Source of the DNA: Massilia rhizosphaerae
GTDB lineage: Bacteria; Pseudomonadota; Gammaproteobacteria; Burkholderiales; Burkholderiaceae_D
Assembly (NCBI RefSeq): GCF_016093545.1
Contig: NZ_JADKYX010000030.1
Span: forward strand, 1 to 64,000
Direction of reading: 5' to 3'
Length of the DNA stretch: 64,000 nt
Shown: piece after piece, positions 1 through 64,000 of the stretch
Layout of the letters: each line of letters starts with the position of its first letter
Position numbering within the stretch: the stretch's first letter is position 1
Notes under the pieces: model-generated
Database searches by the model: none
What the model was told of the DNA's origin: nothing
What the model saw: only the letters and a program-made list of their open reading frames with translations
Translations under genes and position numbers: made by a program

Positions 1-2
1 TG

Positions 3-155
3 TCCGAGAACGAGTCCACGTACATTCCGATCGGCATGACGCACCGCCTGGAGAATCCGGGCAAGCTGCCGCTGCACCTGATCGAAGTGCAGTCCGGCAG
101 CTACCTCGGCGAGGACGACATCGTTCGCTTCGAGGATATCTACAAACGGGCCTGA
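3..155 (+). CDS. manC: Mannose-1-phosphate guanylyltransferase/mannose-6-phosphate isomerase, C-terminal fragment
   Basis: Only the last 50 codons lie in the window; the frame is open from base 3 to TGA at 153-155. The peptide carries the cupin-type end of type II phosphomannose isomerase/GDP-mannose pyrophosphorylase, with [14 protein letters not shown] and [20 protein letters not shown], both typical of the AlgA/ManC/XanB family. The family makes GDP-mannose from mannose-6-phosphate by way of mannose-1-phosphate in the cytoplasm, a precursor for exopolysaccharide. It converges on flhA, and a second sugar-nucleotide set (rfbBDAC) starts about 4 kb away, so it may belong to a neighbouring polysaccharide locus beyond the left edge. 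Confidence 0.9.
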
Positions 156-171
156 CGGCGTCGCCAAGATC

Positions 172-192
172 GCGGCGGAGGATTTCCGCCGC
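172..192. terminator. Hairpin between convergent manC and flhA
   Basis: GCGGCGGA, a five-base loop and TCCGCCGC form a perfect 8-bp stem in the 52-bp gap between the two convergent stop codons. No long T-run follows on either side, so a bidirectional terminator is likely from position but not proven. Confidence 0.5.
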
Positions 193-207
193 AGATTGTT
201 CACAACA

Positions 208-2337
208 TCAAGCCGCCCCCACCAGGCTCGTCACCCGTATCGTCTTCGATTCCGGAATCTCGGAATGCGACAACACCTTCAGTTGCGGCAGTGCCCGGCG
301 CAGGAAGCGCGACAGCAAGGTGCGCAGCGGTCCCGGCACGAGCAGCACCGGCGTCAGGCCCATCGCTTCCTGCTGCTGCGCCGCGTTGGCGGCCTGCTGG
401 ACGATGGTGTCGGCCAGGCCAGGTTCGATCCCCGTGCCGTCGCCGCCGGCATTCAGCGCCTGCACGAGCAGGCGTTCCAACCGATTGTCCAGGGTCATGA
501 CGGACAATTCGTTCGTCCCCGGGAACAGCTGCTGCACGATGGCGCGGCCCAGCGCGACGCGCACCAGTGACGTCAGGTCGTTCGGATCCTGGGTGCTGCC
601 GCCATGCTCGGACAGCGTCTCGATGATCGTCCGCATGTCGCGGATGTGCACGCCTTCCTGCAGCAGGTTCTGCAGCACCTTCTGCAGGGTCGACAGCGAC
701 ACGACCTTGGGCACCAGGTCCTCGACCAGCTTGGGCGCATCCTTGGCCAGATGATCGAGCAACGCCTGCACTTCCATCCGGCCCAGCAATTCCGACGCGT
801 GCGTCGTGATCAAGTGGTTCAGATGGGTGGCGATGACGGTGCCCGCATCGACGACGGTATAGCCCATGCTTTGCGCCTCGTCCTTCAAGGCGGCGTCGAT
901 CCAGGTGGCCGGCAGGCCGAACGCGGGGTCCGTCGTCACGAGGCCGGGCAGCGTGCCGCTCGCCATGCCCGGGTTGATCGCCAGGTACTGGCCGTTCATC
1001 GCCTCGCCGCTGCCCACCTCCACGCCCTTGAGCGTGATGCGGTAGGCCGACGGTTTCAGTTCCAGGTTGTCGCGGATGTGCACGGGAGGCGCCAGGAAGC
1101 CGACTTCCTGGGCGAATTTCTTGCGGATGCCCTTGATGCGCTTCAGCAGTTCGCCGTTCTGCCCCTTGTCGACGAGCGGGATCAGGCGGTAACCCACTTC
1201 CAGGCCGAGGGTATCGACCGGCAGGACGTCCTGCCAGCTCGCCTCTTCCTGCTCGGCCGGCGTGGTGGCCGCCGCGCCGCCACTACCCGACGCACCACCC
1301 GGCCCCGCGCCACCGGCCGCGCCCTGCGCATCTTCCGGCGGCATGTTCTTGCGGCGCTTTTCCAACAGATAACCGCCACCCAACAGCGAGCTGCCCAGCA
1401 GCAGGAACACGAGGTTCGGCATGCCCGGGATCAAGCCCATGCCGCCGAGGATGCCGCCCGTGATGTACAGCACTTCCGGTTTCGCGAACAACTGGCTGAC
1501 GACCTGGCTGCCCACGTCCTTGTCGCTGGCCACGCGCGAGACGACCATACCGGCCGCGATCGAGATGATCAGCGACGGGATCTGCGCGACCAGACCGTCA
1601 CCGATGGCGAGCAGCGTGTAATTCTTGATAGCGTCGGCAAACCCCATGTCGTGCTGGACCATGCCCACGATCAGGCCGCCGACGACGTTGATCACGGTGA
1701 CCAGGATGCCGGCCACGGCGTCGCCGCGCACGTATTTCGACGCACCGTCCATCGCGCCGTAGAACTCGGCTTCCTGCGCCACTTCGGAACGGCGGGATTT
1801 GGCCTCCTGTTCGCCGATCAGGCCGGCGTTCAGGTCGGCGTCGATCGCCATCTGCTTGCCGGGCATCGCGTCCAGGGCAAAGCGTGCGCCCACCTCGGCG
1901 ATACGGCCGGCGCCCTTGGTGACGACGGTGAAGTTGATGATGGTCAGGATGATGAAGACAACCAGGCCGACCGTGTAATTGCCCCCGATCAGGAAGTGAC
2001 CGAACGCTTCGATCACCTTGCCCGCCGCGGCGCCGCCCGTATGGCCCTCGGTCAGCACGACGCGGGTCGACGCCACGTTCAGGGACAGGCGCAGCATCGT
2101 CGTCACCAGCAACACGGCCGGGAACGCCATGAAGTCGAGCGGCTTGACCGTGTACAACGCGGTCAGCAGCACGATCACGGACATCGCGATGTTAAAGCTG
2201 AAGAACAAGTCCAGCGCGAATGCCGGCAACGGCAGGATCATCATTGCCAGCAGCAGGATGATCAGGATCGGCGCGGCCAGCGCGTTGCCGCGGGAACCGA
2301 TCTTTTGCAGCCAGGCTGGCACTTTGAAACCGTTCAT
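208..2337 (-). CDS. flhA: Flagellar biosynthesis protein FlhA
   Basis: FlhA is the large inner-membrane subunit of the flagellar type III export gate; its cytoplasmic ring docks chaperone-substrate complexes. The 709-residue product has about eight membrane segments in the first 330 residues and the FHIPEP-family signature EFYGAMDGASKYVRGDA near residue 195. A Gly/Ala/Ser-rich linker of about 30 residues follows near 340-370, then the conserved cytoplasmic domain. I start at MNGFKVPAW because GGAG lies just upstream; an in-frame Met 14 codons earlier (2379) has no better site. It follows flhB on the same strand after 162 bp containing a REP-like hairpin. The usual downstream partner flhF is absent: the next gene is convergent manC. 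Confidence 0.96.
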   Translation of the reverse strand: MNGFKVPAWLQKIGSRGNALAAPILIILLLAMMILPLPAFALDLFFSFNIAMSVIVLLTALYTVKPLDFMAFPAVLLVTTMLRLSLNVASTRVVLTEGHTGGAAAGKVIEAFGHFLIGGNYTVGLVVFIILTIINFTVVTKGAGRIAEVGARFALDAMPGKQMAIDADLNAGLIGEQEAKSRRSEVAQEAEFYGAMDGASKYVRGDAVAGILVTVINVVGGLIVGMVQHDMGFADAIKNYTLLAIGDGLVAQIPSLIISIAAGMVVSRVASDKDVGSQVVSQLFAKPEVLYITGGILGGMGLIPGMPNLVFLLLGSSLLGGGYLLEKRRKNMPPEDAQGAAGGAGPGGASGSGGAAATTPAEQEEASWQDVLPVDTLGLEVGYRLIPLVDKGQNGELLKRIKGIRKKFAQEVGFLAPPVHIRDNLELKPSAYRITLKGVEVGSGEAMNGQYLAINPGMASGTLPGLVTTDPAFGLPATWIDAALKDEAQSMGYTVVDAGTVIATHLNHLITTHASELLGRMEVQALLDHLAKDAPKLVEDLVPKVVSLSTLQKVLQNLLQEGVHIRDMRTIIETLSEHGGSTQDPNDLTSLVRVALGRAIVQQLFPGTNELSVMTLDNRLERLLVQALNAGGDGTGIEPGLADTIVQQAANAAQQQEAMGLTPVLLVPGPLRTLLSRFLRRALPQLKVLSHSEIPESKTIRVTSLVGAA

Positions 2338-2465
2338 TGATGCTCCGTCATTCAGGGGTCGGGTCATTGGCCTGGACAAGAACGATCACTTGCCCAGATA
2401 CAACATTATTGCCCGTACCCGAGAAGCACCATGCGGGAAGCAGACGGGAAAAACCGTCGTATTTC

Positions 2466-2490
2466 GTAGGGTGGGCACCCCGTGCCCACC
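2466..2490. repeat. REP-like hairpin with GTAGGGTGG head
   Basis: GTAGGGTGGGCAC, three bases, then GTGCCCACC give a perfect 9-bp stem preceded by GTAG. The same GTAGGGTGG head begins elements at 36,364 and 41,364 and, inverted, at 42,042. A GTAG tetranucleotide 5' of a short palindrome is the layout of REP sequences mobilised by RAYT transposases, and one such gene lies at 41,421-41,978. It sits between flhB and flhA. Confidence 0.7.
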
Positions 2491-2499
2491 GAACTACCG

Positions 2500-3678
2500 T
2501 CAATGATGCGTATTGCCTGGCGTGCGCGCCTTCTGCGAAGCCGGGTTGAACGGATCCATCTCCGGCGGCACCGGCAGCTTGCCCGGACGGTCCGGATACT
2601 GGTCGATCGTGCCCTTGCTGTAGGCCCGCAGCTGGTAGACGTAGGCCAGCACTTCGGCCACGGCCGAGTACAGGGCTTCCGGGATCTCGTCGTCGATGTC
2701 GGTGTGCTTGTACAGCGCACGGGCCAGTGCCGGCGCTTCCAGCATGGCGACCTTGTTCTCCTTGGCGATCTCGCGGATCCGCGCCGCGACCTCGTCGGTG
2801 CCTTTGGCGACGACGCGCGGCGCGCCCCGCTGCCCTTCCGCGTACTTGAGCGCGACGGCGAAGTGGGTCGGGTTGGTCACGACGACGTCGGCGGTCGGGA
2901 CGTTGGCCATCATGCGCTTTTGCGCCATCTGGCGTTGCATCTGGCGGATCTTGCCCTTGATCTGGGGATTGCCGTCCGATTCCTTCGATTCCTGGATGAC
3001 TTCCTGGCGCGTCATCTTGAGCTTGTCGGCGTAATGCCACATCTGGTACGGGCCGTCGAGGATGGCGATGGCGCCCAGGGCTCCCACCATCGTCAGGAAG
3101 GCCTTGGCGAGCAGGCCGCCCAGGTGCGGCGCGGCCGTGCCGAACGGTTCGGTGACGAGGCCGATCACGGCATCCTTCTGGCTCATCACGACGAACCACG
3201 CGACGGCGCCGACGAGCAAGGTCTTGGCGACGGCCTTGAGCAGTTCGACGAGCGCATTGGTCGACACCATATGGCCGAGTCCGCGCATCGGATTGAGCTT
3301 GCCGAAATTGGGAGTGAACGCCTTGGCGCTGAAATTCCAGCCGCCGATGAGCATGGGCGCCGCCAGCATCATCAGCATGATGGCCCCCGCCAGCGGCAGG
3401 CAGGCCAGGATGACGCCGCCGACGTCCGCGGCGATGCGTTCGAGGAGTACGTTCGGGTTGTAGATCTGCTCGCGGTCGAGCGACAGCCCGCGCTCCAGCA
3501 CGGTCGACAACTTGGTGACGATACCGCCGCCCATCATCCACAGGCCGGCGCCGGCCGTCATCAGCACGGTGAAGGTGGCCACTTCGCGCGAGCGGGGAAT
3601 GTCGCCGTCTTCGCGCGCTTGCCTCAGCCGTTTCTCTGACGCTGGTTCGGTCCGTTCTGCGTCGCTGTCTTCCGCCAT
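2500..3678 (-). CDS. flhB: Flagellar biosynthesis protein FlhB
   Basis: FlhB is the export-switch protein of the flagellar type III apparatus. The 392-residue product starts with the family's hydrophilic leader (TEPASEKRLRQAREDGDIPRS), has four membrane segments between about 35 and 215, and carries the autocleavage motif NPTH near residue 267, where the cytoplasmic domain cuts itself between Asn and Pro to change substrate specificity. GGAGCGCAGG precedes the ATG. A Pro-rich tail follows the cytoplasmic domain. It is the first gene of the flhBA pair; divergent to it is the 362-bp region leading to the small secreted protein gene. Confidence 0.96.
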   Translation of the reverse strand: MAEDSDAERTEPASEKRLRQAREDGDIPRSREVATFTVLMTAGAGLWMMGGGIVTKLSTVLERGLSLDREQIYNPNVLLERIAADVGGVILACLPLAGAIMLMMLAAPMLIGGWNFSAKAFTPNFGKLNPMRGLGHMVSTNALVELLKAVAKTLLVGAVAWFVVMSQKDAVIGLVTEPFGTAAPHLGGLLAKAFLTMVGALGAIAILDGPYQMWHYADKLKMTRQEVIQESKESDGNPQIKGKIRQMQRQMAQKRMMANVPTADVVVTNPTHFAVALKYAEGQRGAPRVVAKGTDEVAARIREIAKENKVAMLEAPALARALYKHTDIDDEIPEALYSAVAEVLAYVYQLRAYSKGTIDQYPDRPGKLPVPPEMDPFNPASQKARTPGNTHH

Positions 3679-4040
3679 CCTGCGCTCCGTTGTCCGCCGT
3701 CCACAAGGACGACCACTTTGTTCAGGCTGGCATTATTCCAGATGTTGCCCAAGGGCTAGGCAAGAAAAAGGATGGGAAAGAGATCGCATATCACATCCCG
3801 GCCTGCCACGAAGGGCAATACCTATGTGAACACGCAACAAAAACCGGCAAAATTGGTAGGAATACCTTTCACTATCTGTCAAAATTGCAAATTGCTTATG
3901 TCGAAAATAGAACACATTTTTCGCTGAGTTGACTTTCAAATCGGCATTTGATGAATCAAGGCAATGTTTACTTGCTATATAATTAGCGAGCCACATTGCG
4001 CTGTGCAGGTGCCCCGTTAATTGAACAAAAGGATTACAAG
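3679..4040. other. Divergent intergenic region with putative plus-strand promoter
   Basis: This 362-bp gap separates flhB (minus) from the small secreted protein gene (plus). Its right half is AT-rich, unlike the surroundings. TATAAT at 3978-3983, 57 bp before the ATG at 4041, is the best -10 candidate; the base at the usual -35 distance matches poorly, so activator dependence is possible. No RNA gene or convincing ORF is visible. Confidence 0.45.
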
Positions 4041-4400
4041 ATGAAGAAACTCCTCGTCACGACCGCTATTCTGAGCATGCTGTCGGTCCAGGCCTTCGCC
4101 CAGACCGCCCCCCTCCCCGCAGTCGGCCAGGCTGGAACGGCCACGGGCGCCGGTGGTGCCGGCGCTGGTGGTGCTAGTGGTGCTGGTGCTGGAGCTGGTG
4201 CTGCTGGTGCTGGTGCTGGTGCTGCCGCCGCTGGCACCGCTGGCACCGCCGCAGCAGGTACCGGCTTCTTTGCCACGACCGCGGTCGCCGGTCTGTCGGT
4301 CGGCACTGTGGCCGCCATCGGCGCCGCTGTCGCCGCCGTGGCTGTCGCTTCGTCGGACAACGGTTCGACCACGAACCACTCGACCACGACCCACCACTGA
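4041..4400 (+). CDS. Small secreted Gly/Ala-rich protein of unknown function
   Basis: The product is 119 residues. A Sec signal peptide (MKKLLVTTAILSMLSVQAFA, cleavage after AFA) is followed by a 55-residue tract built almost only of Gly and Ala with a few Thr and Ser, then a hydrophobic GxxxA-type helix (about 82-107) and a hydrophilic Ser/Thr/His tail. AAAGGATTACAAG before the ATG supplies the ribosome site. The Gly/Ala tract is encoded by imperfect GGTGCT-type repeats. It converges on the rfb end of the polysaccharide locus and shares a bidirectional terminator with it, so a link to the extracellular matrix is plausible but only inferred from position. I recognise no family. Confidence 0.8.
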   Translation: MKKLLVTTAILSMLSVQAFAQTAPLPAVGQAGTATGAGGAGAGGASGAGAGAGAAGAGAGAAAAGTAGTAAAGTGFFATTAVAGLSVGTVAAIGAAVAAVAVASSDNGSTTNHSTTTHH

Positions 4401-4440
4401 TCGCAAACGGGACGCCTGCGCGTTCCTTTGCAGCCAGTTG

Positions 4441-4476
4441 CAAAGAAAACGGCCGCATCTGCGGCCGTTTTCTTTG
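4441..4476. terminator. Bidirectional terminator between secreted protein gene and rfbC
   Basis: A perfect 17-bp inverted repeat (CAAAGAAAACGGCCGCA with a two-base loop) gives a GC-rich core flanked by A-run and T-run, so it works as an intrinsic terminator in both directions. It lies between the stop codons at 4400 and 4494. Confidence 0.93.
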
Positions 4477-4493
4477 CCTGTGCGACGAGACGA

Positions 4494-5045
4494 TCAGGCG
4501 AACACTTCGGCCTGCGCCAGCAGCTTGCCGGCCTGGTCCTTGGCCGCCAACTGCGGTGCCGCGTCGATGGGCCACTCGATGCCGATCGCCGGATCGTTCC
4601 ACAGCAGGCTGCGCTCGTGCTCCGGATACCAGTAATCCGTCGTCTTGTAGAGGAATTCCGCCGACTCGCTCAGCACGACAAAACCGTGTGCGAAACCGGG
4701 CGGGACCCACATCTGCCGGCAATTGTCCGCGCTCAGCTCGACGCCCACCCAGCGCCCGAAAGTCGGCGACGATCTGCGCAGGTCGACGGCCACGTCGAAC
4801 ACCCTACCCTGTACGACCCGCACCAGCTTGCCCTGCGCATGCTGGATCTGGTAATGCAGCCCGCGCAGGACACCCTTGGCCGACTTGCTGTGATTGTCCT
4901 GCACGAATTGAGTATCGACGCCGGTCGCCTGGGCGAAATCGCGCGCATTAAAACTTTCATAAAAGAAGCCGCGGGCATCACCGAAGACTTTCGGCTCCAA
5001 TACCAATACATCAGGAATGGCGGTCGGGGTAACGGTAAAAGGCAT
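4494..5045 (-). CDS. rfbC: dTDP-4-dehydrorhamnose 3,5-epimerase
   Basis: This is the third enzyme of dTDP-L-rhamnose synthesis; it epimerises C3 and C5 of dTDP-4-keto-6-deoxyglucose. The 183-residue length is normal for the cupin-fold family. Visible motifs are FFYESFNARDF, the catalytic His region VLRGLHYQIQ, QDNHSKS and VPPGFAHGFVVLS. It is the last gene of the minus-strand rfbBDAC group, nine bases after rfbA, and ends just before a strong terminator, which marks the end of the polysaccharide operon. Confidence 0.96.
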   Translation of the reverse strand: MPFTVTPTAIPDVLVLEPKVFGDARGFFYESFNARDFAQATGVDTQFVQDNHSKSAKGVLRGLHYQIQHAQGKLVRVVQGRVFDVAVDLRRSSPTFGRWVGVELSADNCRQMWVPPGFAHGFVVLSESAEFLYKTTDYWYPEHERSLLWNDPAIGIEWPIDAAPQLAAKDQAGKLLAQAEVFA

Positions 5046-5054
5046 TTGCTCGGT

Positions 5055-5933
5055 TTATTTCAACAAGTTTAAAAGGTAGTTTCCATAGCCATTCTTGGCC
5101 AGCGGTGCTGCGAGTTTTTGCAATGCGGCCGCATCGATCCAACCCTGGCGATACGCGATCTCTTCCGGACACGCGACTTGGAGGCCCTGGCGCTTCTGCA
5201 GCGTGGCGATAAAGCTCGCGGCCTCGAGCAAGCTATCGTGGGTGCCTGTGTCGAGCCAGGCAAAGCCGCGGCCCATGATTTCGACATCCAGCTTGCCGCG
5301 TTCGAGGTAGCGGCGGTTGACATCCGTGATTTCCAGTTCGCCGCGCGGCGACGGCTTGATGTCGGCGGCCACGTTGCAGACGTCGTTGTCGTAGAAATAC
5401 AAGCCGGTCACGGCATACGACGACTTCGGCACTTTCGGCTTTTCCTCGATACTCAGGGCGCGCTGGTACGCGTCGAACTCGACGACACCGTAGCGTTCAG
5501 GATCATGCACGTGGTAGGCAAACACGGTGGCGCCATCGGTGCGTTCATTCGCACTGTTCAATTGTTTTACCAGGTCGTGACCGTAGAAGATGTTGTCGCC
5601 AAGGACAAGCGCACTTGGATCATGCCCCACGAAGTCCTTTCCGATGATGAAGGCCTGGGCCAGGCCATCCGGCGAGGGCTGCACGGCATACTGGATGTTC
5701 ATGCCCCAGTGGCTGCCGTCGCCGAGCAACTCGGCGAAACGCGGCGTGTCCTGTGGCGTGCTGATGACGAGCACGTCGCGGATTCCGCTCAGCATCAGCG
5801 TGCTGAGCGGGTAGTAGATCATCGGTTTGTCGTAGACAGGCATCAGTTGCTTGCTGACGGCCTGGGTAACGGGATACAGCCGCGTACCGGAGCCGCCGGC
5901 CAGGATGATGCCTTTACGCTTGAAATTGGTCAT
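5055..5933 (-). CDS. rfbA: Glucose-1-phosphate thymidylyltransferase
   Basis: The enzyme makes dTDP-glucose from dTTP and glucose-1-phosphate, the first step to dTDP-L-rhamnose. The 292 residues show the nucleotidyltransferase loop [36 protein letters not shown] and the sugar-binding region VVEFD...SIEEKP. The length and motifs match the short RfbA/RmlA form. It sits nine bases after rfbD and nine before rfbC, so all four genes are probably one transcript. Confidence 0.97.
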
Positions 5934-5942
5934 GGCTGCCTC

Positions 5943-6830
5943 TCACAGGAATTGCCGGAGCACGTGACGCACGCCTTCCTGCCACGGCGGGAGGCGGAGA
6001 TCGAACGTCGTGCGAAAGCGGGTCGTGTCGAGCCGCGAATTGAGGGGGCGCTTGGCAGGCGTCGGATACTGCTGCGTGGACAGCGGCGCGACCGCGTCGA
6101 CGGTCGCCTTCAGGGTTTTGCCGGCCGCCAGGGCCTCACCGATGACGAATTGCGCATAGGCGTGCCAGTTCGTTTCGCCACCCGACGTCACGTGATACGT
6201 ACCGTATGGGAAGTCGGCGCTGCGCACGCGCGCATGTTCACGCACGAGATGGGCGCTAAGGTCGGCCAGCAGCGCGGCCGAAGTCGGCGCCCCGAACTGG
6301 TCCGCGACGACTGTCAGTGTCTCGCGCTCGCCGGCCAGGCGCAGCATCGTCTTGGCAAAATTGCCGCCGTGCGCGCCCACGACCCAGCTCGTACGCAGGA
6401 TCAGGTGACGCGGATTGGCGGCCGCCAGCCCCCGCTCGCCTTCCAGCTTGGTGCGACCATAGACGCTTTGCGGCGCTGGCGTGTCGCTTTCCGTGTAGGC
6501 ACCCTGCTTGGCGCCGTCGAACACATAGTCGGTCGAATAATGGAGCACAAGCGCCCCCAGCTTCGCGCCCTCTTCGCCCAGGATGGCCGGGGCGACGGCA
6601 TTGACGGCGTGAGCGGCCGCCTCGTCGGACTCGGCCTTGTCGACGGCCGTGTAGGCCGCCGGATTGACGATCACGTCCGGCGCCACGCGACGCACGAGGT
6701 CGCGCAGCGCTTCGGCGTCGGCCAGATTGCAGTCCTGCGTGCCGACGGCGACGACTTCGCCGAGCGGCGCCAGCGCGCGCTGCAGTTCGAAGCCGAGCTG
6801 GCCGTTCTTGCCGGTCAGGAGAATCTTCAT
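5943..6830 (-). CDS. rfbD: dTDP-4-dehydrorhamnose reductase
   Basis: RfbD reduces dTDP-4-keto-L-rhamnose to dTDP-L-rhamnose with NAD(P)H. The 295-residue SDR-fold protein has the nucleotide-binding GKNGQLGFEL at the N-terminus, NPAAYTAVDKAE, the STDYVFDG block and the catalytic YGRTKLEGE (YxxxK). Its ATG (6830-6828) directly abuts the rfbB stop (6833-6831), so translation is probably coupled. Confidence 0.97.
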   Translation of the reverse strand: MKILLTGKNGQLGFELQRALAPLGEVVAVGTQDCNLADAEALRDLVRRVAPDVIVNPAAYTAVDKAESDEAAAHAVNAVAPAILGEEGAKLGALVLHYSTDYVFDGAKQGAYTESDTPAPQSVYGRTKLEGERGLAAANPRHLILRTSWVVGAHGGNFAKTMLRLAGERETLTVVADQFGAPTSAALLADLSAHLVREHARVRSADFPYGTYHVTSGGETNWHAYAQFVIGEALAAGKTLKATVDAVAPLSTQQYPTPAKRPLNSRLDTTRFRTTFDLRLPPWQEGVRHVLRQFL

Positions 6831-7889
6831 TCAGGCACCATATTGTTGACCGACCCAGGCGCGGTAAGCGCCGCTCGTCACGTTCTGGACCCATTCCTGG
6901 TTGTCGAGATACCACTGCACCGTCTTGCGGATGCCGGTCTCGAAGGTCTCGGCCGGCTTCCAGCCCAGCTCGCGCTCGAGTCTCGTCGCGTCGATCGCGT
7001 AGCGGCGATCATGGCCGGGGCGGTCCGTCACGAAGGTGATCTGGGTCGCGTATGACTGGCCGTCCGCGCGCGGGCTCAATCCGTCGAGGATTGCGCAAAG
7101 TGTACGCACCACGTCGAGGTTCGCCTTCTCGTTCCAGCCGCCGACGTTGTAGACCTCCCCCAGTTGACCTGCCTCCAGCACCCGGCGAATGGCCGAGCAG
7201 TGGTCTTTTACGTACAGCCAGTCGCGGATCTGCTGGCCGTCGCCGTAGATCGGCAGCGGCTTGCCGGCCAGCGCGTTGTGAATGCACAGCGGAATCAGCT
7301 TTTCCGGGAAATGGTACGGGCCATAGTTGTTCGAGCAATTGGTGGTCAGCACGGGCAGACCGTACGTGTGGTGGTAGGCCCGCACTAGGTGATCGCTGGC
7401 CGCCTTGCTGGCGGAATACGGGCTGTTCGGCTCGTATCGGTTGGTTTCGCGGAAAGCCGGGTCGTCCTTGCCGAGGGAGCCGTAGACTTCGTCGGTGGAC
7501 ACGTGCAGGAAGCGGAACGCGGCCTTGCGGTCGTCCGGCAGTGCGCCCCAATATTCGCGCACGGCTTCCAGCAAGTGGAAAGTGCCGACGATGTTCGTCT
7601 GGATGAATTCGCCAGGGCCATGGATGCTTCGGTCTACGTGGCTCTCGGCCGCGAAGTTCACGACGGCGCGCGGCTGGTGCTCCTGCAGCAGGCGGCGCAC
7701 AAGGTCGACGTCGCCGATGTCGCCGTGGACGAAGACGTGGCGCGGGTTGTCGCGCACATTCACCAGGTTCTCGAGATTGCCGGCATAGGTCAGCTTGTCG
7801 AGGTTGATGACCGGCTCGTCGGTCAAGGCACACCAGTCCAGCACGAAATTACTGCCGATGAAGCCCGCACTGCCTGTCGTCAAAATCAT
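6831..7889 (-). CDS. rfbB: dTDP-glucose 4,6-dehydratase
   Basis: The enzyme converts dTDP-glucose to dTDP-4-keto-6-deoxyglucose, the branch point to rhamnose and to amino-deoxysugars. The 352-residue extended SDR has [11 protein letters not shown] at the N-terminus, the STDEVYGSL block, [10 protein letters not shown] (catalytic YxxxK), [17 protein letters not shown] and [18 protein letters not shown] precedes the ATG. As first rfb gene it follows the YjbH-PAP2 gene by 102 bp. Its product could feed the two aminotransferases of the locus as well as rfbCD. Confidence 0.97.
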
Positions 7890-7928
7890 TTATACATTCT
7901 CCAGTTGACGGATAACACACGGGCCGTC

Positions 7929-7954
7929 CGGACCGCACCCGTTCGGCCGGTCCG
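7929..7954. other. Inverted repeat between yjbH-PAP2 gene and rfbB
   Basis: CGGACCG and CGGTCCG pair across a 12-base loop in the 102-bp gap upstream of rfbB. No T-run follows, so it is at most a pause or processing site, not a clear terminator. Confidence 0.35.
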
Positions 7955-7991
7955 AGAATCCGGCGGTACCGCGCGATCCCGATTTCAATTA

Positions 7992-10829
7992 TCAATAAGT
8001 TCCGAACCACGCCACGCCGAGCGATTTCTCACCCGGCGTCACGGCAAAGTTCGAATGGGTATCTGTGCGCTGGGCCTGCCACAGCCAGCCGCCCACCGCC
8101 ATGCCGAGCACGCCGCCAGCGACGACATCCGAGACCCAATGCTGCCGACCCGCCGTACGTCCCAGCGAACCCGCCGCGGCAAGCCCATACAGCCAAGGCG
8201 CATCGTACTCCTGCGCAAACGGCGTGACGGCCGCAAATGCCACGGTAGCGTGGTTGGAAGGGAACGATGCGTTCGACCGGTCCGTCGCCCTGCTCCACTG
8301 CCCCAGCTCCGCGTTCGGGCGGGCCCGTCCGACGACATGCTTGGTGGCTATTGACAACGCCGCGGCGCCGGCGACCGATTCCAGCGAGATGATACCAATG
8401 TTTTGCATGCGCGCATCGCCAAATGCCACTGCGCCAGCAGCTGCACCAGTCAGCAAGACGGGCAGCGCCTTGCCCACATTGCTCCAAGCGCGCGCGACGC
8501 TCGATCCCTGGTGCTTCTTCATGAAGCGGTCGACCGGTTTGTCGAGCAAGGCACCGGCCAGGATCGCGCCGCCGCCGATGACAGCGCCGTTAGCCCACTG
8601 CGGGAATGTCGGCGTCGTTTTAACGGACTGTTCCACGCGCATGCGGAACAGCGGCCATGGATTCGGCATGACATCGACTGGAGGGTTCACGGCGGGCAGG
8701 TTCTGTTCGTCACGCCGCTCGGCGAAGTTGCCGAGGCCGTCGAACGTATTCAGATCCCGACGCGGCTGTTCGACCATTTCGTACAGGTCGCCCGGGCTTG
8801 CAACCATCTGGCCGACGTCGCGGGTCCACGGCGATAGGCCGATACCGGCCGTCGCCTGCGTGTCGGACAGCAGCATAATGTTCAGAGGCACCGACAGAAA
8901 GATGCCCTTGTCGTTGTATGGATTCGATGGCGTGCCAGGATTCGTGATGTCCTTGCCGCTCGTCTTCGTGTACCAGGCGCCGATCTCGACACCGGATAGG
9001 AAGCGTCGCTTGAATTCCATGCGCACGCCATTATCCTTTGCCAGAAAGTGGCCGACACGGGCCGTCGCGGTGATGTCGTATGGAAGCTTGTAGTGCAGGG
9101 CCGCGAAACTGGTGACGGTATTGTAGTCTCGCTTGTCGAACCAACCCTTAACGCCACGCTGCTGCAACGCGTCAACCGTCACGTCGGCTGCCCAGCGGCT
9201 GTCCTTCGGCAAGTACAGCATCTGGCCGCCGACACCGCGGTACATTTCCTCGTACAGACCGCCGGACACGCGCGCATAGACTCGCTCGGCCGGCATCATG
9301 TACTGGTTGAGCATAAAACGGTTCAGCTTGAAGCGGTGGCCGCGCTTGTAGTCGGCGATATCCGTGCGCACATGCTGGAGCAGGCTGTTGGACGGCTGGG
9401 TGACGCCAGACACGTTTTCCAATGCGGTCAGCTTGAGGTCGCTGTTCAGGTACAAGCCTGGGGCAACGCGCCGGTCGTAGTTGACCGCGGCCCACAACTC
9501 GTAGCGCAGTGCGCCGCTAGGGTCATTGAAGAAGAACGACGTCTTGGGCACAACCTTGAAGCGGTTCGCTTCACGATCTTCCGATGCGAGCTGGACCGTG
9601 TTGCCGTCGCGACCGACCTGAACCTGCAGATCAGCGCCTTCGTCCCTGACCTCGGCCAACAGGCTGTCCTGATCCTCTCCGACTTGATCGTCCGGGCGGG
9701 CATAGCGCACGATCACCGTCTGCAGGAAGCTGTCGCGATCCGCCAGTCCTGTCAGGTAGTCGGTCAAGCGCTGCAGATCGACGAACTCATAAGTGACGAC
9801 CGGCTGCTCCAATTTGGTATACGTGATCCGAATGACGCGTGTACCCAGTGGCGCAAACGCGAGCGCGGTGCGCGCGGCGCGGCCCACAGCACGCCCCGTG
9901 TTCGAGATGCGACTGTTAGTCAACGACAGCTTGAGCGTGTTGTCTTCAAACGTCACGCGAACATTCTTGAAATCCTGCTGGATCAGGGCCTGGACCAGTG
10001 CGGCGCCGTGATTGGGCTGCTGCTGCCACTCATGCGCGCTGACGCGCGGCGGCGCCTTCTTGGAATCGAACGGCGCCGGCTCGTAGAATTTGGGAACGAA
10101 TTCGCGCTCGGAAAACGGGATGCTGAGGTAAGCATTAGCACTGAAGTGGTCACGATGGCGCGCCACCTGCGCACCCAGCCATCCCCAACGGTATTCGATC
10201 GCTGCTGCGACTCCATTCCTGCGCGTCCCAGCCGATGTGTATGCCGCACGAAAATCCTTCTGGTAATCGTTAGCATCGTATTCGGCGACGAGCGCAACCC
10301 CAGGTACCGACAACGGCACCCAGCGCACGCCGGCGAAGGCACCCGCCGGACGCTTGTTTCCGTAACCGATACTGGCCTCGATGTTGTGGGTACTACCGAA
10401 AGACTTCGACGCTACGACGTATTGGCCTTTGAACAATTCAGTACCGAAAAGGTCCGTCGCACCAACAGCCACGGATGGTCCCCATCCCGATTCGTTTAGC
10501 AAGCGCAGTTTTCCGTCCACGACCTTGTCCTTGTACCGGCCGTATTGACTGCCGTATTCGCCTTTGACGTTGGAAAAACCAGGGATTCCGGTAATGGAAA
10601 CGTAACGACCGGTCAGTTGCAGAAAAGGCACAACGGTGGCACTCGTCCAGAGACTTCCATATGGACTGTCGTAACTGTAGCCGGTTGAAATCGTGCCGTC
10701 GGGCTCGACCCATGCGCTCGGCATGTTGATGTAACCGGACTGACCTTGCACTGCGGGGGTTGCTGCAAAAGTGCTGGCCATGCTCAAGGCCACGCATCCG
10801 AAACAACCTAACTTAAGAGATGTTTTCAA
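7992..10829 (-). CDS. YjbH-type exopolysaccharide outer-membrane protein fused to a PAP2 phosphatase domain
   Basis: The 945-residue product begins with a likely signal peptide (about 1-22, ending STFA) and GQSGYINMPSAWVEPDGT, the start typical of YjbH-domain proteins, whose family is tied to exopolysaccharide secretion. Aromatic, alternating beta-rich sequence runs to about residue 690. The C-terminal quarter is a PAP2 domain: KHVVGRARP (the KX6RP motif), SFPSNHA, and GRTAGRQHWVSD (RX5HX3D), set among Gly/Ala-rich hydrophobic helices, so all three PAP2 catalytic motifs are intact. The frame can only start with TTG at 10829, and no good ribosome site is visible, so the start is uncertain. It lies between a glycosyltransferase gene and rfbB. 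A lipid-phosphate or pyrophosphate phosphatase role in this secretion locus is inferred. Confidence 0.85.
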   Translation of the reverse strand: MKTSLKLGCFGCVALSMASTFAATPAVQGQSGYINMPSAWVEPDGTISTGYSYDSPYGSLWTSATVVPFLQLTGRYVSITGIPGFSNVKGEYGSQYGRYKDKVVDGKLRLLNESGWGPSVAVGATDLFGTELFKGQYVVASKSFGSTHNIEASIGYGNKRPAGAFAGVRWVPLSVPGVALVAEYDANDYQKDFRAAYTSAGTRRNGVAAAIEYRWGWLGAQVARHRDHFSANAYLSIPFSEREFVPKFYEPAPFDSKKAPPRVSAHEWQQQPNHGAALVQALIQQDFKNVRVTFEDNTLKLSLTNSRISNTGRAVGRAARTALAFAPLGTRVIRITYTKLEQPVVTYEFVDLQRLTDYLTGLADRDSFLQTVIVRYARPDDQVGEDQDSLLAEVRDEGADLQVQVGRDGNTVQLASEDREANRFKVVPKTSFFFNDPSGALRYELWAAVNYDRRVAPGLYLNSDLKLTALENVSGVTQPSNSLLQHVRTDIADYKRGHRFKLNRFMLNQYMMPAERVYARVSGGLYEEMYRGVGGQMLYLPKDSRWAADVTVDALQQRGVKGWFDKRDYNTVTSFAALHYKLPYDITATARVGHFLAKDNGVRMEFKRRFLSGVEIGAWYTKTSGKDITNPGTPSNPYNDKGIFLSVPLNIMLLSDTQATAGIGLSPWTRDVGQMVASPGDLYEMVEQPRRDLNTFDGLGNFAERRDEQNLPAVNPPVDVMPNPWPLFRMRVEQSVKTTPTFPQWANGAVIGGGAILAGALLDKPVDRFMKKHQGSSVARAWSNVGKALPVLLTGAAAGAVAFGDARMQNIGIISLESVAGAAALSIATKHVVGRARPNAELGQWSRATDRSNASFPSNHATVAFAAVTPFAQEYDAPWLYGLAAAGSLGRTAGRQHWVSDVVAGGVLGMAVGGWLWQAQRTDTHSNFAVTPGEKSLGVAWFGTY

Positions 10830-11026
10830 TGATGTAAGTACGACCGCACAACCCGGGACAGACGCTACGAAAAACTAGTCCGGCACGAGTTGAAAAGGCT
10901 GGTCTATAGAATTTGTTCAAGATATTGACGGCCCTGAGGTCAACATCGGACTAGGCTTTTCATCCAACCATGCCGTGTTAGTTCAGGTTTGCGTCAACGA
11001 ATCTGGCAACGCACAAGAATACGATG

Positions 11027-11857
11027 TTAAAGACCATCTTGGATTCGTAATGTCGCCAGAACCGCGTGATTCCTGCGTTGGCGTTCACGGTCAAAGACCC
11101 AGCCCCATTTATTGAAATATTTAATTGCCGAGCGGATATGATAGAACAACAGACGATAATTCCGATACGAACCTTTGGCATATCCATGAACAACCGATAC
11201 CTGCGGAAAATAGATCGCGCTTCCGATATCCGCGAGCCTTCGGACCAGATCGACATCCTCCATATACATGAAGAAGCGCTCGTCGAATCCGCCGACTTCC
11301 AGCAAAGCGGCCGAACGTACCAGCAAAAAGCAACCGGAAAGCGTGGGCACCTCCGATCTGCGTTCCTGCGGCAAGTCGTGCAATTCGTAGCGCTTATCGA
11401 GTTTCGCTCGGATGAAATGGAACGGTACGAACCTCCTTACCAACAGGTCTACCGGGGTAGGCAACAGCTTGCACAAGCGTTGCAGTGACCCGTCCGGATA
11501 CGCCACCCGCGGCATGGCGACCGCAAGATTCGATGTCCTGTCGAACTCTTCCATTAGGCTGGTCAGTGTCGCTGGAACGAAGCCAATGTCCGGATTTAGA
11601 ATCAGATGAACATCCGACGAAGGACAACCCAGCTTAATGGCAACATTGTGCGCAGCGCCGAAACCGATATTGGCCCCGTTGTAAATATATTCAACCCGAT
11701 GATCATTGAAGAACTCGCTCTTCAATGGCTCGGGAGAGTTATCAACCACGTATAGCTTCACCTCAGCCGGAACCGCCAGAAAGGCGCGCATCGCGATCTC
11801 GAACTGGTCGTTCCTTGATTTATAGAGAACTAAAGATGCAGTTACCTTCATGATCAT
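11027..11857 (-). CDS. Family 2 glycosyltransferase, rhamnosyltransferase-like
   Basis: The 276-residue GT-A protein shows the WbbL/rhamnosyltransferase layout: VVDNSPEP near residue 37, NIGFGAAHN, LILNPDI (the metal-binding Asp region), SGCFLLVRSAALLEVGGFDE and FFMYMEDVDLVRR. It probably adds a sugar, perhaps L-rhamnose given rfbBDAC in the same transcript, to the lipid-linked repeat unit at the inner face of the membrane. Two Met codons (11857, 11851) compete; both follow an A-rich AAAAAG. It lies 27 bp after the GT4-like gene. The 197 bp downstream to the YjbH-PAP2 gene hold no clear element. Confidence 0.88.
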   Translation of the reverse strand: MIMKVTASLVLYKSRNDQFEIAMRAFLAVPAEVKLYVVDNSPEPLKSEFFNDHRVEYIYNGANIGFGAAHNVAIKLGCPSSDVHLILNPDIGFVPATLTSLMEEFDRTSNLAVAMPRVAYPDGSLQRLCKLLPTPVDLLVRRFVPFHFIRAKLDKRYELHDLPQERRSEVPTLSGCFLLVRSAALLEVGGFDERFFMYMEDVDLVRRLADIGSAIYFPQVSVVHGYAKGSYRNYRLLFYHIRSAIKYFNKWGWVFDRERQRRNHAVLATLRIQDGL

Positions 11858-11884
11858 GATCTTTTTAAAAACAAACCGAAGCGC

Positions 11885-12880
11885 CTACCGGCTCGCTCCA
11901 AATACCGTACGTTCAATATTCCGTTGCGCATCAACAACGGCTAGAGGCACTTCGAAGTTCACCTGTTCGAGAATCTGCCCTTTCTGCATCGCCGCGAGCA
12001 GGGACACAATCTCGTCGATCGTCTTCCTGAAATGAGCCGCCCCGTCAAAAAATTCACGAAAAACTCGTGATTCGAGAAGAAAACACGGCACTCCTGCCGT
12101 GAGCGCCGCAGCAAGCGGTCGCCCGAAGCCTTCATTCGTGGCGACCGAAACCACCACATCGACAGAGTCGAGAAAACCTTCAAGTGTTGACTGATCGCTT
12201 TCCACCAGCTCTTGCCGAATTGTGCCAAACTCTGTACCCAAGCCGGCCAAATACGAAGTCTTGTGACCGTAGATCCTGAATTCGAACAAGTCGCCGTGAC
12301 CAGCCTTCAGGGTCGCCGCGAACAATCCTTCGTAATTTTTCTTGGGCGAGTCTGTACCAACCAGGCCGATTCTAAGTCTTGGCAAATATACATCGCGCTT
12401 GGAATGGCGCTTCCCTAACATCGCCGGAAAAATGTTGGGCGCAAAGAACTGGCGTTCGTCGGAAACACCCAGATCGATTAGAAAATCCTTGGCATCCGAC
12501 CGGTTGATATGCCCAACCAAACAACGCGACGTGCTAAGCGAAAGCCTTAACAGAAACTTCTTGAGTTTACCCAAGTTACCAAAAAAAGGATATGGATCGT
12601 GCAAAACGATGAACTGCGTCGATATAAACGGCAAGGGATGGGGCGTTGGAGTGTAAAGCAAGTCGTCGCCCCTTACACATCCTTGTACAACCTCAATGAC
12701 AAATCGGATAAAGTTGCATTCCACAACACACAGATCGGGAAACTGCGTCCGCAGATTCGAGGCCACATGCGGCCGCACCAGAACCTTCAAAATGGCATTC
12801 TGATTATTTTTTATATAATCCAGTGCATAATAATATAATCCGTTGGTGTTTTTCAGATTATAAAAATTGACGATAACCAT
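11885..12880 (-). CDS. Glycosyltransferase, GT4-like
   Basis: I start at MVIVNFYNLKNTNGLYYYAL (12880) because GGAGAG lies 6 bases upstream and this Met sits just beyond the previous stop; a longer frame to 13012 would overlap that gene by 130 bases. The 331-residue protein has a GT-B look: a C-terminal Rossmann half opening with LRIGLVGTDSPKKNYEGL, the acceptor/donor helix SVATNEGFGRPLAAALTAGVPCFL (matching the E-x7-E region of GT4 enzymes in position), and an N-terminal half with HDPYPFFGN. Substrate unknown. The gene is AT-richer than the window average. Confidence 0.8.
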   Translation of the reverse strand: MVIVNFYNLKNTNGLYYYALDYIKNNQNAILKVLVRPHVASNLRTQFPDLCVVECNFIRFVIEVVQGCVRGDDLLYTPTPHPLPFISTQFIVLHDPYPFFGNLGKLKKFLLRLSLSTSRCLVGHINRSDAKDFLIDLGVSDERQFFAPNIFPAMLGKRHSKRDVYLPRLRIGLVGTDSPKKNYEGLFAATLKAGHGDLFEFRIYGHKTSYLAGLGTEFGTIRQELVESDQSTLEGFLDSVDVVVSVATNEGFGRPLAAALTAGVPCFLLESRVFREFFDGAAHFRKTIDEIVSLLAAMQKGQILEQVNFEVPLAVVDAQRNIERTVFGASR

Positions 12881-12882
12881 TA

Positions 12883-14118
12883 TTACTCTCCGACATTCAT
12901 CCAAAACGTTGCACAAAAATTGAAAATCATGTGAAGAACAATAAACAAGAACATCGCATACACGTACAGAAAGAAAGCGCCGTACCAGCCCGGAATAAGC
13001 AGTACCAGCCATGCATACCAGACCATATCCCGCGATTCTTCAGTAGGTTTCAGCATTTTCCCCATCAGCGCGAGGAGAGCCGACACGACAAGCGCATAAA
13101 GAAAGTTTAGCGAAGCATATTGCGGCACAATGAAAAACCATCCAATTATCGTAGGATTCGCATTCCAATTGACTTCCGACGCAGGATCAAGTTGCTGCGC
13201 AAACGCAACGCCAGCACTAAGATGATATGGATCACCGAAAAGCCTGTCGATTGCGAGTCCGTGTATCCCTTCCAACCAGAATGGATACATCAAACCTTGT
13301 GAATAATTTTCACCTAACGCAGAAGCGAGCTGATATACGCCTATCGAACTCGATATCAATTGCAGTCTATCAAAAACCTGCTGAAGAGCAATACCCATCG
13401 CCTGCAGCACATCGATCGACTCGTACACTCCGAGAAATTCGGAGAAACCGGCATTTTGCTTATATGCGTAATACCTGACGAACAATTTTAAAAAATATAT
13501 CAACGGATAGCCGACCAAAAACAACAGGCCGCCCCATAACACATGTTTTGCCTTGATGGCACGGGCCCGGATCAAGCGTGAGGACTCGAAGAAGATCATG
13601 GTCAGCAGAACACCGCTCCATCCACGTATCAGGCTGGACATCAGCCAGATTACGCAGTTAAGCTTGAAATAACGGGACTGCCTATAGAACCCGTAGTAAA
13701 TGAAAAACAATACATCGACCGGTACGAAAACCCAAAGCATGGACAGAAGCGACTGGTCACGACTGGTAGATCCGGCGACAAAGCTGCCCGTCACGAGAAC
13801 ATAAAGCAAGAACATAGCCTGCAAAAAAGCCAAGGTCCAACTGATCCGCTTGTCCATCAAGACCGGATCGGAAATCTGAATCTTGTAAACGCGAACTTTG
13901 TCTACCAGGTTGAACCAGAAAGTCTGCGCGACGATATAGAAGCCTGCCAACAGCAGAAAAATCCGGAAAACCGGTGTTGCCTCATTAATCGGGACGAGCT
14001 GTGTTTCACCGAAAAGCGTCTTCTGAGTTATGATCAGAATGGTATAAATCAGATTTAAAAGCAGATAGAAAATCAACCACAGGTATCTCGGCCGTGCGCC
14101 AAAGTATCGATAAAACAT
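12883..14118 (-). CDS. wzy: Oligosaccharide repeat-unit polymerase (Wzy-like)
   Basis: A 411-residue polytopic protein with about ten to twelve predicted membrane segments and a larger hydrophilic loop at about 235-320, the usual build of Wzy polymerases, which join lipid-linked repeat units on the periplasmic face. SSLIRGWSGVLLTMIFFE resembles the RG-containing segment of repeat-unit polymerases. Wzy proteins are poorly conserved, so the call leans on topology and on being next to wzx, wzz and wza in one operon. The stop is three bases before the next gene's ATG. Base composition is lower in GC than the flanks. Confidence 0.75.
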   Translation of the reverse strand: MFYRYFGARPRYLWLIFYLLLNLIYTILIITQKTLFGETQLVPINEATPVFRIFLLLAGFYIVAQTFWFNLVDKVRVYKIQISDPVLMDKRISWTLAFLQAMFLLYVLVTGSFVAGSTSRDQSLLSMLWVFVPVDVLFFIYYGFYRQSRYFKLNCVIWLMSSLIRGWSGVLLTMIFFESSRLIRARAIKAKHVLWGGLLFLVGYPLIYFLKLFVRYYAYKQNAGFSEFLGVYESIDVLQAMGIALQQVFDRLQLISSSIGVYQLASALGENYSQGLMYPFWLEGIHGLAIDRLFGDPYHLSAGVAFAQQLDPASEVNWNANPTIIGWFFIVPQYASLNFLYALVVSALLALMGKMLKPTEESRDMVWYAWLVLLIPGWYGAFFLYVYAMFLFIVLHMIFNFCATFWMNVGE

Positions 14119-14140
14119 CTGTTTCCGGATCCTGTGGCAA

Positions 14141-14893
14141 TCAAAACGGATGCTTGACCAGCAACGTGTTCGCGGTCCGCAACAATTCTGCTTTGCAATG
14201 GTTGAGCAAGTACGGCAGACAAAAAAGAACTACCTTGGGGTCGACAAATGCCAGCAATGGTACCGATCCTAGATAAATCGGCAATGCGATGGTTTTCATT
14301 GTTTCCTCAGAAACATTCACCACTGTTTTTGCCCCGAGATAATGAATCAGCTTGACGATCAGATGCGGCAACGCGCCCAGGACGTAAAAGGTCGCCGCGG
14401 GCGAGAGAATTATCACGCGCATCCAAATCTTGAGAGTATTCAGCGCAATGAAACTGGCGATGCGCCAACGAGGCTTTGTCAAGGCGTTGTGCACAATGAA
14501 GACGGCAAACAAAATCAGGAGGCAAAACATGACCGGCGTAAAAGATTCAGGACACAATGAATATGTCAGACATCCCATGCCAGCTATCGGGATCACACGC
14601 AACGTAAAAAACGTAATCGGATTGAATCCGGCAAACTGCGAGCGCTCGGTCATCCCGACTTCTTCCTTCTTCGCCAGAAGATCGTTCTGGATATAACCGA
14701 TCTCATAGACCGAATAAAGGAGCAGAAAGCCGAGAACGACCATTGATACCGAGATCTGTTCAAGCCAAGCGACGATCAGGAATGGTACGATTTCCATCAA
14801 TGCGAAACCAATCAGCCTTGGTATCTGCAATTGCGGTGCATAACGGTAGACGAATACGGAACCCGGGACTAAGGCGAAAAAAAATTCTTTCAT
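14141..14893 (-). CDS. Polytopic membrane protein, possibly UbiA-superfamily related
   Basis: The 250-residue product has seven to nine hydrophobic segments. The only charged cluster is YEIGYIQNDLLAKKEEVG near residue 62, a loop with ND followed by Lys/Glu that resembles in placement the first polar motif of UbiA prenyltransferases (NDxxD); the second Asp-rich motif is not visible, so the relation is weak. Its ATG overlaps the stop of the HAD phosphatase gene by four bases, so the two are translationally coupled. UbiA-type enzymes paired with an HAD or PAP2 phosphatase make polyprenyl-phosphoryl-pentoses in other bacteria; that reading is a hypothesis here. Confidence 0.5.
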   Translation of the reverse strand: MKEFFFALVPGSVFVYRYAPQLQIPRLIGFALMEIVPFLIVAWLEQISVSMVVLGFLLLYSVYEIGYIQNDLLAKKEEVGMTERSQFAGFNPITFFTLRVIPIAGMGCLTYSLCPESFTPVMFCLLILFAVFIVHNALTKPRWRIASFIALNTLKIWMRVIILSPAATFYVLGALPHLIVKLIHYLGAKTVVNVSEETMKTIALPIYLGSVPLLAFVDPKVVLFCLPYLLNHCKAELLRTANTLLVKHPF

Positions 14894-15456
14894 GTCGTCA
14901 CCCTAGTGACAGCCTTATGTTCGACCAAAAAATTCTTTGACGGCTTCCAAAAATCTAGATGACTATCCGAATAGATCGTCCGAATGCTCAGCGCCTGCTG
15001 TTCCATTGCACGATAAACTTTGTGCTTCTTGGCAAGGAGGTCGTGTGTCAGAACACCGAAAATGCTCTTGGACGCGTAGACGTCAACGCCCAGCGCTCTC
15101 GCTAATGGGCGGGCTACGCGTTCCGGTGTGGCCGACACCAATACAACAACATAGTTATAACGCTTGTAGCGATCGATGCGACGCTTCAGGCCCTCATGCA
15201 CATTGTCCGAGTCGTTCAGAATCTGCAATGTCAGGGAGCGCAACTTACGTTCCGGAATGAAGGCGGTGATAAGATATTCGATTCGGCGCTTGAGGAAAGG
15301 AACGACACACAAGGCGTGTAGACACGACGTGGTCCAGGCAAGCACGCGACGATGGAAGTGTTCGGCACACCACAGTTCGATGATCAATTCATGTAGATTG
15401 CGATGAATCAACGTCTTGTCGATGTCAAAAACAATTATTTCTTTTTCCTGATTCAT
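14890..15456 (-). CDS. HAD-superfamily phosphatase (SerB-like, HAD-IB)
   Basis: The 188-residue protein carries HAD motif I as IIVFDIDKTLIHRN (nucleophile Asp and second Asp), motif II as VVLVSATPERVARPLA (Ser), and a C-terminal KKHKVYRAMEQ...TIYSDSHLDF that supplies the Lys and acidic motif IV. A helical cap lies at about 20-90. It overlaps its neighbours on both sides by four bases (glycosyltransferase upstream, membrane protein downstream), indicating tight coupling. The substrate is unknown; a lipid-linked or sugar phosphate made by the adjacent membrane protein is the contextual guess. Confidence 0.82.
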   Translation of the reverse strand: MNQEKEIIVFDIDKTLIHRNLHELIIELWCAEHFHRRVLAWTTSCLHALCVVPFLKRRIEYLITAFIPERKLRSLTLQILNDSDNVHEGLKRRIDRYKRYNYVVVLVSATPERVARPLARALGVDVYASKSIFGVLTHDLLAKKHKVYRAMEQQALSIRTIYSDSHLDFWKPSKNFLVEHKAVTRVTT

Positions 15457-16382
15457 GCTTCGCTCGCGCGGCCAACATCACAGAAATACTGTTCAAGTGA
15501 CTGAACAGGATCTAAATATTCCGACATGCAATGTAGAGAAAGACCAGGCACGGGCGTCAGCAATTTGCGGCCCATTCCCGCGATCAGTCTGTCGAACATC
15601 AAATGGTCTGGCTTGGTCGTGTACAAATGTTCAAAGTCACGCCGAAATACCTCATGCTTCATCATGAACGTACCGCATGTGGACGGGGCAGTCGTCCAGT
15701 GCCGCGATTCGGTCGCGTAGAGTGTCGATTGACCGTAATGTGCCGGATATTTGTACCGGTCCGGATGATCGTATAAGGATACATAGTCGAAATTCAGTCC
15801 CGACGAATACAATTTGAATACCTCATCGACCCAACCGTCAGCGTGCAGGTAATCATTCTCGAGCAGGTAGACGATATCGCAAGGCTCGAGCGGCAGGTCT
15901 CTGACGACCCGCATCATCACCAATGCGGCTTCCACGGCCGAGCGCGCGCTGTGCAGTTGTACTTCGATGTCGCGGTCACATTGTCGCAAATATGTCGCAA
16001 ACGGGTCAATTTCGAGTTGCTCGGCAGTACCGTTATACAGCACAAGAATGCGAACCCGACTCGCGTGATTACTGGCTTCGACAGTTTCGACGAGGCGGCG
16101 AAAGCATTTAACGTAGTCAAAACCATCCGGTCTCGCTTTCGATGGGAATCTGGCGATGTCTTGCGAAATGAATACGTGACGATAAACGATGACAAGATCG
16201 CCGATCTGGGCTGCTTTCGGCCTCGGCTGTGGTGCCGGTGACGGCCGGAGTCGGCGATACAAATTCCAGATCGATCGAACCATGCCGTGCGCTCGGATCT
16301 TCTGCTTGAAGCGCAGTTTTGCCAAAAGTCTCTCGTCGGAACCCGACACGTTATGAGTTTTATGAAAAATTGAATAAGCCAT
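15453..16382 (-). CDS. Putative glycosyltransferase
   Basis: The 309-residue protein is soluble with a basic N-terminus. VRILVLYNGTAEQLE and the acidic CDIVYLLENDYLHADGWVDEVF block near residue 175 resemble the nucleotide-sugar/metal region of GT-A glycosyltransferases; TAPSTCGTFMMKHEVFRRD follows where the acceptor loop is expected. I cannot name a family. The start is uncertain: an internal Met at residue 34 (16283) is an alternative, and neither has a strong ribosome site. The 103 bp between this gene and wzx show no clear signal. Confidence 0.6.
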   Translation of the reverse strand: MAYSIFHKTHNVSGSDERLLAKLRFKQKIRAHGMVRSIWNLYRRLRPSPAPQPRPKAAQIGDLVIVYRHVFISQDIARFPSKARPDGFDYVKCFRRLVETVEASNHASRVRILVLYNGTAEQLEIDPFATYLRQCDRDIEVQLHSARSAVEAALVMMRVVRDLPLEPCDIVYLLENDYLHADGWVDEVFKLYSSGLNFDYVSLYDHPDRYKYPAHYGQSTLYATESRHWTTAPSTCGTFMMKHEVFRRDFEHLYTTKPDHLMFDRLIAGMGRKLLTPVPGLSLHCMSEYLDPVQSLEQYFCDVGRASEA

Positions 16383-16485
16383 ATCAATGCCGGAGTCTTA
16401 TACGGGCGGCAACGCTGCCGCTGCAGCGGATTGCCCGGATTACGAGCCAAACGCCATCAATCGACAAGGATTTGCAGATCGCTGG

Positions 16486-17997
16486 TTATGCCGTCTTGAT
16501 GAATCTGCCACGTGTCAGCTTTGCCCTCATCGGTGGCGACGAGACTATACCGGCGGCCAATGTCAGCGCGCTGATCAGAGCAATCAAAAGAGACAGTTCG
16601 ATTCTGCCTGACGGCAGCGGAAGCACATACTTTGCCAACAACACGAACGTGAGTGGAAGGACTAGAATTGGCAAAATATCTTCGAAAACCCAGCGGAAAT
16701 TGAAATCTTTCGCTGCAAAACGCCTGTGTATTCTAGGCACCCAAAGCACGAAATATCCCGAGTTGGCAAGTAGCCATGCCCAGCCCGCGCCATTCATGCC
16801 GAAACGCGTAGTTGCCCATATCAGCCCCGGGATAAGCGTGATGACAAAAATCACGTTTCCGATCAGGTGCAGCTTGAGATCGCCCTTAGCAAATTGCAAA
16901 TAGTACGGAAACGCGGCAAACGCCATGACGCCGTTGCCGAGCGCGTACAACTGCAAAGAAGTGCTTGCCTTTGCCGCGATCTCAGCACTACCAGTCCACG
17001 CAAGAAGCACCGGCGATGCAAAACAAACAAGTACGACGGTCGTCGGAATCGCGGCTACCGCAACAAGTTGAGTCGATTGCCGATAAAGCTTAAGCAAGCC
17101 TGTGTCATTTGCCTCGGCGGCCAATTTGCTCATACGCGGCCAGATCGACGCTGTAATTGGCGCACTGATGACCGTCACACCACTCGCGATCATGACGGCC
17201 ATAGTAAAAAAGCCATAATCGGCTAAGGGCAAGATACCAGACAGGATCAGTTTATCGGTCTGCGTGACTAGAACCCAGACCGACGAGGTAAACGTAATCG
17301 TCATCGCAAACTTGACGATGGGAAGTACCGGTTTTATCGACCAACCGATGGCCCCGTCTAGCGAACGTTTAGACGGCAACATTCTCAGATTGATCAGATA
17401 AAGCAGCAGTAATTCCGTCAGCGCCACGACCAACTGGTGGATGAAGAATACTTTCGGCGTGTACGAAAAGGCGGCCATCGAACCCAGCACAGCGACGAAA
17501 CGCAAAGTCGCGATAAAAACATTGAAGCCGCTCATGAGAATAAGCCGCTCGGCACCGGTGATCGCACCGCGGTACAGCCCCCCCATCCATCTCAACGCCA
17601 CGCATACCGACATGATCTGGACAGCGTTGATCACTGCATTCTTATCAATGTGAGTGACGTTCAGCCAACGCGACGCGACAATATCGGACATGCATAGAAG
17701 TGCGCCCCCGCCGAGGACCGCGATCGCGCAGAAAATCAAGCTAATGGCACGGAATAGCTGCCGATAAAGCAAGGGAGACAATGCGCCGCCGTGGAATCGC
17801 GCGGTTTCCCTTCCGATCGTGGGCGTGAGGCCCAAATCGAGCATGCCGAAGAATGCCTGCAGCATTGCGAAAAATGCCACCAAGCCATACGCCTCTGCTC
17901 CCATGTAACGCACATAGGTAGGCACGAGCACGATGCCTACTATCGTGATATAAAGTTGGCTCGCATAGTTGGCAAGAATGGGGAGCCGTAAACTCAC
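16486..17997 (-). CDS. wzx: Oligosaccharide flippase (Wzx-like)
   Basis: The 503-residue protein has about 12 membrane segments starting immediately at the N-terminus (LPILANYASQLYITIVGIVLVPTYVRYMGAEAYGLVAFF), the characteristic opening of MOP-superfamily polysaccharide flippases. It should move undecaprenyl-linked repeat units to the periplasmic face for Wzy. Its ATG overlaps the stop of the acetyltransferase gene by four bases. With wzy, wzz and wza it defines a Wzx/Wzy-dependent pathway rather than an ABC-transporter one. Confidence 0.9.
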   Translation of the reverse strand: MSLRLPILANYASQLYITIVGIVLVPTYVRYMGAEAYGLVAFFAMLQAFFGMLDLGLTPTIGRETARFHGGALSPLLYRQLFRAISLIFCAIAVLGGGALLCMSDIVASRWLNVTHIDKNAVINAVQIMSVCVALRWMGGLYRGAITGAERLILMSGFNVFIATLRFVAVLGSMAAFSYTPKVFFIHQLVVALTELLLLYLINLRMLPSKRSLDGAIGWSIKPVLPIVKFAMTITFTSSVWVLVTQTDKLILSGILPLADYGFFTMAVMIASGVTVISAPITASIWPRMSKLAAEANDTGLLKLYRQSTQLVAVAAIPTTVVLVCFASPVLLAWTGSAEIAAKASTSLQLYALGNGVMAFAAFPYYLQFAKGDLKLHLIGNVIFVITLIPGLIWATTRFGMNGAGWAWLLANSGYFVLWVPRIHRRFAAKDFNFRWVFEDILPILVLPLTFVLLAKYVLPLPSGRIELSLLIALISALTLAAGIVSSPPMRAKLTRGRFIKTA

Positions 17998-18443
17998 GAA
18001 GTGCCCAGACGAGAAGATTGATGTGAAAAAAGGTCGAGTTCCATGAACACCGACACGTCAGACTCGCTCGCTACCGTAAAACCCAAACGCCCGTAGAAGG
18101 AACGCAGGCCGGGATTGGTCTTGTAGATTTCCAAACGCATCGTCTTGAAGCCTGCTTTGGCTGCGTATGCAAATGAGCTTCTCAACAACGCAGAGCCAAG
18201 ACCGGTCGATCGGGCGGACTTGCGCACTGCGACCATCGTGACGAAAGCGCTATCCACAGCCGAATCGTTGCAATATACGGCGACCAATCCGCTAATTTTC
18301 CCGGCCTCGTAGACGGTAAAGAGCACCGCCTTCTCGGCGATCTTCCGGCAGTACACGTCGAAGTCGAGCTTAACCGACAGCCTCGGCGTAAAGTCGTTAT
18401 CTACTTCGACGAGCAAATCCTTGATGTCTTCTGCAACACTCAT
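17994..18443 (-). CDS. GNAT-family N-acetyltransferase
   Basis: The 149-residue protein shows the acetyl-CoA binding core of GNAT enzymes: VTMVAVRKSARSTGLGSALL (the R-x-x-G-x-G/A pyrophosphate loop appears as RSTGLG) and the later YKTNPGLRSFYGRLGF block. In this operon, next to two DegT-type aminotransferases, N-acylation of an amino-deoxysugar nucleotide is the likely role. Start and stop overlap the neighbouring genes by four bases each. Confidence 0.85.
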   Translation of the reverse strand: MSVAEDIKDLLVEVDNDFTPRLSVKLDFDVYCRKIAEKAVLFTVYEAGKISGLVAVYCNDSAVDSAFVTMVAVRKSARSTGLGSALLRSSFAYAAKAGFKTMRLEIYKTNPGLRSFYGRLGFTVASESDVSVFMELDLFSHQSSRLGTS

Positions 18444-19381
18444 TTTGCGCCTTGGCCTTCGAAATACGCCCTAATCTCACGACAGATCGCATAAACATCT
18501 TCGAGATTCGTATCCTGGTGCACGGGCAGATTCAAAATCTGGCTGGAGATTTCGACGGCAAGCGCATGTTCTTCGCACCGGAGCTGGTCGATCATCCGGT
18601 AGTACAAGGCGATCATCGTCATACCTTTCGACATCAGGTGAAAATAGAGCGGCTCCCGCTTGCCATGCTTGACCCGGATCGCAAAGCTTTGCGGAATGTC
18701 CGCGTCTTCCAACACATACATGATCTCGATGTGGTTTTGGAGACCTTCGAGCAACTGCACGTAGGCTTCATAGTTCTGGCGGCGGCGGCTGCTGATCGCG
18801 GAAAAATCGGACAATGCGTATTGAGCCAGTACATCCCTGTCCGCTTCAATCTCGGCCGGAATCGGCATTATTGAACGGTCCTTGGAGTTTACTTTTAACA
18901 AACCCCCGGTGTCCAAGGCAAGGTATTTATGGAGCGAATAAAACGCGAACTCGCCGACATCGCCGATACGGCTGCCCGGAGCATCCAGATAAAAAGCGTG
19001 GGCGCAGTCTTCCACCAAGACGGCGCCGACATCGCGACAAAGCTGCGCGAGCGCGTCGAGATCGTTCCGGCAAAAACCGAAGTAGTGAATCACGAGGACG
19101 ATATCGAATCCCTTCGCGAGCTGGCGCGCAAGATCCTCCATGTCAACACTCAGGTCTCCCTTGATTTTATAGAAATCAAATTCCGCACCGTTGGCCACCA
19201 CCGGATCATGAACGCCCGAACCCTCGCGTGCGGTGTAGCCAATATACCCTGGGAGAAGCACCCGCCCGGATTTGCCACCGCAAACGGACGCGATGACGTG
19301 GCCCCACGCTGCGCGTGCATTTTTTGTAAAATGAGCATTCAGCACGCAATTACGTTTGTCGGTAGCAGATTTCGAAATCAT
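18440..19381 (-). CDS. DegT/DnrJ/EryC1/StrS-like PLP-dependent protein, divergent
   Basis: The 313-residue protein has the aminotransferase fold type I order: an N-terminal cofactor region, VLVIHYFGFC, LVEDCAHAFYLD (the Asp that pairs with the pyridine nitrogen), and FAFYSLHKYLALDTGGLL, where Lys of SLHKY is in the Schiff-base position. It is shorter than classical sugar aminotransferases (about 370) and the normal PGY/T-rich N-terminal part is reduced (RVLLPGYIGYTAREG). It may act on an unusual substrate. Its ATG follows the wbqC stop by 21 bp. Confidence 0.75.
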   Translation of the reverse strand: MISKSATDKRNCVLNAHFTKNARAAWGHVIASVCGGKSGRVLLPGYIGYTAREGSGVHDPVVANGAEFDFYKIKGDLSVDMEDLARQLAKGFDIVLVIHYFGFCRNDLDALAQLCRDVGAVLVEDCAHAFYLDAPGSRIGDVGEFAFYSLHKYLALDTGGLLKVNSKDRSIMPIPAEIEADRDVLAQYALSDFSAISSRRRQNYEAYVQLLEGLQNHIEIMYVLEDADIPQSFAIRVKHGKREPLYFHLMSKGMTMIALYYRMIDQLRCEEHALAVEISSQILNLPVHQDTNLEDVYAICREIRAYFEGQGAK

Positions 19382-19402
19382 CGTCTTTTCAATACTTTTC
19401 TA

Positions 19403-20110
19403 TTACAAGCAATAGGTGTCGTCCAGTAGTTCACGGATACGTTCAGGAGAATTGAACATCATGACGTCGATGATAGACAATCCTGTCTCGAAAGTGCCGC
19501 GCCGCTGGCTGTAGGGTTCGAGATTATTACCGAGGAACTTCAACTTGATCTGGGCATCTTGGAATTGTTCCGGCTTGAAAATTTCGACGCCGCCGGTCGG
19601 GTTAACGTATTCAGTGCCGCCAAGAGCCTTGGTGATATGCAAGGCCCATTCGCCGGGATGCGTTACTGGATCAATGGCAAGTTGCATCTCGCTGAAAATA
19701 TCCAATTGCAAATTGACACCGATGTATTTACAAGTCTCACGCAGTACATTCGCGTTCAAATGCGTAATGCTGTCCGTGTCGACCTGCAGGGATCTTTCGA
19801 TGACGGCAACGGTATCGGCATAGAACGGAGAACGCTTCTTGTAATGCTGGAGCTGACGCAACAGCTTGCCTTTCCAGTCCTCGGCGTTCCGAATCTTGAC
19901 ATCTTTGATCTTTGCACCGAATTCGAACTTTTCCAAAGGCACTGCTACATATTGCCAGCCCTCTTCCGGTTTCAAAATACGATTCCGCTCGATCCAGCCA
20001 TGACGAATGAACTGGACATCGTCAAACAAGATGAAACGATCGGTCGCCTTGATCAGGCTATAATAGCCGACGTAAGGGAAAAAGTAGGGCTGCATGATCG
20101 CGTATTTCAT
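19403..20110 (-). CDS. WbqC family protein
   Basis: The 235-residue product opens with MKYAIMQPYFFPYVGYYSLI and FDDVQFIRHGWIERNRIL and contains LQLDIFSEM and NPTGGVEIF, all hallmarks of the WbqC family, found in many O-antigen and capsule loci. The family's reaction is not established to my knowledge; its frequent pairing with sugar aminotransferases suggests acylation or modification of an amino sugar. GAGGAG lies seven bases before the ATG, and the gene starts one base after the upstream aminotransferase stop. Confidence 0.92.
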   Translation of the reverse strand: MKYAIMQPYFFPYVGYYSLIKATDRFILFDDVQFIRHGWIERNRILKPEEGWQYVAVPLEKFEFGAKIKDVKIRNAEDWKGKLLRQLQHYKKRSPFYADTVAVIERSLQVDTDSITHLNANVLRETCKYIGVNLQLDIFSEMQLAIDPVTHPGEWALHITKALGGTEYVNPTGGVEIFKPEQFQDAQIKLKFLGNNLEPYSQRRGTFETGLSIIDVMMFNSPERIRELLDDTYCL

Positions 20111-20111
20111 C

Positions 20112-21224
20112 TTATGCTCCTCGTTTCAGGACCGAGACCACGCGGAACACATCTTCGTCCGTGAGTGCCGGGTAAATCGGCAAGCACAGGACTTTCAAGG
20201 CGGCTTTAGTAGCGACAGGAAGATTCGACTGTGCGGCAGACGGCAAGCTACGGTACATCGGAAAATCCGTGATCAATGGATAAAAATAGCGCCGTGCATT
20301 GACGCCATATTCCTTGAGCTGTGCGTATAGGGCATCGCGACTCATCGGATAATCGCTTTCCACCAGAATAGGGAAGTAAGAATTGTTGGCAACGATTTGG
20401 CCGGTATCGCCAAGGCAAACAATGTTCGGAACATCATGAAGCTCTTGCCGATATATCTCAGCAATTTCAGCACGTCTACGCATAATGTGGTCGAGATGCT
20501 TCAGTTGCAGCAGTCCAAAGGCCGCATTGATTTCGCTCATCTTGCCATTGATACCCGGGGCAACCACCGTGGTCTCATCCACAAAACCAAAATTCTTCAG
20601 GTGATCGATACGCTGCTTGGTTTTCGCATCGGGACAAACGATAGCACCACCCTCGAAGGTGTTAAAGACCTTCGTGGCATGAAAGCTCAGCACGGACAGG
20701 TCGCCGTAATTCAAGACGCTCCCATGGTCGTCGCGCACGCCGAAGGCATGTGCGGCATCGTAGATAACCTTCAGGTTGTAATTGTCGGCGACGCGTTGGA
20801 TCGCGTGAACGTCACAGGGATTGCCATAGCAGTGGACCGGCATGATAGCGGTGGTCTGCGGCGTGATAGCGGCCTCGATCTTGGCCGGATCGAGATTCAA
20901 GCTACCAGGCTCGACATCCACGAACACTGGCCTGTTGCCGTTCCACAGCAACGAGTGAGCAGTCGCAACGAACGAGTAAGGCGTCGTGATTACTTCGCCT
21001 GTTACTCGCAAGGCCTGCAGCGCCGTAATTAAGGCCAGAGTGCCATTCGAAAACAGCGCAATATGCTTGACGCCCAGATATTCGCACAAGGCTTTTTCGA
21101 GCTCCTGGTGGTACGGGCCGCCGTTGGTCAGCACTTTGTTATCCCAGATTTGCGTCAGATGAGGAATGAACTCATCAAGTGGCGGCAAATAAGGCTGAGT
21201 GACGTATATCGGCTTGTTTTTCAT
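20112..21224 (-). CDS. DegT/DnrJ/EryC1/StrS-family sugar aminotransferase
   Basis: I start at MKNKPIYVTQPYLPPLDEF (21224), the family's usual N-terminus; a longer frame to 21380 would run into wzz. The 370-residue PLP enzyme has NGTLALITALQAL, TTPYSFVATAHSLLWNG, VIYDAAHAFGV (Asp for the pyridine nitrogen) and SFHATKVFNTFEGGAIV, whose Lys forms the Schiff base. Such enzymes transaminate keto-deoxysugar nucleotides, here plausibly derived from the RfbB product dTDP-4-keto-6-deoxyglucose. The exact sugar cannot be told from sequence alone. Confidence 0.9.
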   Translation of the reverse strand: MKNKPIYVTQPYLPPLDEFIPHLTQIWDNKVLTNGGPYHQELEKALCEYLGVKHIALFSNGTLALITALQALRVTGEVITTPYSFVATAHSLLWNGNRPVFVDVEPGSLNLDPAKIEAAITPQTTAIMPVHCYGNPCDVHAIQRVADNYNLKVIYDAAHAFGVRDDHGSVLNYGDLSVLSFHATKVFNTFEGGAIVCPDAKTKQRIDHLKNFGFVDETTVVAPGINGKMSEINAAFGLLQLKHLDHIMRRRAEIAEIYRQELHDVPNIVCLGDTGQIVANNSYFPILVESDYPMSRDALYAQLKEYGVNARRYFYPLITDFPMYRSLPSAAQSNLPVATKAALKVLCLPIYPALTDEDVFRVVSVLKRGA

Positions 21225-21280
21225 TTCAGGTACTCTTGTTATCTTGAAAATGCTGCCAAGGCAGCGATTATCTGGGTATG

Positions 21281-22558
21281 TCAGCGGAAACCAAGGTGTT
21301 TCAGGAGTTCGTTCCACTGAGACGATGGCTGAAGCCCAGACCGAATCGCTTTCTCCCTTGCCTCGGCCGCGAAAGCCCAAAGTGCCGTAAACAGGAAGGT
21401 GAAAGACGCCGACAGAATTACGATGATCGCGCGCTTGGGCTTGAATTTCCGTTCAGGAACAACCGCAGGATCAAGGACCTGGACAACCGTCGAGCCGTTC
21501 GCCTCGTCCAACCGCGCCACCTCGTATTGTTTGGCAAGCAGTTCGTAAAGCATTTGGTAATACTTGACATTGCGCAGGAGCTTGATATTTTCCAGACCAC
21601 TCTTGCCGTCTGTATTGGGCGCAGCGTTGCGCGAAGCGTCGGGACGGCCATTCTCAAGCCTCGACAGCTCGGCGCGTAGGCTTGCCAGCTCTTCCGTAGT
21701 CTCCTTGAATTCCGGGTGACTCGACGTGACGAATGCCCGCATTGAATTGAGCTTGATTTCGTCCGCCGATATCTGCGCACGCAAGCGCGCCACCGTCTCG
21801 AGTACCGATCGACTCTCGGCATCGACGCTGACTACACCATGGGTATCGAGCGCGCCCTTCAATGCCACCTCCGCATTGGCCAGATTATTCTTGGCCTGCT
21901 CCAGCTGCCGCTCGAAGAATACACGACGCTGACCGGCCTCGGTTATGGCCAGGACGCTAGTTAGCTTGAGAAGCTCCGAAACATAGGCATTGGCGAGCCT
22001 CGCAACCAGTTGCTGATCCTTGTCTTGAACCTCGATCGTGATGATTCCGTCCTTACCAGCTACAATCGCCGTATTCTCTTCGAGTTGCTTGCGGGCCTTT
22101 TCGTTAGAGCGGGTATCGTAGATTTTCCTCAGATTGAATTGCTCAATCAAGCGGTCGGCCACAGTCCTACTCCGAAGCATGCCGATGTACAGATCGTTCG
22201 GATTTTTCAGGCCGGCGCTACTCGCCGCCAGCCCTGCCATGCCACCTAACTGCGATAGGAGGGCAGCCGCGCCGGATTGCGCTTGCTGAGGCGGAAGCAG
22301 CTTGGTATCCGCTTGATAAATGTTCGGAAGCGCAAAGCTCAACGCGGCCGAGACCACCCCGGCTACCAGAGGCAACAGGATAATCTGCTTCTTGCGCTTG
22401 GCCATTCCGATTAGAAAATCCATCAAGCTCAGCTCGATGCTTTCGTGCCCTGGAGCATTTGCTCGGGAATCGGTCTTTGATGGATTCTTTTCAACAGCAA
22501 TATCATTCATACATTTATCGAGGTCAGAGTCTTCGCGTACCTGAATGAGATCAACCAT
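21281..22558 (-). CDS. wzz: Wzz-family chain-length determinant / polysaccharide co-polymerase
   Basis: The 425-residue protein has two membrane segments (about residues 58-78 and 378-398) bracketing a periplasmic coiled-coil domain, with the Pro-rich PERKFKPKRAIIVIL before the second one, which is the Wzz signature. It regulates polymer length with Wzy and contacts Wza. It lacks the C-terminal tyrosine-kinase domain of Wzc. ATG at 22558 shares a base with the wza stop (TGATG), so the two are coupled. The N-terminal 45 residues are hydrophilic and longer than in O-antigen Wzz. Confidence 0.92.
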   Translation of the reverse strand: MVDLIQVREDSDLDKCMNDIAVEKNPSKTDSRANAPGHESIELSLMDFLIGMAKRKKQIILLPLVAGVVSAALSFALPNIYQADTKLLPPQQAQSGAAALLSQLGGMAGLAASSAGLKNPNDLYIGMLRSRTVADRLIEQFNLRKIYDTRSNEKARKQLEENTAIVAGKDGIITIEVQDKDQQLVARLANAYVSELLKLTSVLAITEAGQRRVFFERQLEQAKNNLANAEVALKGALDTHGVVSVDAESRSVLETVARLRAQISADEIKLNSMRAFVTSSHPEFKETTEELASLRAELSRLENGRPDASRNAAPNTDGKSGLENIKLLRNVKYYQMLYELLAKQYEVARLDEANGSTVVQVLDPAVVPERKFKPKRAIIVILSASFTFLFTALWAFAAEAREKAIRSGLQPSSQWNELLKHLGFR

Positions 22559-24906
22559 CAATTGCGCAGCGTCTTAACAGCAGCAGCACCGAGACCGAAA
22601 TTAGCGAGCACTTGTGTCCAATCACGCGCGCCTTGGATGAATTTACTCCAAGCGGTTTGACGATCCAATTTTTCGGGTACGACGATGGTATCACCCGGCA
22701 TGATCTCGACACCGCCAATCTTGCCGAAGAACCATCCTTGTGACTGAGCCGACACAACAGTACCGTCGACGCGCAATACGAATATGTTATCCATGTCGGC
22801 GTCATCAGAAACTCCGGCAATTGTCAGGTAATCGTTGACGCGAGTATTTGGTTTCCAAAGCGGCGAAGCTTCAGCATTAACCGCGCCAAACACGTTCACG
22901 AATGCCGGCCTCGGCGGAACCACCAGACGATCACCGTTTTGCAGCGACATTTGCGGCAGATGAGCAAAAGAATTGTCATTGGGGTCCAAGCCAAATGCAA
23001 TACGGCCAGTCGGCTGGAGTTTTCGAAAACGCGCGATGCGCTCTTCCGCAATTGCACGTTCTGCGTCGAACTGCGCGGTCGCCGCGGCGGCATCAGTTTG
23101 GCTCATGCCACGCAGGTTGGCTGCTTGTGTAGATTCCGCGCTACGAATCTGGGCCTCGAAACGGTCCGCAGCACGCTTGAGATTCGCTTCCTGTTCCTTG
23201 CGTACTTCTTCGCGATAAAACGCGGTGCCGAACATATATGCGCTCGAGGTCGGGCCGCCGGCCTTTGCGAGAAGGGTTTGAAGCGTATCGCTACGGGTCA
23301 TCTGATAGACGCCCGGCACATTGACTTCGCCCTCGACGCGCACGAACACCTGACGCTTTGCCATTGGCACCGCCACATCATTTTGTGAGAAGATCGTGAC
23401 TGTATCGCCTGGCTGCAACTGAATATTGTCGGGGCCATTAGGGTTCGTGAATACGTTACCCAAATTGAATGGGATTAGTTGTACTTTCAGGTCCGAACGA
23501 TTCACGCGCTCGATAACGGCATAATCCCAGTTGATTTCATCCACCAGCCCGCCAATACGGGATGCAATAGTATCCGCCCTCTCTCGAGTGTCCTTCTCGT
23601 TCTCACCGGTAACGATTGCGTTGTTCTGGCGCTTGACCGAATTGCGTGTCAACAAGTATTCCTTGCTTGGAATCAGGTCACTCACCCGCATACCAGATTT
23701 GAACGGAGCACGCACCGGTTGATCCACGTTACCGCGCAAGACCACAGCATTCGAGAAGTCCGGCGTGATCGAAACAACGTTCAGCACGTCGCCATTTTTT
23801 AGAACACGCTTAAGTCCATCCGCATTCAGTGCAAATTCTTCTACAGTTCGCGGATGGCTGCTGTTCGGATCGATACGTTCAAGAAATGCCCGGCGCGGGT
23901 CGGCGACGATAGGCAGGCCGCCTGCAAAGTCCAGCAGAGACTCAATGGTTTCGCCTGTGTTCTTCAATTCGAACACAGCAGGGCTGTTGACCTTCCCGAC
24001 CAATGCAACGAAACCACCGGCAGGCGGAATGTAGATCGTGTCGCCATCTTGCAGCTTAATGTCTGCGGACTTATCACCCTTGGCAATGAAGGAATACAGG
24101 TCGAGTTCTGCCACCGCCTTGCCCCCACGCTTCACCTCGACGTGGCGCATACTGCCATTCGCATTCGGACCGCCACTGGAGAACAGCGCAGTCACCAGCG
24201 TTGACAGGCTCGACACAGTATAGGTGCCCGGACGATTGGCTTCGCCCACTACGTACACGGTGATCGCACGCAGCTGACCAAAGGTCACGTTGACGGTAAC
24301 GCCCTTATACAGCCGAGCGATGGCGGCACGAATGACATTCTGCGCATCGCCAGCTTTCACGCCAGCCAGCGGCACATTTCCGATAGTCGGAATCGAGATC
24401 GTGCCATTGCGGTCGATGGTAGCGCGGTAATCGACATCGATAGTGCCCCAGCCGCGGATCATCAGCTCATCTCCCGGGCCGAGCGGATAATCCGACGGAA
24501 CCGGAGCATTGGAAATCGGTGCAAACGTAGACGGCGCATTCGCAAAAAATTCGGCACCGAAAATTGGAAGTAGCTTACCCGTGTTCTCAGCAATGAATTT
24601 TTGGAATTCGCTTGGCTCTACCGGGCTCTTCTGCTGCACACCGACGTTCTGGGGATGCGGAACATTGGCGCCCCCAGCGCCACCTCGGATGGCCCCTTCC
24701 CCCAACTCGCTAACCTGACCATTGGTAATCAAGATCTTGCGTGCCGTTCCGCCGCTCAACCCGTTGGGCAGCGCGCCAACGCCCTGGTTCGAAGTGGCAA
24801 ATGGCTCCTGATTGAAGAGATCTGACTTGTTCGTATCTTGCGCGGATGCGGCAATGGAAGCGACGGCCATGACCACGACCGCAAAACTCTTGTTGAACTT
24901 GAACAT
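22558..24906 (-). CDS. wza: Polysaccharide export protein with SLBB domains (Wza-like)
   Basis: The 782-residue protein carries a signal peptide (cut near SAQD; no lipobox Cys, so not a lipoprotein by this start), then the Poly_export domain with YPLGPGDELMIRGWG near residue 140 and GTISIPTIGNVPLAG. Several SLBB-type repeats follow (VYVVGEANRPGTYTVS, VALVGKVNSPAVFEL, VFVRVEGEVNVPGVY), with a short coiled coil near 570-620. It is about twice the length of E. coli Wza, resembling the long SLBB exporters of other polysaccharide loci. It is the first gene of the operon, with a promoter about 130 bp upstream. Confidence 0.92.
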   Translation of the reverse strand: MFKFNKSFAVVVMAVASIAASAQDTNKSDLFNQEPFATSNQGVGALPNGLSGGTARKILITNGQVSELGEGAIRGGAGGANVPHPQNVGVQQKSPVEPSEFQKFIAENTGKLLPIFGAEFFANAPSTFAPISNAPVPSDYPLGPGDELMIRGWGTIDVDYRATIDRNGTISIPTIGNVPLAGVKAGDAQNVIRAAIARLYKGVTVNVTFGQLRAITVYVVGEANRPGTYTVSSLSTLVTALFSSGGPNANGSMRHVEVKRGGKAVAELDLYSFIAKGDKSADIKLQDGDTIYIPPAGGFVALVGKVNSPAVFELKNTGETIESLLDFAGGLPIVADPRRAFLERIDPNSSHPRTVEEFALNADGLKRVLKNGDVLNVVSITPDFSNAVVLRGNVDQPVRAPFKSGMRVSDLIPSKEYLLTRNSVKRQNNAIVTGENEKDTRERADTIASRIGGLVDEINWDYAVIERVNRSDLKVQLIPFNLGNVFTNPNGPDNIQLQPGDTVTIFSQNDVAVPMAKRQVFVRVEGEVNVPGVYQMTRSDTLQTLLAKAGGPTSSAYMFGTAFYREEVRKEQEANLKRAADRFEAQIRSAESTQAANLRGMSQTDAAAATAQFDAERAIAEERIARFRKLQPTGRIAFGLDPNDNSFAHLPQMSLQNGDRLVVPPRPAFVNVFGAVNAEASPLWKPNTRVNDYLTIAGVSDDADMDNIFVLRVDGTVVSAQSQGWFFGKIGGVEIMPGDTIVVPEKLDRQTAWSKFIQGARDWTQVLANFGLGAAAVKTLRN

Positions 24907-25033
24907 TGGGCGTTAGGGAAGTGAAGCGTGAATGCATGTGGACCAATCCAACATTTTAACTGAGGGCAACCGAGACTGGGAACCTTTTGTTGCGCCATGG
25001 GCCATTAATTGTGCTATGCAATATCGTGACTTC

Positions 25034-25061
25034 AACATATCTGCCACAGCAAGACTGTCAA
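25034..25061 (-). promoter_or_regulatory. Putative sigma-70 promoter of the polysaccharide operon
   Basis: On the minus strand TTGACA (25061-25056) is followed after 16 bases by TATGTT (25039-25034). Transcription would begin near 25,027, giving a leader of about 120 bases before wza. The region is AT-rich and no other minus-strand gene intervenes. Confidence 0.6.
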
Positions 25062-25104
25062 AGTATAAGTTGTGCTAACAGAGAGCAACTGGAGTGATCT
25101 TTTT

Positions 25105-25119
25105 GTTAAATTACTTAAC
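25105..25119. promoter_or_regulatory. Palindrome upstream of the polysaccharide promoter
   Basis: GTTAA-N5-TTAAC is a perfect inverted repeat centred about 85 bases upstream of the predicted start site of the wza operon, a normal distance for an activator site. The regulator cannot be named from the sequence. Confidence 0.4.
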
Positions 25120-25244
25120 ATATAAATGCAATCATGATGTGATTTTTGGTGAGAATTGGAACAAACATTTTTGTCTTCTTGGTAGCGACCAAGGTCGATT
25201 TTGATAAAATAAACACACCACACTTATGATTTGACGGATCTTCC

Positions 25245-26044
25245 GGCATGCCGTCATAACCTGGAGCCGCCCAGGATCCCCGTCCTGGCCGCGCCATCTA
25301 TTGCGCGATCGCGCCGCACACCAACTGCCTTTCTCATAGCGTTTCGACCGGGACTTTGCCCTTAAAGCGAACGAACCAGGTCCCCGCCTCCCATGCTCGT
25401 CAACTTCCGGGGCGCGTTGCCCTGCAACGCATGATGAGCCCGACGACGCATCTGCGTTCGACATGATGGTCGTCCCGACGGTGCCGCCAGCCCGCATGTT
25501 ACGCATCCTGACAAAGCCGTCGATCAGCTATGCAAAATTGAAACCACATCCTCGCCGGCATCGGGCTGACCAACGAGGCATCCGTTCCAACTCGTGTGCA
25601 GTGGCTGGTGGACCTTGGCGTCGCGCAAGGCTCACCCAATTCGTCCTGCATCACGGCAACCGGCGCATAGCGGGCGCCGAAATCGATGTCCCATTCTTCG
25701 GGGCCAGGACGATATCGCTCATCGGGCCGAGCAGAGCGCCGCTGCCGCCCCGAGTCAGTCGCGACTCCTCTTGGGAATGGCCGTCATACGCCGCGCCAAC
25801 TAATTGATACGCACGCGGCAACGGCACCATGCAGCGGCCGGGGCCAAATTCGAAGGATCGATGGACGCGATCCGTGTGCAGCTCCCCGTGCAGCGCAGCC
25901 AACTGCGGCGCGATGAAGATCCTTCACCCATTGCGGCCTGCAACGTGGGCGCAATGCGGTCCGCCATGTGCGCTGTCTTGAGGCGCGCGCGACAACGGCG
26001 AGCCGGCCGACACGCGCGTCGTCGATTAATGTCGCGAGCTTCAT
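25245..26044 (-). pseudogene. Decayed fumarylacetoacetate hydrolase-family gene
   Basis: Pieces of one FAH-family protein lie in order on the minus strand in different frames. From ATG at 26044 come MKLATLIDDARVGRLAVVAR, then after frame changes LPRAYQLVGAAYDGHS with GSGALLGPMSDIV, then DIDFGARYAPVAVMQDELG, LHTSWNGCLVGQPDAG, and RNMRAGGTVGTTIMSN with SCVAGQRAPEVDEHG. The jump from DIDFGA to the PVAVMQDELG block skips roughly 50 residues present in intact family members, so there is an internal deletion as well as several frameshifts and a stop. FAH enzymes hydrolyse a C-C bond in aromatic amino-acid breakdown. No intact copy is in the window. Confidence 0.8.
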
Positions 26045-26112
26045 GATGGGGCCGCTGCGGATTGCCCTGTCATTGTCGTGCAGCACTACCGACGCGGAGC
26101 CCCCATCCCGCC

Positions 26113-27210
26113 TCAGAACGTCCCGAGCAGGCCTAGCCCCACCGTATTCTGGTAATAGTTGTAGTCGATCAGACTTTGCCCATACCCCGAGAACACCTGG
26201 GCATATCCCTTGAGGTGTCCTGCCAGCGGAAATGCCCAGCTGAGCTGGAGGGCACCGCGCCCTGTCGAGAAATTGTGCCGTAACAGTGCCGAGTAATCGC
26301 TGCCATTGGCGCGGTACGTGACGGCGAGATCGCCACGCCCCATGTAGTCGACGATGTTCCGATTGTCGTCGCTGGCGGCCGCTTCATTGATGCGCTTCCA
26401 TACGCGCCCCAACACCGTCCACCCTGCCCGCTCGAGTCCAACCTGCGCATAGACCCGGTTCCAGCTGCGCGACAACGTCGACGCCTGGCCGTTCGACTGG
26501 TGCACCAGACCGAGATTAAGAAAGCGCGCGCGCATGCCCAGTAGACTGAAGTGCAGTGGAGTGACGGCCATCAGCTCGGGTTGATAGTTCGTCTCGCGGA
26601 AGGGGCTGGACGCCTTGTGATTGCCGGCTTGCCAGAAACTGTTCTGTGTATAGCCGAACCACAGATCGATGGGCTTGTCGAAGGCATTTTCGACCAGCTT
26701 CATCTTGAAACCCAACTGGAACACGAGTTCCGAATGCGCAAGGCCGCTCGTCAGGACGTCGAGCCGGCGGAACGGTCGGTAGGGCTCGTCGTTGGGACGC
26801 GCCGTACGGGTGGCCATCAGGTAGTTCACCAGATGAGGGCGGAAATTGAACGTGCCACGTTTGTGGTTCTGGTCCAGCTCCCAATGGTCGGCCAGGCTAA
26901 AACCACGTGTCGATTCGGGCGCGATGTCGACCGCGTCCGGAACCGGCGACAGATCGACAACAGTTGCCGTGGTAGCCGGTGCGGGCAGAGGCGCCGGCTG
27001 GCTTGCCGCTGCGTGGGCGGACATGTCGACCGTTGGGTTCGACGTAGATAACTGGGTCACACCAGCCAGCCGGTCGTAGCACGCCAGGCGCTGACCCGCA
27101 TCCGCGATGCGTGCACATGCCGCCAGACCTGGATCGGTCTGATGGGCGAGTGCCGGGCTGAGCGCAAGAAAAGAAATGAGGGGTAGGAAACGCGAATCCG
27201 TGACGGGCAT
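26113..27210 (-). CDS. pldA: Outer-membrane phospholipase A
   Basis: OMPLA hydrolyses phospholipids that reach the outer leaflet and so protects outer-membrane asymmetry. The 365-residue protein has a signal peptide (about 1-22), a spacer with a short CYDRLAG motif and a Pro/Ala stretch, and a C-terminal 12-strand barrel domain from about residue 110. The active-site block is LVHQSNGQ followed by SRSWNR, with His and Ser of the catalytic HxS; NYQPELMAV and the terminal aromatic LGLLGTF fit an outer-membrane barrel. GAGTAAGACG precedes the ATG. Confidence 0.93.
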   Translation of the reverse strand: MPVTDSRFLPLISFLALSPALAHQTDPGLAACARIADAGQRLACYDRLAGVTQLSTSNPTVDMSAHAAASQPAPLPAPATTATVVDLSPVPDAVDIAPESTRGFSLADHWELDQNHKRGTFNFRPHLVNYLMATRTARPNDEPYRPFRRLDVLTSGLAHSELVFQLGFKMKLVENAFDKPIDLWFGYTQNSFWQAGNHKASSPFRETNYQPELMAVTPLHFSLLGMRARFLNLGLVHQSNGQASTLSRSWNRVYAQVGLERAGWTVLGRVWKRINEAAASDDNRNIVDYMGRGDLAVTYRANGSDYSALLRHNFSTGRGALQLSWAFPLAGHLKGYAQVFSGYGQSLIDYNYYQNTVGLGLLGTF

Positions 27211-27297
27211 CGTCTTACTCGAAATAAACTGGCTCAGGTCAATGAATTATTGACAATATCCAAATGACGAGTTTCCCGTAAATCTTCCGCGGACGGC

Positions 27298-27319
27298 GCA
27301 CGACAGCGAACTGTCGTGC
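27298..27319. terminator. Hairpin downstream of the rsuA-type gene
   Basis: GCACGACAG and CTGTCGTGC form a perfect 9-bp stem with a CGAA tetraloop, 45 bases past the pseudouridine synthase stop. There is no T-run, so termination is uncertain; a role as 3' end stabiliser is equally possible. Confidence 0.4.
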
Positions 27320-27364
27320 ACCTTCAAGGCAGGCCCGGTGCCCGAATGATCGAGTCGTGCGTAC

Positions 27365-28081
27365 TCAACCCGGCACCAGCAACTCCAACTGCGCCTGCTC
27401 CAGATAACACCACTCCCCTTCATGCAACCCCAGCGACTCGAGCGTCAACTCACCGATCTGCGACCGGTGCAAGGCCACGCAATGGTTCCCAGCCGCAGCC
27501 AGCATGCGCTTCACCTGATGATATTTCCCCTGCTCGAGCACGATCTCCAGCTGATGATCGTCCCGCTGCACACAGGACTGAGCGGCCAGCGGCGCGGGCT
27601 CGTCGTGCAATTGCACGCCGGATAACAATTGGTCAACGAGCGCCTGGGTGACGGGATCTTGAGTCGTCGCCTGGTACACCTTCGGGATATGCCGCTTGGG
27701 CGACGACTGCGCATGAATGAACGGGCCGTCGTCCGACATCAGCAGCAGGCCCGTCGTGTCATGATCGAGCCGCCCCACGGGCTGGACGTCGCGCCAGGTG
27801 AACTGTTCCGGCAACAAGGTCAGCACACCCGGATGGTGGCTCGGCTTGCGCGAGCACTCGAAGTTGGAGGGTTTGTACAAGGCGATGTAGACGTGTTCGC
27901 GATAGACCCACTCTTCGTCGAAGACGGTCAGCACGAGCCCGTCCGTCTCCACGAGGGTCTTGTAGTTATCGTGGACTTCGCCGTTGACGGCCACGTCGCC
28001 GTCGTCGATCAGGGCCCGGCAATACTTGCGTGTACCGAAGCCTTGCGACTGGAGCACGCGGTCGAGGGATAGTTTACTCAT
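27365..28081 (-). CDS. rsuA: RsuA-family rRNA pseudouridine synthase
   Basis: Family members convert uridine to pseudouridine in rRNA; RsuA acts on position 516 of 16S rRNA. I start at MSKLSLDRVLQSQGFGTRK (28081), which opens the N-terminal S4 domain; a longer frame reaches 28117. The 238-residue protein then shows the catalytic block QPVGRLDHDTTGLLLMSDDG with the nucleophilic Asp, and KYHQVKRMLAAAGN near the C-terminus. Length and order match the small RsuA/RluE branch; the 16S assignment is by similarity only. Confidence 0.85.
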   Translation of the reverse strand: MSKLSLDRVLQSQGFGTRKYCRALIDDGDVAVNGEVHDNYKTLVETDGLVLTVFDEEWVYREHVYIALYKPSNFECSRKPSHHPGVLTLLPEQFTWRDVQPVGRLDHDTTGLLLMSDDGPFIHAQSSPKRHIPKVYQATTQDPVTQALVDQLLSGVQLHDEPAPLAAQSCVQRDDHQLEIVLEQGKYHQVKRMLAAAGNHCVALHRSQIGELTLESLGLHEGEWCYLEQAQLELLVPG

Positions 28082-28302
28082 GGGGCGAGACTGTATCAGA
28101 AGGAATGCAAGCGTCAAAGTTCAGCAATCTCGAGGTTTCAACTCGAAGCAAGAACTCGTTTGACACATCTCAAGAATTGACTGTGTCCCGTTGATACACT
28201 GAAACCTGATTAGGAATCGACCTACAGTTACTGAGTGTAGGACTAACGGTGGGCCGCACCATCTGGCACATCAGATCGAAAACCCCCAACAACGAGGCAA
28301 AC
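28082..28302. other. Intergenic region with short inverted repeats
   Basis: The gap between the divergent rsuA-type gene and the small plus-strand ORF holds two inverted repeats: GACACA/TGTGTC around 28,160-28,190, and CCTACA/TGTAGG separated by nine bases at about 28,220-28,240. The second lies 60 bases before the ORF and could be an operator. I see no strong promoter match. Confidence 0.3.
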
Positions 28303-28782
28303 GTGCAGATCGAAAAAAAGCAGAACCACAGCACCCCCTCTTCTTTCGCGGCCACAAGCAGCGGGACGAAGGTGGCCCAGGAATATGCCGCAATCTTCCC
28401 GACCAGGCTTGCGCTGGCGCGCTGGACGCGCGGTGGCGACATCCCGCATGTACATTGTTTCGAACACGAGTTACCGATGCGAGCCGCGTGGTATGAGCAG
28501 GCACAACGTCGGTTCCAGGCCTGGCTCGAGTCGGGCGGGTTTCACCAGCCCGACCCGGGATGCGTGGATAGCGCCGCCGATGCGCCGCAACAAGCCGGCG
28601 AGAAAACTCAGCTCAGCAGGAAGTACGTCGTGCATGGCGGTCCGCGATCAGCCATGCGGCCATCGGGCGCGCCGGAAGCCGGCGGGCCGGCACAGGAAGG
28701 CGGTTGCGAGGCGCATCAGCGCCAAGCGTCCTCTTTCCCTGGCGTGCAATCGTTTTCAAACAACGACGAACGCCGAAAATGA
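28303..28782 (+). CDS. Hypothetical protein, possible orphan gene
   Basis: This 159-residue frame starts with GTG preceded by GAGG at a good distance and ends with TGA exactly one base before a strong intrinsic terminator. The product is hydrophilic, rich in Gln, Ala and charged residues, with WYEQAQRRFQAWLESGGF as the only helix-like stretch; no signal peptide, membrane segment or known motif. Codon third positions are mostly G or C, as in real genes of this genome. Position before the terminator is the main argument; similarity is unknown. Confidence 0.4.
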   Translation: MQIEKKQNHSTPSSFAATSSGTKVAQEYAAIFPTRLALARWTRGGDIPHVHCFEHELPMRAAWYEQAQRRFQAWLESGGFHQPDPGCVDSAADAPQQAGEKTQLSRKYVVHGGPRSAMRPSGAPEAGGPAQEGGCEAHQRQASSFPGVQSFSNNDERRK

Positions 28783-28807
28783 AAACGACGGCATGACGCC
28801 GTCGTTT
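28783..28807 (+). terminator. Intrinsic terminator after the orphan ORF
   Basis: AAACGACGGC, a five-base loop and GCCGTCGTTT make a perfect 10-bp stem ending in TTTCC, directly behind a stop codon. It implies a plus-strand transcript ending here. The 200 bases to the sppA stop (29,008) show nothing further. Confidence 0.8.
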
Positions 28808-29007
28808 CCTTCCCGATTGGGACTCCAGCTTGAGGAATTGAATTCTCTCGAAACCGCACGGATGCGGGTCTGAAGCGGTTCCGACAACGTCAGGAATAGT
28901 CTGGTTTCCGTGTCGTCTGCGCCGAAACAGCTACACACCAACTATAGACTACCCTTCGTAAGTTTCAAGCCAAATATTGAGACTTATCAGTTGCCCCATG
29001 CCCGTGC

Positions 29008-30009
29008 TCAGCGCAAGCTGGGCACGGCACCCCGGTAGATCGATTGCACCGCGCCGGCACCAACGGATGCGCCGAATTTCTTCAGCACCCGTTCCGGCAA
29101 GCCTTCGTGTGCCGTGTAATCGATGATGTCTTCCGCCTTCACGACGTCGCGCGCGACCGTATCCACGGTGCCGAAACCGTCCGCCAGGCCCATCTCGACC
29201 GCTTTTGCGCCCGTCCAATAGAGACCGGAAAAGATTTCCGGCGTTTCCTTGAGACGTTTGCCGCGGCCGGCGCGCACGACGGCAATGAATTGCTCGTGGA
29301 TCTCATTGAGCATCTCCAGTGCATGCTGCTTCTGCTTCTCGGACTGCGGACTGAATGGATCGAGGAAACCCTTGTTCTCGCCGGCTGTCAGCAGGCGGCG
29401 CTCGATGCCGAGCTTGTCCATGAGGCCCGTGAACCCGAAGCCGTCCATCAGGACCCCGACGGATCCGACGATACTGGCCTTGTTGACATAGATCTTGTCG
29501 GCCGCCGCCGCGATGTAATAGCCACCCGACGCGCAGATCTCGTCGACGACCACATATAAAGGCTTGTTCGGATAGCCTTTTTTGAGACGCTGGATCTCGT
29601 CGACGATGATGCCGGCCTGCACGGGACTACCGCCCGGGCTGTTGATGCGCAGGATGACGGCCGCCGAGCCCGGATCGGAAAACGCCTTGTTCAGCGCTGG
29701 GATCACGGAGTCGGCCGCGCCGCTGCCTTCGTCGTCGATGGTGCCGTCGATCTCGATCAATGCCGTGTGGCGGCCCATCGCGTCGATGTCCGAACTGCCG
29801 AAGTCGAAATCGGAATAGGCCCAGATTGCGAAAAATGCAAGCAGGAGAAACGATAGTTTGAAGAAGATGCCCCAGCGGCGTGCGGCGCGCTGTTCGCGCA
29901 CGGTGGCGAATACGAGACGCTCCAGGGTCTCGCGTTCCCAGTTGCTGAAGGTCGCGGGAGCGGCCGTTCGTTTGTCGTTCGGATTGTCGTTCGTGGTGTT
30001 GTCGCTCAT
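29008..30009 (-). CDS. sppA: Signal peptide peptidase SppA, S49 family
   Basis: SppA degrades cleaved signal peptides in the inner membrane, with the active site on the periplasmic face. The 333-residue short form has one N-terminal membrane segment (about 46-64). The catalytic Ser lies in VVDEICASGGYYIAAAAD and the general-base Lys in LLTAGENKGFLDPF, both intact; RINSPGGSPVQAG forms the oxyanion region. It is the last of three minus-strand genes (HAD, Rieske, sppA) with short spacings. Confidence 0.94.
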   Translation of the reverse strand: MSDNTTNDNPNDKRTAAPATFSNWERETLERLVFATVREQRAARRWGIFFKLSFLLLAFFAIWAYSDFDFGSSDIDAMGRHTALIEIDGTIDDEGSGAADSVIPALNKAFSDPGSAAVILRINSPGGSPVQAGIIVDEIQRLKKGYPNKPLYVVVDEICASGGYYIAAAADKIYVNKASIVGSVGVLMDGFGFTGLMDKLGIERRLLTAGENKGFLDPFSPQSEKQKQHALEMLNEIHEQFIAVVRAGRGKRLKETPEIFSGLYWTGAKAVEMGLADGFGTVDTVARDVVKAEDIIDYTAHEGLPERVLKKFGASVGAGAVQSIYRGAVPSLR

Positions 30010-30025
30010 AAATGCCTGATGATGG

Positions 30026-30436
30026 TTACCCCGTTTGGCTGTCGGTCGCGGCGCCCGCCCGCCCCGGAGCCGGCGGGCGGATGTGCTGGTCCGGCTGCCA
30101 GTAGACGCGGTCGTCGGTTTCGCGCACGGCGATCGGCCGCAGCCTGCCGCCGCGGCAGGGTCCGCCTGCGCAGACGCCGCTCTCCGGTGCGTAGATGGCG
30201 CCGTGTGTCGAGCACATCAGGTATAGCTTCCCCGTCTCGAAAAATTCGCCCTTGAACCAGTCCAGCTCGACAGGCACATGGGCGCAGCGGTTCAGGTAAG
30301 CGTAGATCTTGCCGTGAAAGCGCACGACGAAACCGGTGGCGTCGTCACCGTACGCGCGCACCGGAAACCGGATGCCCTTGCCGCCCTCTTCGACGGTGGC
30401 CGAGTCGCAGATGTAGACGTCGTCGGTATCGCTCAT
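30026..30436 (-). CDS. Rieske [2Fe-2S] protein
   Basis: A 136-residue single-domain Rieske protein. Cluster ligands are visible as CAHVP (Cys and His) and CSTHGAIYAPESGVCAGGPC (Cys and His), in the Rieske order CxH...CxxH. I start at MSDTDDVYICDSA (30436), whose ATG overlaps the stop of the HAD gene (ATGA), rather than at a Met six codons upstream. The domain resembles ferredoxin components of dioxygenase-type systems, but no oxygenase gene is nearby, so its partner is unknown. Confidence 0.88.
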   Translation of the reverse strand: MSDTDDVYICDSATVEEGGKGIRFPVRAYGDDATGFVVRFHGKIYAYLNRCAHVPVELDWFKGEFFETGKLYLMCSTHGAIYAPESGVCAGGPCRGGRLRPIAVRETDDRVYWQPDQHIRPPAPGRAGAATDSQTG

Positions 30437-31092
30437 GCGTTCTCGACCAGCCATTCATGCAGTTCGGGCACGTTCTTTGCCGTGAAAACGGGATGACACG
30501 CCTGCAATTGCTGGACCGGGTGCGCGCCATACTCGACGGCGATGCCGGAAGCGCCGGCATTGTTTGCCATAAGCAAGTCGTGCGTCGTGTCGCCGATCAT
30601 AACGGTACGCCGCATGTCCTGGCCGAGTTCCCTTGTCAATTCTTGCAACATTGCAGGGTGCGGTTTGGAAAATGTCTCGTCCGCGCAACGCGTTGCGTGG
30701 AAGACGGAAAGCAGCCCCGCCGCGTTCAAGGCACGGTTCAAGCCGACCCGGCTCTTGCCCGTCGCAACGGCCAGGAAATAGCCCTCCTGAGACAATTCAT
30801 CCAGCATCGCCCGCACGCCCTGGAACAGGACGAGTTCATGGTCCTTCGTCAGGAAGTGGTAGCGATAGCGCTCGACCATGCGCGGGTACATGGCCGGGTC
30901 GATGTTCGGCATGACGGCCTGCATGGCTTCGCCCAGGCCGAGGCCGATGACGTGTGCGGCCGCGGTGTCGCTCGGCACGGCAAGGCCCAGGTCCTTGGCC
31001 GCGGACTGTATACATTTGACGATGGTGGCGGTGCTGTCCATCAGCGTACCGTCCCAGTCGAAGACAATCAGATCGAATTGCTTTCTTGTCAT
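30433..31092 (-). CDS. gph: HAD-IA hydrolase, phosphoglycolate phosphatase-like
   Basis: The 219-residue protein has HAD motif I LIVFDWDGTLMDST, a helical cap (about 20-90), motif II AVATGKSRVGL, Lys at FSKPHPAML and motif IV MIGDTTHDLLMA. These fit the Gph/PGP branch acting on phosphoglycolate or similar small phosphoesters. It starts a three-gene group with the Rieske gene and sppA. The exact substrate is not determined by sequence. Confidence 0.85.
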   Translation of the reverse strand: MTRKQFDLIVFDWDGTLMDSTATIVKCIQSAAKDLGLAVPSDTAAAHVIGLGLGEAMQAVMPNIDPAMYPRMVERYRYHFLTKDHELVLFQGVRAMLDELSQEGYFLAVATGKSRVGLNRALNAAGLLSVFHATRCADETFSKPHPAMLQELTRELGQDMRRTVMIGDTTHDLLMANNAGASGIAVEYGAHPVQQLQACHPVFTAKNVPELHEWLVENA

Positions 31093-31191
31093 GTCTTCCG
31101 GCGCTCGTGGTGCCGGCTCCTCATTCCCGCCTGCGAGAACCGGGCCGCCGGCAGGATCTGCCGCTGGCGGAACCGGGTTCCGGTTGGCGCA

Positions 31192-32214
31192 TTATCGATT
31201 GGTGGTGCGTGCTTTGACTTCTTGCGCTGGCCCCAAGCTTACCAAGAAACGCTCGCATTCCGGCGGCAACGCGGCCTGCAGGGTCATCGGCTTGCCCGTG
31301 TCCGGGTGCTGGAACGTGATCTGCCAGGCGTGCAGGAACATGCGCCGCAATGCGCCGCGCGCGTCGGTTGCCTTCTGAAGCTGTTTGTTGAGTGCGAAAT
31401 CGCCGTATTTCTCGTCACCGAGGATGGGAAATCCGGAGGACGCCAAATGGACCCGGATCTGGTGCGTGCGGCCCGTCTTGAGCTCCGCCTCGAGCAGTGC
31501 ATAGTCCGGCCACTTGCGCAGCAGATTGAACACGGTGTGCGCTTCCTGGCCGCCGGCCTGCACGACGACGCGACGCTCGCCGTCCGGCGTCGTGTATTTG
31601 TGCAATGGCAGCTTGACGTGCTGGCGCGGATTGCGCCAGTCGCCCGCGACCATCGTCAGGTAGCGCTTGTCCGTCGTACCGTCGCGCATCTGCTCGTGCA
31701 AGCTCGTCAACGCGGAACGTTTCTTGGCGAGCAACAACAAACCGGACGTTTCGCGGTCCAGGCGGTGCACCAGTTCCAGGAATTTCGCGTCCGGCCGCGC
31801 TGCACGCAATTGTTCGATGACACCGTACGACACGCCCGAACCGCCGTGCACGGCAACGCCTGCCGGCTTGTCGATCACGAGCAGGTGATTATCTTCGTGC
31901 ACGATGGCAAACTCGGCGCCGGGCGCGGTGGCGGCCCCAGCAGGTTTTTCGGCCATGCGCACGGGCGGGATACGGACGATGTCGCCCGTCGCCAGACGGT
32001 ATAACTGATCGATGCGACCTTTGTTCACACGCACTTCGCCCGAGCGAAGGATGCGGTAAATGTGGCTTTTGGGGACACCTTTGCAGACGCGCAGCAGGTA
32101 ATTATCGATGCGCTGGCCCGCTTCTTCCTCGGTGATTGTGACAAACTGGGCAGTAGCAGGGGGGCGGCTCTCTGTCTGTGATGAAGGGGGAACAACATCG
32201 TTTTGCAAGGTCAT
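31192..32214 (-). CDS. rluC: 23S rRNA pseudouridine synthase RluC
   Basis: RluC isomerises uridines in 23S rRNA helix regions. The protein has an S4 domain (GQRIDNYLLRVCKGVPKSHIYRILRSG), then the catalytic block LVHRLDRETSGLLLLAKK with the nucleophilic Asp and GRTHQIRVHLASSGFPILGD. I start at MTLQNDVV (32214; 340 residues) because the upstream promoter would place the 5' end almost on the earlier in-frame Met at 32253. It is divergent from rne, the same arrangement as in enterobacteria. Confidence 0.9.
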   Translation of the reverse strand: MTLQNDVVPPSSQTESRPPATAQFVTITEEEAGQRIDNYLLRVCKGVPKSHIYRILRSGEVRVNKGRIDQLYRLATGDIVRIPPVRMAEKPAGAATAPGAEFAIVHEDNHLLVIDKPAGVAVHGGSGVSYGVIEQLRAARPDAKFLELVHRLDRETSGLLLLAKKRSALTSLHEQMRDGTTDKRYLTMVAGDWRNPRQHVKLPLHKYTTPDGERRVVVQAGGQEAHTVFNLLRKWPDYALLEAELKTGRTHQIRVHLASSGFPILGDEKYGDFALNKQLQKATDARGALRRMFLHAWQITFQHPDTGKPMTLQAALPPECERFLVSLGPAQEVKARTTNR

Positions 32215-32257
32215 TCGCTCTGTCTTCCCAGAAATTCTCTCTAAGTCCTTCATTTTG

Positions 32258-32284
32258 AATATATAATCGACAGGCGGCGGTCAA
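32258..32284 (-). promoter_or_regulatory. Putative rluC promoter
   Basis: Minus-strand TTGACC (32284-32279) and TATATT (32263-32258) are 15 bases apart. The predicted start falls near 32,251, within a few bases of the upstream Met codon of rluC, favouring the downstream Met at 32214. Confidence 0.4.
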
Positions 32285-32383
32285 ACCTCTGCTGGTGTAA
32301 GAATTAAAACGATATTTTACACAGGGGCGTCTCCATCGGCCCCGCCAAAATGCAAATTCGATGGAAAAAAAAGGAATCCCAAA

Positions 32384-32485
32384 AAATCGTCGCAAGCGGC
32401 AGCAGTGTCGGTGCAGACGCAGAGAGCGCAGCCGCGCAACATGGCGGGCATCGCAACGGCAAGGCGAAAGCGCAGCGACGGATTT
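32384..32485 (+). ncRNA. Structured RNA element in the rne leader, paired with 47,906-48,005
   Basis: An outer helix joins AAATCGTCGC (32384-32393) with GCGACG-G-ATTT (32475-32485). Inside, TGTCG (32406-32410) pairs with CGGCA (32457-32461) and CCGC (32432-32435) with GCGG (32444-32447). The unpaired blocks AGCGGCAGCAG, AGCGCAGC, GCATCGCA and GCGCAGC recur in the same order in the prkA leader, where the three helices are kept with different bases. It lies 660 bases before rne on the same strand, so it is either a cis element of the leader or a separate small RNA. I cannot name the family. Confidence 0.6.
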
Positions 32486-33145
32486 CACGGGATTTCTAGA
32501 CGTGTACGCACATTCCTGTGCGAACCTGGGTTGCACCGCAGTTGCAACCGGGTGGCCGCACAGGATGCAGGATTGGATTGTTTGGAAGTTTAAGGATAAG
32601 TACCGGCAAGCCGGCCCCAGGGTCGGCTCGCCGGGTGATGGTGTCGATAACGCTTGCCGTTTCGCCCGACCCGAAGTCAGAACCTAGAAGCCGTCGTGAG
32701 CGGTAGTGGTGTTGTTGGAGACAGCGATCCGGGAAGATCATGCGGGTGCGCAGTGCGCATCGCGATCTTCATGGTCCGGATCGCGCCCCGGCTACATCGC
32801 TTGGCCCGGCTGTTCCGGGGTTCCACAGGCAGCACACGCGGTCTGGAATCAAGGCTGATATTCGCCTGATTCGCCGGCCGGTATGCATGCCGACTGAAAG
32901 TCTGGCTGCGTCGCACCGCTTGCCTGCCCCTGCGCCGCCCCGATCGGGCCGCCCGGGCCGAGCAAGACGATCGTGCGCGCGGCAACTCGTTCGACGCCAC
33001 TGCGCCCTGTGGCCGGCAATGCCGTGTCACACCCCGGGCATACCACCGCCAACACTCCCTTCCCGCGTACATCCCTGTACTTTCGTCGCTCTGTACTCTG
33101 TACAAGACGGCATGAAACGGCCCACGGGTCGCGGAGTTTATAAAA
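32486..33145 (+). promoter_or_regulatory. rne: Remainder of the long rne leader
   Basis: These 660 bases carry no convincing gene. They contain hairpins, for example GGTTGCA/TGCAACC at 32529-32549 and a GC-rich CCGGC/GCCGG pair around 32,602-32,634. In E. coli the long rne 5' UTR senses RNase E activity and destabilises its own mRNA; a comparable role here is inferred only from length and structure. TGTAC motifs repeat at about 33,060-33,105. Confidence 0.45.
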
Positions 33146-36100
33146 ATGAAACGTATGTTGTTTAACGCTACGCAGCAAGAGGAGCTGCGCGTAGCGATCG
33201 TCGATGGCCAAAAACTGATCGACATCGATATCGAGACCGCCGGTCGCGAACAGCGAAAATCGAATATCTACAAAGGCGTCATCACCCGCATCGAACCCTC
33301 CCTCGAAGCCTGCTTCGTCAGCTACGGCGAAGAACGCCACGGCTTCCTCCCCTTCAAAGAAGTTGCCCGCACCTATTTCCGCGACGGCGTCGACGTCCGC
33401 AACTGCACCATCAAGGAAGCCCTGCGCGAAGGCCAGGAAATCATGGTCCAGGTGGAAAAGGAAGAACGAGGCAACAAGGGCGCGGCCCTGACCTCGTTCA
33501 TTTCGCTGGCAGGCCGCTACCTGGTCCTGATGCCGAACAATCCGCGCGGCGGCGGCGTGTCGCGCCGCGTCGAAGGCGAGGAACGCCAGGAACTGCGCGA
33601 GACGATGGACAAGCTGGACCTGCCGCAAGGCATGTCCGTGATCGCCCGCACGGCCGGCATCGGCCGTACCGTCGAAGAACTGCAATGGGACTTGAATTAC
33701 CTGATGCAACTGTGGCGCGCGATCGAAGGCGCCGGCAAATCGGCCCCGGGTCCGTTCCTGATCTATCAAGAGTCCTCGCTGGTCATCCGCGCCATCCGCG
33801 ACTATTTCCAACCTGACATCGGCGAAGTCCTGATCGACACGGACGAGATCTTCGACCAGGCCCAGCAGTTCATGAGCCACGTGATGCCCGACATGGCGCA
33901 CCGCGTGAAGCGCTACACGGACGATGTGCCGCTGTTCTCCCGTTTCCAGATCGAACACCAGATCGAAACCGCGTATTCGCGTACCGTGCCGCTGCCGTCC
34001 GGCGGCGCCATCGTGATCGACCACACGGAAGCGCTCGTCTCCATCGACGTCAACTCGGCCCGCGCCACCCGCGGCTCGGACATCGAGACCACCGCCTTCA
34101 ATACCAACTGCGAAGCGGCCGACGAAGTGGCCCGCCAGCTGCGCCTGCGCGACCTGGGCGGCCTGATCGTCATCGACTTCATCGACATGGAAGTCGCCAA
34201 GAACCAGCGCGAAGTGGAACAGCGCCTGAAGGACGCCCTGCACCATGATCGTGCACGCGTGCAGATGGGCAAGATTTCGCGCTTCGGCCTGATGGAATTG
34301 TCGCGCCAGCGCCTGCGTCCGTCGCTGTCGGAAGGCTCGCACGTGACGTGCCCGCGCTGCTCGGGCACCGGCCACATCCGCGATACGGAATCGTCCGCCC
34401 TGCAGGTGCTGCGCATCATCCAGGAAGAGGCGATGAAAGAAAATTCGGCCGCGATCCACGTCCAGGTCCCGGTCGACGTCGCCGCCTTCCTGCTGAACGA
34501 AAAGCGCGGCGAAGTGCTGAAGATCGAGACGCGCCACCGCATCGCCGTCATCCTGATCCCGAACAAGCACCTGGAAACCCCGCACTACAAGCTCGAGCGC
34601 ATCAAGCACGACGACCCGCGCCTGGACGACGCCGGCGCCAGCTACACGCTGGCCGAGTCGGCCGACACGGACATGGCCTACGCCAAGCGCCAGAAGGAAG
34701 AAACGAAGCCGCGCCAGGAAGCCGTCGTCAAGACCATCACCCCGGCCCAGCCGGCGCCGATGGTCGACCGTCAGCCGGCCAAGCCAGTCGAGGCGCCGGC
34801 ACCCGTCGCCGCCGCGCCCGCTTACGTGCCGCCGCCGGCTGCGGAAGGTTTCTTCGCCAAGCTGCGCAACTTCTTCTTCGGCCGCCCGGCCCAGATCGCA
34901 CAGCAGCCCACCCCGACCGCACCGCCGAAGCCCGCTGAAGCGGCCCCGGCCGCAGGCGAACGCGGCGAGCGCAATGGCCGCGGCCAGCGCAACGCCCGCG
35001 GCGGCCGCAATGCCGCCGGCACCGGCAAGAACCGCGCCGAGCGCGAGGAACGCGACGTGAAATCCGCCGGCGCCGAAGAAGGCGTCAAGCCGGTCGAGGC
35101 CGAAGGCAAGCCGGCGCGTCCACCGCGCCAGCCGCGTCAACCGCGCGAGCCGCGCGAGACGGCCGCCGTCACCGCCGACGGCCAGCCGCAAGCGCCGCGC
35201 GGCGAACGTGCCGAGCGTGCGGAACGCGGCGAGCGTCCCGAGCGCGGCGAACGTCCGGAACGCGCACCGCGCCAGCCGCGCCCACCGCGCGAAGGTGGCG
35301 AGCGTACCGAACGCGCCGAACGCGCCCCGGTCGAGGCCAAGAGCGAAGAACTGAACGCGGCCCAGGCCGTGGCGGCCCAGGCGGCCATCACGCTGGCCGG
35401 CGAGCCGGAAATCCCGGAAGCCCTCAAGCCGGTGACGACCGCCGGCCCTGGCAATGAAGAGCTCGACACGGACGCGCAGGGCGACGAGCCGCGCCGCCGT
35501 CGCCGTCGTGGCGGCCGTAACCGCAACCGCCGCGATCGCGACCAGGTCGAGGGTGCCGAGCAGGATGCCGTCGAAGGCGAAGCCGCGCCGGCCTTCACGC
35601 CGGTGGCCGACGAGGAAGTCGCCAAGGTGCATGCGGAAACGAAGGCTGCGAAGACCAAGCCGGATACGACGCCCGCCAAGGCCGCCGCACCGGGTCCGTG
35701 GCCGTTCCCGACGACGGAATCGGTCAAGGCCGCCGCCGTGAAAGCCGCCGCCGAGAAGGCTGCCGCCGAGCAGGCCGAAGCCGCCCGCGTGCAGGCCGCC
35801 AAGGCGAAGGCCGAGCAGGAGCAGGCCGCCGCCGCACTGGCCGCTGCGTCGGCCGAGGCCGCCGTACAAGCCGAACCCGTCGTCGAGGCAGCCGCGACCG
35901 TCCAGACGCCGTGGCCGTTCCCGACGTCCGAGTCCGTCGCCGCCGCCGTGGCCGAGAAGACTGCCGCCGATGCGGCCGCCGAGCCGGTCGAGACGCCGGC
36001 GCCGGCAGCAGCGCCGACCCCGGCTCCTGCCCCTGCCCCTGCCCCTGCCCCTGCCCCGGCTCCGGTCGAGATCGAGCAGCCTGTCGTCGCGCAAGCGGCA

Positions 36101-36349
36101 CCGGTTGCGACAGCTGCCGCACCGGCACCGGCACCGGTCGTCGCCGCACCGGTCGTCGCCGCACCGGCCGACCTGAACGAGCTGCTGGAGAAAGCCGGCC
36201 TGACGCTGGCCTCGACGGATCCGGAAAAACTGCGCGCCGCCCAGGAAGCGGCCGCGCAAGCGCCGGCGCCGGCGCGTCCGCGCCGCACGCGCAAGTCGGC
36301 GCCGCCGCCGGTCGACGAGCCGCTGATCCAGGTGGATACGCGTCAATAA
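33146..36349 (+). CDS. rne: Ribonuclease E
   Basis: RNase E is the main endoribonuclease for mRNA decay and rRNA/tRNA maturation and scaffolds the degradosome at the membrane. The 1067-residue protein begins [22 protein letters not shown], with the S1 domain ([24 protein letters not shown]), the 5' sensor/RNase H region, the DNase I-like site ([13 protein letters not shown] and LIVIDFIDM, with the metal-binding Asp residues) and the Zn-link [12 protein letters not shown] near residue 405. From about 530 on the tail is disordered: Arg-rich RNA-binding stretches ([17 protein letters not shown] near 788), Ala/Glu coiled segments, two PWPFPT-ESV motifs (near 850 and 920) and a Pro-Ala tract. The degradosome partners cannot be read from it. 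Confidence 0.97.
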
Positions 36350-36363
36350 GCACGTCGACGCCG

Positions 36364-36407
36364 GTAGGGTGGGTCAGAGCTCACCCGCGAAATTCGAGCT
36401 CTGACCC
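36364..36407. repeat. GTAGGGTGG-headed dispersed hairpin after rne
   Basis: The element starts GTAGGGTGGGTC and contains a perfect 12-bp inverted repeat, GGGTCAGAGCTC (36371-36382) with GAGCTCTGACCC (36396-36407). The head is shared with the REP-like elements at 2466 and 41,364. It may also serve as the rne terminator. Further on, TTCGCGTC/GACGCGAA (36486-36514) forms a second hairpin before the VOC gene. Confidence 0.6.
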
Positions 36408-36642
36408 CGAATTTCCGACTTCACCCATCCGTGCTACGATGGCGGCGTCGAAAAAGGCAGGATCGGTTTTGGTAAGCCCGGTCCCTTCGCGTCACGGGTC
36501 ACTCATGACGCGAAGCTCTGTTCCATGCGTGCGCGCATGAGTACCCGCGACGAACCGTCCGGCGCCCTGCGCCCAACGGGTTCGTTCGCGCGTGCCTGTG
36601 CCTGGCAATCGTCCCGAGCGAGCCCACTCATCGGAGCATGCC

Positions 36643-37011
36643 ATGCAACTCAACCATCTCGACCTTCCCGTTCCCGACGTCGCGGCCACCGCCGCCTTCT
36701 TCACGACCCATTTCGATTTCCGCCTGAGCGAAACGCGCGGCAACAACGGCTTCGCCCTGCTGCTGGGCGCAAACGGCTTCGCGCTCGTCCTCACGCGGCG
36801 CCGCGCCGAGGGCGTCCAGGCCTATCCCGACAACTTCCACGTCGGCTTCCTCGTCGAGTCCGACGCGACCGTGCACGCCCTGCACGCCCGCCTGCAGGCG
36901 GCGGGCAGGCACGATCTGCCGCCCGTCTCGGTGCAGCGCGGCGCGACGTTGTTCTATGTCCACGCGCCGGGCGGCATCCTCGTCGAAGTGAGCCATCGCC
37001 CATCCGCTTGA
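36643..37011 (+). CDS. VOC-superfamily (glyoxalase-like) protein
   Basis: The 122-residue single-domain protein starts MQLNHLDLPVPDVAATAAFF after GGAG, with the beta-alpha-beta-beta-beta repeats of the VOC fold: the first metal-site His in LNHLDLPV, FHVGFLVES in the second half and GGILVEVSH at the end, where Glu is the usual ligand. Members include glyoxalase I and resistance or dioxygenase proteins; none is indicated specifically. It precedes chrA by 45 bp. Confidence 0.82.
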   Translation: MQLNHLDLPVPDVAATAAFFTTHFDFRLSETRGNNGFALLLGANGFALVLTRRRAEGVQAYPDNFHVGFLVESDATVHALHARLQAAGRHDLPPVSVQRGATLFYVHAPGGILVEVSHRPSA

Positions 37012-37056
37012 AACGTGTAAGATGGGCAACCTGATCGATACGCCTGCCCATCCGCC

Positions 37057-38373
37057 TTGTCCGCCCTTCCCTTCCGCACCGCCCTGCGCTACTGGCTCAA
37101 GCTGGGCTTCATCAGCTTCGGCGGCCCGGCCGGGCAGATCGCCATGATGCATGCCGAGCTCGTCGAGCGCCGGCGCTGGATCTCCGAACGGCGTTTCCTG
37201 CACGCCCTGAATTACTGCATGTTGTTGCCGGGCCCGGAAGCGACGCAGCTCGCGATCTACATCGGCTGGCTGCTGCACCGCGTGCCGGGCGGGATCGCGG
37301 CCGGCGTGTTGTTCGTGCTGCCGTCGCTGGCGGTCCTGATCGCCCTGTCGTGGATCTACATGGCGTGGGGCCACCTGCCCGCCATCGCCGGCATCATGGA
37401 CGGCATCAAGCCGGCCGTCGTCGCCATCGTGCTGGCGGCGGCCTGGCGCATCGGCAGCCGTACGCTGCGCAACGGCCTCCTGATCGGGGTCGCGCTGGCC
37501 GCCTTCGTCGCCATCGATCTGCTCGGCGCGCCGTTTCCGCTCGTCGTGCTGGGCGCGGCGCTGGTCGGGCTGGTGGGCGGTCGGCTGCGGCCCGCGCTGT
37601 TCGAACTCACAGGTGCCCACGCGGCCGCGGCGGATGGGACGCGCCACCCGCCGGCCCTGATCGACGACGCGACGCCGACGCCGCCCCACGCGCGCTTCAG
37701 CTGGCGCCGCCTGGTGACGGTCGGCGCCGCCGGCTGCGCCGTCGGGCTGGCGGGATGGGGCGCGCTGGCCCTCGCCTACGGGCCGGACGGCGAATTGCCG
37801 CGCATGGCCGCCTTCTTCGGCAAGATGGCATTCATGACGTTCGGCGGCGCCTATGCCGTGCTGCCCTACGTCGTGCAGCAGGCCGTCGAGCACTACCACT
37901 GGCTGGACGCCAACCAGATGATCGACGGCCTCGCCCTGGGCGAAACGACGCCCGGCCCGCTGATCATGATCGTCGCCTTCGTCGGCTTCCTCGGCGGCTG
38001 GACCCACATGCTGTTCGGGCCCGGCGCGCGCTTTCTCGCCGGCGCGGCGGCGGCCGGCGTGGCGACGCTGTTCACGTTCCTGCCGTCGTTCGTATTCATC
38101 CTGGCGGGCGGGCCGTTCGTCGAGTCCACCCGGGGCGACGTACGGCTGACGGCGCCGCTCACGGCGATCTCGGCGGCCGTCGTCGGCGTCATCGCGAGCC
38201 TGGCCGTGTTCTTCGGCGCCCACGTGTTCCTGCCGCACGGCGCGCCGCGCTGGGATGCGATCGCCATCGGGACGGCGGCCGCCGTGGCGCTGTTGCGCTA
38301 CAAGACGGGGACGATCAAGACCATCCTGGCCTGCGCCCTGGCCGGCCTTCTGCTATCGTATTGGCATGGCTGA
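37057..38373 (+). CDS. chrA: Chromate transporter, CHR family long form
   Basis: The 438-residue protein has two homologous halves of about five to six membrane segments, each opening with the CHR signature: [15 protein letters not shown] with [17 protein letters not shown] near residue 20-70, and [17 protein letters not shown] with [18 protein letters not shown] near 265-310. The family exports chromate. The frame has no ATG near the conserved start, so TTG at 37057 is taken; a stop lies 13 codons upstream and no ribosome site is obvious. Its end overlaps moaA by eight bases. Confidence 0.9.
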
Positions 38374-39484
38374 AAAAATCATCATGGTGGCCGACGCGCG
38401 CGCATCCGCGCTGGCCGTCCCCGACACGCTGGAGACACCGAACGGCCTGCTCGCCGACGCCCTCGGGCGTCCTCTGCACGACCTGCGCATCTCGGTCACG
38501 GACCGCTGCAACTTCCGCTGCGTGTATTGCATGCCGAAGGAAGTCTTCGACAAGGACTACACCTACCTGCCGCACGCCGCGCTGCTGAACTTCGAAGAGA
38601 TCGCGCGCGTGGCGCGGCTGTTCGTCGCCCACGGCGTCGAGAAGATCCGCCTGACGGGCGGCGAGCCGCTGCTGCGCAAGAACCTCGAGCGGCTGGTCGA
38701 ACAGCTGCGCGCCATCGACACGCCGTCCGGCCGCCCGCTCGACCTGACGCTCACCACGAACGGTTCGCTGCTGGCGAAGAAGGCGCAGCTGCTCAAGGAT
38801 GCGGGCCTGGACCGCGTGACCGTTTCGCTCGACGCCATCGACGACGCCGTGTTCAAGCGCATGAACGACGTCGACTTCGCCGTGGCCGACGTCTTGGCCG
38901 GCATCGACGCGGCCCACGCCGCCGGCCTCGGCCCCATCAAGGTCAACATGGTCGTCAAGGGCGGCATGAACGACGACCAGATCCTGCCGATGGCGCGCCA
39001 CTTCAAGGGCACGCCGGCGATCCTGCGCTTCATCGAATACATGGACGTGGGCGCGTCGAACGGCTGGAACATGGCGGAGGTCGTGCCGTCGCGCGAGGTC
39101 GTGCGCCGCATCTCGGCCGAGATGCCGCTCGAACCCGTCGGCGCCAACTACCCTGGCGAGACCGCGCAGCGCTGGCGCTACGCGGATGGCGGCGGCGAAG
39201 TCGGCATGATCTCGAGCGTCACGCAAGCCTTCTGCCGCGACTGCTCGCGCATCCGCCTGTCGACCGAGGGCAAGCTGTACACGTGCCTGTTCGCGACGCG
39301 CGGCCACGACCTGCGCGAACTGCTGCGCGCGGGACGCACGGACGAGGAAATGCAGACGGCCATCGCCCGGCTCTGGCGCGCGCGCGACGACCGCTATTCC
39401 GAAACCCGCACCGTCAACACGGCGGGCCTGTCCCCGCGGGCGGAGAGCGCCCGGAAAATCGAAATGTCCTATATCGGCGGATAA
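38366..39484 (+). CDS. moaA: GTP 3',8-cyclase MoaA
   Basis: MoaA is the radical-SAM enzyme that starts molybdenum cofactor synthesis from GTP. The 372-residue protein has the SAM cluster motif [10 protein letters not shown] near residue 47, [10 protein letters not shown], and the second cluster region [21 protein letters not shown] near 288, ending in the functional C-terminal Gly-Gly. The ATG lies inside the end of chrA. It is followed after four bases by the MobA-MoeA fusion, giving a small cofactor operon. Confidence 0.96.
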
Positions 39485-39488
39485 CAAC

Positions 39489-41363
39489 ATGAACCAGGAA
39501 TCCATCAGCGGCCTGATCCTCGCCGGCGGCCGCGGCACGCGCATGGGCCATGTCGACAAGGGCCTGCAGCCCTTCGGCGGTACGACGATGGTCGCGCACG
39601 TGCTTGCGCGCCTCGAACCGCAGGTCGCGACCGTCGCCATCAACGCCAACCGCAACCAGGACACGTATGCCGCGTACGGCGTCCCCGTCTGGCCCGACGA
39701 CACGCCCGACTTCGCGGGCCCGCTGGCCGGCCTGCAGGCGGGGCTGCGCCGCTGCGCGACCACGTATCTGCTGACGGCGCCGTGCGACTCGCCGTTCCTG
39801 CCGGCCGACCTGGCCGAGCGCTTGCTGGACGGCCTGCGCGCGGCCGACGCCGACCTCGCCGTGGCCGTCACCGAGGAAGACGGCCGGCGCCAGGTGCACC
39901 CCGTCTTCTGCCTGCTGAAAGCGAACCTGGAACCGGTGCTGTCGGCCTACCTGGACGGCGGCGGGCGGCGCATGGACGGGTGGTATTCGCAGATCAAGGT
40001 GGCGGAGGTGCCGTTCGACGATGCCGACGCCTTCCGCAACATCAACACGCTGGACGAGCTGCGCCAGCTGGACGCGGCGCCGCCGTCCGCGCCGCGGCTG
40101 GCCGACGTCGTCAGCTGCCTGTCCGCGTACGATCCGGACGCCCTGCCCGTGCGCGACGCCCAGCGCATCATCCGCGAATTCGTGGCGCCGGTGCGCGCGA
40201 CCGAGATGGTGGCGCTGCGCGCGGCGCTGGGCCGCGTGCTCGCGGCCGACATCGTCTCTCCGATCGACGTGCCGGCGCACGACAACTCGGCGATGGACGG
40301 CTATGCCCTGCGCGGATCGGACCTGCCCGCGGACGCGCCCGCGCGCCTGCGCGTGATCGGCACCGCCTACGCGGGCCGCCCCTTCGACGGCAGTCCGCGA
40401 CCGGGCGAATGCGTGCGCATCATGACGGGCGCCGTGATGCCGGCCGGCTGCGACAGCGTCGTGCCGCAGGAATTCGTCGGCGTCGAGAACGATACGATGG
40501 TCATCGCGTCCGGCACGATCCGCGCCGGCGACAACCGCCGCTTGGCCGGCGAAGACCTGAAGGCCGGCAGCGCGGCCCTCCGTGCCGGCAAGATCGTGCG
40601 GCCGGCCGACCTCGGGCTGCTCGCGTCGCTGGGCGTGGCGGAAGTCCCCGTGCAGCGGCGGCTGCGCGTGGCGTTCTTCTCGACCGGCGACGAATTGCGC
40701 TCGATCGGCCAGCCGCTCGACGAGGGCTGCGTCTACGACAGCAACCGCTACACGATCTACGGCATGCTGCAGCGCCTGGGCTGCGACCTGATCGACATGG
40801 GGGTCGTGCGCGACGACCCGCATGCCTTGGAACAGGCGCTGCGCGACGCCTGCGAAAACGCGGACGCCATCATTACGTCGGGCGGCGTCTCGGTCGGCGC
40901 GGCGGACTACACGAAGCGCATCATGGCGCGGCTGGGCGACGTGACGTTCTGGAAGATCGGCATGCGCCCGGGCCGCCCGCTGGCCTTCGGCCGCATCCAC
41001 TCGAACGGCCGCAGCGCCTTTTTGTTCGGCCTGCCGGGCAATCCGGTGGCGGTCATGGTCTCGTTCTACTTCTTCGCCCGCGACGCGCTGCTGCGCATGA
41101 TGGGCGCCGAGGCCCCGCTGTCGTTGATGCGCGCCCGATCGAACGCCACGATCCGCAAGAAGCCGGGCCGCACGGAATACCAGCGCGGCGTCCTGACCCG
41201 CGGCGCGGACGGCGAGCCGACCGTCGCGATCACGGGGTCGCAAGGGTCGGGCATACTGCGGTCGATGTCGGAGGCAAATTGCATGGTGGTGCTGCATGAT
41301 GAGCAGGGCGCGGTGCAGGCGGGTGACATGGTCGACGTTCTGCTATTTGAGGGCTTGATCTAG
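39489..41363 (+). CDS. MobA-MoeA fusion: Mo-cofactor guanylyltransferase plus molybdopterin molybdenumtransferase
   Basis: One uninterrupted 624-residue frame holds two enzymes. Residues 1-195 are MobA: ILAGGRGTRMGHVDKGLQPF, the GTP-binding loop, and APCDSPFLPADLA. From about 205 the MoeA part begins with CLSAYDPDALPVRDAQRIIREFV, usual near the start of stand-alone betaproteobacterial MoeA, then PAHDNSAMDGYAL, the ITSGGVSVGAADY active-site loop, and GLPGNPVAVMVSFYFF. Both domains look complete with only a short linker (near residue 195-205). The first attaches GMP to Mo-molybdopterin; the second inserts molybdate, so consecutive steps are joined. Domain order is reverse to reaction order. Confidence 0.93.
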   Translation: MNQESISGLILAGGRGTRMGHVDKGLQPFGGTTMVAHVLARLEPQVATVAINANRNQDTYAAYGVPVWPDDTPDFAGPLAGLQAGLRRCATTYLLTAPCDSPFLPADLAERLLDGLRAADADLAVAVTEEDGRRQVHPVFCLLKANLEPVLSAYLDGGGRRMDGWYSQIKVAEVPFDDADAFRNINTLDELRQLDAAPPSAPRLADVVSCLSAYDPDALPVRDAQRIIREFVAPVRATEMVALRAALGRVLAADIVSPIDVPAHDNSAMDGYALRGSDLPADAPARLRVIGTAYAGRPFDGSPRPGECVRIMTGAVMPAGCDSVVPQEFVGVENDTMVIASGTIRAGDNRRLAGEDLKAGSAALRAGKIVRPADLGLLASLGVAEVPVQRRLRVAFFSTGDELRSIGQPLDEGCVYDSNRYTIYGMLQRLGCDLIDMGVVRDDPHALEQALRDACENADAIITSGGVSVGAADYTKRIMARLGDVTFWKIGMRPGRPLAFGRIHSNGRSAFLFGLPGNPVAVMVSFYFFARDALLRMMGAEAPLSLMRARSNATIRKKPGRTEYQRGVLTRGADGEPTVAITGSQGSGILRSMSEANCMVVLHDEQGAVQAGDMVDVLLFEGLI

Positions 41364-41397
41364 GTAGGGTGGACGGCTCGGCCGTCCACGCGTCCAA
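41364..41397 (+). repeat. Left REP element of RAYT unit
   Basis: GTAGGGTGGACGGC, a three-base loop and GCCGTCCAC, ending CGCGTCCAA. It begins at the base after the mobA-moeA stop. An inverted copy lies at 42,008-42,042, so the two bracket the RAYT gene. Confidence 0.85.
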
Positions 41398-41420
41398 CCG
41401 GCTCCGCAACGGCCGCGACA

Positions 41421-41978
41421 CTACTCGAAATCCAGCCTTCGCACTTCGGCCGTTCCGCCCCAGTCCGCCGCATACACGCCGGCATTCACGTACCGCCCAA
41501 ACGTCGAATACGGCCACGCCCTCGCTGTCTCGGCGTACCCATGTTTGACCGGATTGAAATGGATGTAATCGAGATGCCGCTGCATGTCGATGTCATCGCG
41601 AATACGGTGCTCCCAAAATCGACGTTGCCAGATGGTGCCTTCGCCTCGCCGCGCCTGAGCATCGCTTCCCCGCATCCGATATTGGTTCCCACACACGTAA
41701 GACACCCGATGCTTGATCTGTGACCAGCGTTGCGAGAAATCGGTATCGTCGGGCGGCAGGGTCCAGATGCAATGCATGTGATCGGGCAGCAGGACCCAGC
41801 CATCGATCGAGAACGGTTGCGATACACGAACGGCACGGATCGCGTCGCGTAGTGCAGTCCGGATCACGGTATCGCACAGAATCGGACGACGTCGGTATGC
41901 GATGACCGTGAAGAAAAAGGTAGTGCCATCGTTGGCGCGGCGGAAGCGGGACATCGATGCAGTATGCCGAGGTCCCAA
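41421..41978 (-). CDS. REP-associated tyrosine transposase (RAYT, IS200-like)
   Basis: The 185-residue protein is a Y1 transposase of the TnpA_REP type: MSRFRRANDGTTFFFTVIAYRR at the N-terminus, the HUH metal site as PDHMHCIWTLP near residue 70, RFWEHRIRDD, and the catalytic-Tyr helix LDYIHFNPVKHGY near residue 140. RAYTs are single-copy, domesticated relatives of IS200/IS605 transposases that recognise GTAG-headed REP hairpins. Inverted REPs flank the gene, and GTAG heads of the same type occur elsewhere in the window. All catalytic motifs are present, so it may be active. Confidence 0.92.
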   Translation of the reverse strand: MGPRHTASMSRFRRANDGTTFFFTVIAYRRRPILCDTVIRTALRDAIRAVRVSQPFSIDGWVLLPDHMHCIWTLPPDDTDFSQRWSQIKHRVSYVCGNQYRMRGSDAQARRGEGTIWQRRFWEHRIRDDIDMQRHLDYIHFNPVKHGYAETARAWPYSTFGRYVNAGVYAADWGGTAEVRRLDFE

Positions 41979-42007
41979 TTAAGAACGGTGCAGCAGATCA
42001 AACAGTG

Positions 42008-42042
42008 GTTGAACGCGTGGACGGCGAAGCCGTCCACCCTAC
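42008..42042 (-). repeat. Right REP element of RAYT unit
   Basis: Inverted copy of the left REP: read on the minus strand it is GTAGGGTGGACGGC, loop TTC, GCCGTCCACGCG, TTCAA. The GTAG end overlaps the rmuC stop codon (42039-42041). The loop differs from the left copy (TCG there). Confidence 0.85.
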
Positions 42043-43361
42043 TCGTCCTCGGTACTGGAAGCGCCCAGCATCAACTGCGCAGCCTCGCTCGGCAACGCCT
42101 CCACCGACTTGAGCTTGCGCGCCATCTGCCGGCTGCGCACCTCGGCGCTTTCGATGTTCTTCGCGGCGCGCTCCAGGGTCAGCTTGGTCTGCGCCAGCAC
42201 GTCGCCGAACTTGCCGAATTCCGTCTTCACCGCACCCAGCACCTGCCACACTTCCGACGAGCGCTTTTCCAGCGCCAGCGTGCGGAAGCCCATCTGCAGG
42301 CTGTTGAGCAGCGCCGACAACGTCGACGGCCCCGCGATCGTCACGCGCAAGGTGCGCTGCAGGTCGTCGGCGAGGCCCGGGCGACGCATCACTTCGGCGT
42401 ACAGGCCCTCGGTGGGCAGGAACAGGATGGCGAAATCCGTCGTCGCCGGCGGGGCCAGGTATTTGTCGCAGATGGTCTTCGCCTCGCCGCGCACGGCGCG
42501 TTCCAGCTCCGCGCCCGCGCGCGCGACGCCGTCCGCGTCGCCCAGATCGGCCGCTTCGAGCAAGCGCTCGTACTGCTCTTTCGGGAACTTGGCGTCGATG
42601 GGCAGCCACACGGGTGGGCCGCCGTCGATTGAGCCCGGCAGCTTGATCGCGAATTCCACGCGCGCGTTCGAGCCGAGCACCGTCTCGACGTTCTTGGCGT
42701 ACTGGTCGACGGTGAGCACCTGCTCGAGCAGCATCTCCAGTTGCACCTCGCCCCACGTGCCGCGCGTCTTCACGTTGACGAGCACCCGCTTCAAGTCGCC
42801 CACGCCAACGGCCAGCTGCTGCATCTCGCCCAGGCCCTGGTGCACCTTTTCCAGGCGCTCGGAGACCTGGCGGAACGATTCCGTCAGGCGCGTCTCCAAG
42901 GTCGCGTGCAGCTTCTCGTCGACAGTCTGGCGCATCTCTTCGAGGCGCTTGGCGTTGTCGTTCTGCAGGTCGCGGATCTTCGACTCGAGCGTCGCGCGGA
43001 TCTCCAGCATGCGCTGGGCGTTCGACTCCGTCAGGTTCGCCAGCGCGCCGTTCAGCGTGTCGGAAAAGCGCTTGAGCGCGCGCGCCTGTTCCTCGCGGCC
43101 GCCCTGGGAATTCAACTGGATCTGCTGGCGCATGCCGTCCAGCTGCTGCACGGTGGCGGCCTGGTTCTGCGCGAGATGCGCGGCCAGTTCCTGGCGCGTC
43201 GCCTGGGCGCTGTGCTGCAATTCCTGGCGCAGCTCGCGCTCCAGGCGTTCGAAGGCGTGGCGCTCGTCGCCGCCGCGGCGCGCGCGGGTCAGCAGGACGA
43301 TCTGCAGGCCGAGCACCGCGGCCAGCGCCAACGCGAGCACGATGAATTCGACGGTCGACAT
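42039..43361 (-). CDS. rmuC: DNA recombination protein RmuC
   Basis: RmuC limits recombination at inverted repeats; the biochemical role is unclear and a nuclease-like fold is predicted. The 440-residue protein has an N-terminal membrane helix (about 5-25), a long coiled coil (about 30-200, Gln/Arg/Glu-rich) and the RmuC domain (GTWGEVQLEMLLEQVLTVDQY, LPIDAKFPKEQYERLLEA, FLPTEGLYAEV, IAGPSTLSALLNSLQMGF). Its stop codon lies inside a REP element. The gene begins five bases after the globin stop. Confidence 0.95.
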   Translation of the reverse strand: MSTVEFIVLALALAAVLGLQIVLLTRARRGGDERHAFERLERELRQELQHSAQATRQELAAHLAQNQAATVQQLDGMRQQIQLNSQGGREEQARALKRFSDTLNGALANLTESNAQRMLEIRATLESKIRDLQNDNAKRLEEMRQTVDEKLHATLETRLTESFRQVSERLEKVHQGLGEMQQLAVGVGDLKRVLVNVKTRGTWGEVQLEMLLEQVLTVDQYAKNVETVLGSNARVEFAIKLPGSIDGGPPVWLPIDAKFPKEQYERLLEAADLGDADGVARAGAELERAVRGEAKTICDKYLAPPATTDFAILFLPTEGLYAEVMRRPGLADDLQRTLRVTIAGPSTLSALLNSLQMGFRTLALEKRSSEVWQVLGAVKTEFGKFGDVLAQTKLTLERAAKNIESAEVRSRQMARKLKSVEALPSEAAQLMLGASSTEDE

Positions 43362-43365
43362 GGTG

Positions 43366-43773
43366 TCAGTGCGCCCTGTTGCGCATCCAGTCGGCGGTCT
43401 GATAAAAGGATTGCATCAGCGCGAGGCGCAGGTCGTAGTCGTAGCCGAGATCTTCCAGCGCCATCGCCATGCAGCGCAGCCACTGGTCGCGTTCCGAGGT
43501 GCCGATCGCGAACGGCAGGTGGCGCGCGCGCAGCATCGGGTGGCCGTAGCGCTCGATGAAGAGGTTCGGCCCGCCCATCCAGCCGGACAGGAACATGAAC
43601 AACTTGTCGCGCGAACTGTCGTTGGGAACGGGGTGCATCGCGTGGATGCCGGCGAAATCCGGCTCCAGTTGCATCAGGTCGTAGAAACGGTCGACCAGTT
43701 CGCGCAGGCGGGTTTCGCCGCCGATGATCTCGTACAGGGTGCGGGAATCTTGGGGTGCGGTGGATTCAGACAT
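43366..43773 (-). CDS. Group II truncated haemoglobin
   Basis: The 135-residue globin has the 2-on-2 trHbO pattern: FYDLMQLEPDFAGIHAMHP, FMFLSGWMGGPNLFIERYGHPMLRARHLPF with the proximal His region, and RDQWLRCM with the conserved Trp G8. Such proteins bind O2 or NO and are linked to redox stress. It is five bases upstream of rmuC and 38 bp after the permease gene on the same strand. Confidence 0.9.
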   Translation of the reverse strand: MSESTAPQDSRTLYEIIGGETRLRELVDRFYDLMQLEPDFAGIHAMHPVPNDSSRDKLFMFLSGWMGGPNLFIERYGHPMLRARHLPFAIGTSERDQWLRCMAMALEDLGYDYDLRLALMQSFYQTADWMRNRAH

Positions 43774-43811
43774 CTACCCATGATAGCGCAGCGGGCCGAG
43801 ATCGTGGGATT

Positions 43812-46343
43812 TCAGGCCTCCCGCAAGGTCTGCAACGGCGGCTGGCGCAACACATTGCGCAAGCCGAGCCAGCCCCCGACCAGCGCGCACACGGCCCCCG
43901 CGATCAGTCCGACGATCCACACCTGCGGATCGAACCGCCATGGGAACTTGAACTGGTATTCGGCCAGCGCCCAGCCCAGCGCCGCCGCGCCCGATGCAGC
44001 CAGCAGGCCGGACAAGCCGCCGACCAGCACGAACTCGATGCGCTGCGCCTGCGCCAGCTGGCCGCGCGTGGCGCCCAGCGCGCGCAGCAGGCCGGCCTCG
44101 CGCGTGCGCTCGGCCTGCGATCCCATCAGCGCCGCGTACAGCACGAGCACGCCCGACGCGAGCGTGAACAGGAACAGGAATTCCACGGCGACGACGACCT
44201 GGTCGAGCACCTCCTGCACCTGGCGGATGATGCCGCTGACGTCGATCACGGTGAGGTTCGGCCACGTGCGCGTCAGGGTGTTCGCGAGGCCGATGCCGCG
44301 CGCCGGCAGGTGGAACGCGGTCATGTACGTCGTCGGCGCGTCGCGCATCGCGGCCGGGTTGATGATGACGAAGAAGTTGGCGCGCATCGAGCCCCATTCC
44401 AGCTTGCGCAAGCTGGTGATCTTCGCCTCGACGATCTGGCCGCCCATGTCGAAGCGCAGCGTGTCGCCGAGCTTCAGGCGCAGCGTGCGCGCGATGCCCT
44501 GCTCGACGGACGCTTCCGCCACGCCCGGCGCGTCGCGATACCAGCGGCCTTGCACGATCTCGTTCGTCGCCGGCAGTTCGCTCGTCGACGACAGGTTGAA
44601 TTCGCGCTCCGCGAGGGCCTTCGCGCGCTCGTCCGTGTAGGTGGAGGCCGTGACCGCGTTGCCGTTCACGGCGACGAGGCGGCCGCGGATCATCGGGTAC
44701 AGGGTGACGTCGCCCACGCCGGCCGCGCGGATGGTGCGCGCGACGCCGTCGCGCTGGTCGGGCTGGATGTTGATGATGAAGCGGTTCGGCGCGTCCGGCG
44801 GCGTGGCCAGGCGCCATGCCGACATCAGGTCGCCGCGCACGACGGTCAGCACGAGCAGCGCCATCAGGCCGAGCGACAGCGACACGATCTGCACGACCGT
44901 CGCGCCGGGACGCCGCTGCAGCGACGTGATGGCGAAGCGCCAGGCCTGGTGGCGGAACGCGCCGCGCAGGCGGCGCAGCGCGAACAGCGCGAGCCAGCCG
45001 ACGAGCGCGAACAGGCCGAATGCGCCCGCGAAGCCGCCGGCCGTGAGCAGCGCGAGCCGCAAGTCGCCGGCCTGCCACAGCAGCAGGCCGGTGAAGACGG
45101 CCGCGCCGAGGCCGTACGTGGCCAGCGCCAGCGGCTTCGGCGCCGCCTGCTCGCGCCGGATCACGCGGTTGTGCGGCACGTTGCGCAACTGGAGCACGGG
45201 CGGCAGCGCGAAGCCCACGAGCAGCAGCATGCCGGTGGCGATGCCCTGCAGCGCGGGCAGCGCCGACACCGGCGGCAGCTCGGCGGGAATCAGGTTCTTG
45301 ACCATCTCGAGCAGGACGAAGTGGGCGCCGAAGCCGACGAGTACCCCGAGCACGCTGCCCGCGAGACCGACGATGGCGAACTCGATGAGGAACAGCGCCC
45401 CGACTTCGTTCTGCGTCATGCCGAGGCAACGCAGCATGGCGCAGGCGTCCAGGTGGCGCTGCATGAAGCGGCGCGCGGCCATCGCGACGGCCACCGCAGC
45501 CAGCAGCGCCGACAGGAGACTCACCAGCGACAGGAAGCGCTCCGCGCGGTCGATCGTCGAGCGCATCTCGGGCCGGCCGTTTTCCAGCGTCTCGATGCGC
45601 ACGCCGCGCACGTTGCCGGCCTTGATGCGCGCGCGCAGCCAGCGCTCGTAATCCGCGACCGCGGCCTGGTCGTTGGGCGCGCGCGCCGCCACCTGCATGC
45701 GGTAGGTGACCCGCGCGTAGTCGTCGACGAGCCCCGTGGCCTTCAGGTCGGCGAGCGACAGCATCACGCGCGGCGCGAAGTTGGCGAACGAGGCGCCGCG
45801 GTCCGGCTCCGACGCGATCAGGCGCGCGATCCGGAAGCTCTTGTCGCCCAGCTGGATCGTCGAGCCGACCTTCGCCCGGAGCGGCGGCAGCAGGTTGACG
45901 TCGACCCACACCGTGCCGGCGGCCGGCGTGTCGTGGGTGACGTCGCCGAGGGCTTCGCTTGCATCGATAGTGCTCGTCGTCACGCGCATGGCACCGCGCA
46001 GCGGATAGGTCGCCGACACGGCTTTCACGGAAGCGAGCAGCGCCTGCGACGCGTCGCCCCGGCCCGCCTGCGCCATGCTGGGAAACGTCACCGTGTCGGC
46101 CAGCTGCAGGCCGCGCCGGGTCGCCTCGGCGCGCCAGTCCAGGGGGAGCGGCTGGTCGGCGTTCACGAGCAGGTCGGCGCCGAGCAGCTGGCGGGCGTCG
46201 CGGTTCAGGCCAGCGCGCATGCGGTCGACGAAGAAGCCGACGGCCGCCAGGGCCGACACCGCGACCACCAGCGCCACCAGCAGGAAACGCAGTTCGCCCG
46301 TGCGCCAGTCGCGCGCCGTCATGCGCAGGGATTGGATCAGCAT
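43812..46343 (-). CDS. FtsX-like ABC transporter permease (YbbP type)
   Basis: I start at MLIQSLRMTARDWRTGELRF (46343), preceded by GCAGG; a Met 15 codons upstream lies inside the deaminase end. The 843-residue protein has an N-terminal membrane helix, a periplasmic MacB-PCD-type domain, a first FtsX core (about 240-400), further helices, a second periplasmic domain and a C-terminal FtsX core (about 700-835). This is the two-core YbbP layout. YbbP works with the ATPase YbbA, normally encoded alongside; no ATPase gene is here. Substrate unknown. Confidence 0.85.
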   Translation of the reverse strand: MLIQSLRMTARDWRTGELRFLLVALVVAVSALAAVGFFVDRMRAGLNRDARQLLGADLLVNADQPLPLDWRAEATRRGLQLADTVTFPSMAQAGRGDASQALLASVKAVSATYPLRGAMRVTTSTIDASEALGDVTHDTPAAGTVWVDVNLLPPLRAKVGSTIQLGDKSFRIARLIASEPDRGASFANFAPRVMLSLADLKATGLVDDYARVTYRMQVAARAPNDQAAVADYERWLRARIKAGNVRGVRIETLENGRPEMRSTIDRAERFLSLVSLLSALLAAVAVAMAARRFMQRHLDACAMLRCLGMTQNEVGALFLIEFAIVGLAGSVLGVLVGFGAHFVLLEMVKNLIPAELPPVSALPALQGIATGMLLLVGFALPPVLQLRNVPHNRVIRREQAAPKPLALATYGLGAAVFTGLLLWQAGDLRLALLTAGGFAGAFGLFALVGWLALFALRRLRGAFRHQAWRFAITSLQRRPGATVVQIVSLSLGLMALLVLTVVRGDLMSAWRLATPPDAPNRFIINIQPDQRDGVARTIRAAGVGDVTLYPMIRGRLVAVNGNAVTASTYTDERAKALAEREFNLSSTSELPATNEIVQGRWYRDAPGVAEASVEQGIARTLRLKLGDTLRFDMGGQIVEAKITSLRKLEWGSMRANFFVIINPAAMRDAPTTYMTAFHLPARGIGLANTLTRTWPNLTVIDVSGIIRQVQEVLDQVVVAVEFLFLFTLASGVLVLYAALMGSQAERTREAGLLRALGATRGQLAQAQRIEFVLVGGLSGLLAASGAAALGWALAEYQFKFPWRFDPQVWIVGLIAGAVCALVGGWLGLRNVLRQPPLQTLREA

Positions 46344-46347
46344 TCGA

Positions 46348-47418
<1,071 letters not shown>

Positions 47419-47670
47419 TCATTTCACGGGAGAATTCAGGCTATATCGCTGCGCCATACGCGTGCGCCGCTGCTTAGCAAGATAGTGCACTATTTACTTA
47501 CCAATTAATAAACACGATTGTGGCTACCGGGATCAGAAGTCCTGTTTGGAAATCATGTCGATATTACCAAAAATGGTGTAAAGGCTTGTTCCGCATTCCT
47601 ATTTAAAAATATTATTTTCTCATTTGTTTCAAGAACTTACGAACACAACGCACAGGTGCGCGACACTGTT

Positions 47671-47699
47671 TTGACTTCGAGAACTAATAGGCAGATAAT
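47671..47699 (+). promoter_or_regulatory. Sigma-70-type promoter for the prkA operon leader
   Basis: TTGACT (47671-47676), a 17-base spacer and GATAAT (47694-47699) match the sigma-70 consensus well. Transcription from about 47,706 would give a 390-base leader before prkA that includes the hairpins and RNA element described below. AT-rich DNA precedes it. Confidence 0.65.
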
Positions 47700-47751
47700 A
47701 AATTTCATAAGCGTAAGAAGACGCTCTCAGCGGGCGCTAACAATCCGGCGA

Positions 47752-47802
47752 GGGACCTCGCCACCAGCGCGGATCCACGACCAGCGGGCTCCACGAGGTC
47801 CC
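47752..47802 (+). other. Inverted repeat in the prkA leader
   Basis: GGGACCTCG (47752-47760) and CGAGGTCCC (47794-47802) are perfectly complementary around a 33-base loop. GTCAGA/TCTGAC with a three-base loop follows near 47,847-47,861. Both point to a structured leader. Confidence 0.5.
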
Positions 47803-47905
47803 GGTGAAACCGGATGAAAACAAGAACATCGCCCTTCGTTTTGTGTCAGATCTTCTGACCTCCAGACTCGGGCGGCGACCCCAACAAGAACAACTGGGGA
47901 CCTTG

Positions 47906-48005
47906 AAAAACCGTCGCGAGCGGCAGCAGTTTTGTTCGAGAAGCGCAGCTGTACTTGGGTACAGCGAGCATCGCAGGACAAAAATGCAACGCGCAGCAGG
48001 TTTTT
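47906..48005 (+). ncRNA. Structured RNA element in the prkA leader, related to 32,384-32,485
   Basis: AAAAACC (47906-47912) pairs with GGTTTTT (47999-48005), TTTTGT (47930-47935) with ACAAAA (47978-47983), and GCTGTAC (47948-47954) with GTACAGC (47959-47965) around a TTGG loop. The blocks AGCGGCAGCAG, AGCGCAGC, GCATCGCA and GCGCAGC match the rne-leader element in sequence and order, while all three helices differ in bases but are kept. It ends 90 bases before the prkA ATG. Cis regulator or separately acting small RNA; family unknown to me. Confidence 0.62.
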
Positions 48006-48034
48006 CGATGTGCCCACTGCCGGAACGGGGCTTG

Positions 48035-48057
48035 GGCGGCCATCTCTGTAGGCCGCC
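48035..48057 (+). other. Hairpin just upstream of prkA
   Basis: GGCGGCC, a nine-base loop and GGCCGCC, ending 38 bases before the prkA ATG. With no T-run it is not a clear terminator; it could affect translation or mark the 3' end of a leader-derived RNA. Confidence 0.45.
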
Positions 48058-48095
48058 GAACAGTGATCAGTGTTAGCACATTAGAGGACATTCAC

Positions 48096-50018
48096 ATGAC
48101 CATTTTTGACAACTACGCAGCCCGCTACGAGCGTACCCGGGAAGAGGAATACTCCCTGTCTGAGTACCTTCAGCTTTGCAAAAAAGATCCCCTGACTTAC
48201 GCCAGCGCTCCCGAGCGCATGCTGGCCGCAATCGGCGAGCCCACCCTGGTCGACACCCGCCTCGACCCGCGCCTGTCGCGCATCTTCGCCAACAAGGTCA
48301 TCAAGGTCTATCCCGCTTTCCGCGAGTTCTACGGCATGGAGGAAGTGATCGAACAGGTCGTTTCCTATTTCCGTCACGCGGCCCAGGGCCTGGAGGAGCG
48401 CAAGCAGATTCTTTACCTGCTGGGACCGGTCGGCGGCGGCAAGTCGTCCATCGCGGAAAAACTGAAGCACCTGATGGAACAGGTGCCGTTCTATGCGCTG
48501 AAAGGCTCGCCGGTGAACGAATCGCCGCTCGGCCTGTTCAACGAGGAAGAGGACGGCGCCATTCTCGAAGAAGACTACGGCATCCCACGCCGCTTCCTGC
48601 GCGCGATCCCGAGCCCGTGGGCCGTCAAGCGCCTGCACGAATACGGCGGCGACATCAACAAGTTCCGCGTCGTCAAACGCTATCCGTCGATCCTCAAGCA
48701 GATCGCCATCTCGAAGACGGAACCGGGCGACGAAAACAACCAGGACATTTCCTCGCTGGTCGGCAAGGTCGACATCCGCAAGCTGGAAGACTATGCGCAG
48801 GACGATCCGGACGCCTACAGCTATTCCGGCGGCCTGTGCCTGGCGAACCAGGGCCTGATGGAATTCGTCGAGATGTTCAAGGCGCCGATCAAGGTCCTGC
48901 ACCCGCTGCTGACGGCCACGCAGGAAGGCAATTACAAGGGCACCGAGGGCTTCGGCGCGATCCCGTTCGAAGGCATCATCCTGGCGCACTCGAACGAATC
49001 CGAGTGGAAGACCTTCCGCAACAACCGCAACAACGAGGCGTTCCTCGACCGGATCTACATCGTCAAGGTGCCCTACTGCCTGCGCGTGTCGGACGAGATC
49101 AAGATCTACGACAAGTTGCTGCGTAACTCCTCGCTGGATAAAGCACCGTGCGCGCCGGGTACGCTGCGCATGATGGCCCAGTTCGCCATCCTGTCGCGCC
49201 TGAAGGATCCGGAAAACTCGAGCGTCTATTCGAAGATGCTGGTGTACGACGGCGAGAACCTCAAGGACACCGATCCGAAGGCCAAGTCGCTGCACGAATA
49301 CGTCGACTATGCGGGCGTGGACGAAGGCATGAACGGTCTGTCGACCCGCTTCGCCTTCAAGATCCTGTCCAAGGTCTTCAACTTCGACAACACCGAAGTG
49401 GCGGCGAACCCCGTGCACCTGCTGTACGTGCTGGAACAGCAGATCGAGCGCGAGCAATTCCCGGGCGAGACCGAACAGCGCTACATGTCGTACATCAAGG
49501 AGCACTTGGCGAACCGCTACGTCGACTTCATCGGCAAGGAGATCCAGACGGCCTACCTGGAAAGCTATTCCGAGTACGGCCAGAACATCTTCGACCGCTA
49601 CGTCACGTTCGCCGACTTCTGGATCCAGGACCAGGAGTTCCGCGATCCGGACACGGGCGAAAGCTTCGACCGCGAGACGCTGAACGCCGAGCTCGAGAAG
49701 ATCGAGAAGCCGGCCGGCATCTCGAACCCGAAGGATTTCCGCAACGAAATCGTCAACTTCGCGCTGCGCGCACGGGCGACGAACGGCGGCAAGAATCCGG
49801 CGTGGACCAGCTACGAGAAGTTCCGCACGGTGATCGAGAAGAAGATGTTCTCGAATACCGAGGAGCTGCTGCCGGTGATTTCGTTCAACGCGAAGGCCAG
49901 TGCGGAAGATGCGACCAAGCACGCCGACTTCGTTGCACGTATGGTCGAAAAAGGCTATACGCCCAAGCAGGTGCGCCTGCTGTGCGAGTGGTACTTGCGC
50001 GTCAGGAAATCCTCGTAA
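48096..50018 (+). CDS. prkA: PrkA family serine protein kinase (YeaG)
   Basis: PrkA/YeaG is a AAA-fold kinase that, with YeaH and SpoVR/YcgB, acts in stress and starvation responses. The 640-residue protein starts MTIFDNYAARYERTREEEYSL after AGAGGA; the Walker A YLLGPVGGGKSSIAEKLK lies near residue 107, a Walker B-like EGIILAHSNESEW near 290, and the PrkA C-terminal domain spans about 400-640. It is the first gene of a conserved three-gene operon. Confidence 0.96.
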   Translation: MTIFDNYAARYERTREEEYSLSEYLQLCKKDPLTYASAPERMLAAIGEPTLVDTRLDPRLSRIFANKVIKVYPAFREFYGMEEVIEQVVSYFRHAAQGLEERKQILYLLGPVGGGKSSIAEKLKHLMEQVPFYALKGSPVNESPLGLFNEEEDGAILEEDYGIPRRFLRAIPSPWAVKRLHEYGGDINKFRVVKRYPSILKQIAISKTEPGDENNQDISSLVGKVDIRKLEDYAQDDPDAYSYSGGLCLANQGLMEFVEMFKAPIKVLHPLLTATQEGNYKGTEGFGAIPFEGIILAHSNESEWKTFRNNRNNEAFLDRIYIVKVPYCLRVSDEIKIYDKLLRNSSLDKAPCAPGTLRMMAQFAILSRLKDPENSSVYSKMLVYDGENLKDTDPKAKSLHEYVDYAGVDEGMNGLSTRFAFKILSKVFNFDNTEVAANPVHLLYVLEQQIEREQFPGETEQRYMSYIKEHLANRYVDFIGKEIQTAYLESYSEYGQNIFDRYVTFADFWIQDQEFRDPDTGESFDRETLNAELEKIEKPAGISNPKDFRNEIVNFALRARATNGGKNPAWTSYEKFRTVIEKKMFSNTEELLPVISFNAKASAEDATKHADFVARMVEKGYTPKQVRLLCEWYLRVRKSS

Positions 50019-50151
50019 AGGCCATCGCAAAACAAGGAGCGTGGGCGGGCGCCGGAATCCACGACGCCAACCACGCGACGGCGCGGCGCGTTAATATGTA
50101 GGGGACCGGGAAGGAATCCGGCCCGCCGCGAATTTCAGCAGGAGGCCTGTT

Positions 50152-51423
50152 TTGACTTACCTCATCGACCGACGCTTGCAGGGCAAGAACAAGTCTGCGG
50201 TCAACCGCGAACGATTCTTGCGTCGCTATAAGGCGCAAATCAAGGATGCGGTGGGCCGGGCGATCAAGGGTCGCTCGATCACCGACGTCGAAAATGGCGA
50301 GAAAGTCTCGATTCCCGTCAAGGACGTGAGCGAGCCGCATTTCGGGCACGCCCATGGCGGTGTCTGGGAAACCGTCAACCCCGGCAATACGGAATACCAG
50401 AAAGGCGACACGATCAACCGCCCCCGCGGCGGTGGCGGCGGCGCCGGACGCGGCCGGGCCGGCAACAGCGAGCAGACGACCGAAGACGATTTCATCTTCG
50501 AGCTGTCGCGCGAAGAATTCATGAATTACTTCTTCGAAGACCTCGAGTTGCCGAACATGGTCAAGACGCAGCTGACCCAGGTCGTCGAATACAAGAACCA
50601 GCGCGCCGGCTACAACATCTCCGGCACGCCGTCGAACATCCACGTGCTGCGCTCCCTGCGCGGCGCGCTCGGCCGGCGCATCGCGGTGGGCGGCACCTCC
50701 CGCAAGCAGCTGACGGCCCTCGAGCACCAGTTGCGCGATCTGCAGGAACAGGGGGCGGAGGACGACGACCCGATGGTGATCGAACTCAAGCACAAGATCC
50801 ACCATCTGCACACGCGGCTGCTGGCGATACCGTTCATCGATCCCATCGACCTGCGGTACAGCAACCGGATCAAGATCCCGAAACCGTCCACGGCGGCCGT
50901 CATGTTCTGCATCATGGACGTGTCCGGATCGATGGACGAGAGCCGCAAGGACACCGCCAAGCGCTTCTTCATCCTCCTGTACCTGTTCCTCAAGCGGGTC
51001 TACGAACACATCGACGTCGTCTTCATCCGCCACCACACGGCGGCGGCCGAGGTCGACGAAAACGAGTTCTTCCACTCGCGCGAGTCGGGCGGCACCGTCG
51101 TGTCGTCGGCGCTGCACCTGCTGAACAAGGTCATCAGCGAGCGCTACAGCAACGGCGACTGGAACAGCTACGTGGCGCAGGCCTCGGACGGCGACAACTG
51201 GGACAACGATTCCGTGCTGTGCAGGCAGATCCTGACCAGCGCCATCATGCCCAAGGTCCAGTACTACACGTATGTCGAGATCACCGACGGACCGCCCCAG
51301 AACCTGTGGGAGCAGTATGCCGAGGTCGCGGCCACGCACCAGAACTTCGCCATGCAGAAGATCGTGACGCCGGCCGACATCTATCCGGTGTTCCGTGAAT
51401 TGTTCAAGAAGCAGCCCAAGTAG
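50152..51423 (+). CDS. yeaH: YeaH/YhbH family protein (DUF444)
   Basis: The 423-residue protein has a Gly/Arg-rich region (RGGGGGAGRGRAG near residue 85-100) and a von Willebrand A-like C-terminal domain with MFCIMDVSGSMDESRKDTAKRF (the MIDAS DxSxS). It starts with TTG at 50152, supported by GGAGG 9 bases upstream. In other bacteria it is co-transcribed with yeaG and needed for the same stress phenotype; the molecular role is open. The 133 bp after prkA contain no clear terminator. Confidence 0.94.
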   Translation: MTYLIDRRLQGKNKSAVNRERFLRRYKAQIKDAVGRAIKGRSITDVENGEKVSIPVKDVSEPHFGHAHGGVWETVNPGNTEYQKGDTINRPRGGGGGAGRGRAGNSEQTTEDDFIFELSREEFMNYFFEDLELPNMVKTQLTQVVEYKNQRAGYNISGTPSNIHVLRSLRGALGRRIAVGGTSRKQLTALEHQLRDLQEQGAEDDDPMVIELKHKIHHLHTRLLAIPFIDPIDLRYSNRIKIPKPSTAAVMFCIMDVSGSMDESRKDTAKRFFILLYLFLKRVYEHIDVVFIRHHTAAAEVDENEFFHSRESGGTVVSSALHLLNKVISERYSNGDWNSYVAQASDGDNWDNDSVLCRQILTSAIMPKVQYYTYVEITDGPPQNLWEQYAEVAATHQNFAMQKIVTPADIYPVFRELFKKQPK

Positions 51424-51434
51424 CGAGGCCCGCT

Positions 51435-52961
51435 ATGCCAAGAGACCCCAACAACCCGCGCGCCCTGCCCGAGCAATCGGAATGGACCTTCGACCTGATC
51501 GAGCAGGCGCACGAGGAAATTCGCAGGGTGGCCAGGAAATTCGGCCTGGACACCTACCCCAACCAACTCGAGATCATCTCGGCCGAGCAGATGATGGACG
51601 CATACACGTCCGTCGGCATGCCCGTGTCGTACAATCACTGGTCGTTCGGCAAGCATTTCCTGACGACGGAAAAAAGCTACAAGCGGGGCCAGATGGGCCT
51701 CGCCTATGAAATCGTCATCAACTCGAATCCCTGCATCGCCTATCTGATGGAGGAAAACAGCTTGACGATGCAGGCCCTCGTGATCGCGCACGCGGCCTAC
51801 GGTCACAATTCTTTCTTCAAAGGCAACTATCTGTTCCGGACCTGGACCGATGCCGACGCCATCGTCGACTATATGGTCTTTGCGAAGAACTATATTGCCG
51901 AGTGCGAACAACGGCACGGCATCGACGCCGTCGAAGAGCTGCTCGATTCCTGTCACGCGATCCAGAACTACGGCGTGGACCGCTACAAGCGGCCGGCCAA
52001 GCTGTCGGTCGCGCAGGAAGCCGCGCGCCAGAAGGAGCGCGAGGAATACATGCAGTCGCAGGTCAACGAACTGTGGCGCACCCTGCCGCGGCGCGAAGAA
52101 CAGGTGAAGGACCAGGCGCCGCCCCGCTTCCCGCTCGAGCCCGAGGAAAACCTGCTCTACTTTATCGAGAAGTATGCGCCGCTGCTGGAACCGTGGCAGC
52201 GTGAACTCGTACGCATCACGCGCAAGATCTCGCAGTATTTCTATCCGCAGCGCCAGACCCAGGTCATGAACGAGGGTTGGGCGACCTTCTGGCACTACAC
52301 GATCCTGCACGAACTCTATAAAGAAGGCATCGTCGGCGATGGCTTCATGCTGGAATTCCTGCAGAGCCACACGAACGTCGTCTACCAGCCGCCGGCCACG
52401 AGCCCCTATTACAACGGTATCAATCCGTACGCGCTGGGGTTCGCGATGATGACGGACATCAAGCGCATCTGCGAAGACCCGACGGACGAGGACCGGGCCT
52501 GGTTCCCCGACATCGCCGGCAGCGACTGGCTCAAGACGCTTGATTTCGCCATGCGGAACTTCAAGGACGAGAGCTTCATCGCCCAGTACCTGTCGCCCAA
52601 GCTGATCCGCGACTTCCATTTTTTCGCCGTGCTGGACGACGACCGCAGCGACAAGCTGACGATTTCGGCCATCCATGACGAAGCCGGATACCGCTATGTA
52701 CGCCAGCAGCTGGCCGATCAGTACAATATCGGCAACCGCGAGCCGAACATTCAGGTCTGGCAAGTCAATACGCGAGACGACCGCGCGCTGACGCTACGTC
52801 ACACCCAGTTCCAGCGCCGCCCGCTGAACCAGCAGGCGCACGAGGTGCTCAAGCACGTCGCACGCCTGTGGGGCTTCGATGTGCGCCTCGAGACCGTTGA
52901 CCCATCCGGGCGTGTCGTCAGCAGCCTGGAGTGCCGCCGCGAGAAGCGCGCACGTTACTGA
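51435..52961 (+). CDS. ycgB: SpoVR family protein (YcgB)
   Basis: The 508-residue protein matches the SpoVR/YcgB family: SYNHWSFGKHF near residue 65, YEIVINSNPCIAYLMEEN, HAAYGHNSFFKGNYLF, and MNEGWATFWHYTILHELY with conserved His and Glu residues near 285. Its function is unknown, but the gene travels with yeaG and yeaH across proteobacteria. It starts 11 bases after yeaH and ends at a strong terminator. Confidence 0.95.
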   Translation: MPRDPNNPRALPEQSEWTFDLIEQAHEEIRRVARKFGLDTYPNQLEIISAEQMMDAYTSVGMPVSYNHWSFGKHFLTTEKSYKRGQMGLAYEIVINSNPCIAYLMEENSLTMQALVIAHAAYGHNSFFKGNYLFRTWTDADAIVDYMVFAKNYIAECEQRHGIDAVEELLDSCHAIQNYGVDRYKRPAKLSVAQEAARQKEREEYMQSQVNELWRTLPRREEQVKDQAPPRFPLEPEENLLYFIEKYAPLLEPWQRELVRITRKISQYFYPQRQTQVMNEGWATFWHYTILHELYKEGIVGDGFMLEFLQSHTNVVYQPPATSPYYNGINPYALGFAMMTDIKRICEDPTDEDRAWFPDIAGSDWLKTLDFAMRNFKDESFIAQYLSPKLIRDFHFFAVLDDDRSDKLTISAIHDEAGYRYVRQQLADQYNIGNREPNIQVWQVNTRDDRALTLRHTQFQRRPLNQQAHEVLKHVARLWGFDVRLETVDPSGRVVSSLECRREKRARY

Positions 52962-52968
52962 TCTCCCT

Positions 52969-52997
52969 GCCCGCGCTACCAGTCGCGGGCATTTTTT
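52969..52997 (+). terminator. Terminator of the prkA-yeaH-ycgB operon
   Basis: GCCCGCG (52969-52975) and CGCGGGC (52984-52990) followed by ATTTTTTT, seven bases past the ycgB stop: a typical intrinsic terminator. Confidence 0.92.
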
Positions 52998-53531
52998 TCT
53001 TCCATCCTGTTGACACCCTCTTCACCTTGTGATGTAGTTCAACTAACTCCAGACGCGGTTAGTGAGCCATATCAATCCCCTGTATTCACACAAGATCTTG
53101 TTATGGCCGCCCCTCTGATCTAGGGGGAAAACCGTTTCAACAGTACGCCCTCCTGCACGGAATTTAGCTATAGTTGGCAGAAACGCCATGTACGTTTCTT
53201 ATGATATTTGCTGAACAGCAAAATTGGCATGGAAAATTCGGCAATCAAGGGGCGTTTGGCTTATCTTCCACACATCACGAAAGGGGTCCGCTCGACATTG
53301 CAAAACAACTAACTTCCACCTCCATCGGCCCGCCTGCGCCGGTTCTTTATTGATCACGTTCGTTGCCTGTTTTTACAGGCAAATAGCCTCTCTTTGAGAG
53401 TGCAAAAATGTATGTGCAAAAAAGAATTCGTAGGTATAATTCGCCGATGTCCCGGATGCGGCTCTTAGCTTTTTGTCGTGTTTTGTGGGTTTAGTAGCAA
53501 CAAAAAAAAGGTTGGTATTGGAGAAAGCAGG
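52998..53531 (+). promoter_or_regulatory. tonB upstream region
   Basis: This 534-bp gap is AT-richer than its surroundings and holds no gene I trust. TATAAT at 53435-53440 is the best -10, about 90 bases before the tonB ATG, with only a weak -35. TTGCCTGT/ACAGGCAA (53363-53382) forms a hairpin, and ACTAAC/GTTAGT is a spaced repeat near 53,043-53,065. I see no convincing Fur box. Confidence 0.45.
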
Positions 53532-54191
53532 ATGAATTTTTCGCATGAGAAGAACCCCGGGAAGAATTTGACTGGTATCACCATTGTCATCGTCTTGCAC
53601 CTGATCGTTGCTTACGGGATCGTCACTGGTCTTGGTAAAAAGATGATCAGCAAGGTAAGCGAGGCAGTGGAAACCAAGATCATTGAAGACGTAAAACCGC
53701 CGCCACCTCCGGAGACGCCGCCCCCGCCGCCGCCGCCGGAAATGAAGGCGCCGCCTCCGCCGTTCATCCCGCCGGTGGAAGTGCAAGTGCAAACTCCGCC
53801 GCCGCAGCAAAATGTGATCGCTAACACGACGCAGGCGAAACCGGCGACGACGGAAATCATCAAGGCTCCGCCGGCACCGCCGACGCCGGCACCGGCCAAG
53901 CCGGCCGGCCCGGCCCGGACCCCGGCAGTTGCAGACTTCAATACGTGCTCGAAGCCGGAATATCCGAAATCGTCGCTGCGTAACGAAGAAACAGGTGTGT
54001 CGACGATCTCGTTCCTGATTGGAACGGACGGCGGCGTGAAGGCGGCCAAGGTCACGAAGACCAGCGGCTTCCGCGACCTGGATAAGGCTGCTCAGGTGGC
54101 ACTGGGCAAGTGCCGGTTCAAGCCGGCAACCGAGAACGGCCAGCCCATCGAGTCCTGGCAGCCGGTACAGTACGTCTGGACGCTGGAATAA
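53532..54191 (+). CDS. tonB: TonB family energy transducer
   Basis: TonB couples the inner-membrane proton motive force to outer-membrane TonB-dependent receptors. The 219-residue protein has a short cytoplasmic start, one membrane anchor (about 13-35), a periplasmic Pro-rich rod with Pro/Glu runs (about 55-130) and a C-terminal domain with KPEYPKSSLRNEETGVSTIS, GGVKAAKVTKTSGFRDLDKAA and the final KPATENGQPIESW. GCAGG lies directly before the ATG. It heads a gene group with exbB and two exbD copies. Confidence 0.94.
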   Translation: MNFSHEKNPGKNLTGITIVIVLHLIVAYGIVTGLGKKMISKVSEAVETKIIEDVKPPPPPETPPPPPPPEMKAPPPPFIPPVEVQVQTPPPQQNVIANTTQAKPATTEIIKAPPAPPTPAPAKPAGPARTPAVADFNTCSKPEYPKSSLRNEETGVSTISFLIGTDGGVKAAKVTKTSGFRDLDKAAQVALGKCRFKPATENGQPIESWQPVQYVWTLE

Positions 54192-54275
54192 CCAGAGGCA
54201 GCGTATCGTCTCAACGTAAGATTTTCGTTGTCATTAAGTTCAGCGAACTGTTCATTTTAAATTTTTGGAGGAAGC

Positions 54276-55214
54276 ATGTTTAAGAATACCCGTTTGTCCG
54301 CTACCGTAGCGGCTCTCCTGTTCTCGGTCACTGCGGCATCGGCACTGGTGTCCGCTCCGGCCTTCGCCGACGCTCCGGCCTCGGCAGCAGCGAGCGCACC
54401 GGCAGCGGCACCGGCAGCTGACGCAGCAGCACCGGCAGCCGACGCTGCCGCAGCGGCACCGGCACCGGCAGCAGCACCGGCAGCTGGCGGCGAAGCCAAG
54501 AAGGAAGAAGTCGAGAACCCGTTCGGCCCCTCGGCCGTGTGGAATGGCGGCGTCGTCTCGCGCATGACCCTGATCATCCTGTCGATCATGTCCATGGGCT
54601 CCTGGTACATCATGATCACCAAGCTGCTCGACCAGATGAAGATCTTCAAGCAGTCGAAGGAAACCAACCAGAAGTTCTGGAAAGCACCGTCGATCGCCGC
54701 TGGCTCGGCTCAACTGACCGATGGCTCGCCGTTCCGCTTCATCGCTGAAACCGGCACCAAGGCAACCCAGCACCACGACGGCGCCCTGCTCGAGCAGATC
54801 GACCTGTCGACCTGGGTGACCATGCAGATCCAGCGCGCCGTGGACAAAGTCCAGTCGCGTCTGCAAGATGGCCTGTCGTTCCTGGCAACCGTCGGTTCGA
54901 CCTCGCCGTTCATCGGTCTGTTCGGTACCGTCTGGGGTATCTACAACGCACTGACGAACATCGGTATGACCGGTAACGCGTCGATCGACAAGGTCGCAGG
55001 TCCGGTGGGTGAAGCACTGATCATGACCGCATTCGGTCTGTTCGTTGCAGTTCCGGCCGTTCTGGGCTACAACTGGCTGGTTCGCCGCAACAAGGCCGCA
55101 ATGGAAGACGTCCGCTCGTTCGGCGCTGACGTGCACTCGGTCCTGATCTCGGGCGCCATGCACACGTCGGAAGCTGCACGTGCCGCCGGCGCTACTGCTA
55201 AAAAGGTTGGCTAA
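54276..55214 (+). CDS. exbB: MotA/TolQ/ExbB proton channel protein
   Basis: ExbB forms the pentameric proton channel that powers TonB. The 312-residue protein is long: a signal peptide (to about FA at residue 29), an Ala/Pro-rich periplasmic extension (about 30-75), then three membrane helices, with SFLATVGSTSPFIGLFGTVWGIYNAL and GPVGEALIMTAFGLFVAVPAVLGYNWL as the conserved pair of TM2/TM3. Long N-terminal extensions are known in other ExbB proteins. GGAGGAAGC precedes the ATG. Confidence 0.94.
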   Translation: MFKNTRLSATVAALLFSVTAASALVSAPAFADAPASAAASAPAAAPAADAAAPAADAAAAAPAPAAAPAAGGEAKKEEVENPFGPSAVWNGGVVSRMTLIILSIMSMGSWYIMITKLLDQMKIFKQSKETNQKFWKAPSIAAGSAQLTDGSPFRFIAETGTKATQHHDGALLEQIDLSTWVTMQIQRAVDKVQSRLQDGLSFLATVGSTSPFIGLFGTVWGIYNALTNIGMTGNASIDKVAGPVGEALIMTAFGLFVAVPAVLGYNWLVRRNKAAMEDVRSFGADVHSVLISGAMHTSEAARAAGATAKKVG

Positions 55215-55217
55215 ACC

Positions 55218-55646
55218 ATGGCAATGAGTGTTGGCTCCGATAGCGGAGAAGAAGATGCAGTGATGTCAGAGATCAACACCACGCCCCTCGTGGACGTGAT
55301 GCTGGTTCTCCTGATCATCTTCCTGATCACCAGCCCGGTTGTCCTCCACCTGCAGAAGATTAACCTGCCGATCGAGACCAACCAGCCTGTCAAGACCACG
55401 CCGGAAGACGTGAACATCTCCGTCAACAAGGACGGAGAGATCTACTGGAACCAGAAGCACCTGGCGAACACCGACGAACTGTTCGATTTCCTGGCCAAGG
55501 AATCGGTGAAACTGCCGCAGCCGGAAGTGAAGATCCGTGGCGACCAGCAGACCCGCTACGAAGCGATCGGCAAAGTGCTCTACACGGCCCAGCGTGCCGG
55601 GATTCAGAAGGTCGGTTTCATCACCGAACCGCCTGATAAGGGCTGA
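55218..55646 (+). CDS. exbD: ExbD/TolR biopolymer transport protein, copy 1
   Basis: The 142-residue protein has the ExbD pattern: MSEINTTPLVDVMLVLLIIFLI with the essential membrane Asp in VDVMLV, then a periplasmic domain (LPQPEVKIRGDQQTRYEAIGKVL). It is four bases after exbB, so ExbB and ExbD1 are probably made together. A second in-frame Met follows two codons later. Confidence 0.94.
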   Translation: MAMSVGSDSGEEDAVMSEINTTPLVDVMLVLLIIFLITSPVVLHLQKINLPIETNQPVKTTPEDVNISVNKDGEIYWNQKHLANTDELFDFLAKESVKLPQPEVKIRGDQQTRYEAIGKVLYTAQRAGIQKVGFITEPPDKG

Positions 55647-55724
55647 TCCAACAGGACGCAACCCGCCAGCGTGATAGCTTTACACGGCTGTCACGCTGGT
55701 TCCCAAGATTTGAAAGGAAACACC

Positions 55725-56156
55725 ATGGGTATGAACGTTGGTTCGTCCGGTGCTAAATCAGCAGATCCGGAACCGATGATGGAAATGAACATGACGCCGC
55801 TGATCGACGTCATGCTGGTGCTGATCATCATGATGATCATTACCATTCCAAAACAAAACCATTCGGTTAACTTGAACATGCCGGTTGGCAACCCGCCGCC
55901 GCCGACCAAGGAACCGGTTGTGATCACGATCGACGTGGACTTCGACGGTACGATTCTCTGGGATAACGTCCCGGTTCCGGATCGCGCCACCCTCGAAGCA
56001 AAGCTGGCCAACGTGGCAGCCCAACCTGATCAGCCGGAAGTGCACCTGCGCCCGAACAAGCTGGTCGAGTACAAGGTTGTCGCCGGCGTGATGGCAGCGG
56101 CCCAGCGTCTTGGCGTGACCAAGATCGGTATGGTCGGTAACGAACAGTTCCAGTAA
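55725..56156 (+). CDS. exbD2: ExbD/TolR biopolymer transport protein, copy 2
   Basis: The 143-residue paralogue has MMEMNMTPLIDVMLVLIIMMII with the membrane Asp and a periplasmic domain with LRPNKLVEYKVVAGVMAAAQRLGV. I start at MGMNVGSSGAKSADPEP, preceded by AAAGGAAA. It diverges clearly from copy 1, so they are not a recent duplication. Tandem exbD genes are known next to tonB in xanthomonads; their division of labour here is unknown. Confidence 0.93.
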   Translation: MGMNVGSSGAKSADPEPMMEMNMTPLIDVMLVLIIMMIITIPKQNHSVNLNMPVGNPPPPTKEPVVITIDVDFDGTILWDNVPVPDRATLEAKLANVAAQPDQPEVHLRPNKLVEYKVVAGVMAAAQRLGVTKIGMVGNEQFQ

Positions 56157-56167
56157 ATCGCTTTGGC

Positions 56168-56200
56168 TATAATGAACACGGCAGGGTTTCCCTGCCGTGT
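56168..56200 (+). promoter_or_regulatory. TATAAT followed by strong hairpin between exbD2 and TPR gene
   Basis: TATAAT (56168-56173) is followed immediately by a perfect 11-bp stem, ACACGGCAGGG/CCCTGCCGTGT (56176-56200), ending in CTATTTTG. It may terminate or attenuate read-through from exbD2 while a promoter here would restart transcription for the TPR gene. The -35 is weak. Confidence 0.5.
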
Positions 56201-56226
56201 CTATTTTGAATGAAAGAATTTCGCTA

Positions 56227-57459
56227 ATGTCCAAATTCCGCCTCGCACACCTCGGCCTCGTTCTGGCCGCACTCGGATTCACCGCCGCCGCTCCGGTCGT
56301 TGGCCTGGCTCCCGCCTATGCGGCTGAGACCGTTCGCCCGGAAATCGGCAAGCCTCTGGTGGAAGCCCAGCATCTGATGAAGTCGGGCAAGAACAAGGAA
56401 GCGCTTGCCAAGCTGCGCGAACTCGACAAAATCAGCGGCAAGTCGGCGAACGAAAGCTACCTGATCGAACGCACCCGCGCCGGCGCCGCGACGGGCGCCG
56501 GCGATTACGATACGGCCGCCAAGTCCTTCGAATACCTGATCAGTTCTGGCAAGCTGCCGGCCAGCGAAAAAGCCCAGGTGTCGGAAGGCCTGATCAGCAT
56601 CTACATGCATGCCGGCGACCTCAACAAGGCCAATGCCGCGATCGAACGCCAGCTCAAGGAACATGACGATCCCAAGCTGCGCGCCTACCTCATGCAGAAC
56701 TATTACAAACAGGGCAACATCAAGGCCCTGGAAAATGAACTGCATGCTGCCGAGAAGAATGGCCGCCTGAGCGAAGACCAGTTGGGCATGCTGGCCAACA
56801 TCCAGCTCAAGAAGAACGACAAGGCCGGCTACGTCAACACCATCGAGAAACTGGCCGCCAACTATCCGAAAGCCCAGTACTGGAACGACCTGCTGAACCG
56901 CGTGCAGGGCAAACCGGGCTTCTCGGGCCGCCTGGCCGTGGACGTCTACCGTCTGAAGCTGGCCAACAACCTGATGAAGAAGCCGAGCGAGTTCATGGAA
57001 ATGGCCCAGCTCGTGCTGCAGGCCGGCGCCCCGGCTGAAGCCCTCAAGGTCATCGACAAAGGCTACAAGGCAGGCGCACTGGGCACCGGTCCGGACGCCG
57101 CGCGTCACCAGCGTCTGAAGGATCTGGCCGAGAAGAACCTGGCCGAGCAGAACAAGACCCTGGCCGCGACCGAAGCCCAGTTGCGCAAGGACGGCGACAA
57201 CGACGGCCTCGCCGATCTGGGTTACGCACTGGTGCAGTCGGGCCAGGCCGACAAGGGTCTCAAGATGATGCAAGCGGCCTCCAAGGCCGGTGACCTGAAG
57301 CATCCGGAAGACGTCAAGCTGCACCTGGGCGAAGCCTATGCCGTCGCCGGCAAGAAGCAGCAAGCCATCAATACCTTCAAGTCCGTCGGCGGTGACGACG
57401 GCGCGGCCGACCTGGCCCGCTACTTCATCATGGCGATCAACAAGCCGATCTCCGGCTAA
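56227..57459 (+). CDS. Exported TPR-repeat protein linked to the TonB genes
   Basis: The 410-residue protein has a signal peptide (about 1-32, ending AYA) and is otherwise alpha-helical with tetratricopeptide-like repeats: PLVEAQHLMKSGKNKEALAKL, YDTAAKSFEYLISSGKLP, QNYYKQGNIKALENEL, DLGYALVQSGQADKGLKMM, AYAVAGKKQQAINTFKSV. No enzyme motif. Its place right behind exbD2 suggests a periplasmic partner of the TonB complex, but this is inferred. I start at MSKFRLAHLGL; a Met ten codons upstream would disrupt the signal peptide. Confidence 0.85.
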   Translation: MSKFRLAHLGLVLAALGFTAAAPVVGLAPAYAAETVRPEIGKPLVEAQHLMKSGKNKEALAKLRELDKISGKSANESYLIERTRAGAATGAGDYDTAAKSFEYLISSGKLPASEKAQVSEGLISIYMHAGDLNKANAAIERQLKEHDDPKLRAYLMQNYYKQGNIKALENELHAAEKNGRLSEDQLGMLANIQLKKNDKAGYVNTIEKLAANYPKAQYWNDLLNRVQGKPGFSGRLAVDVYRLKLANNLMKKPSEFMEMAQLVLQAGAPAEALKVIDKGYKAGALGTGPDAARHQRLKDLAEKNLAEQNKTLAATEAQLRKDGDNDGLADLGYALVQSGQADKGLKMMQAASKAGDLKHPEDVKLHLGEAYAVAGKKQQAINTFKSVGGDDGAADLARYFIMAINKPISG

Positions 57460-57505
57460 GTTCCCCTGCTTTACGCCTGACGGCCGCCCGCGGCGGCCGC
57501 ACGAA

Positions 57506-57537
57506 GCGCAGCCCGCTATTGCCGGCTGCGCTTTTTT
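57506..57537 (+). terminator. Terminator after the TPR gene
   Basis: GCGCAGCC and GGCTGCGC pair around a ten-base loop and are followed by TTTTTTG, 46 bases past the TPR stop. Confidence 0.9.
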
Positions 57538-57577
57538 GTAGGCCAAGTCATTGCGCTGTGCAACATGTCCTTTGCCG

Positions 57578-57583
57578 TATAAT
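57578..57583 (+). promoter_or_regulatory. Putative -10 of ribF
   Basis: TATAAT lies 33 bases before the ribF ATG and just after the terminator at 57,506-57,537. The -35 region is weak, so the call rests on the perfect -10 and position. Confidence 0.45.
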
Positions 57584-57615
57584 CTGGTATTTCGCCTAGA
57601 AGCACGAACCATCCA

Positions 57616-58587
57616 ATGAAGGTATTTCGCGGACTTCCCAACGACAGGGCACGCGCGCCTTGCGCTCTCACGATCGGCAACTTCGACGGTGTCCACCGCG
57701 GACACCAGGCGCTGCTGGCACACGTGACCGCGAGCGCCCGCCGGCTCGGACTGGAAGCCGCCGTGATGACCTTCGAGCCCCATCCGCGTGAATATTTCGC
57801 GGCGCGCAGCGGCGATATGTCGAAAGCCCCCGCGCGCATCGCCAACCTGCGCGACAAGCTCGAATCGCTGGAGCAAGCCGGCGTCGACCGCGTCATCGTC
57901 GAGCACTTCAACGAGCATTTCGCGTCGATGTCGCCGGCCGAGTTCACGGCGCGCGTGCTCGTCGAGGGCCTGCACGTGAAATGGCTGATGGTCGGCGACG
58001 ACTTTTGCTACGGCGCCCGCCGCGCCGGCAATGTCGCGCTGCTCGCCGAGGCCGGCAAGCGCCACGGCTTCGAAGTGCACAGCTTGCCCGCCGTGCTGCA
58101 CGACGCCACCCGGATCTCGTCCTCGGCCGTGCGCGCCGCGCTCGCCGCCGGCGACTTCGACACCACGCGCGCCCTGCTCGGCCACCCATATTCGATGTCC
58201 GGCCACGTCATCCACGGCCAGAAGCTGGGCCGCACGCTGGGCTTTCCGACCTTGAACCTGCGCGTCGCGCACCGCCCCGCGCTGGCCGGCATCTTCGTCG
58301 TGCAGGTGCACGGCCTGGCCGAGGGGCCGCTGCCGGCCGTGGCCAGCCTGGGGGTGCGCCCCACCGTCGAGGACGCGGGCCGGATGCTGCTGGAGGTCCA
58401 CGTCTTCGACTGGGACCAGCCGTGCTACGGCAAGCTCGTGCGCGTGGAATTCCTCACCAAGCTGCGCGACGAGGAAAAATACATCGACCTGCCGACGCTC
58501 ACCGCAGCCATCGCACGCGATGCCCAGCAGGCGCGCGCCTGGTTCGCCCGGCGCGCCGGCGCGCTCACGGCCACCGACCGAATTTGA
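57616..58587 (+). CDS. ribF: Bifunctional riboflavin kinase/FAD synthetase
   Basis: RibF phosphorylates riboflavin to FMN and adenylates FMN to FAD. The 323-residue protein has the FAD synthetase domain first (LTIGNFDGVHRGHQALL near residue 20, TFEPHPREYF, VGDDFCYGARRAGN) and the riboflavin kinase domain after about 185 (SGHVIHGQKLGRTLGFPT, PAVASLGVRPT). It opens a plus-strand housekeeping run to dut, an order common in proteobacteria. Confidence 0.96.
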   Translation: MKVFRGLPNDRARAPCALTIGNFDGVHRGHQALLAHVTASARRLGLEAAVMTFEPHPREYFAARSGDMSKAPARIANLRDKLESLEQAGVDRVIVEHFNEHFASMSPAEFTARVLVEGLHVKWLMVGDDFCYGARRAGNVALLAEAGKRHGFEVHSLPAVLHDATRISSSAVRAALAAGDFDTTRALLGHPYSMSGHVIHGQKLGRTLGFPTLNLRVAHRPALAGIFVVQVHGLAEGPLPAVASLGVRPTVEDAGRMLLEVHVFDWDQPCYGKLVRVEFLTKLRDEEKYIDLPTLTAAIARDAQQARAWFARRAGALTATDRI

Positions 58588-58670
58588 CCAGGTCTCCCGC
58601 GGCCTCGCCTCCGGCAACGACCGCGCCGTCCCGTCATCACGAACAACAGCAGTCCACTTAAGAAACCACC

Positions 58671-61559
58671 ATGTCCGATACCAAGCAGGGCCAGAAAGGC
58701 CAACAAGGCAACAAGAAGCCGGAAAGCAAATACCCGGTCAACATGACCGATACCCCCTTCCCGATGCGCGGCGACCTCGCCAAGCGCGAGCCGGGCTGGG
58801 TCAAGCAATGGCAGGACAAGAAGATCTACCAGCGCATCCGCAAGGCGGCCGCCGGCCGTCCGAAATTCGTGCTGCACGACGGTCCGCCGTACGCGAACGG
58901 CGACATCCACCTGGGCCACTCCGTCAACAAGATCCTCAAGGACATGGTCGTCAAATCGCGCACCATGGCCGGCTACGACGCCCCCTATGTGCCGGGCTGG
59001 GACTGCCACGGCATGCCGATCGAGATCCAGATCGAAAAACAATTCGGCAAGAACCTGCCGACGGCGGAGGTGCTGCAAAAGGCGCGCGCCTACGCGCTGG
59101 AGCAGGTCGACCGCCAGCGCGCCGGCTTCATCCGCCTGGGCGTGCTGGGCGAGTGGGACAACCCGTACCTGACGATGAACTTCAGTAACGAGGCCGACGA
59201 GCTGCGCGCCCTCGGCACGATGCTGGAGAAGGGCTATGTCTATCGCGGCCTGAAACCCGTGAACTGGTGCTTCGACTGCGGCTCGGCGCTGGCCGAGGCG
59301 GAAGTGGAATACCAGGACAAGCGCGACCCGGCGATCGACGTCGGCTTCCCGTTTGCCGAGCCCGAAAAAGTCGCGCAGGCGTTCGGCCTCGATGCCCTGC
59401 CCGCCGGCGCCGGCTTCATCGTGATCTGGACGACGACCCCGTGGACGATCCCGTCGAACCAGGCGCTGAACATGCACCCCGAGGTGACGTATGCGCTCGT
59501 GAAGACCGACCGCAACGGTAGCCCGGTGCTGCTGATCGTTGCGAAGGACCTGGCCGAGAGCGTCCTGCAGCGCTACAAGCTCGAAGGCGGCATCGTCGCG
59601 ACGACGACCGGCGACAAGCTGGCCGGCATCCGCTTCAAGCACCCGCTGCACGCGGCCGATCCGTTCTTCGACCGCACGTCGCCCGTCTACCTGGCCGACT
59701 ACGTGACCACCGACAGCGGCACGGGCGTCGTGCACTCGGCGCCGGCCTACGGCCTGGAAGACTTCCAGTCGTGCAAGGCGCACGGCATGAAGGACGACGA
59801 GATCCTGAAGCCCGTGATGGGCGACGGCCGCTTCGCGAGCACGCTGCCGCTGTTCGGCGGCATGACGATCTGGGAAGCGTCCAAGCCGATCTGCAACGCC
59901 CTGTCCGAAGCGGGCGCCCTGTTCGAACTGAAGATGTTCGACCACAGCTATATGCACTGCTGGCGTCACAAGACCCCGATCGTCTACCGCGCGACGAGCC
60001 AGTGGTTCGCGGGCATGGACGTCAAGCCGAAGGACGGCTCCCCCACGCTGCGCGAATCGGCGCTGGCCGGTATCGCCGAGACGCAGTTCTTCCCCGACTG
60101 GGGCCAGGCGCGCCTGCAGGGCATGATCGCCAACCGTCCGGACTGGACCCTGTCGCGCCAGCGCCAGTGGGGCGTCCCGATGGCCTTCTTCCTGCACAAG
60201 GAGACGGGCGACCTGCACCCGCGCACGCCCGAACTGCTGGAGCAGGTGGCCAAGCTGATCGAAGAAGGCGGCATCGACGCCTGGCACAAGCTCGATCCGC
60301 GCGACCTGCTCGGCGATGAGGCCGCGATGTACGAAAAGAACCGCGACACGCTGGACGTGTGGTTCGACTCCGGCACGACGCACCAGACCGTGCTGCGCGG
60401 CTCGCACGCGGCGCAGTCGCACTTCCCGGCCGACCTGTACCTGGAAGGCTCGGACCAGCACCGCGGCTGGTTCCACTCGTCGCTGCTGACGTCGTCCATG
60501 CTGAACGGCCGCCCGCCGTACAAGGCGCTGCTGACGCACGGCTTCACCGTCGACGAGCATGGCCGCAAGATGTCGAAGTCGCTCGGCAACGTGCTGTCGC
60601 CGCAGAAGATCAGCGACACGCTGGGCGCCGACATCCTGCGCCTGTGGGTCGCGTCGACCGACTACACGGGCGAACTGGCGCTGTCCGAGGAGATCCTGAA
60701 GCGCGTGACGGAGGCATATCGCCGCATCCGCAACACGCTGCGCTTCCTGCTCGCGAACACGTCGGACTTCGATCCGGCCAAGAACGCCGTGCCGGTGGCC
60801 GAGATGCTCGAGATCGACCGCTACGCGCTGGCCGAGACGGCGCGCCTGCAGGCCGACGTGGCGGCGCACTTCGAGCGCTACGAATTCCACCCGGTCGTCG
60901 CGCGCCTGCAGAACTTCTGCTCGGAAGACCTGGGCGGCTTCTACCTCGACATCCTCAAGGACCGCCTGTACACGACGGGCGTGAACTCGCACGCGCGCCG
61001 CTCGGCGCAGACGGCGCTGTGGCACATCGCGCACGCCCTGTTGCGCATCATGGCGCCGATCCTGTCGTTCACGGCCGAGGAAGCGTGGGCCGTGTTCGCG
61101 GGCGCGCAAGCCTACCGGGACAGCGACGAGACGATCTTCACGCAGACGCTGTGGACCTTCCCGGCCATCGAGGACGCCGCCGCCCTGCTGGACAAGTACG
61201 CGTTGCTGCGCGCCGTGCGCGCCGACGTCACCAAGCAGCTGGAAGAAGTGCGCGCGTCCGGCGCGATCGGCTCGTCGCTGCAGGCGGAGCTGGCGCTCAA
61301 GGCCGCGGGCGACAAGTACGCGGCGCTCGCCAGCCTGGGCGACGACCTGAAGTTCGTGTTCATCACGTCGCAGGCCGCCGTCGACCAGGTTGCCGATGCG
61401 GCGGCGGAAACGGTCGCCGTGACCCCGTCCGACGCCGCCAAGTGCGAACGCTGCTGGCACTACCGCCGCGACGTGGGCCACGACCCCGCGCATCCGGGCC
61501 TGTGCGGACGCTGCACGAGCAACCTGTTCGGCGACGGGGAGCAGCGCCGCTTCGCCTGA
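58671..61559 (+). CDS. ileS: Isoleucyl-tRNA synthetase
   Basis: The 962-residue class I synthetase has the HIGH-type motif as [20 protein letters not shown] near residue 65, the CP1 editing domain ([20 protein letters not shown] near 250), KMSKS as [10 protein letters not shown] near 630, and a C-terminal zinc site [10 protein letters not shown]...CGRC. This is the bacterial type sensitive to mupirocin-like inhibitors by family. Its first 20 residues are hydrophilic with QGQKGQQG repeats. It lies between ribF and lspA. Confidence 0.97.
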
Positions 61560-61612
61560 CGCACCGGCGCCCCGGGCCACGCGCCCGGGGTTCTCAATTC
61601 ACGACCATCGAC

Positions 61613-62134
61613 ATGGCCACCAAAAAAAAACCAACATTCTCCGCCGTTTCGTCGCGCTCGAGCGGCAGCCTCGCTCCCTGGCTCGGCATCGCCTTCATCG
61701 TCATCCTGCTCGACCAGATCAGCAAGATCACCATCACGCGCACCTTCATGCACGGCGAGGAAAAGCCGATCACGAGCTTCTTCAACCTGGTGCTCGCGTA
61801 TAACCCGGGCGCGGCGTTCAGCTTCCTGTCGAACCAGGGCGGCTGGCAGCGCTACCTGTTCGCCGGCATCGCCATCGCGGCCGTCTGCTTCATCATCTAC
61901 CTGCTGCGCAAGCACGCGGGCCAACGCATGTTCTGCTGGGCGCTCGCGCTGATCATGGGCGGCGCCCTCGGCAACCTGATCGACCGCGTCGCCTACGGCC
62001 ACGTGATCGACTTCCTCGATTTCTACTGGCGCGGCCTGGGCCACTTCCCGGCCTTCAATGTCGCCGACACCGGCATCACGATCGGCGCCTTCCTGTTCAT
62101 CGTCGACGAACTGCGCCGCGTGAACAAGCACTGA
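61613..62134 (+). CDS. lspA: Lipoprotein signal peptidase (signal peptidase II)
   Basis: LspA cuts prolipoprotein signal peptides before the lipidated Cys. The 173-residue protein has four membrane segments and both catalytic Asp motifs: [20 protein letters not shown] and [20 protein letters not shown] near residue 35 is the conserved N-terminal block. A Ser/Lys-rich start of about 20 residues precedes the first membrane helix. Confidence 0.96.
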
Positions 62135-62166
62135 GCAACACCGAACATCGCATCGCGGAGGATTTC

Positions 62167-63393
62167 ATGAGCATGGACCTCAAGGGCAAGAAAATCGTCC
62201 TCGGCCTGTCCGGCGGCGTGGCCTGCTACAAGGCCGCGGAACTGTGCCGCGCCCTCGCCAGGCAGGGCGCGCACGTGCAGGTCGTGATGACCGAGGCGGC
62301 CACCCATTTCATCGGGACGGTCACCATGCAGGCCCTGTCCGGCCGCGGCGTCTTCACGGACCAGTGGGACGGCCGCATCCCCAACAACATGGCGCACATC
62401 GACCTCACGCGCGACGCCGACGCCATCCTCGTCGCGCCCTGCTCGGCCGACTTCCTGTTCAAGCTCGCGCACGGCGCCACCGACGACCTGCTGTCGACCC
62501 TGTGCCTCGCGCGGCCGCACCGCGTGCCGCTGCTCGTGGCGCCGGCGATGAACGTCGAGATGTGGGAAAAGCCGGCCACGCAGCGCAACGTCGCGCAGCT
62601 GCGCGAGGACGGCGTCCGCATCCTCGGTCCGGCCGCCGGCTCGCAGGCGTGCGGCGAAACAGGCATGGGCCGCATGCTGGAGCCGGACGAACTGCTCGAC
62701 GAACTCGTCGCCTCGTTCCAGCCCAAGCTCCTGGCCGGCAAGCGCGTGCTGATCACGGCCGGGCCGACCTACGAAGCGATCGACCCGGTGCGCGGCATCA
62801 CCAACCTGTCGTCGGGCAAGATGGGCTATGCGATCGCGCGCGCGGCGCGCGAAGCGGGCGCCGACGTCACGCTCGTCTCCGGCCCCACCGCGCTGCCCAC
62901 GCCGCACGGCGTGCGCCGCATCGACGTGCAGAGCGCGCGCCAGATGCTGGATGCCGTCATGCAGGCCGTCTCCGGCCAGCACATCTTCGTGGGCGTGGCC
63001 GCCGTCGCCGACTGGCGCGTGGACAATGCCAGCGCCCAGAAGATCAAGAAGGACGGCAGCGGCGACGCGCCGCAGCTGCACTTCGCGCAGAACCCGGACA
63101 TCCTCGCGAGCGTGGCCGCGACCACCTCGCTGAACGGCTGGCCGTATTGCGTCGGCTTCGCGGCCGAATCCGAGAACCTGATCGAATACGGCGCGGTCAA
63201 GCGCGAGAAAAAAGGCATTCCTCTGCTCGTCGGCAATATCGGTCCGCAGACGTTCGGGCAGGATGAGAATGCGATCGTGCTGTTCGACGAAAACGGCCAC
63301 ACGGTGCTCCCGCGCGCAAGCAAGCTGGAACTGGCGCGCCAGCTCGTTTCCGAAATCGCCAAGCGCCTGGAACAACGTTCGCTGCTGGCCTGA
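62167..63393 (+). CDS. coaBC: Bifunctional phosphopantothenoylcysteine decarboxylase/phosphopantothenate-cysteine ligase
   Basis: CoaBC joins cysteine to phosphopantothenate and decarboxylates it on the way to coenzyme A. The 408-residue protein has the FMN-binding CoaC half first ([27 protein letters not shown], the catalytic Cys in [12 protein letters not shown] near residue 163), then CoaB ([19 protein letters not shown] near 196, [14 protein letters not shown] near 345). GGAGGA lies just before the ATG. Confidence 0.97.
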
Positions 63394-63427
63394 ACCACCC
63401 TGCATGACACGACCCACCGAAGCATCC

Positions 63428-63877
63428 ATGAAAAACATCGACCTGAAAATCCTCGACCCGCGCATGAAGGACTTCCTGCCGGCCTACGCCACCGCCGGCA
63501 GCGCGGGCCTCGACCTGCGCGCGTGCATCGAGGCGCCCATGACCATCGAACCCGGCCAGACCGTGCTGGTGCCGACCGGCCTCGCCATCCACATCGGCGA
63601 TCCGGGCTATGCGGCGATGATCCTGCCCCGCAGCGGACTCGGCCATAAGAGCGGCATCGTTCTGGGTAATCTGGTAGGCTTGATCGACTCCGATTACCAG
63701 GGCCAGCTGATGGTCTCGACCTGGAATCGCGGCCAGGCCACGTTCACGTTGCAGCCGATGGACCGCCTGGCGCAGCTGATCGTGGTGCCTGTCCTGCAGG
63801 TGGGCTTCAACGTCGTGGAGGATTTCGCAACGAGCGACCGGGGCGCCGGAGGATTCGGCTCCACCGGCAAACATTAA
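63428..63877 (+). CDS. dut: dUTP diphosphatase
   Basis: Dut hydrolyses dUTP to dUMP, keeping uracil out of DNA and supplying thymidylate synthesis. The 149-residue trimeric-type protein shows all five motifs: [31 protein letters not shown], a central substrate loop, and [11 protein letters not shown] at the C-terminus. I start at [13 protein letters not shown] (63428), the family start. It follows coaBC directly, as in many proteobacteria. Confidence 0.96.
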
Positions 63878-63889
63878 TAAGAGGAGCAC

Positions 63890-64000
63890 ATGACCGGACA
63901 TCTTCGTCAGCGCCCCGCGGGCATTCAGACTGCCGCGCTGGGCATCGCCGCAGCCCTGCTGCTATCGGCCTGCGCCACGCACGCACCGCGCGCCCCGGGC
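63890..64000 (+). CDS. Putative lipoprotein, N-terminal fragment
   Basis: ATG at 63890, preceded by GAGGAG, opens a frame that runs off the window. The 37 visible residues are a lipoprotein signal peptide: MTGHLRQRPAGIQTAALGIA followed by ALLLSACATHAP, with the lipobox LSAC. The mature part cannot be identified. Confidence 0.75.
   Translation, partial: MTGHLRQRPAGIQTAALGIAAALLLSACATHAPRAPG

Follow-up and report, generated by a model that had tools for sequence, protein, structure and literature searches.

Two intergenic elements near rne and prkA in Massilia rhizosphaerae belong to a dispersed, probably mobile hairpin family of Pseudomonadota

The window analyzed here, a stretch of 64,000 nucleotides from a contig of Massilia rhizosphaerae, contains two related elements in gaps between genes, one between rluC and rne and the other upstream of prkA (Table 1). 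The rne product was matched by the NCBIfam model TIGR00757 above its cut-off, with ribonuclease E as the best equivalog (868.5 bits, 40 below its cut-off of 908), and the prkA product was matched by NF011999 (1270.5 bits, cut-off 576). Both elements had been noticed in a sequence-only reading, at 32384-32485 and 47906-48005, and are present in the window as written there; each is bounded by an outer stem longer than first noted, so that the full elements reach beyond these ends. About 650 nt separate the end of the rne copy from the start of rne, which leaves the position in the rne leader claimed for that copy unproven, and the prkA copy ends about 80 nt before the prkA start codon. A promoter-like match at 47671-47699 is located about 200 nt upstream of the prkA copy, which may well be transcribed within the prkA leader and could influence prkA. 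Elsewhere in the window, positions 10000-26000 have a GC content of 47-57% (57-72% in the remainder) and mostly minus-strand ORFs of 200-780 aa; judging from composition and gene layout, this region is probably an acquired gene cluster.

Table 1. Coordinates of the two elements and of their neighboring genes in the window
Feature	Position	Strand	Basis
Complete element upstream of prkA	47897..48015	+	R1 match; ends from empty sites of relatives
Left direct repeat ACTG, probable target-site duplication	47893..47896	+	one CCTG in relatives without element; family-wide tests
Right direct repeat ACTG, probable target-site duplication	48016..48019	+	empty-site comparison
P1 5' arm, outer stem, pairs with 47999-48015	47897..47912	+	predicted fold, covariation
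P1 3' arm, outer stem	47999..48015	+	predicted fold, covariation
Internal loop L1, 5' strand, GTCGCGAGCGGCA	47913..47925	+	near-invariant among copies
P2 5' arm, pairs with 47976-47983	47930..47937	+	predicted fold, covariation
Conserved internal loop L2, 5' strand, GAGAAGCGCA	47938..47947	+	copy alignments
P3 hairpin GCTGTAC-TTGG-GTACAGC	47948..47965	+	predicted fold, covariation
Conserved internal loop L2, 3' strand, GAGCATCGCA	47966..47975	+	copy alignments
P2 3' arm	47976..47983	+	predicted fold, covariation
Conserved internal loop L1, 3' strand, ACGCGCAGCA	47989..47998	+	copy alignments
Degenerate copy, rluC/rne gap	32373..32496	+	R1 E 3.9e-9; orthologous filled and empty sites; no R2 match
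rne, RNase E, context	33146..36349	+	TIGR00757
prkA, PrkA family kinase, context	48096..50018	+	NF011999

The unit is about 120 nt long and consists of a variable outer stem (P1), a conserved internal loop (L1), a variable second stem (P2), a second conserved internal loop (L2) and an apical hairpin (P3). Four blocks are shared by the two window copies in the same order, as had been reported, but not at the same spacing: the gaps among the first three are 19 versus 12 nt and then 15 versus 18 nt. Similarly, of the three helices said to be kept with different base pairs, P1 and P2 are real and do differ between the copies, whereas in the rne copy the third helix is weak. The predicted fold of that copy has a small hairpin at the corresponding place, but the alignment of this helix to the covariance model R1 has low confidence, and the stretch is missing in nine genomes that carry the element at the same site. 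When folded with their flanks, both copies surpass 200 of 200 shuffles (z of -4.2 and -4.8); for the rne copy at its first-noted coordinates only, z is -1.7 and 12 of 200 shuffles are as good. The 15 copies used to build R1 do not include the rne copy, which the model nevertheless recovers at 42.7 bits (E 3.9e-9). The prkA copy, which is part of the training set, scores 139.1 bits (E 6.1e-35). A second model (R2) of the 58-nt core gave no match to the rne copy. This copy is partly decayed: P1, L1 and P2 are retained, and the L2/P3 core is rearranged.

The two window elements are members of one multicopy structured family rather than a pair. Thus, the earlier view of them as related stands, and the idea of just two copies does not. 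A search with a three-block pattern found 11 places in three other genomes of the genus in addition to five in the own genome; in the family, 4 of 195 genomes match, and the same pattern read in reverse matched in none of the genomes listed. Scanning the species genomes produced 78 stretches, 29 of which were recognized by eye as the element and 49 were not; nearly all of the 29 are from Massilia, and the others are from Telluria, Duganella and one Burkholderiaceae MAG. With R1, 23 distinct places were detected in the own genome (six reverse-strand echoes excluded), 18 of them above 100 bits and five weaker, including the rne copy. At E 0.01, R1 matches 50 of 62 Massilia genomes, the other 12 giving no match, and the richest genome has at least 54 matches, echoes included. 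Beyond the genus, R1 matches were obtained in 173 of 294 genomes (33 of 44 genera) of the family sample and in 24 of 349 genomes of the phylum sample, and R2 matches in 49 of 398 genomes (25 of 212 genera) of the phylum sample, a count that takes in genomes whose copies built R2; since the family and phylum searches were run at E 0.01 or 0.001 per genome, a few of these matches may be due to chance. Copy numbers per genome were counted up to a ceiling of 54 in the genus, 11 in the family, and 9 (R1) and 14 (R2) in the phylum, and are lower bounds where this ceiling is reached. In a plasmid collection, two 3-kb loci of another genus gave no match across the element, and a remote relative gave matches of 56-60 nt (90-93% identity) on Sphingobium plasmids, the two inspected being both intergenic.

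Several related forms were also observed. The locus L308 has, at 1501-1562, a bare core hairpin of the family in a 16S-23S rRNA spacer after two tRNA genes, and this core hairpin matches at three places in its genome. In L294, L295, L297 and L317, extended relatives have further internal-loop modules stacked within the same hairpin, and L009, L010 and L014 form a subfamily with an additional small hairpin beside P3. Two copies are located head to tail behind prkA in L131, where an identical 12 nt before and after the first copy resembles a tandem duplication.

That no known family could be assigned agrees with the comparison with Rfam 15, which gave no match to the element (whole window at the gathering cut-off; both sites to E 5). 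For 20 related loci, only rRNA and tRNA matches were found. No description of the element, core letters included, was found in the main texts of the openly available papers searched.

We then considered the fold in alignment A4, which contains 85 copies, mostly from other genera, fitted to R1. Standard pairs occupy 96.8% of the cells, double changes are present at 35 of 43 pairs, and the covariation score is 0.643 versus 0.203 for shuffled alignments (reached by 0 of 500 shuffles) and at most 0.097 for slid partners. A shared fold under selection, as proposed from the two copies, is thus strongly supported by the 85. The sequence-only reading had also held that the fold would be accidental if homologs kept the sequence but not the pairings; the reverse was observed, with P1 and P2 varying freely while their pairing is kept and the internal loops remain almost constant. 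Loop 1 is GCGAGC opposite GCGCAG and loop 2 is GCGCAGC opposite GCGAGC, so the two look like one GA/GCA motif in reversed orientation, and a protein with two-fold symmetry may therefore bind the hairpin. Unlike those of usual inverted-repeat elements, the outermost bases of P1 differ from genus to genus, in a comparison that omits 14 copies without found anchors and counts identical arms once. Two loci with failed stems (L196 and L197) were omitted from later tests.

The pairs also distinguish the two strands. On one fixed strand, G.U cells outnumber A.C cells by 261 to 27, although the alignment was fitted to a model of that very strand. Among the 39 copies that are placed antisense just after a stop codon, the counts are 88 and 14 with two fixed G.U columns omitted, and the inner 12 pairs of P1 alone, taken without any fitted alignment, show a weaker excess (28 versus 12). 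Because the excess is kept in antisense copies, one strand appears to be the folded one, whatever the direction of the host gene. A DNA palindrome without strand preference is weakened by the first two of these counts.

A fixed folded strand, a closed long stem and an intergenic placement would be compatible with separate small RNAs transcribed from many loci, that is, with sister small RNAs. Nevertheless, reading a number of flanks by eye disclosed no constant promoter or terminator, a scan of the + strand behind both window copies gave no terminator-like match, and neither copy has an Rfam match to E 5. In addition, because the stems vary freely, they hold no constant targeting sequence. We regard this explanation as very unlikely.

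Comparison of orthologous sites revealed that the element is present or absent as a precise unit. At the rne site, 30 loci were taken from 60 genomes with a match; 16 carry the element, all at one position, and the other 14 are precisely empty, some copies being counted twice in these numbers. Ten of the 16 filled loci, the one in the window included, have a lost or rearranged central hairpin. At the prkA site, 30 loci were taken from 61, and two incomplete ones (L238 and L246) were left out; among the 28 aligned loci, a full copy is present in two (L232 and L233, the window's own among them), a degenerate match in L252 and stem-only remnants in L234 and L248, with the element absent in 23. 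In the two remnants, a few bases link the P1 arms, which looks like a clean excision of the interior. The prkA copy is flanked on both sides by the direct repeat of Table 1, where element-free relatives have a single CCTG. Across 62 Massilia-group copies with non-identical flanks, 26 share a 4-mer across their ends, compared with 15.9 expected (reached in 3 of 1000 shuffles), and 13 share a 5-mer, compared with 4.0 expected (0 of 1000), although the palindromic stem ends inflate these results somewhat. Direct repeats are clear in only a minority of the copies, and they were not evident when copy ends of other genera were inspected.

The pstB-phoU gap of another genus offers a further view, since 27 of 30 loci, L374 counted, carry the element there. 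Two of them, L364 and L372, agree at 285 of 303 positions at the pstB end and almost completely on the phoU side; their P1 and P2 are nevertheless largely different, and well paired in both. Such a difference at one site in close relatives suggests exchange or repeated insertion, and looks less like step-by-step change.

Features of a conventional transposon were also sought. P1 ends vary by copy and genus, and fixed terminal inverted repeats were not found; among 150 flanking proteins no parent element emerged, the largest cluster (seven members) representing one orthologous site. A cluster of three copies in L345 is flanked by riboflavin and nusB-like genes (named from translations), with no transposase. 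No mobilizing enzyme was found, and the Y1 (RAYT) family does not track the element. The latter result bears on whether the copies are a REP/REPIN family moved by RAYT (Y1 HUH) transposases, as might be suggested by an extragenic palindrome whose inner hairpin has GTAG- or CGTC-like letters at its base; REPs are likewise found behind genes and at stop codons, according to PMC3733652. However, the REP-type hairpin of 20-40 bp with a terminal GTAG/CGTC tag is not matched by this element, which is about 120 nt long and has its tag-like letters inside P1. Moreover, Y1_Tnp is missing from six genomes in which the element has between 3 and at least 54 matches, whereas all 12 genomes that lack the element have it (rho -0.06), and the surroundings of 30 RAYT loci gave one weak match of 22.2 bits. 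RAYT was rejected as the mobilizer, and a REP/REPIN origin is highly unlikely.

With regard to genomic placement, none of 156 copies (sets of 77 and 79, some counted twice) overlaps a gene called by a simple caller by more than 25 nt. Two truncated loci (L147 and L151) and the four of the 77 copies that lack one neighbor were left out before counting. After copies with related neighbors were dropped, 59 independent loci remained in Massilia, with 21 copies between divergent genes, 20 and 15 in the two orientations of tandem pairs and three between convergent genes; the corresponding numbers for 49 independent loci of other genera are 3, 26 and 9, and 11. Neighbors are dozens of unrelated genes. 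In genomes with few copies they include, as named from translations, pstB/phoU, ahpC/ahpF, fadB/fadA and citrate synthase, among others.

According to the sequence-only reading, rne and prkA could share a ligand, a protein or a control linked to RNase E; the elements would then be a riboswitch or another cis-regulatory RNA that serves both genes and is tied to RNase E or stress. Such an RNA would display strong covariation and internal loops that are conserved, as seen here, the promoter-like match mentioned above would place the prkA copy in a leader, and the proS-rppH gap, adjoining another RNA-decay gene, holds copies in five Massilia genomes and one Burkholderiaceae MAG (genes named from translations). 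These points are outweighed by neighbors of many kinds, by the mixed orientation in tandem pairs of Massilia, by the 12 Massilia genomes without a match, by the many relatives with empty rne and prkA sites and by an rne copy without a core-model match. Furthermore, some twenty copies in one genome, together with an intergenic choice of sites, can place two of them 15 kb apart, so that no common control is needed. We consider common control of this kind very unlikely. The rppH site was also considered as the ancestral one and dropped: of 30 loci drawn from genomes in which the element has one to three matches, none gave a match to proS, rppH, prkA, yeaH, rne or rluC beside the element, and a positive control at known sites did find the genes.

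Further examination of the element ends revealed a one-sided association with stop codons. In Massilia, the stop codon of the opposing gene lies within 6 nt of the P1 3' end or inside P1 at 16 of 23 loci, compared with 2.0 expected from random placement within the same gaps; in other genera, this holds for 32 of 37 loci, compared with 6.7 expected. The 5' end has no such excess (1 of 18 versus 1.2 in Massilia; 5 of 20 versus 5.6 in other genera). The divergent copies of Massilia, those near rne and prkA included, break the rule, which is therefore only a tendency there. At one pstB element the protein ends in RFG, presumably the usual C-terminal end of PstB, and hence the stop codon looks like the native one.

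Such a position would suit a hairpin that is useful to its host at 3' ends or between cistrons, where it might protect the message upstream of it, uncouple two neighboring genes in their expression or affect ribosomes as they terminate; copies would have spread by mobility and been kept by function. The adjacency to stop codons at 32 of 37 independent loci outside Massilia, the maintenance of the pstB-phoU copy despite differing stems, and similar positions at ahpC-ahpF, fadB-fadA and other pairs (again named from translations) all argue for it. On the other hand, the foldable strand behind stop codons is the antisense one (88 G.U versus 14 A.C), so the message lacks the favored fold, 12 of 62 Massilia genomes manage without any match, and 21 of 59 independent Massilia loci lie between divergent genes. 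We therefore treat host function as a serious alternative, albeit one that we hold to be somewhat improbable.

Taken together, we consider it probable (about 0.78) that both window elements are copies of a dispersed, non-coding, mobile hairpin of about 120 nt found in Burkholderiales and more widely in Pseudomonadota. Copies are dispersed, present or absent with precision, in some cases flanked by direct repeats of about 4 bp, biased in the strand that folds and attached to stop codons. A protein encoded elsewhere would recognize both loops on the folded single strand, either DNA or RNA, and the same protein would insert that strand, preferring untranslated DNA behind stop codons; in Massilia, gaps between divergent genes would also be favored. 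The window copies are then insertions that may alter nearby expression, with no common control of rne and prkA. Speaking against this explanation are the lack of any mobilizing enzyme among the candidates examined, the P1 ends that differ between genera and the direct repeats that are clear in a minority of copies. In addition, the pstB-phoU copy, present in 27 of 30 loci of one genus, and the pairing kept at shared sites could reflect a host function, and the 16-14 split at the rne site could be the outcome of one old insertion followed by many losses.

A more specific version of the mobile hairpin, which we consider unlikely, is that the element moves as a folded single strand, possibly as RNA or as a hairpin whose 3' end is free, its 3' end being joined to the antisense strand exactly at the stop codon of a translated gene. 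The target would be set by translation or by the edge of untranslated RNA, and the stems may be rewritten by copying from arm to arm while the recognizing protein holds the loops. Stop codons might be targeted, for example, by priming on messages that terminate with the stop codon or by integration into R-loops beginning there. If this were true, the element would stand for a new class of bacterial mobile elements. In any case, the attachment to stop codons at one end only is a measurable rule that every mechanism has to account for, and it makes the site choice of such repeats directly testable. It is also worth noting that a widespread hairpin with no Rfam match can mislead riboswitch searches, because its covariation is textbook-like.

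Among known systems, the attC sites of integrons function as single strands that are folded, with stems that vary and unpaired features that stay constant. By analogy, the present element may work in the same way; no attC boxes were noticed, however, its copies lie outside cassette arrays, and membership is not claimed. Like the stem-loop sequence families of PMC2267715, it is a foldable repeat distributed genome-wide; neither Ralstonia nor Burkholderia is named in the main text of that paper. MITEs, including CIR of Caulobacter, QMITE of Coxiella and ERIC, are reviewed in PMC10969869, and the element resembles them in several features: it is short, non-coding, intergenic, multicopy and foldable, with an outer inverted repeat and, in some copies, direct repeats. 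Unlike MITEs as treated there, its outer stem co-varies, its constant parts are the internal loops rather than the ends, and no parent insertion sequence was found. With the GTAG and CGTC families of REP/REPIN sequences, as covered in PMC3733652, it shares an extragenic hairpin, a position mostly behind coding regions, contact with stop codons and occurrence in many Pseudomonadota, but it is about three times or more longer, has two internal loops and strong stem turnover, and no link to RAYT was found. The element thus behaves like REPs and MITEs while failing a tested defining feature of each, and is therefore best seen as a variant of dispersed mobile palindromes.
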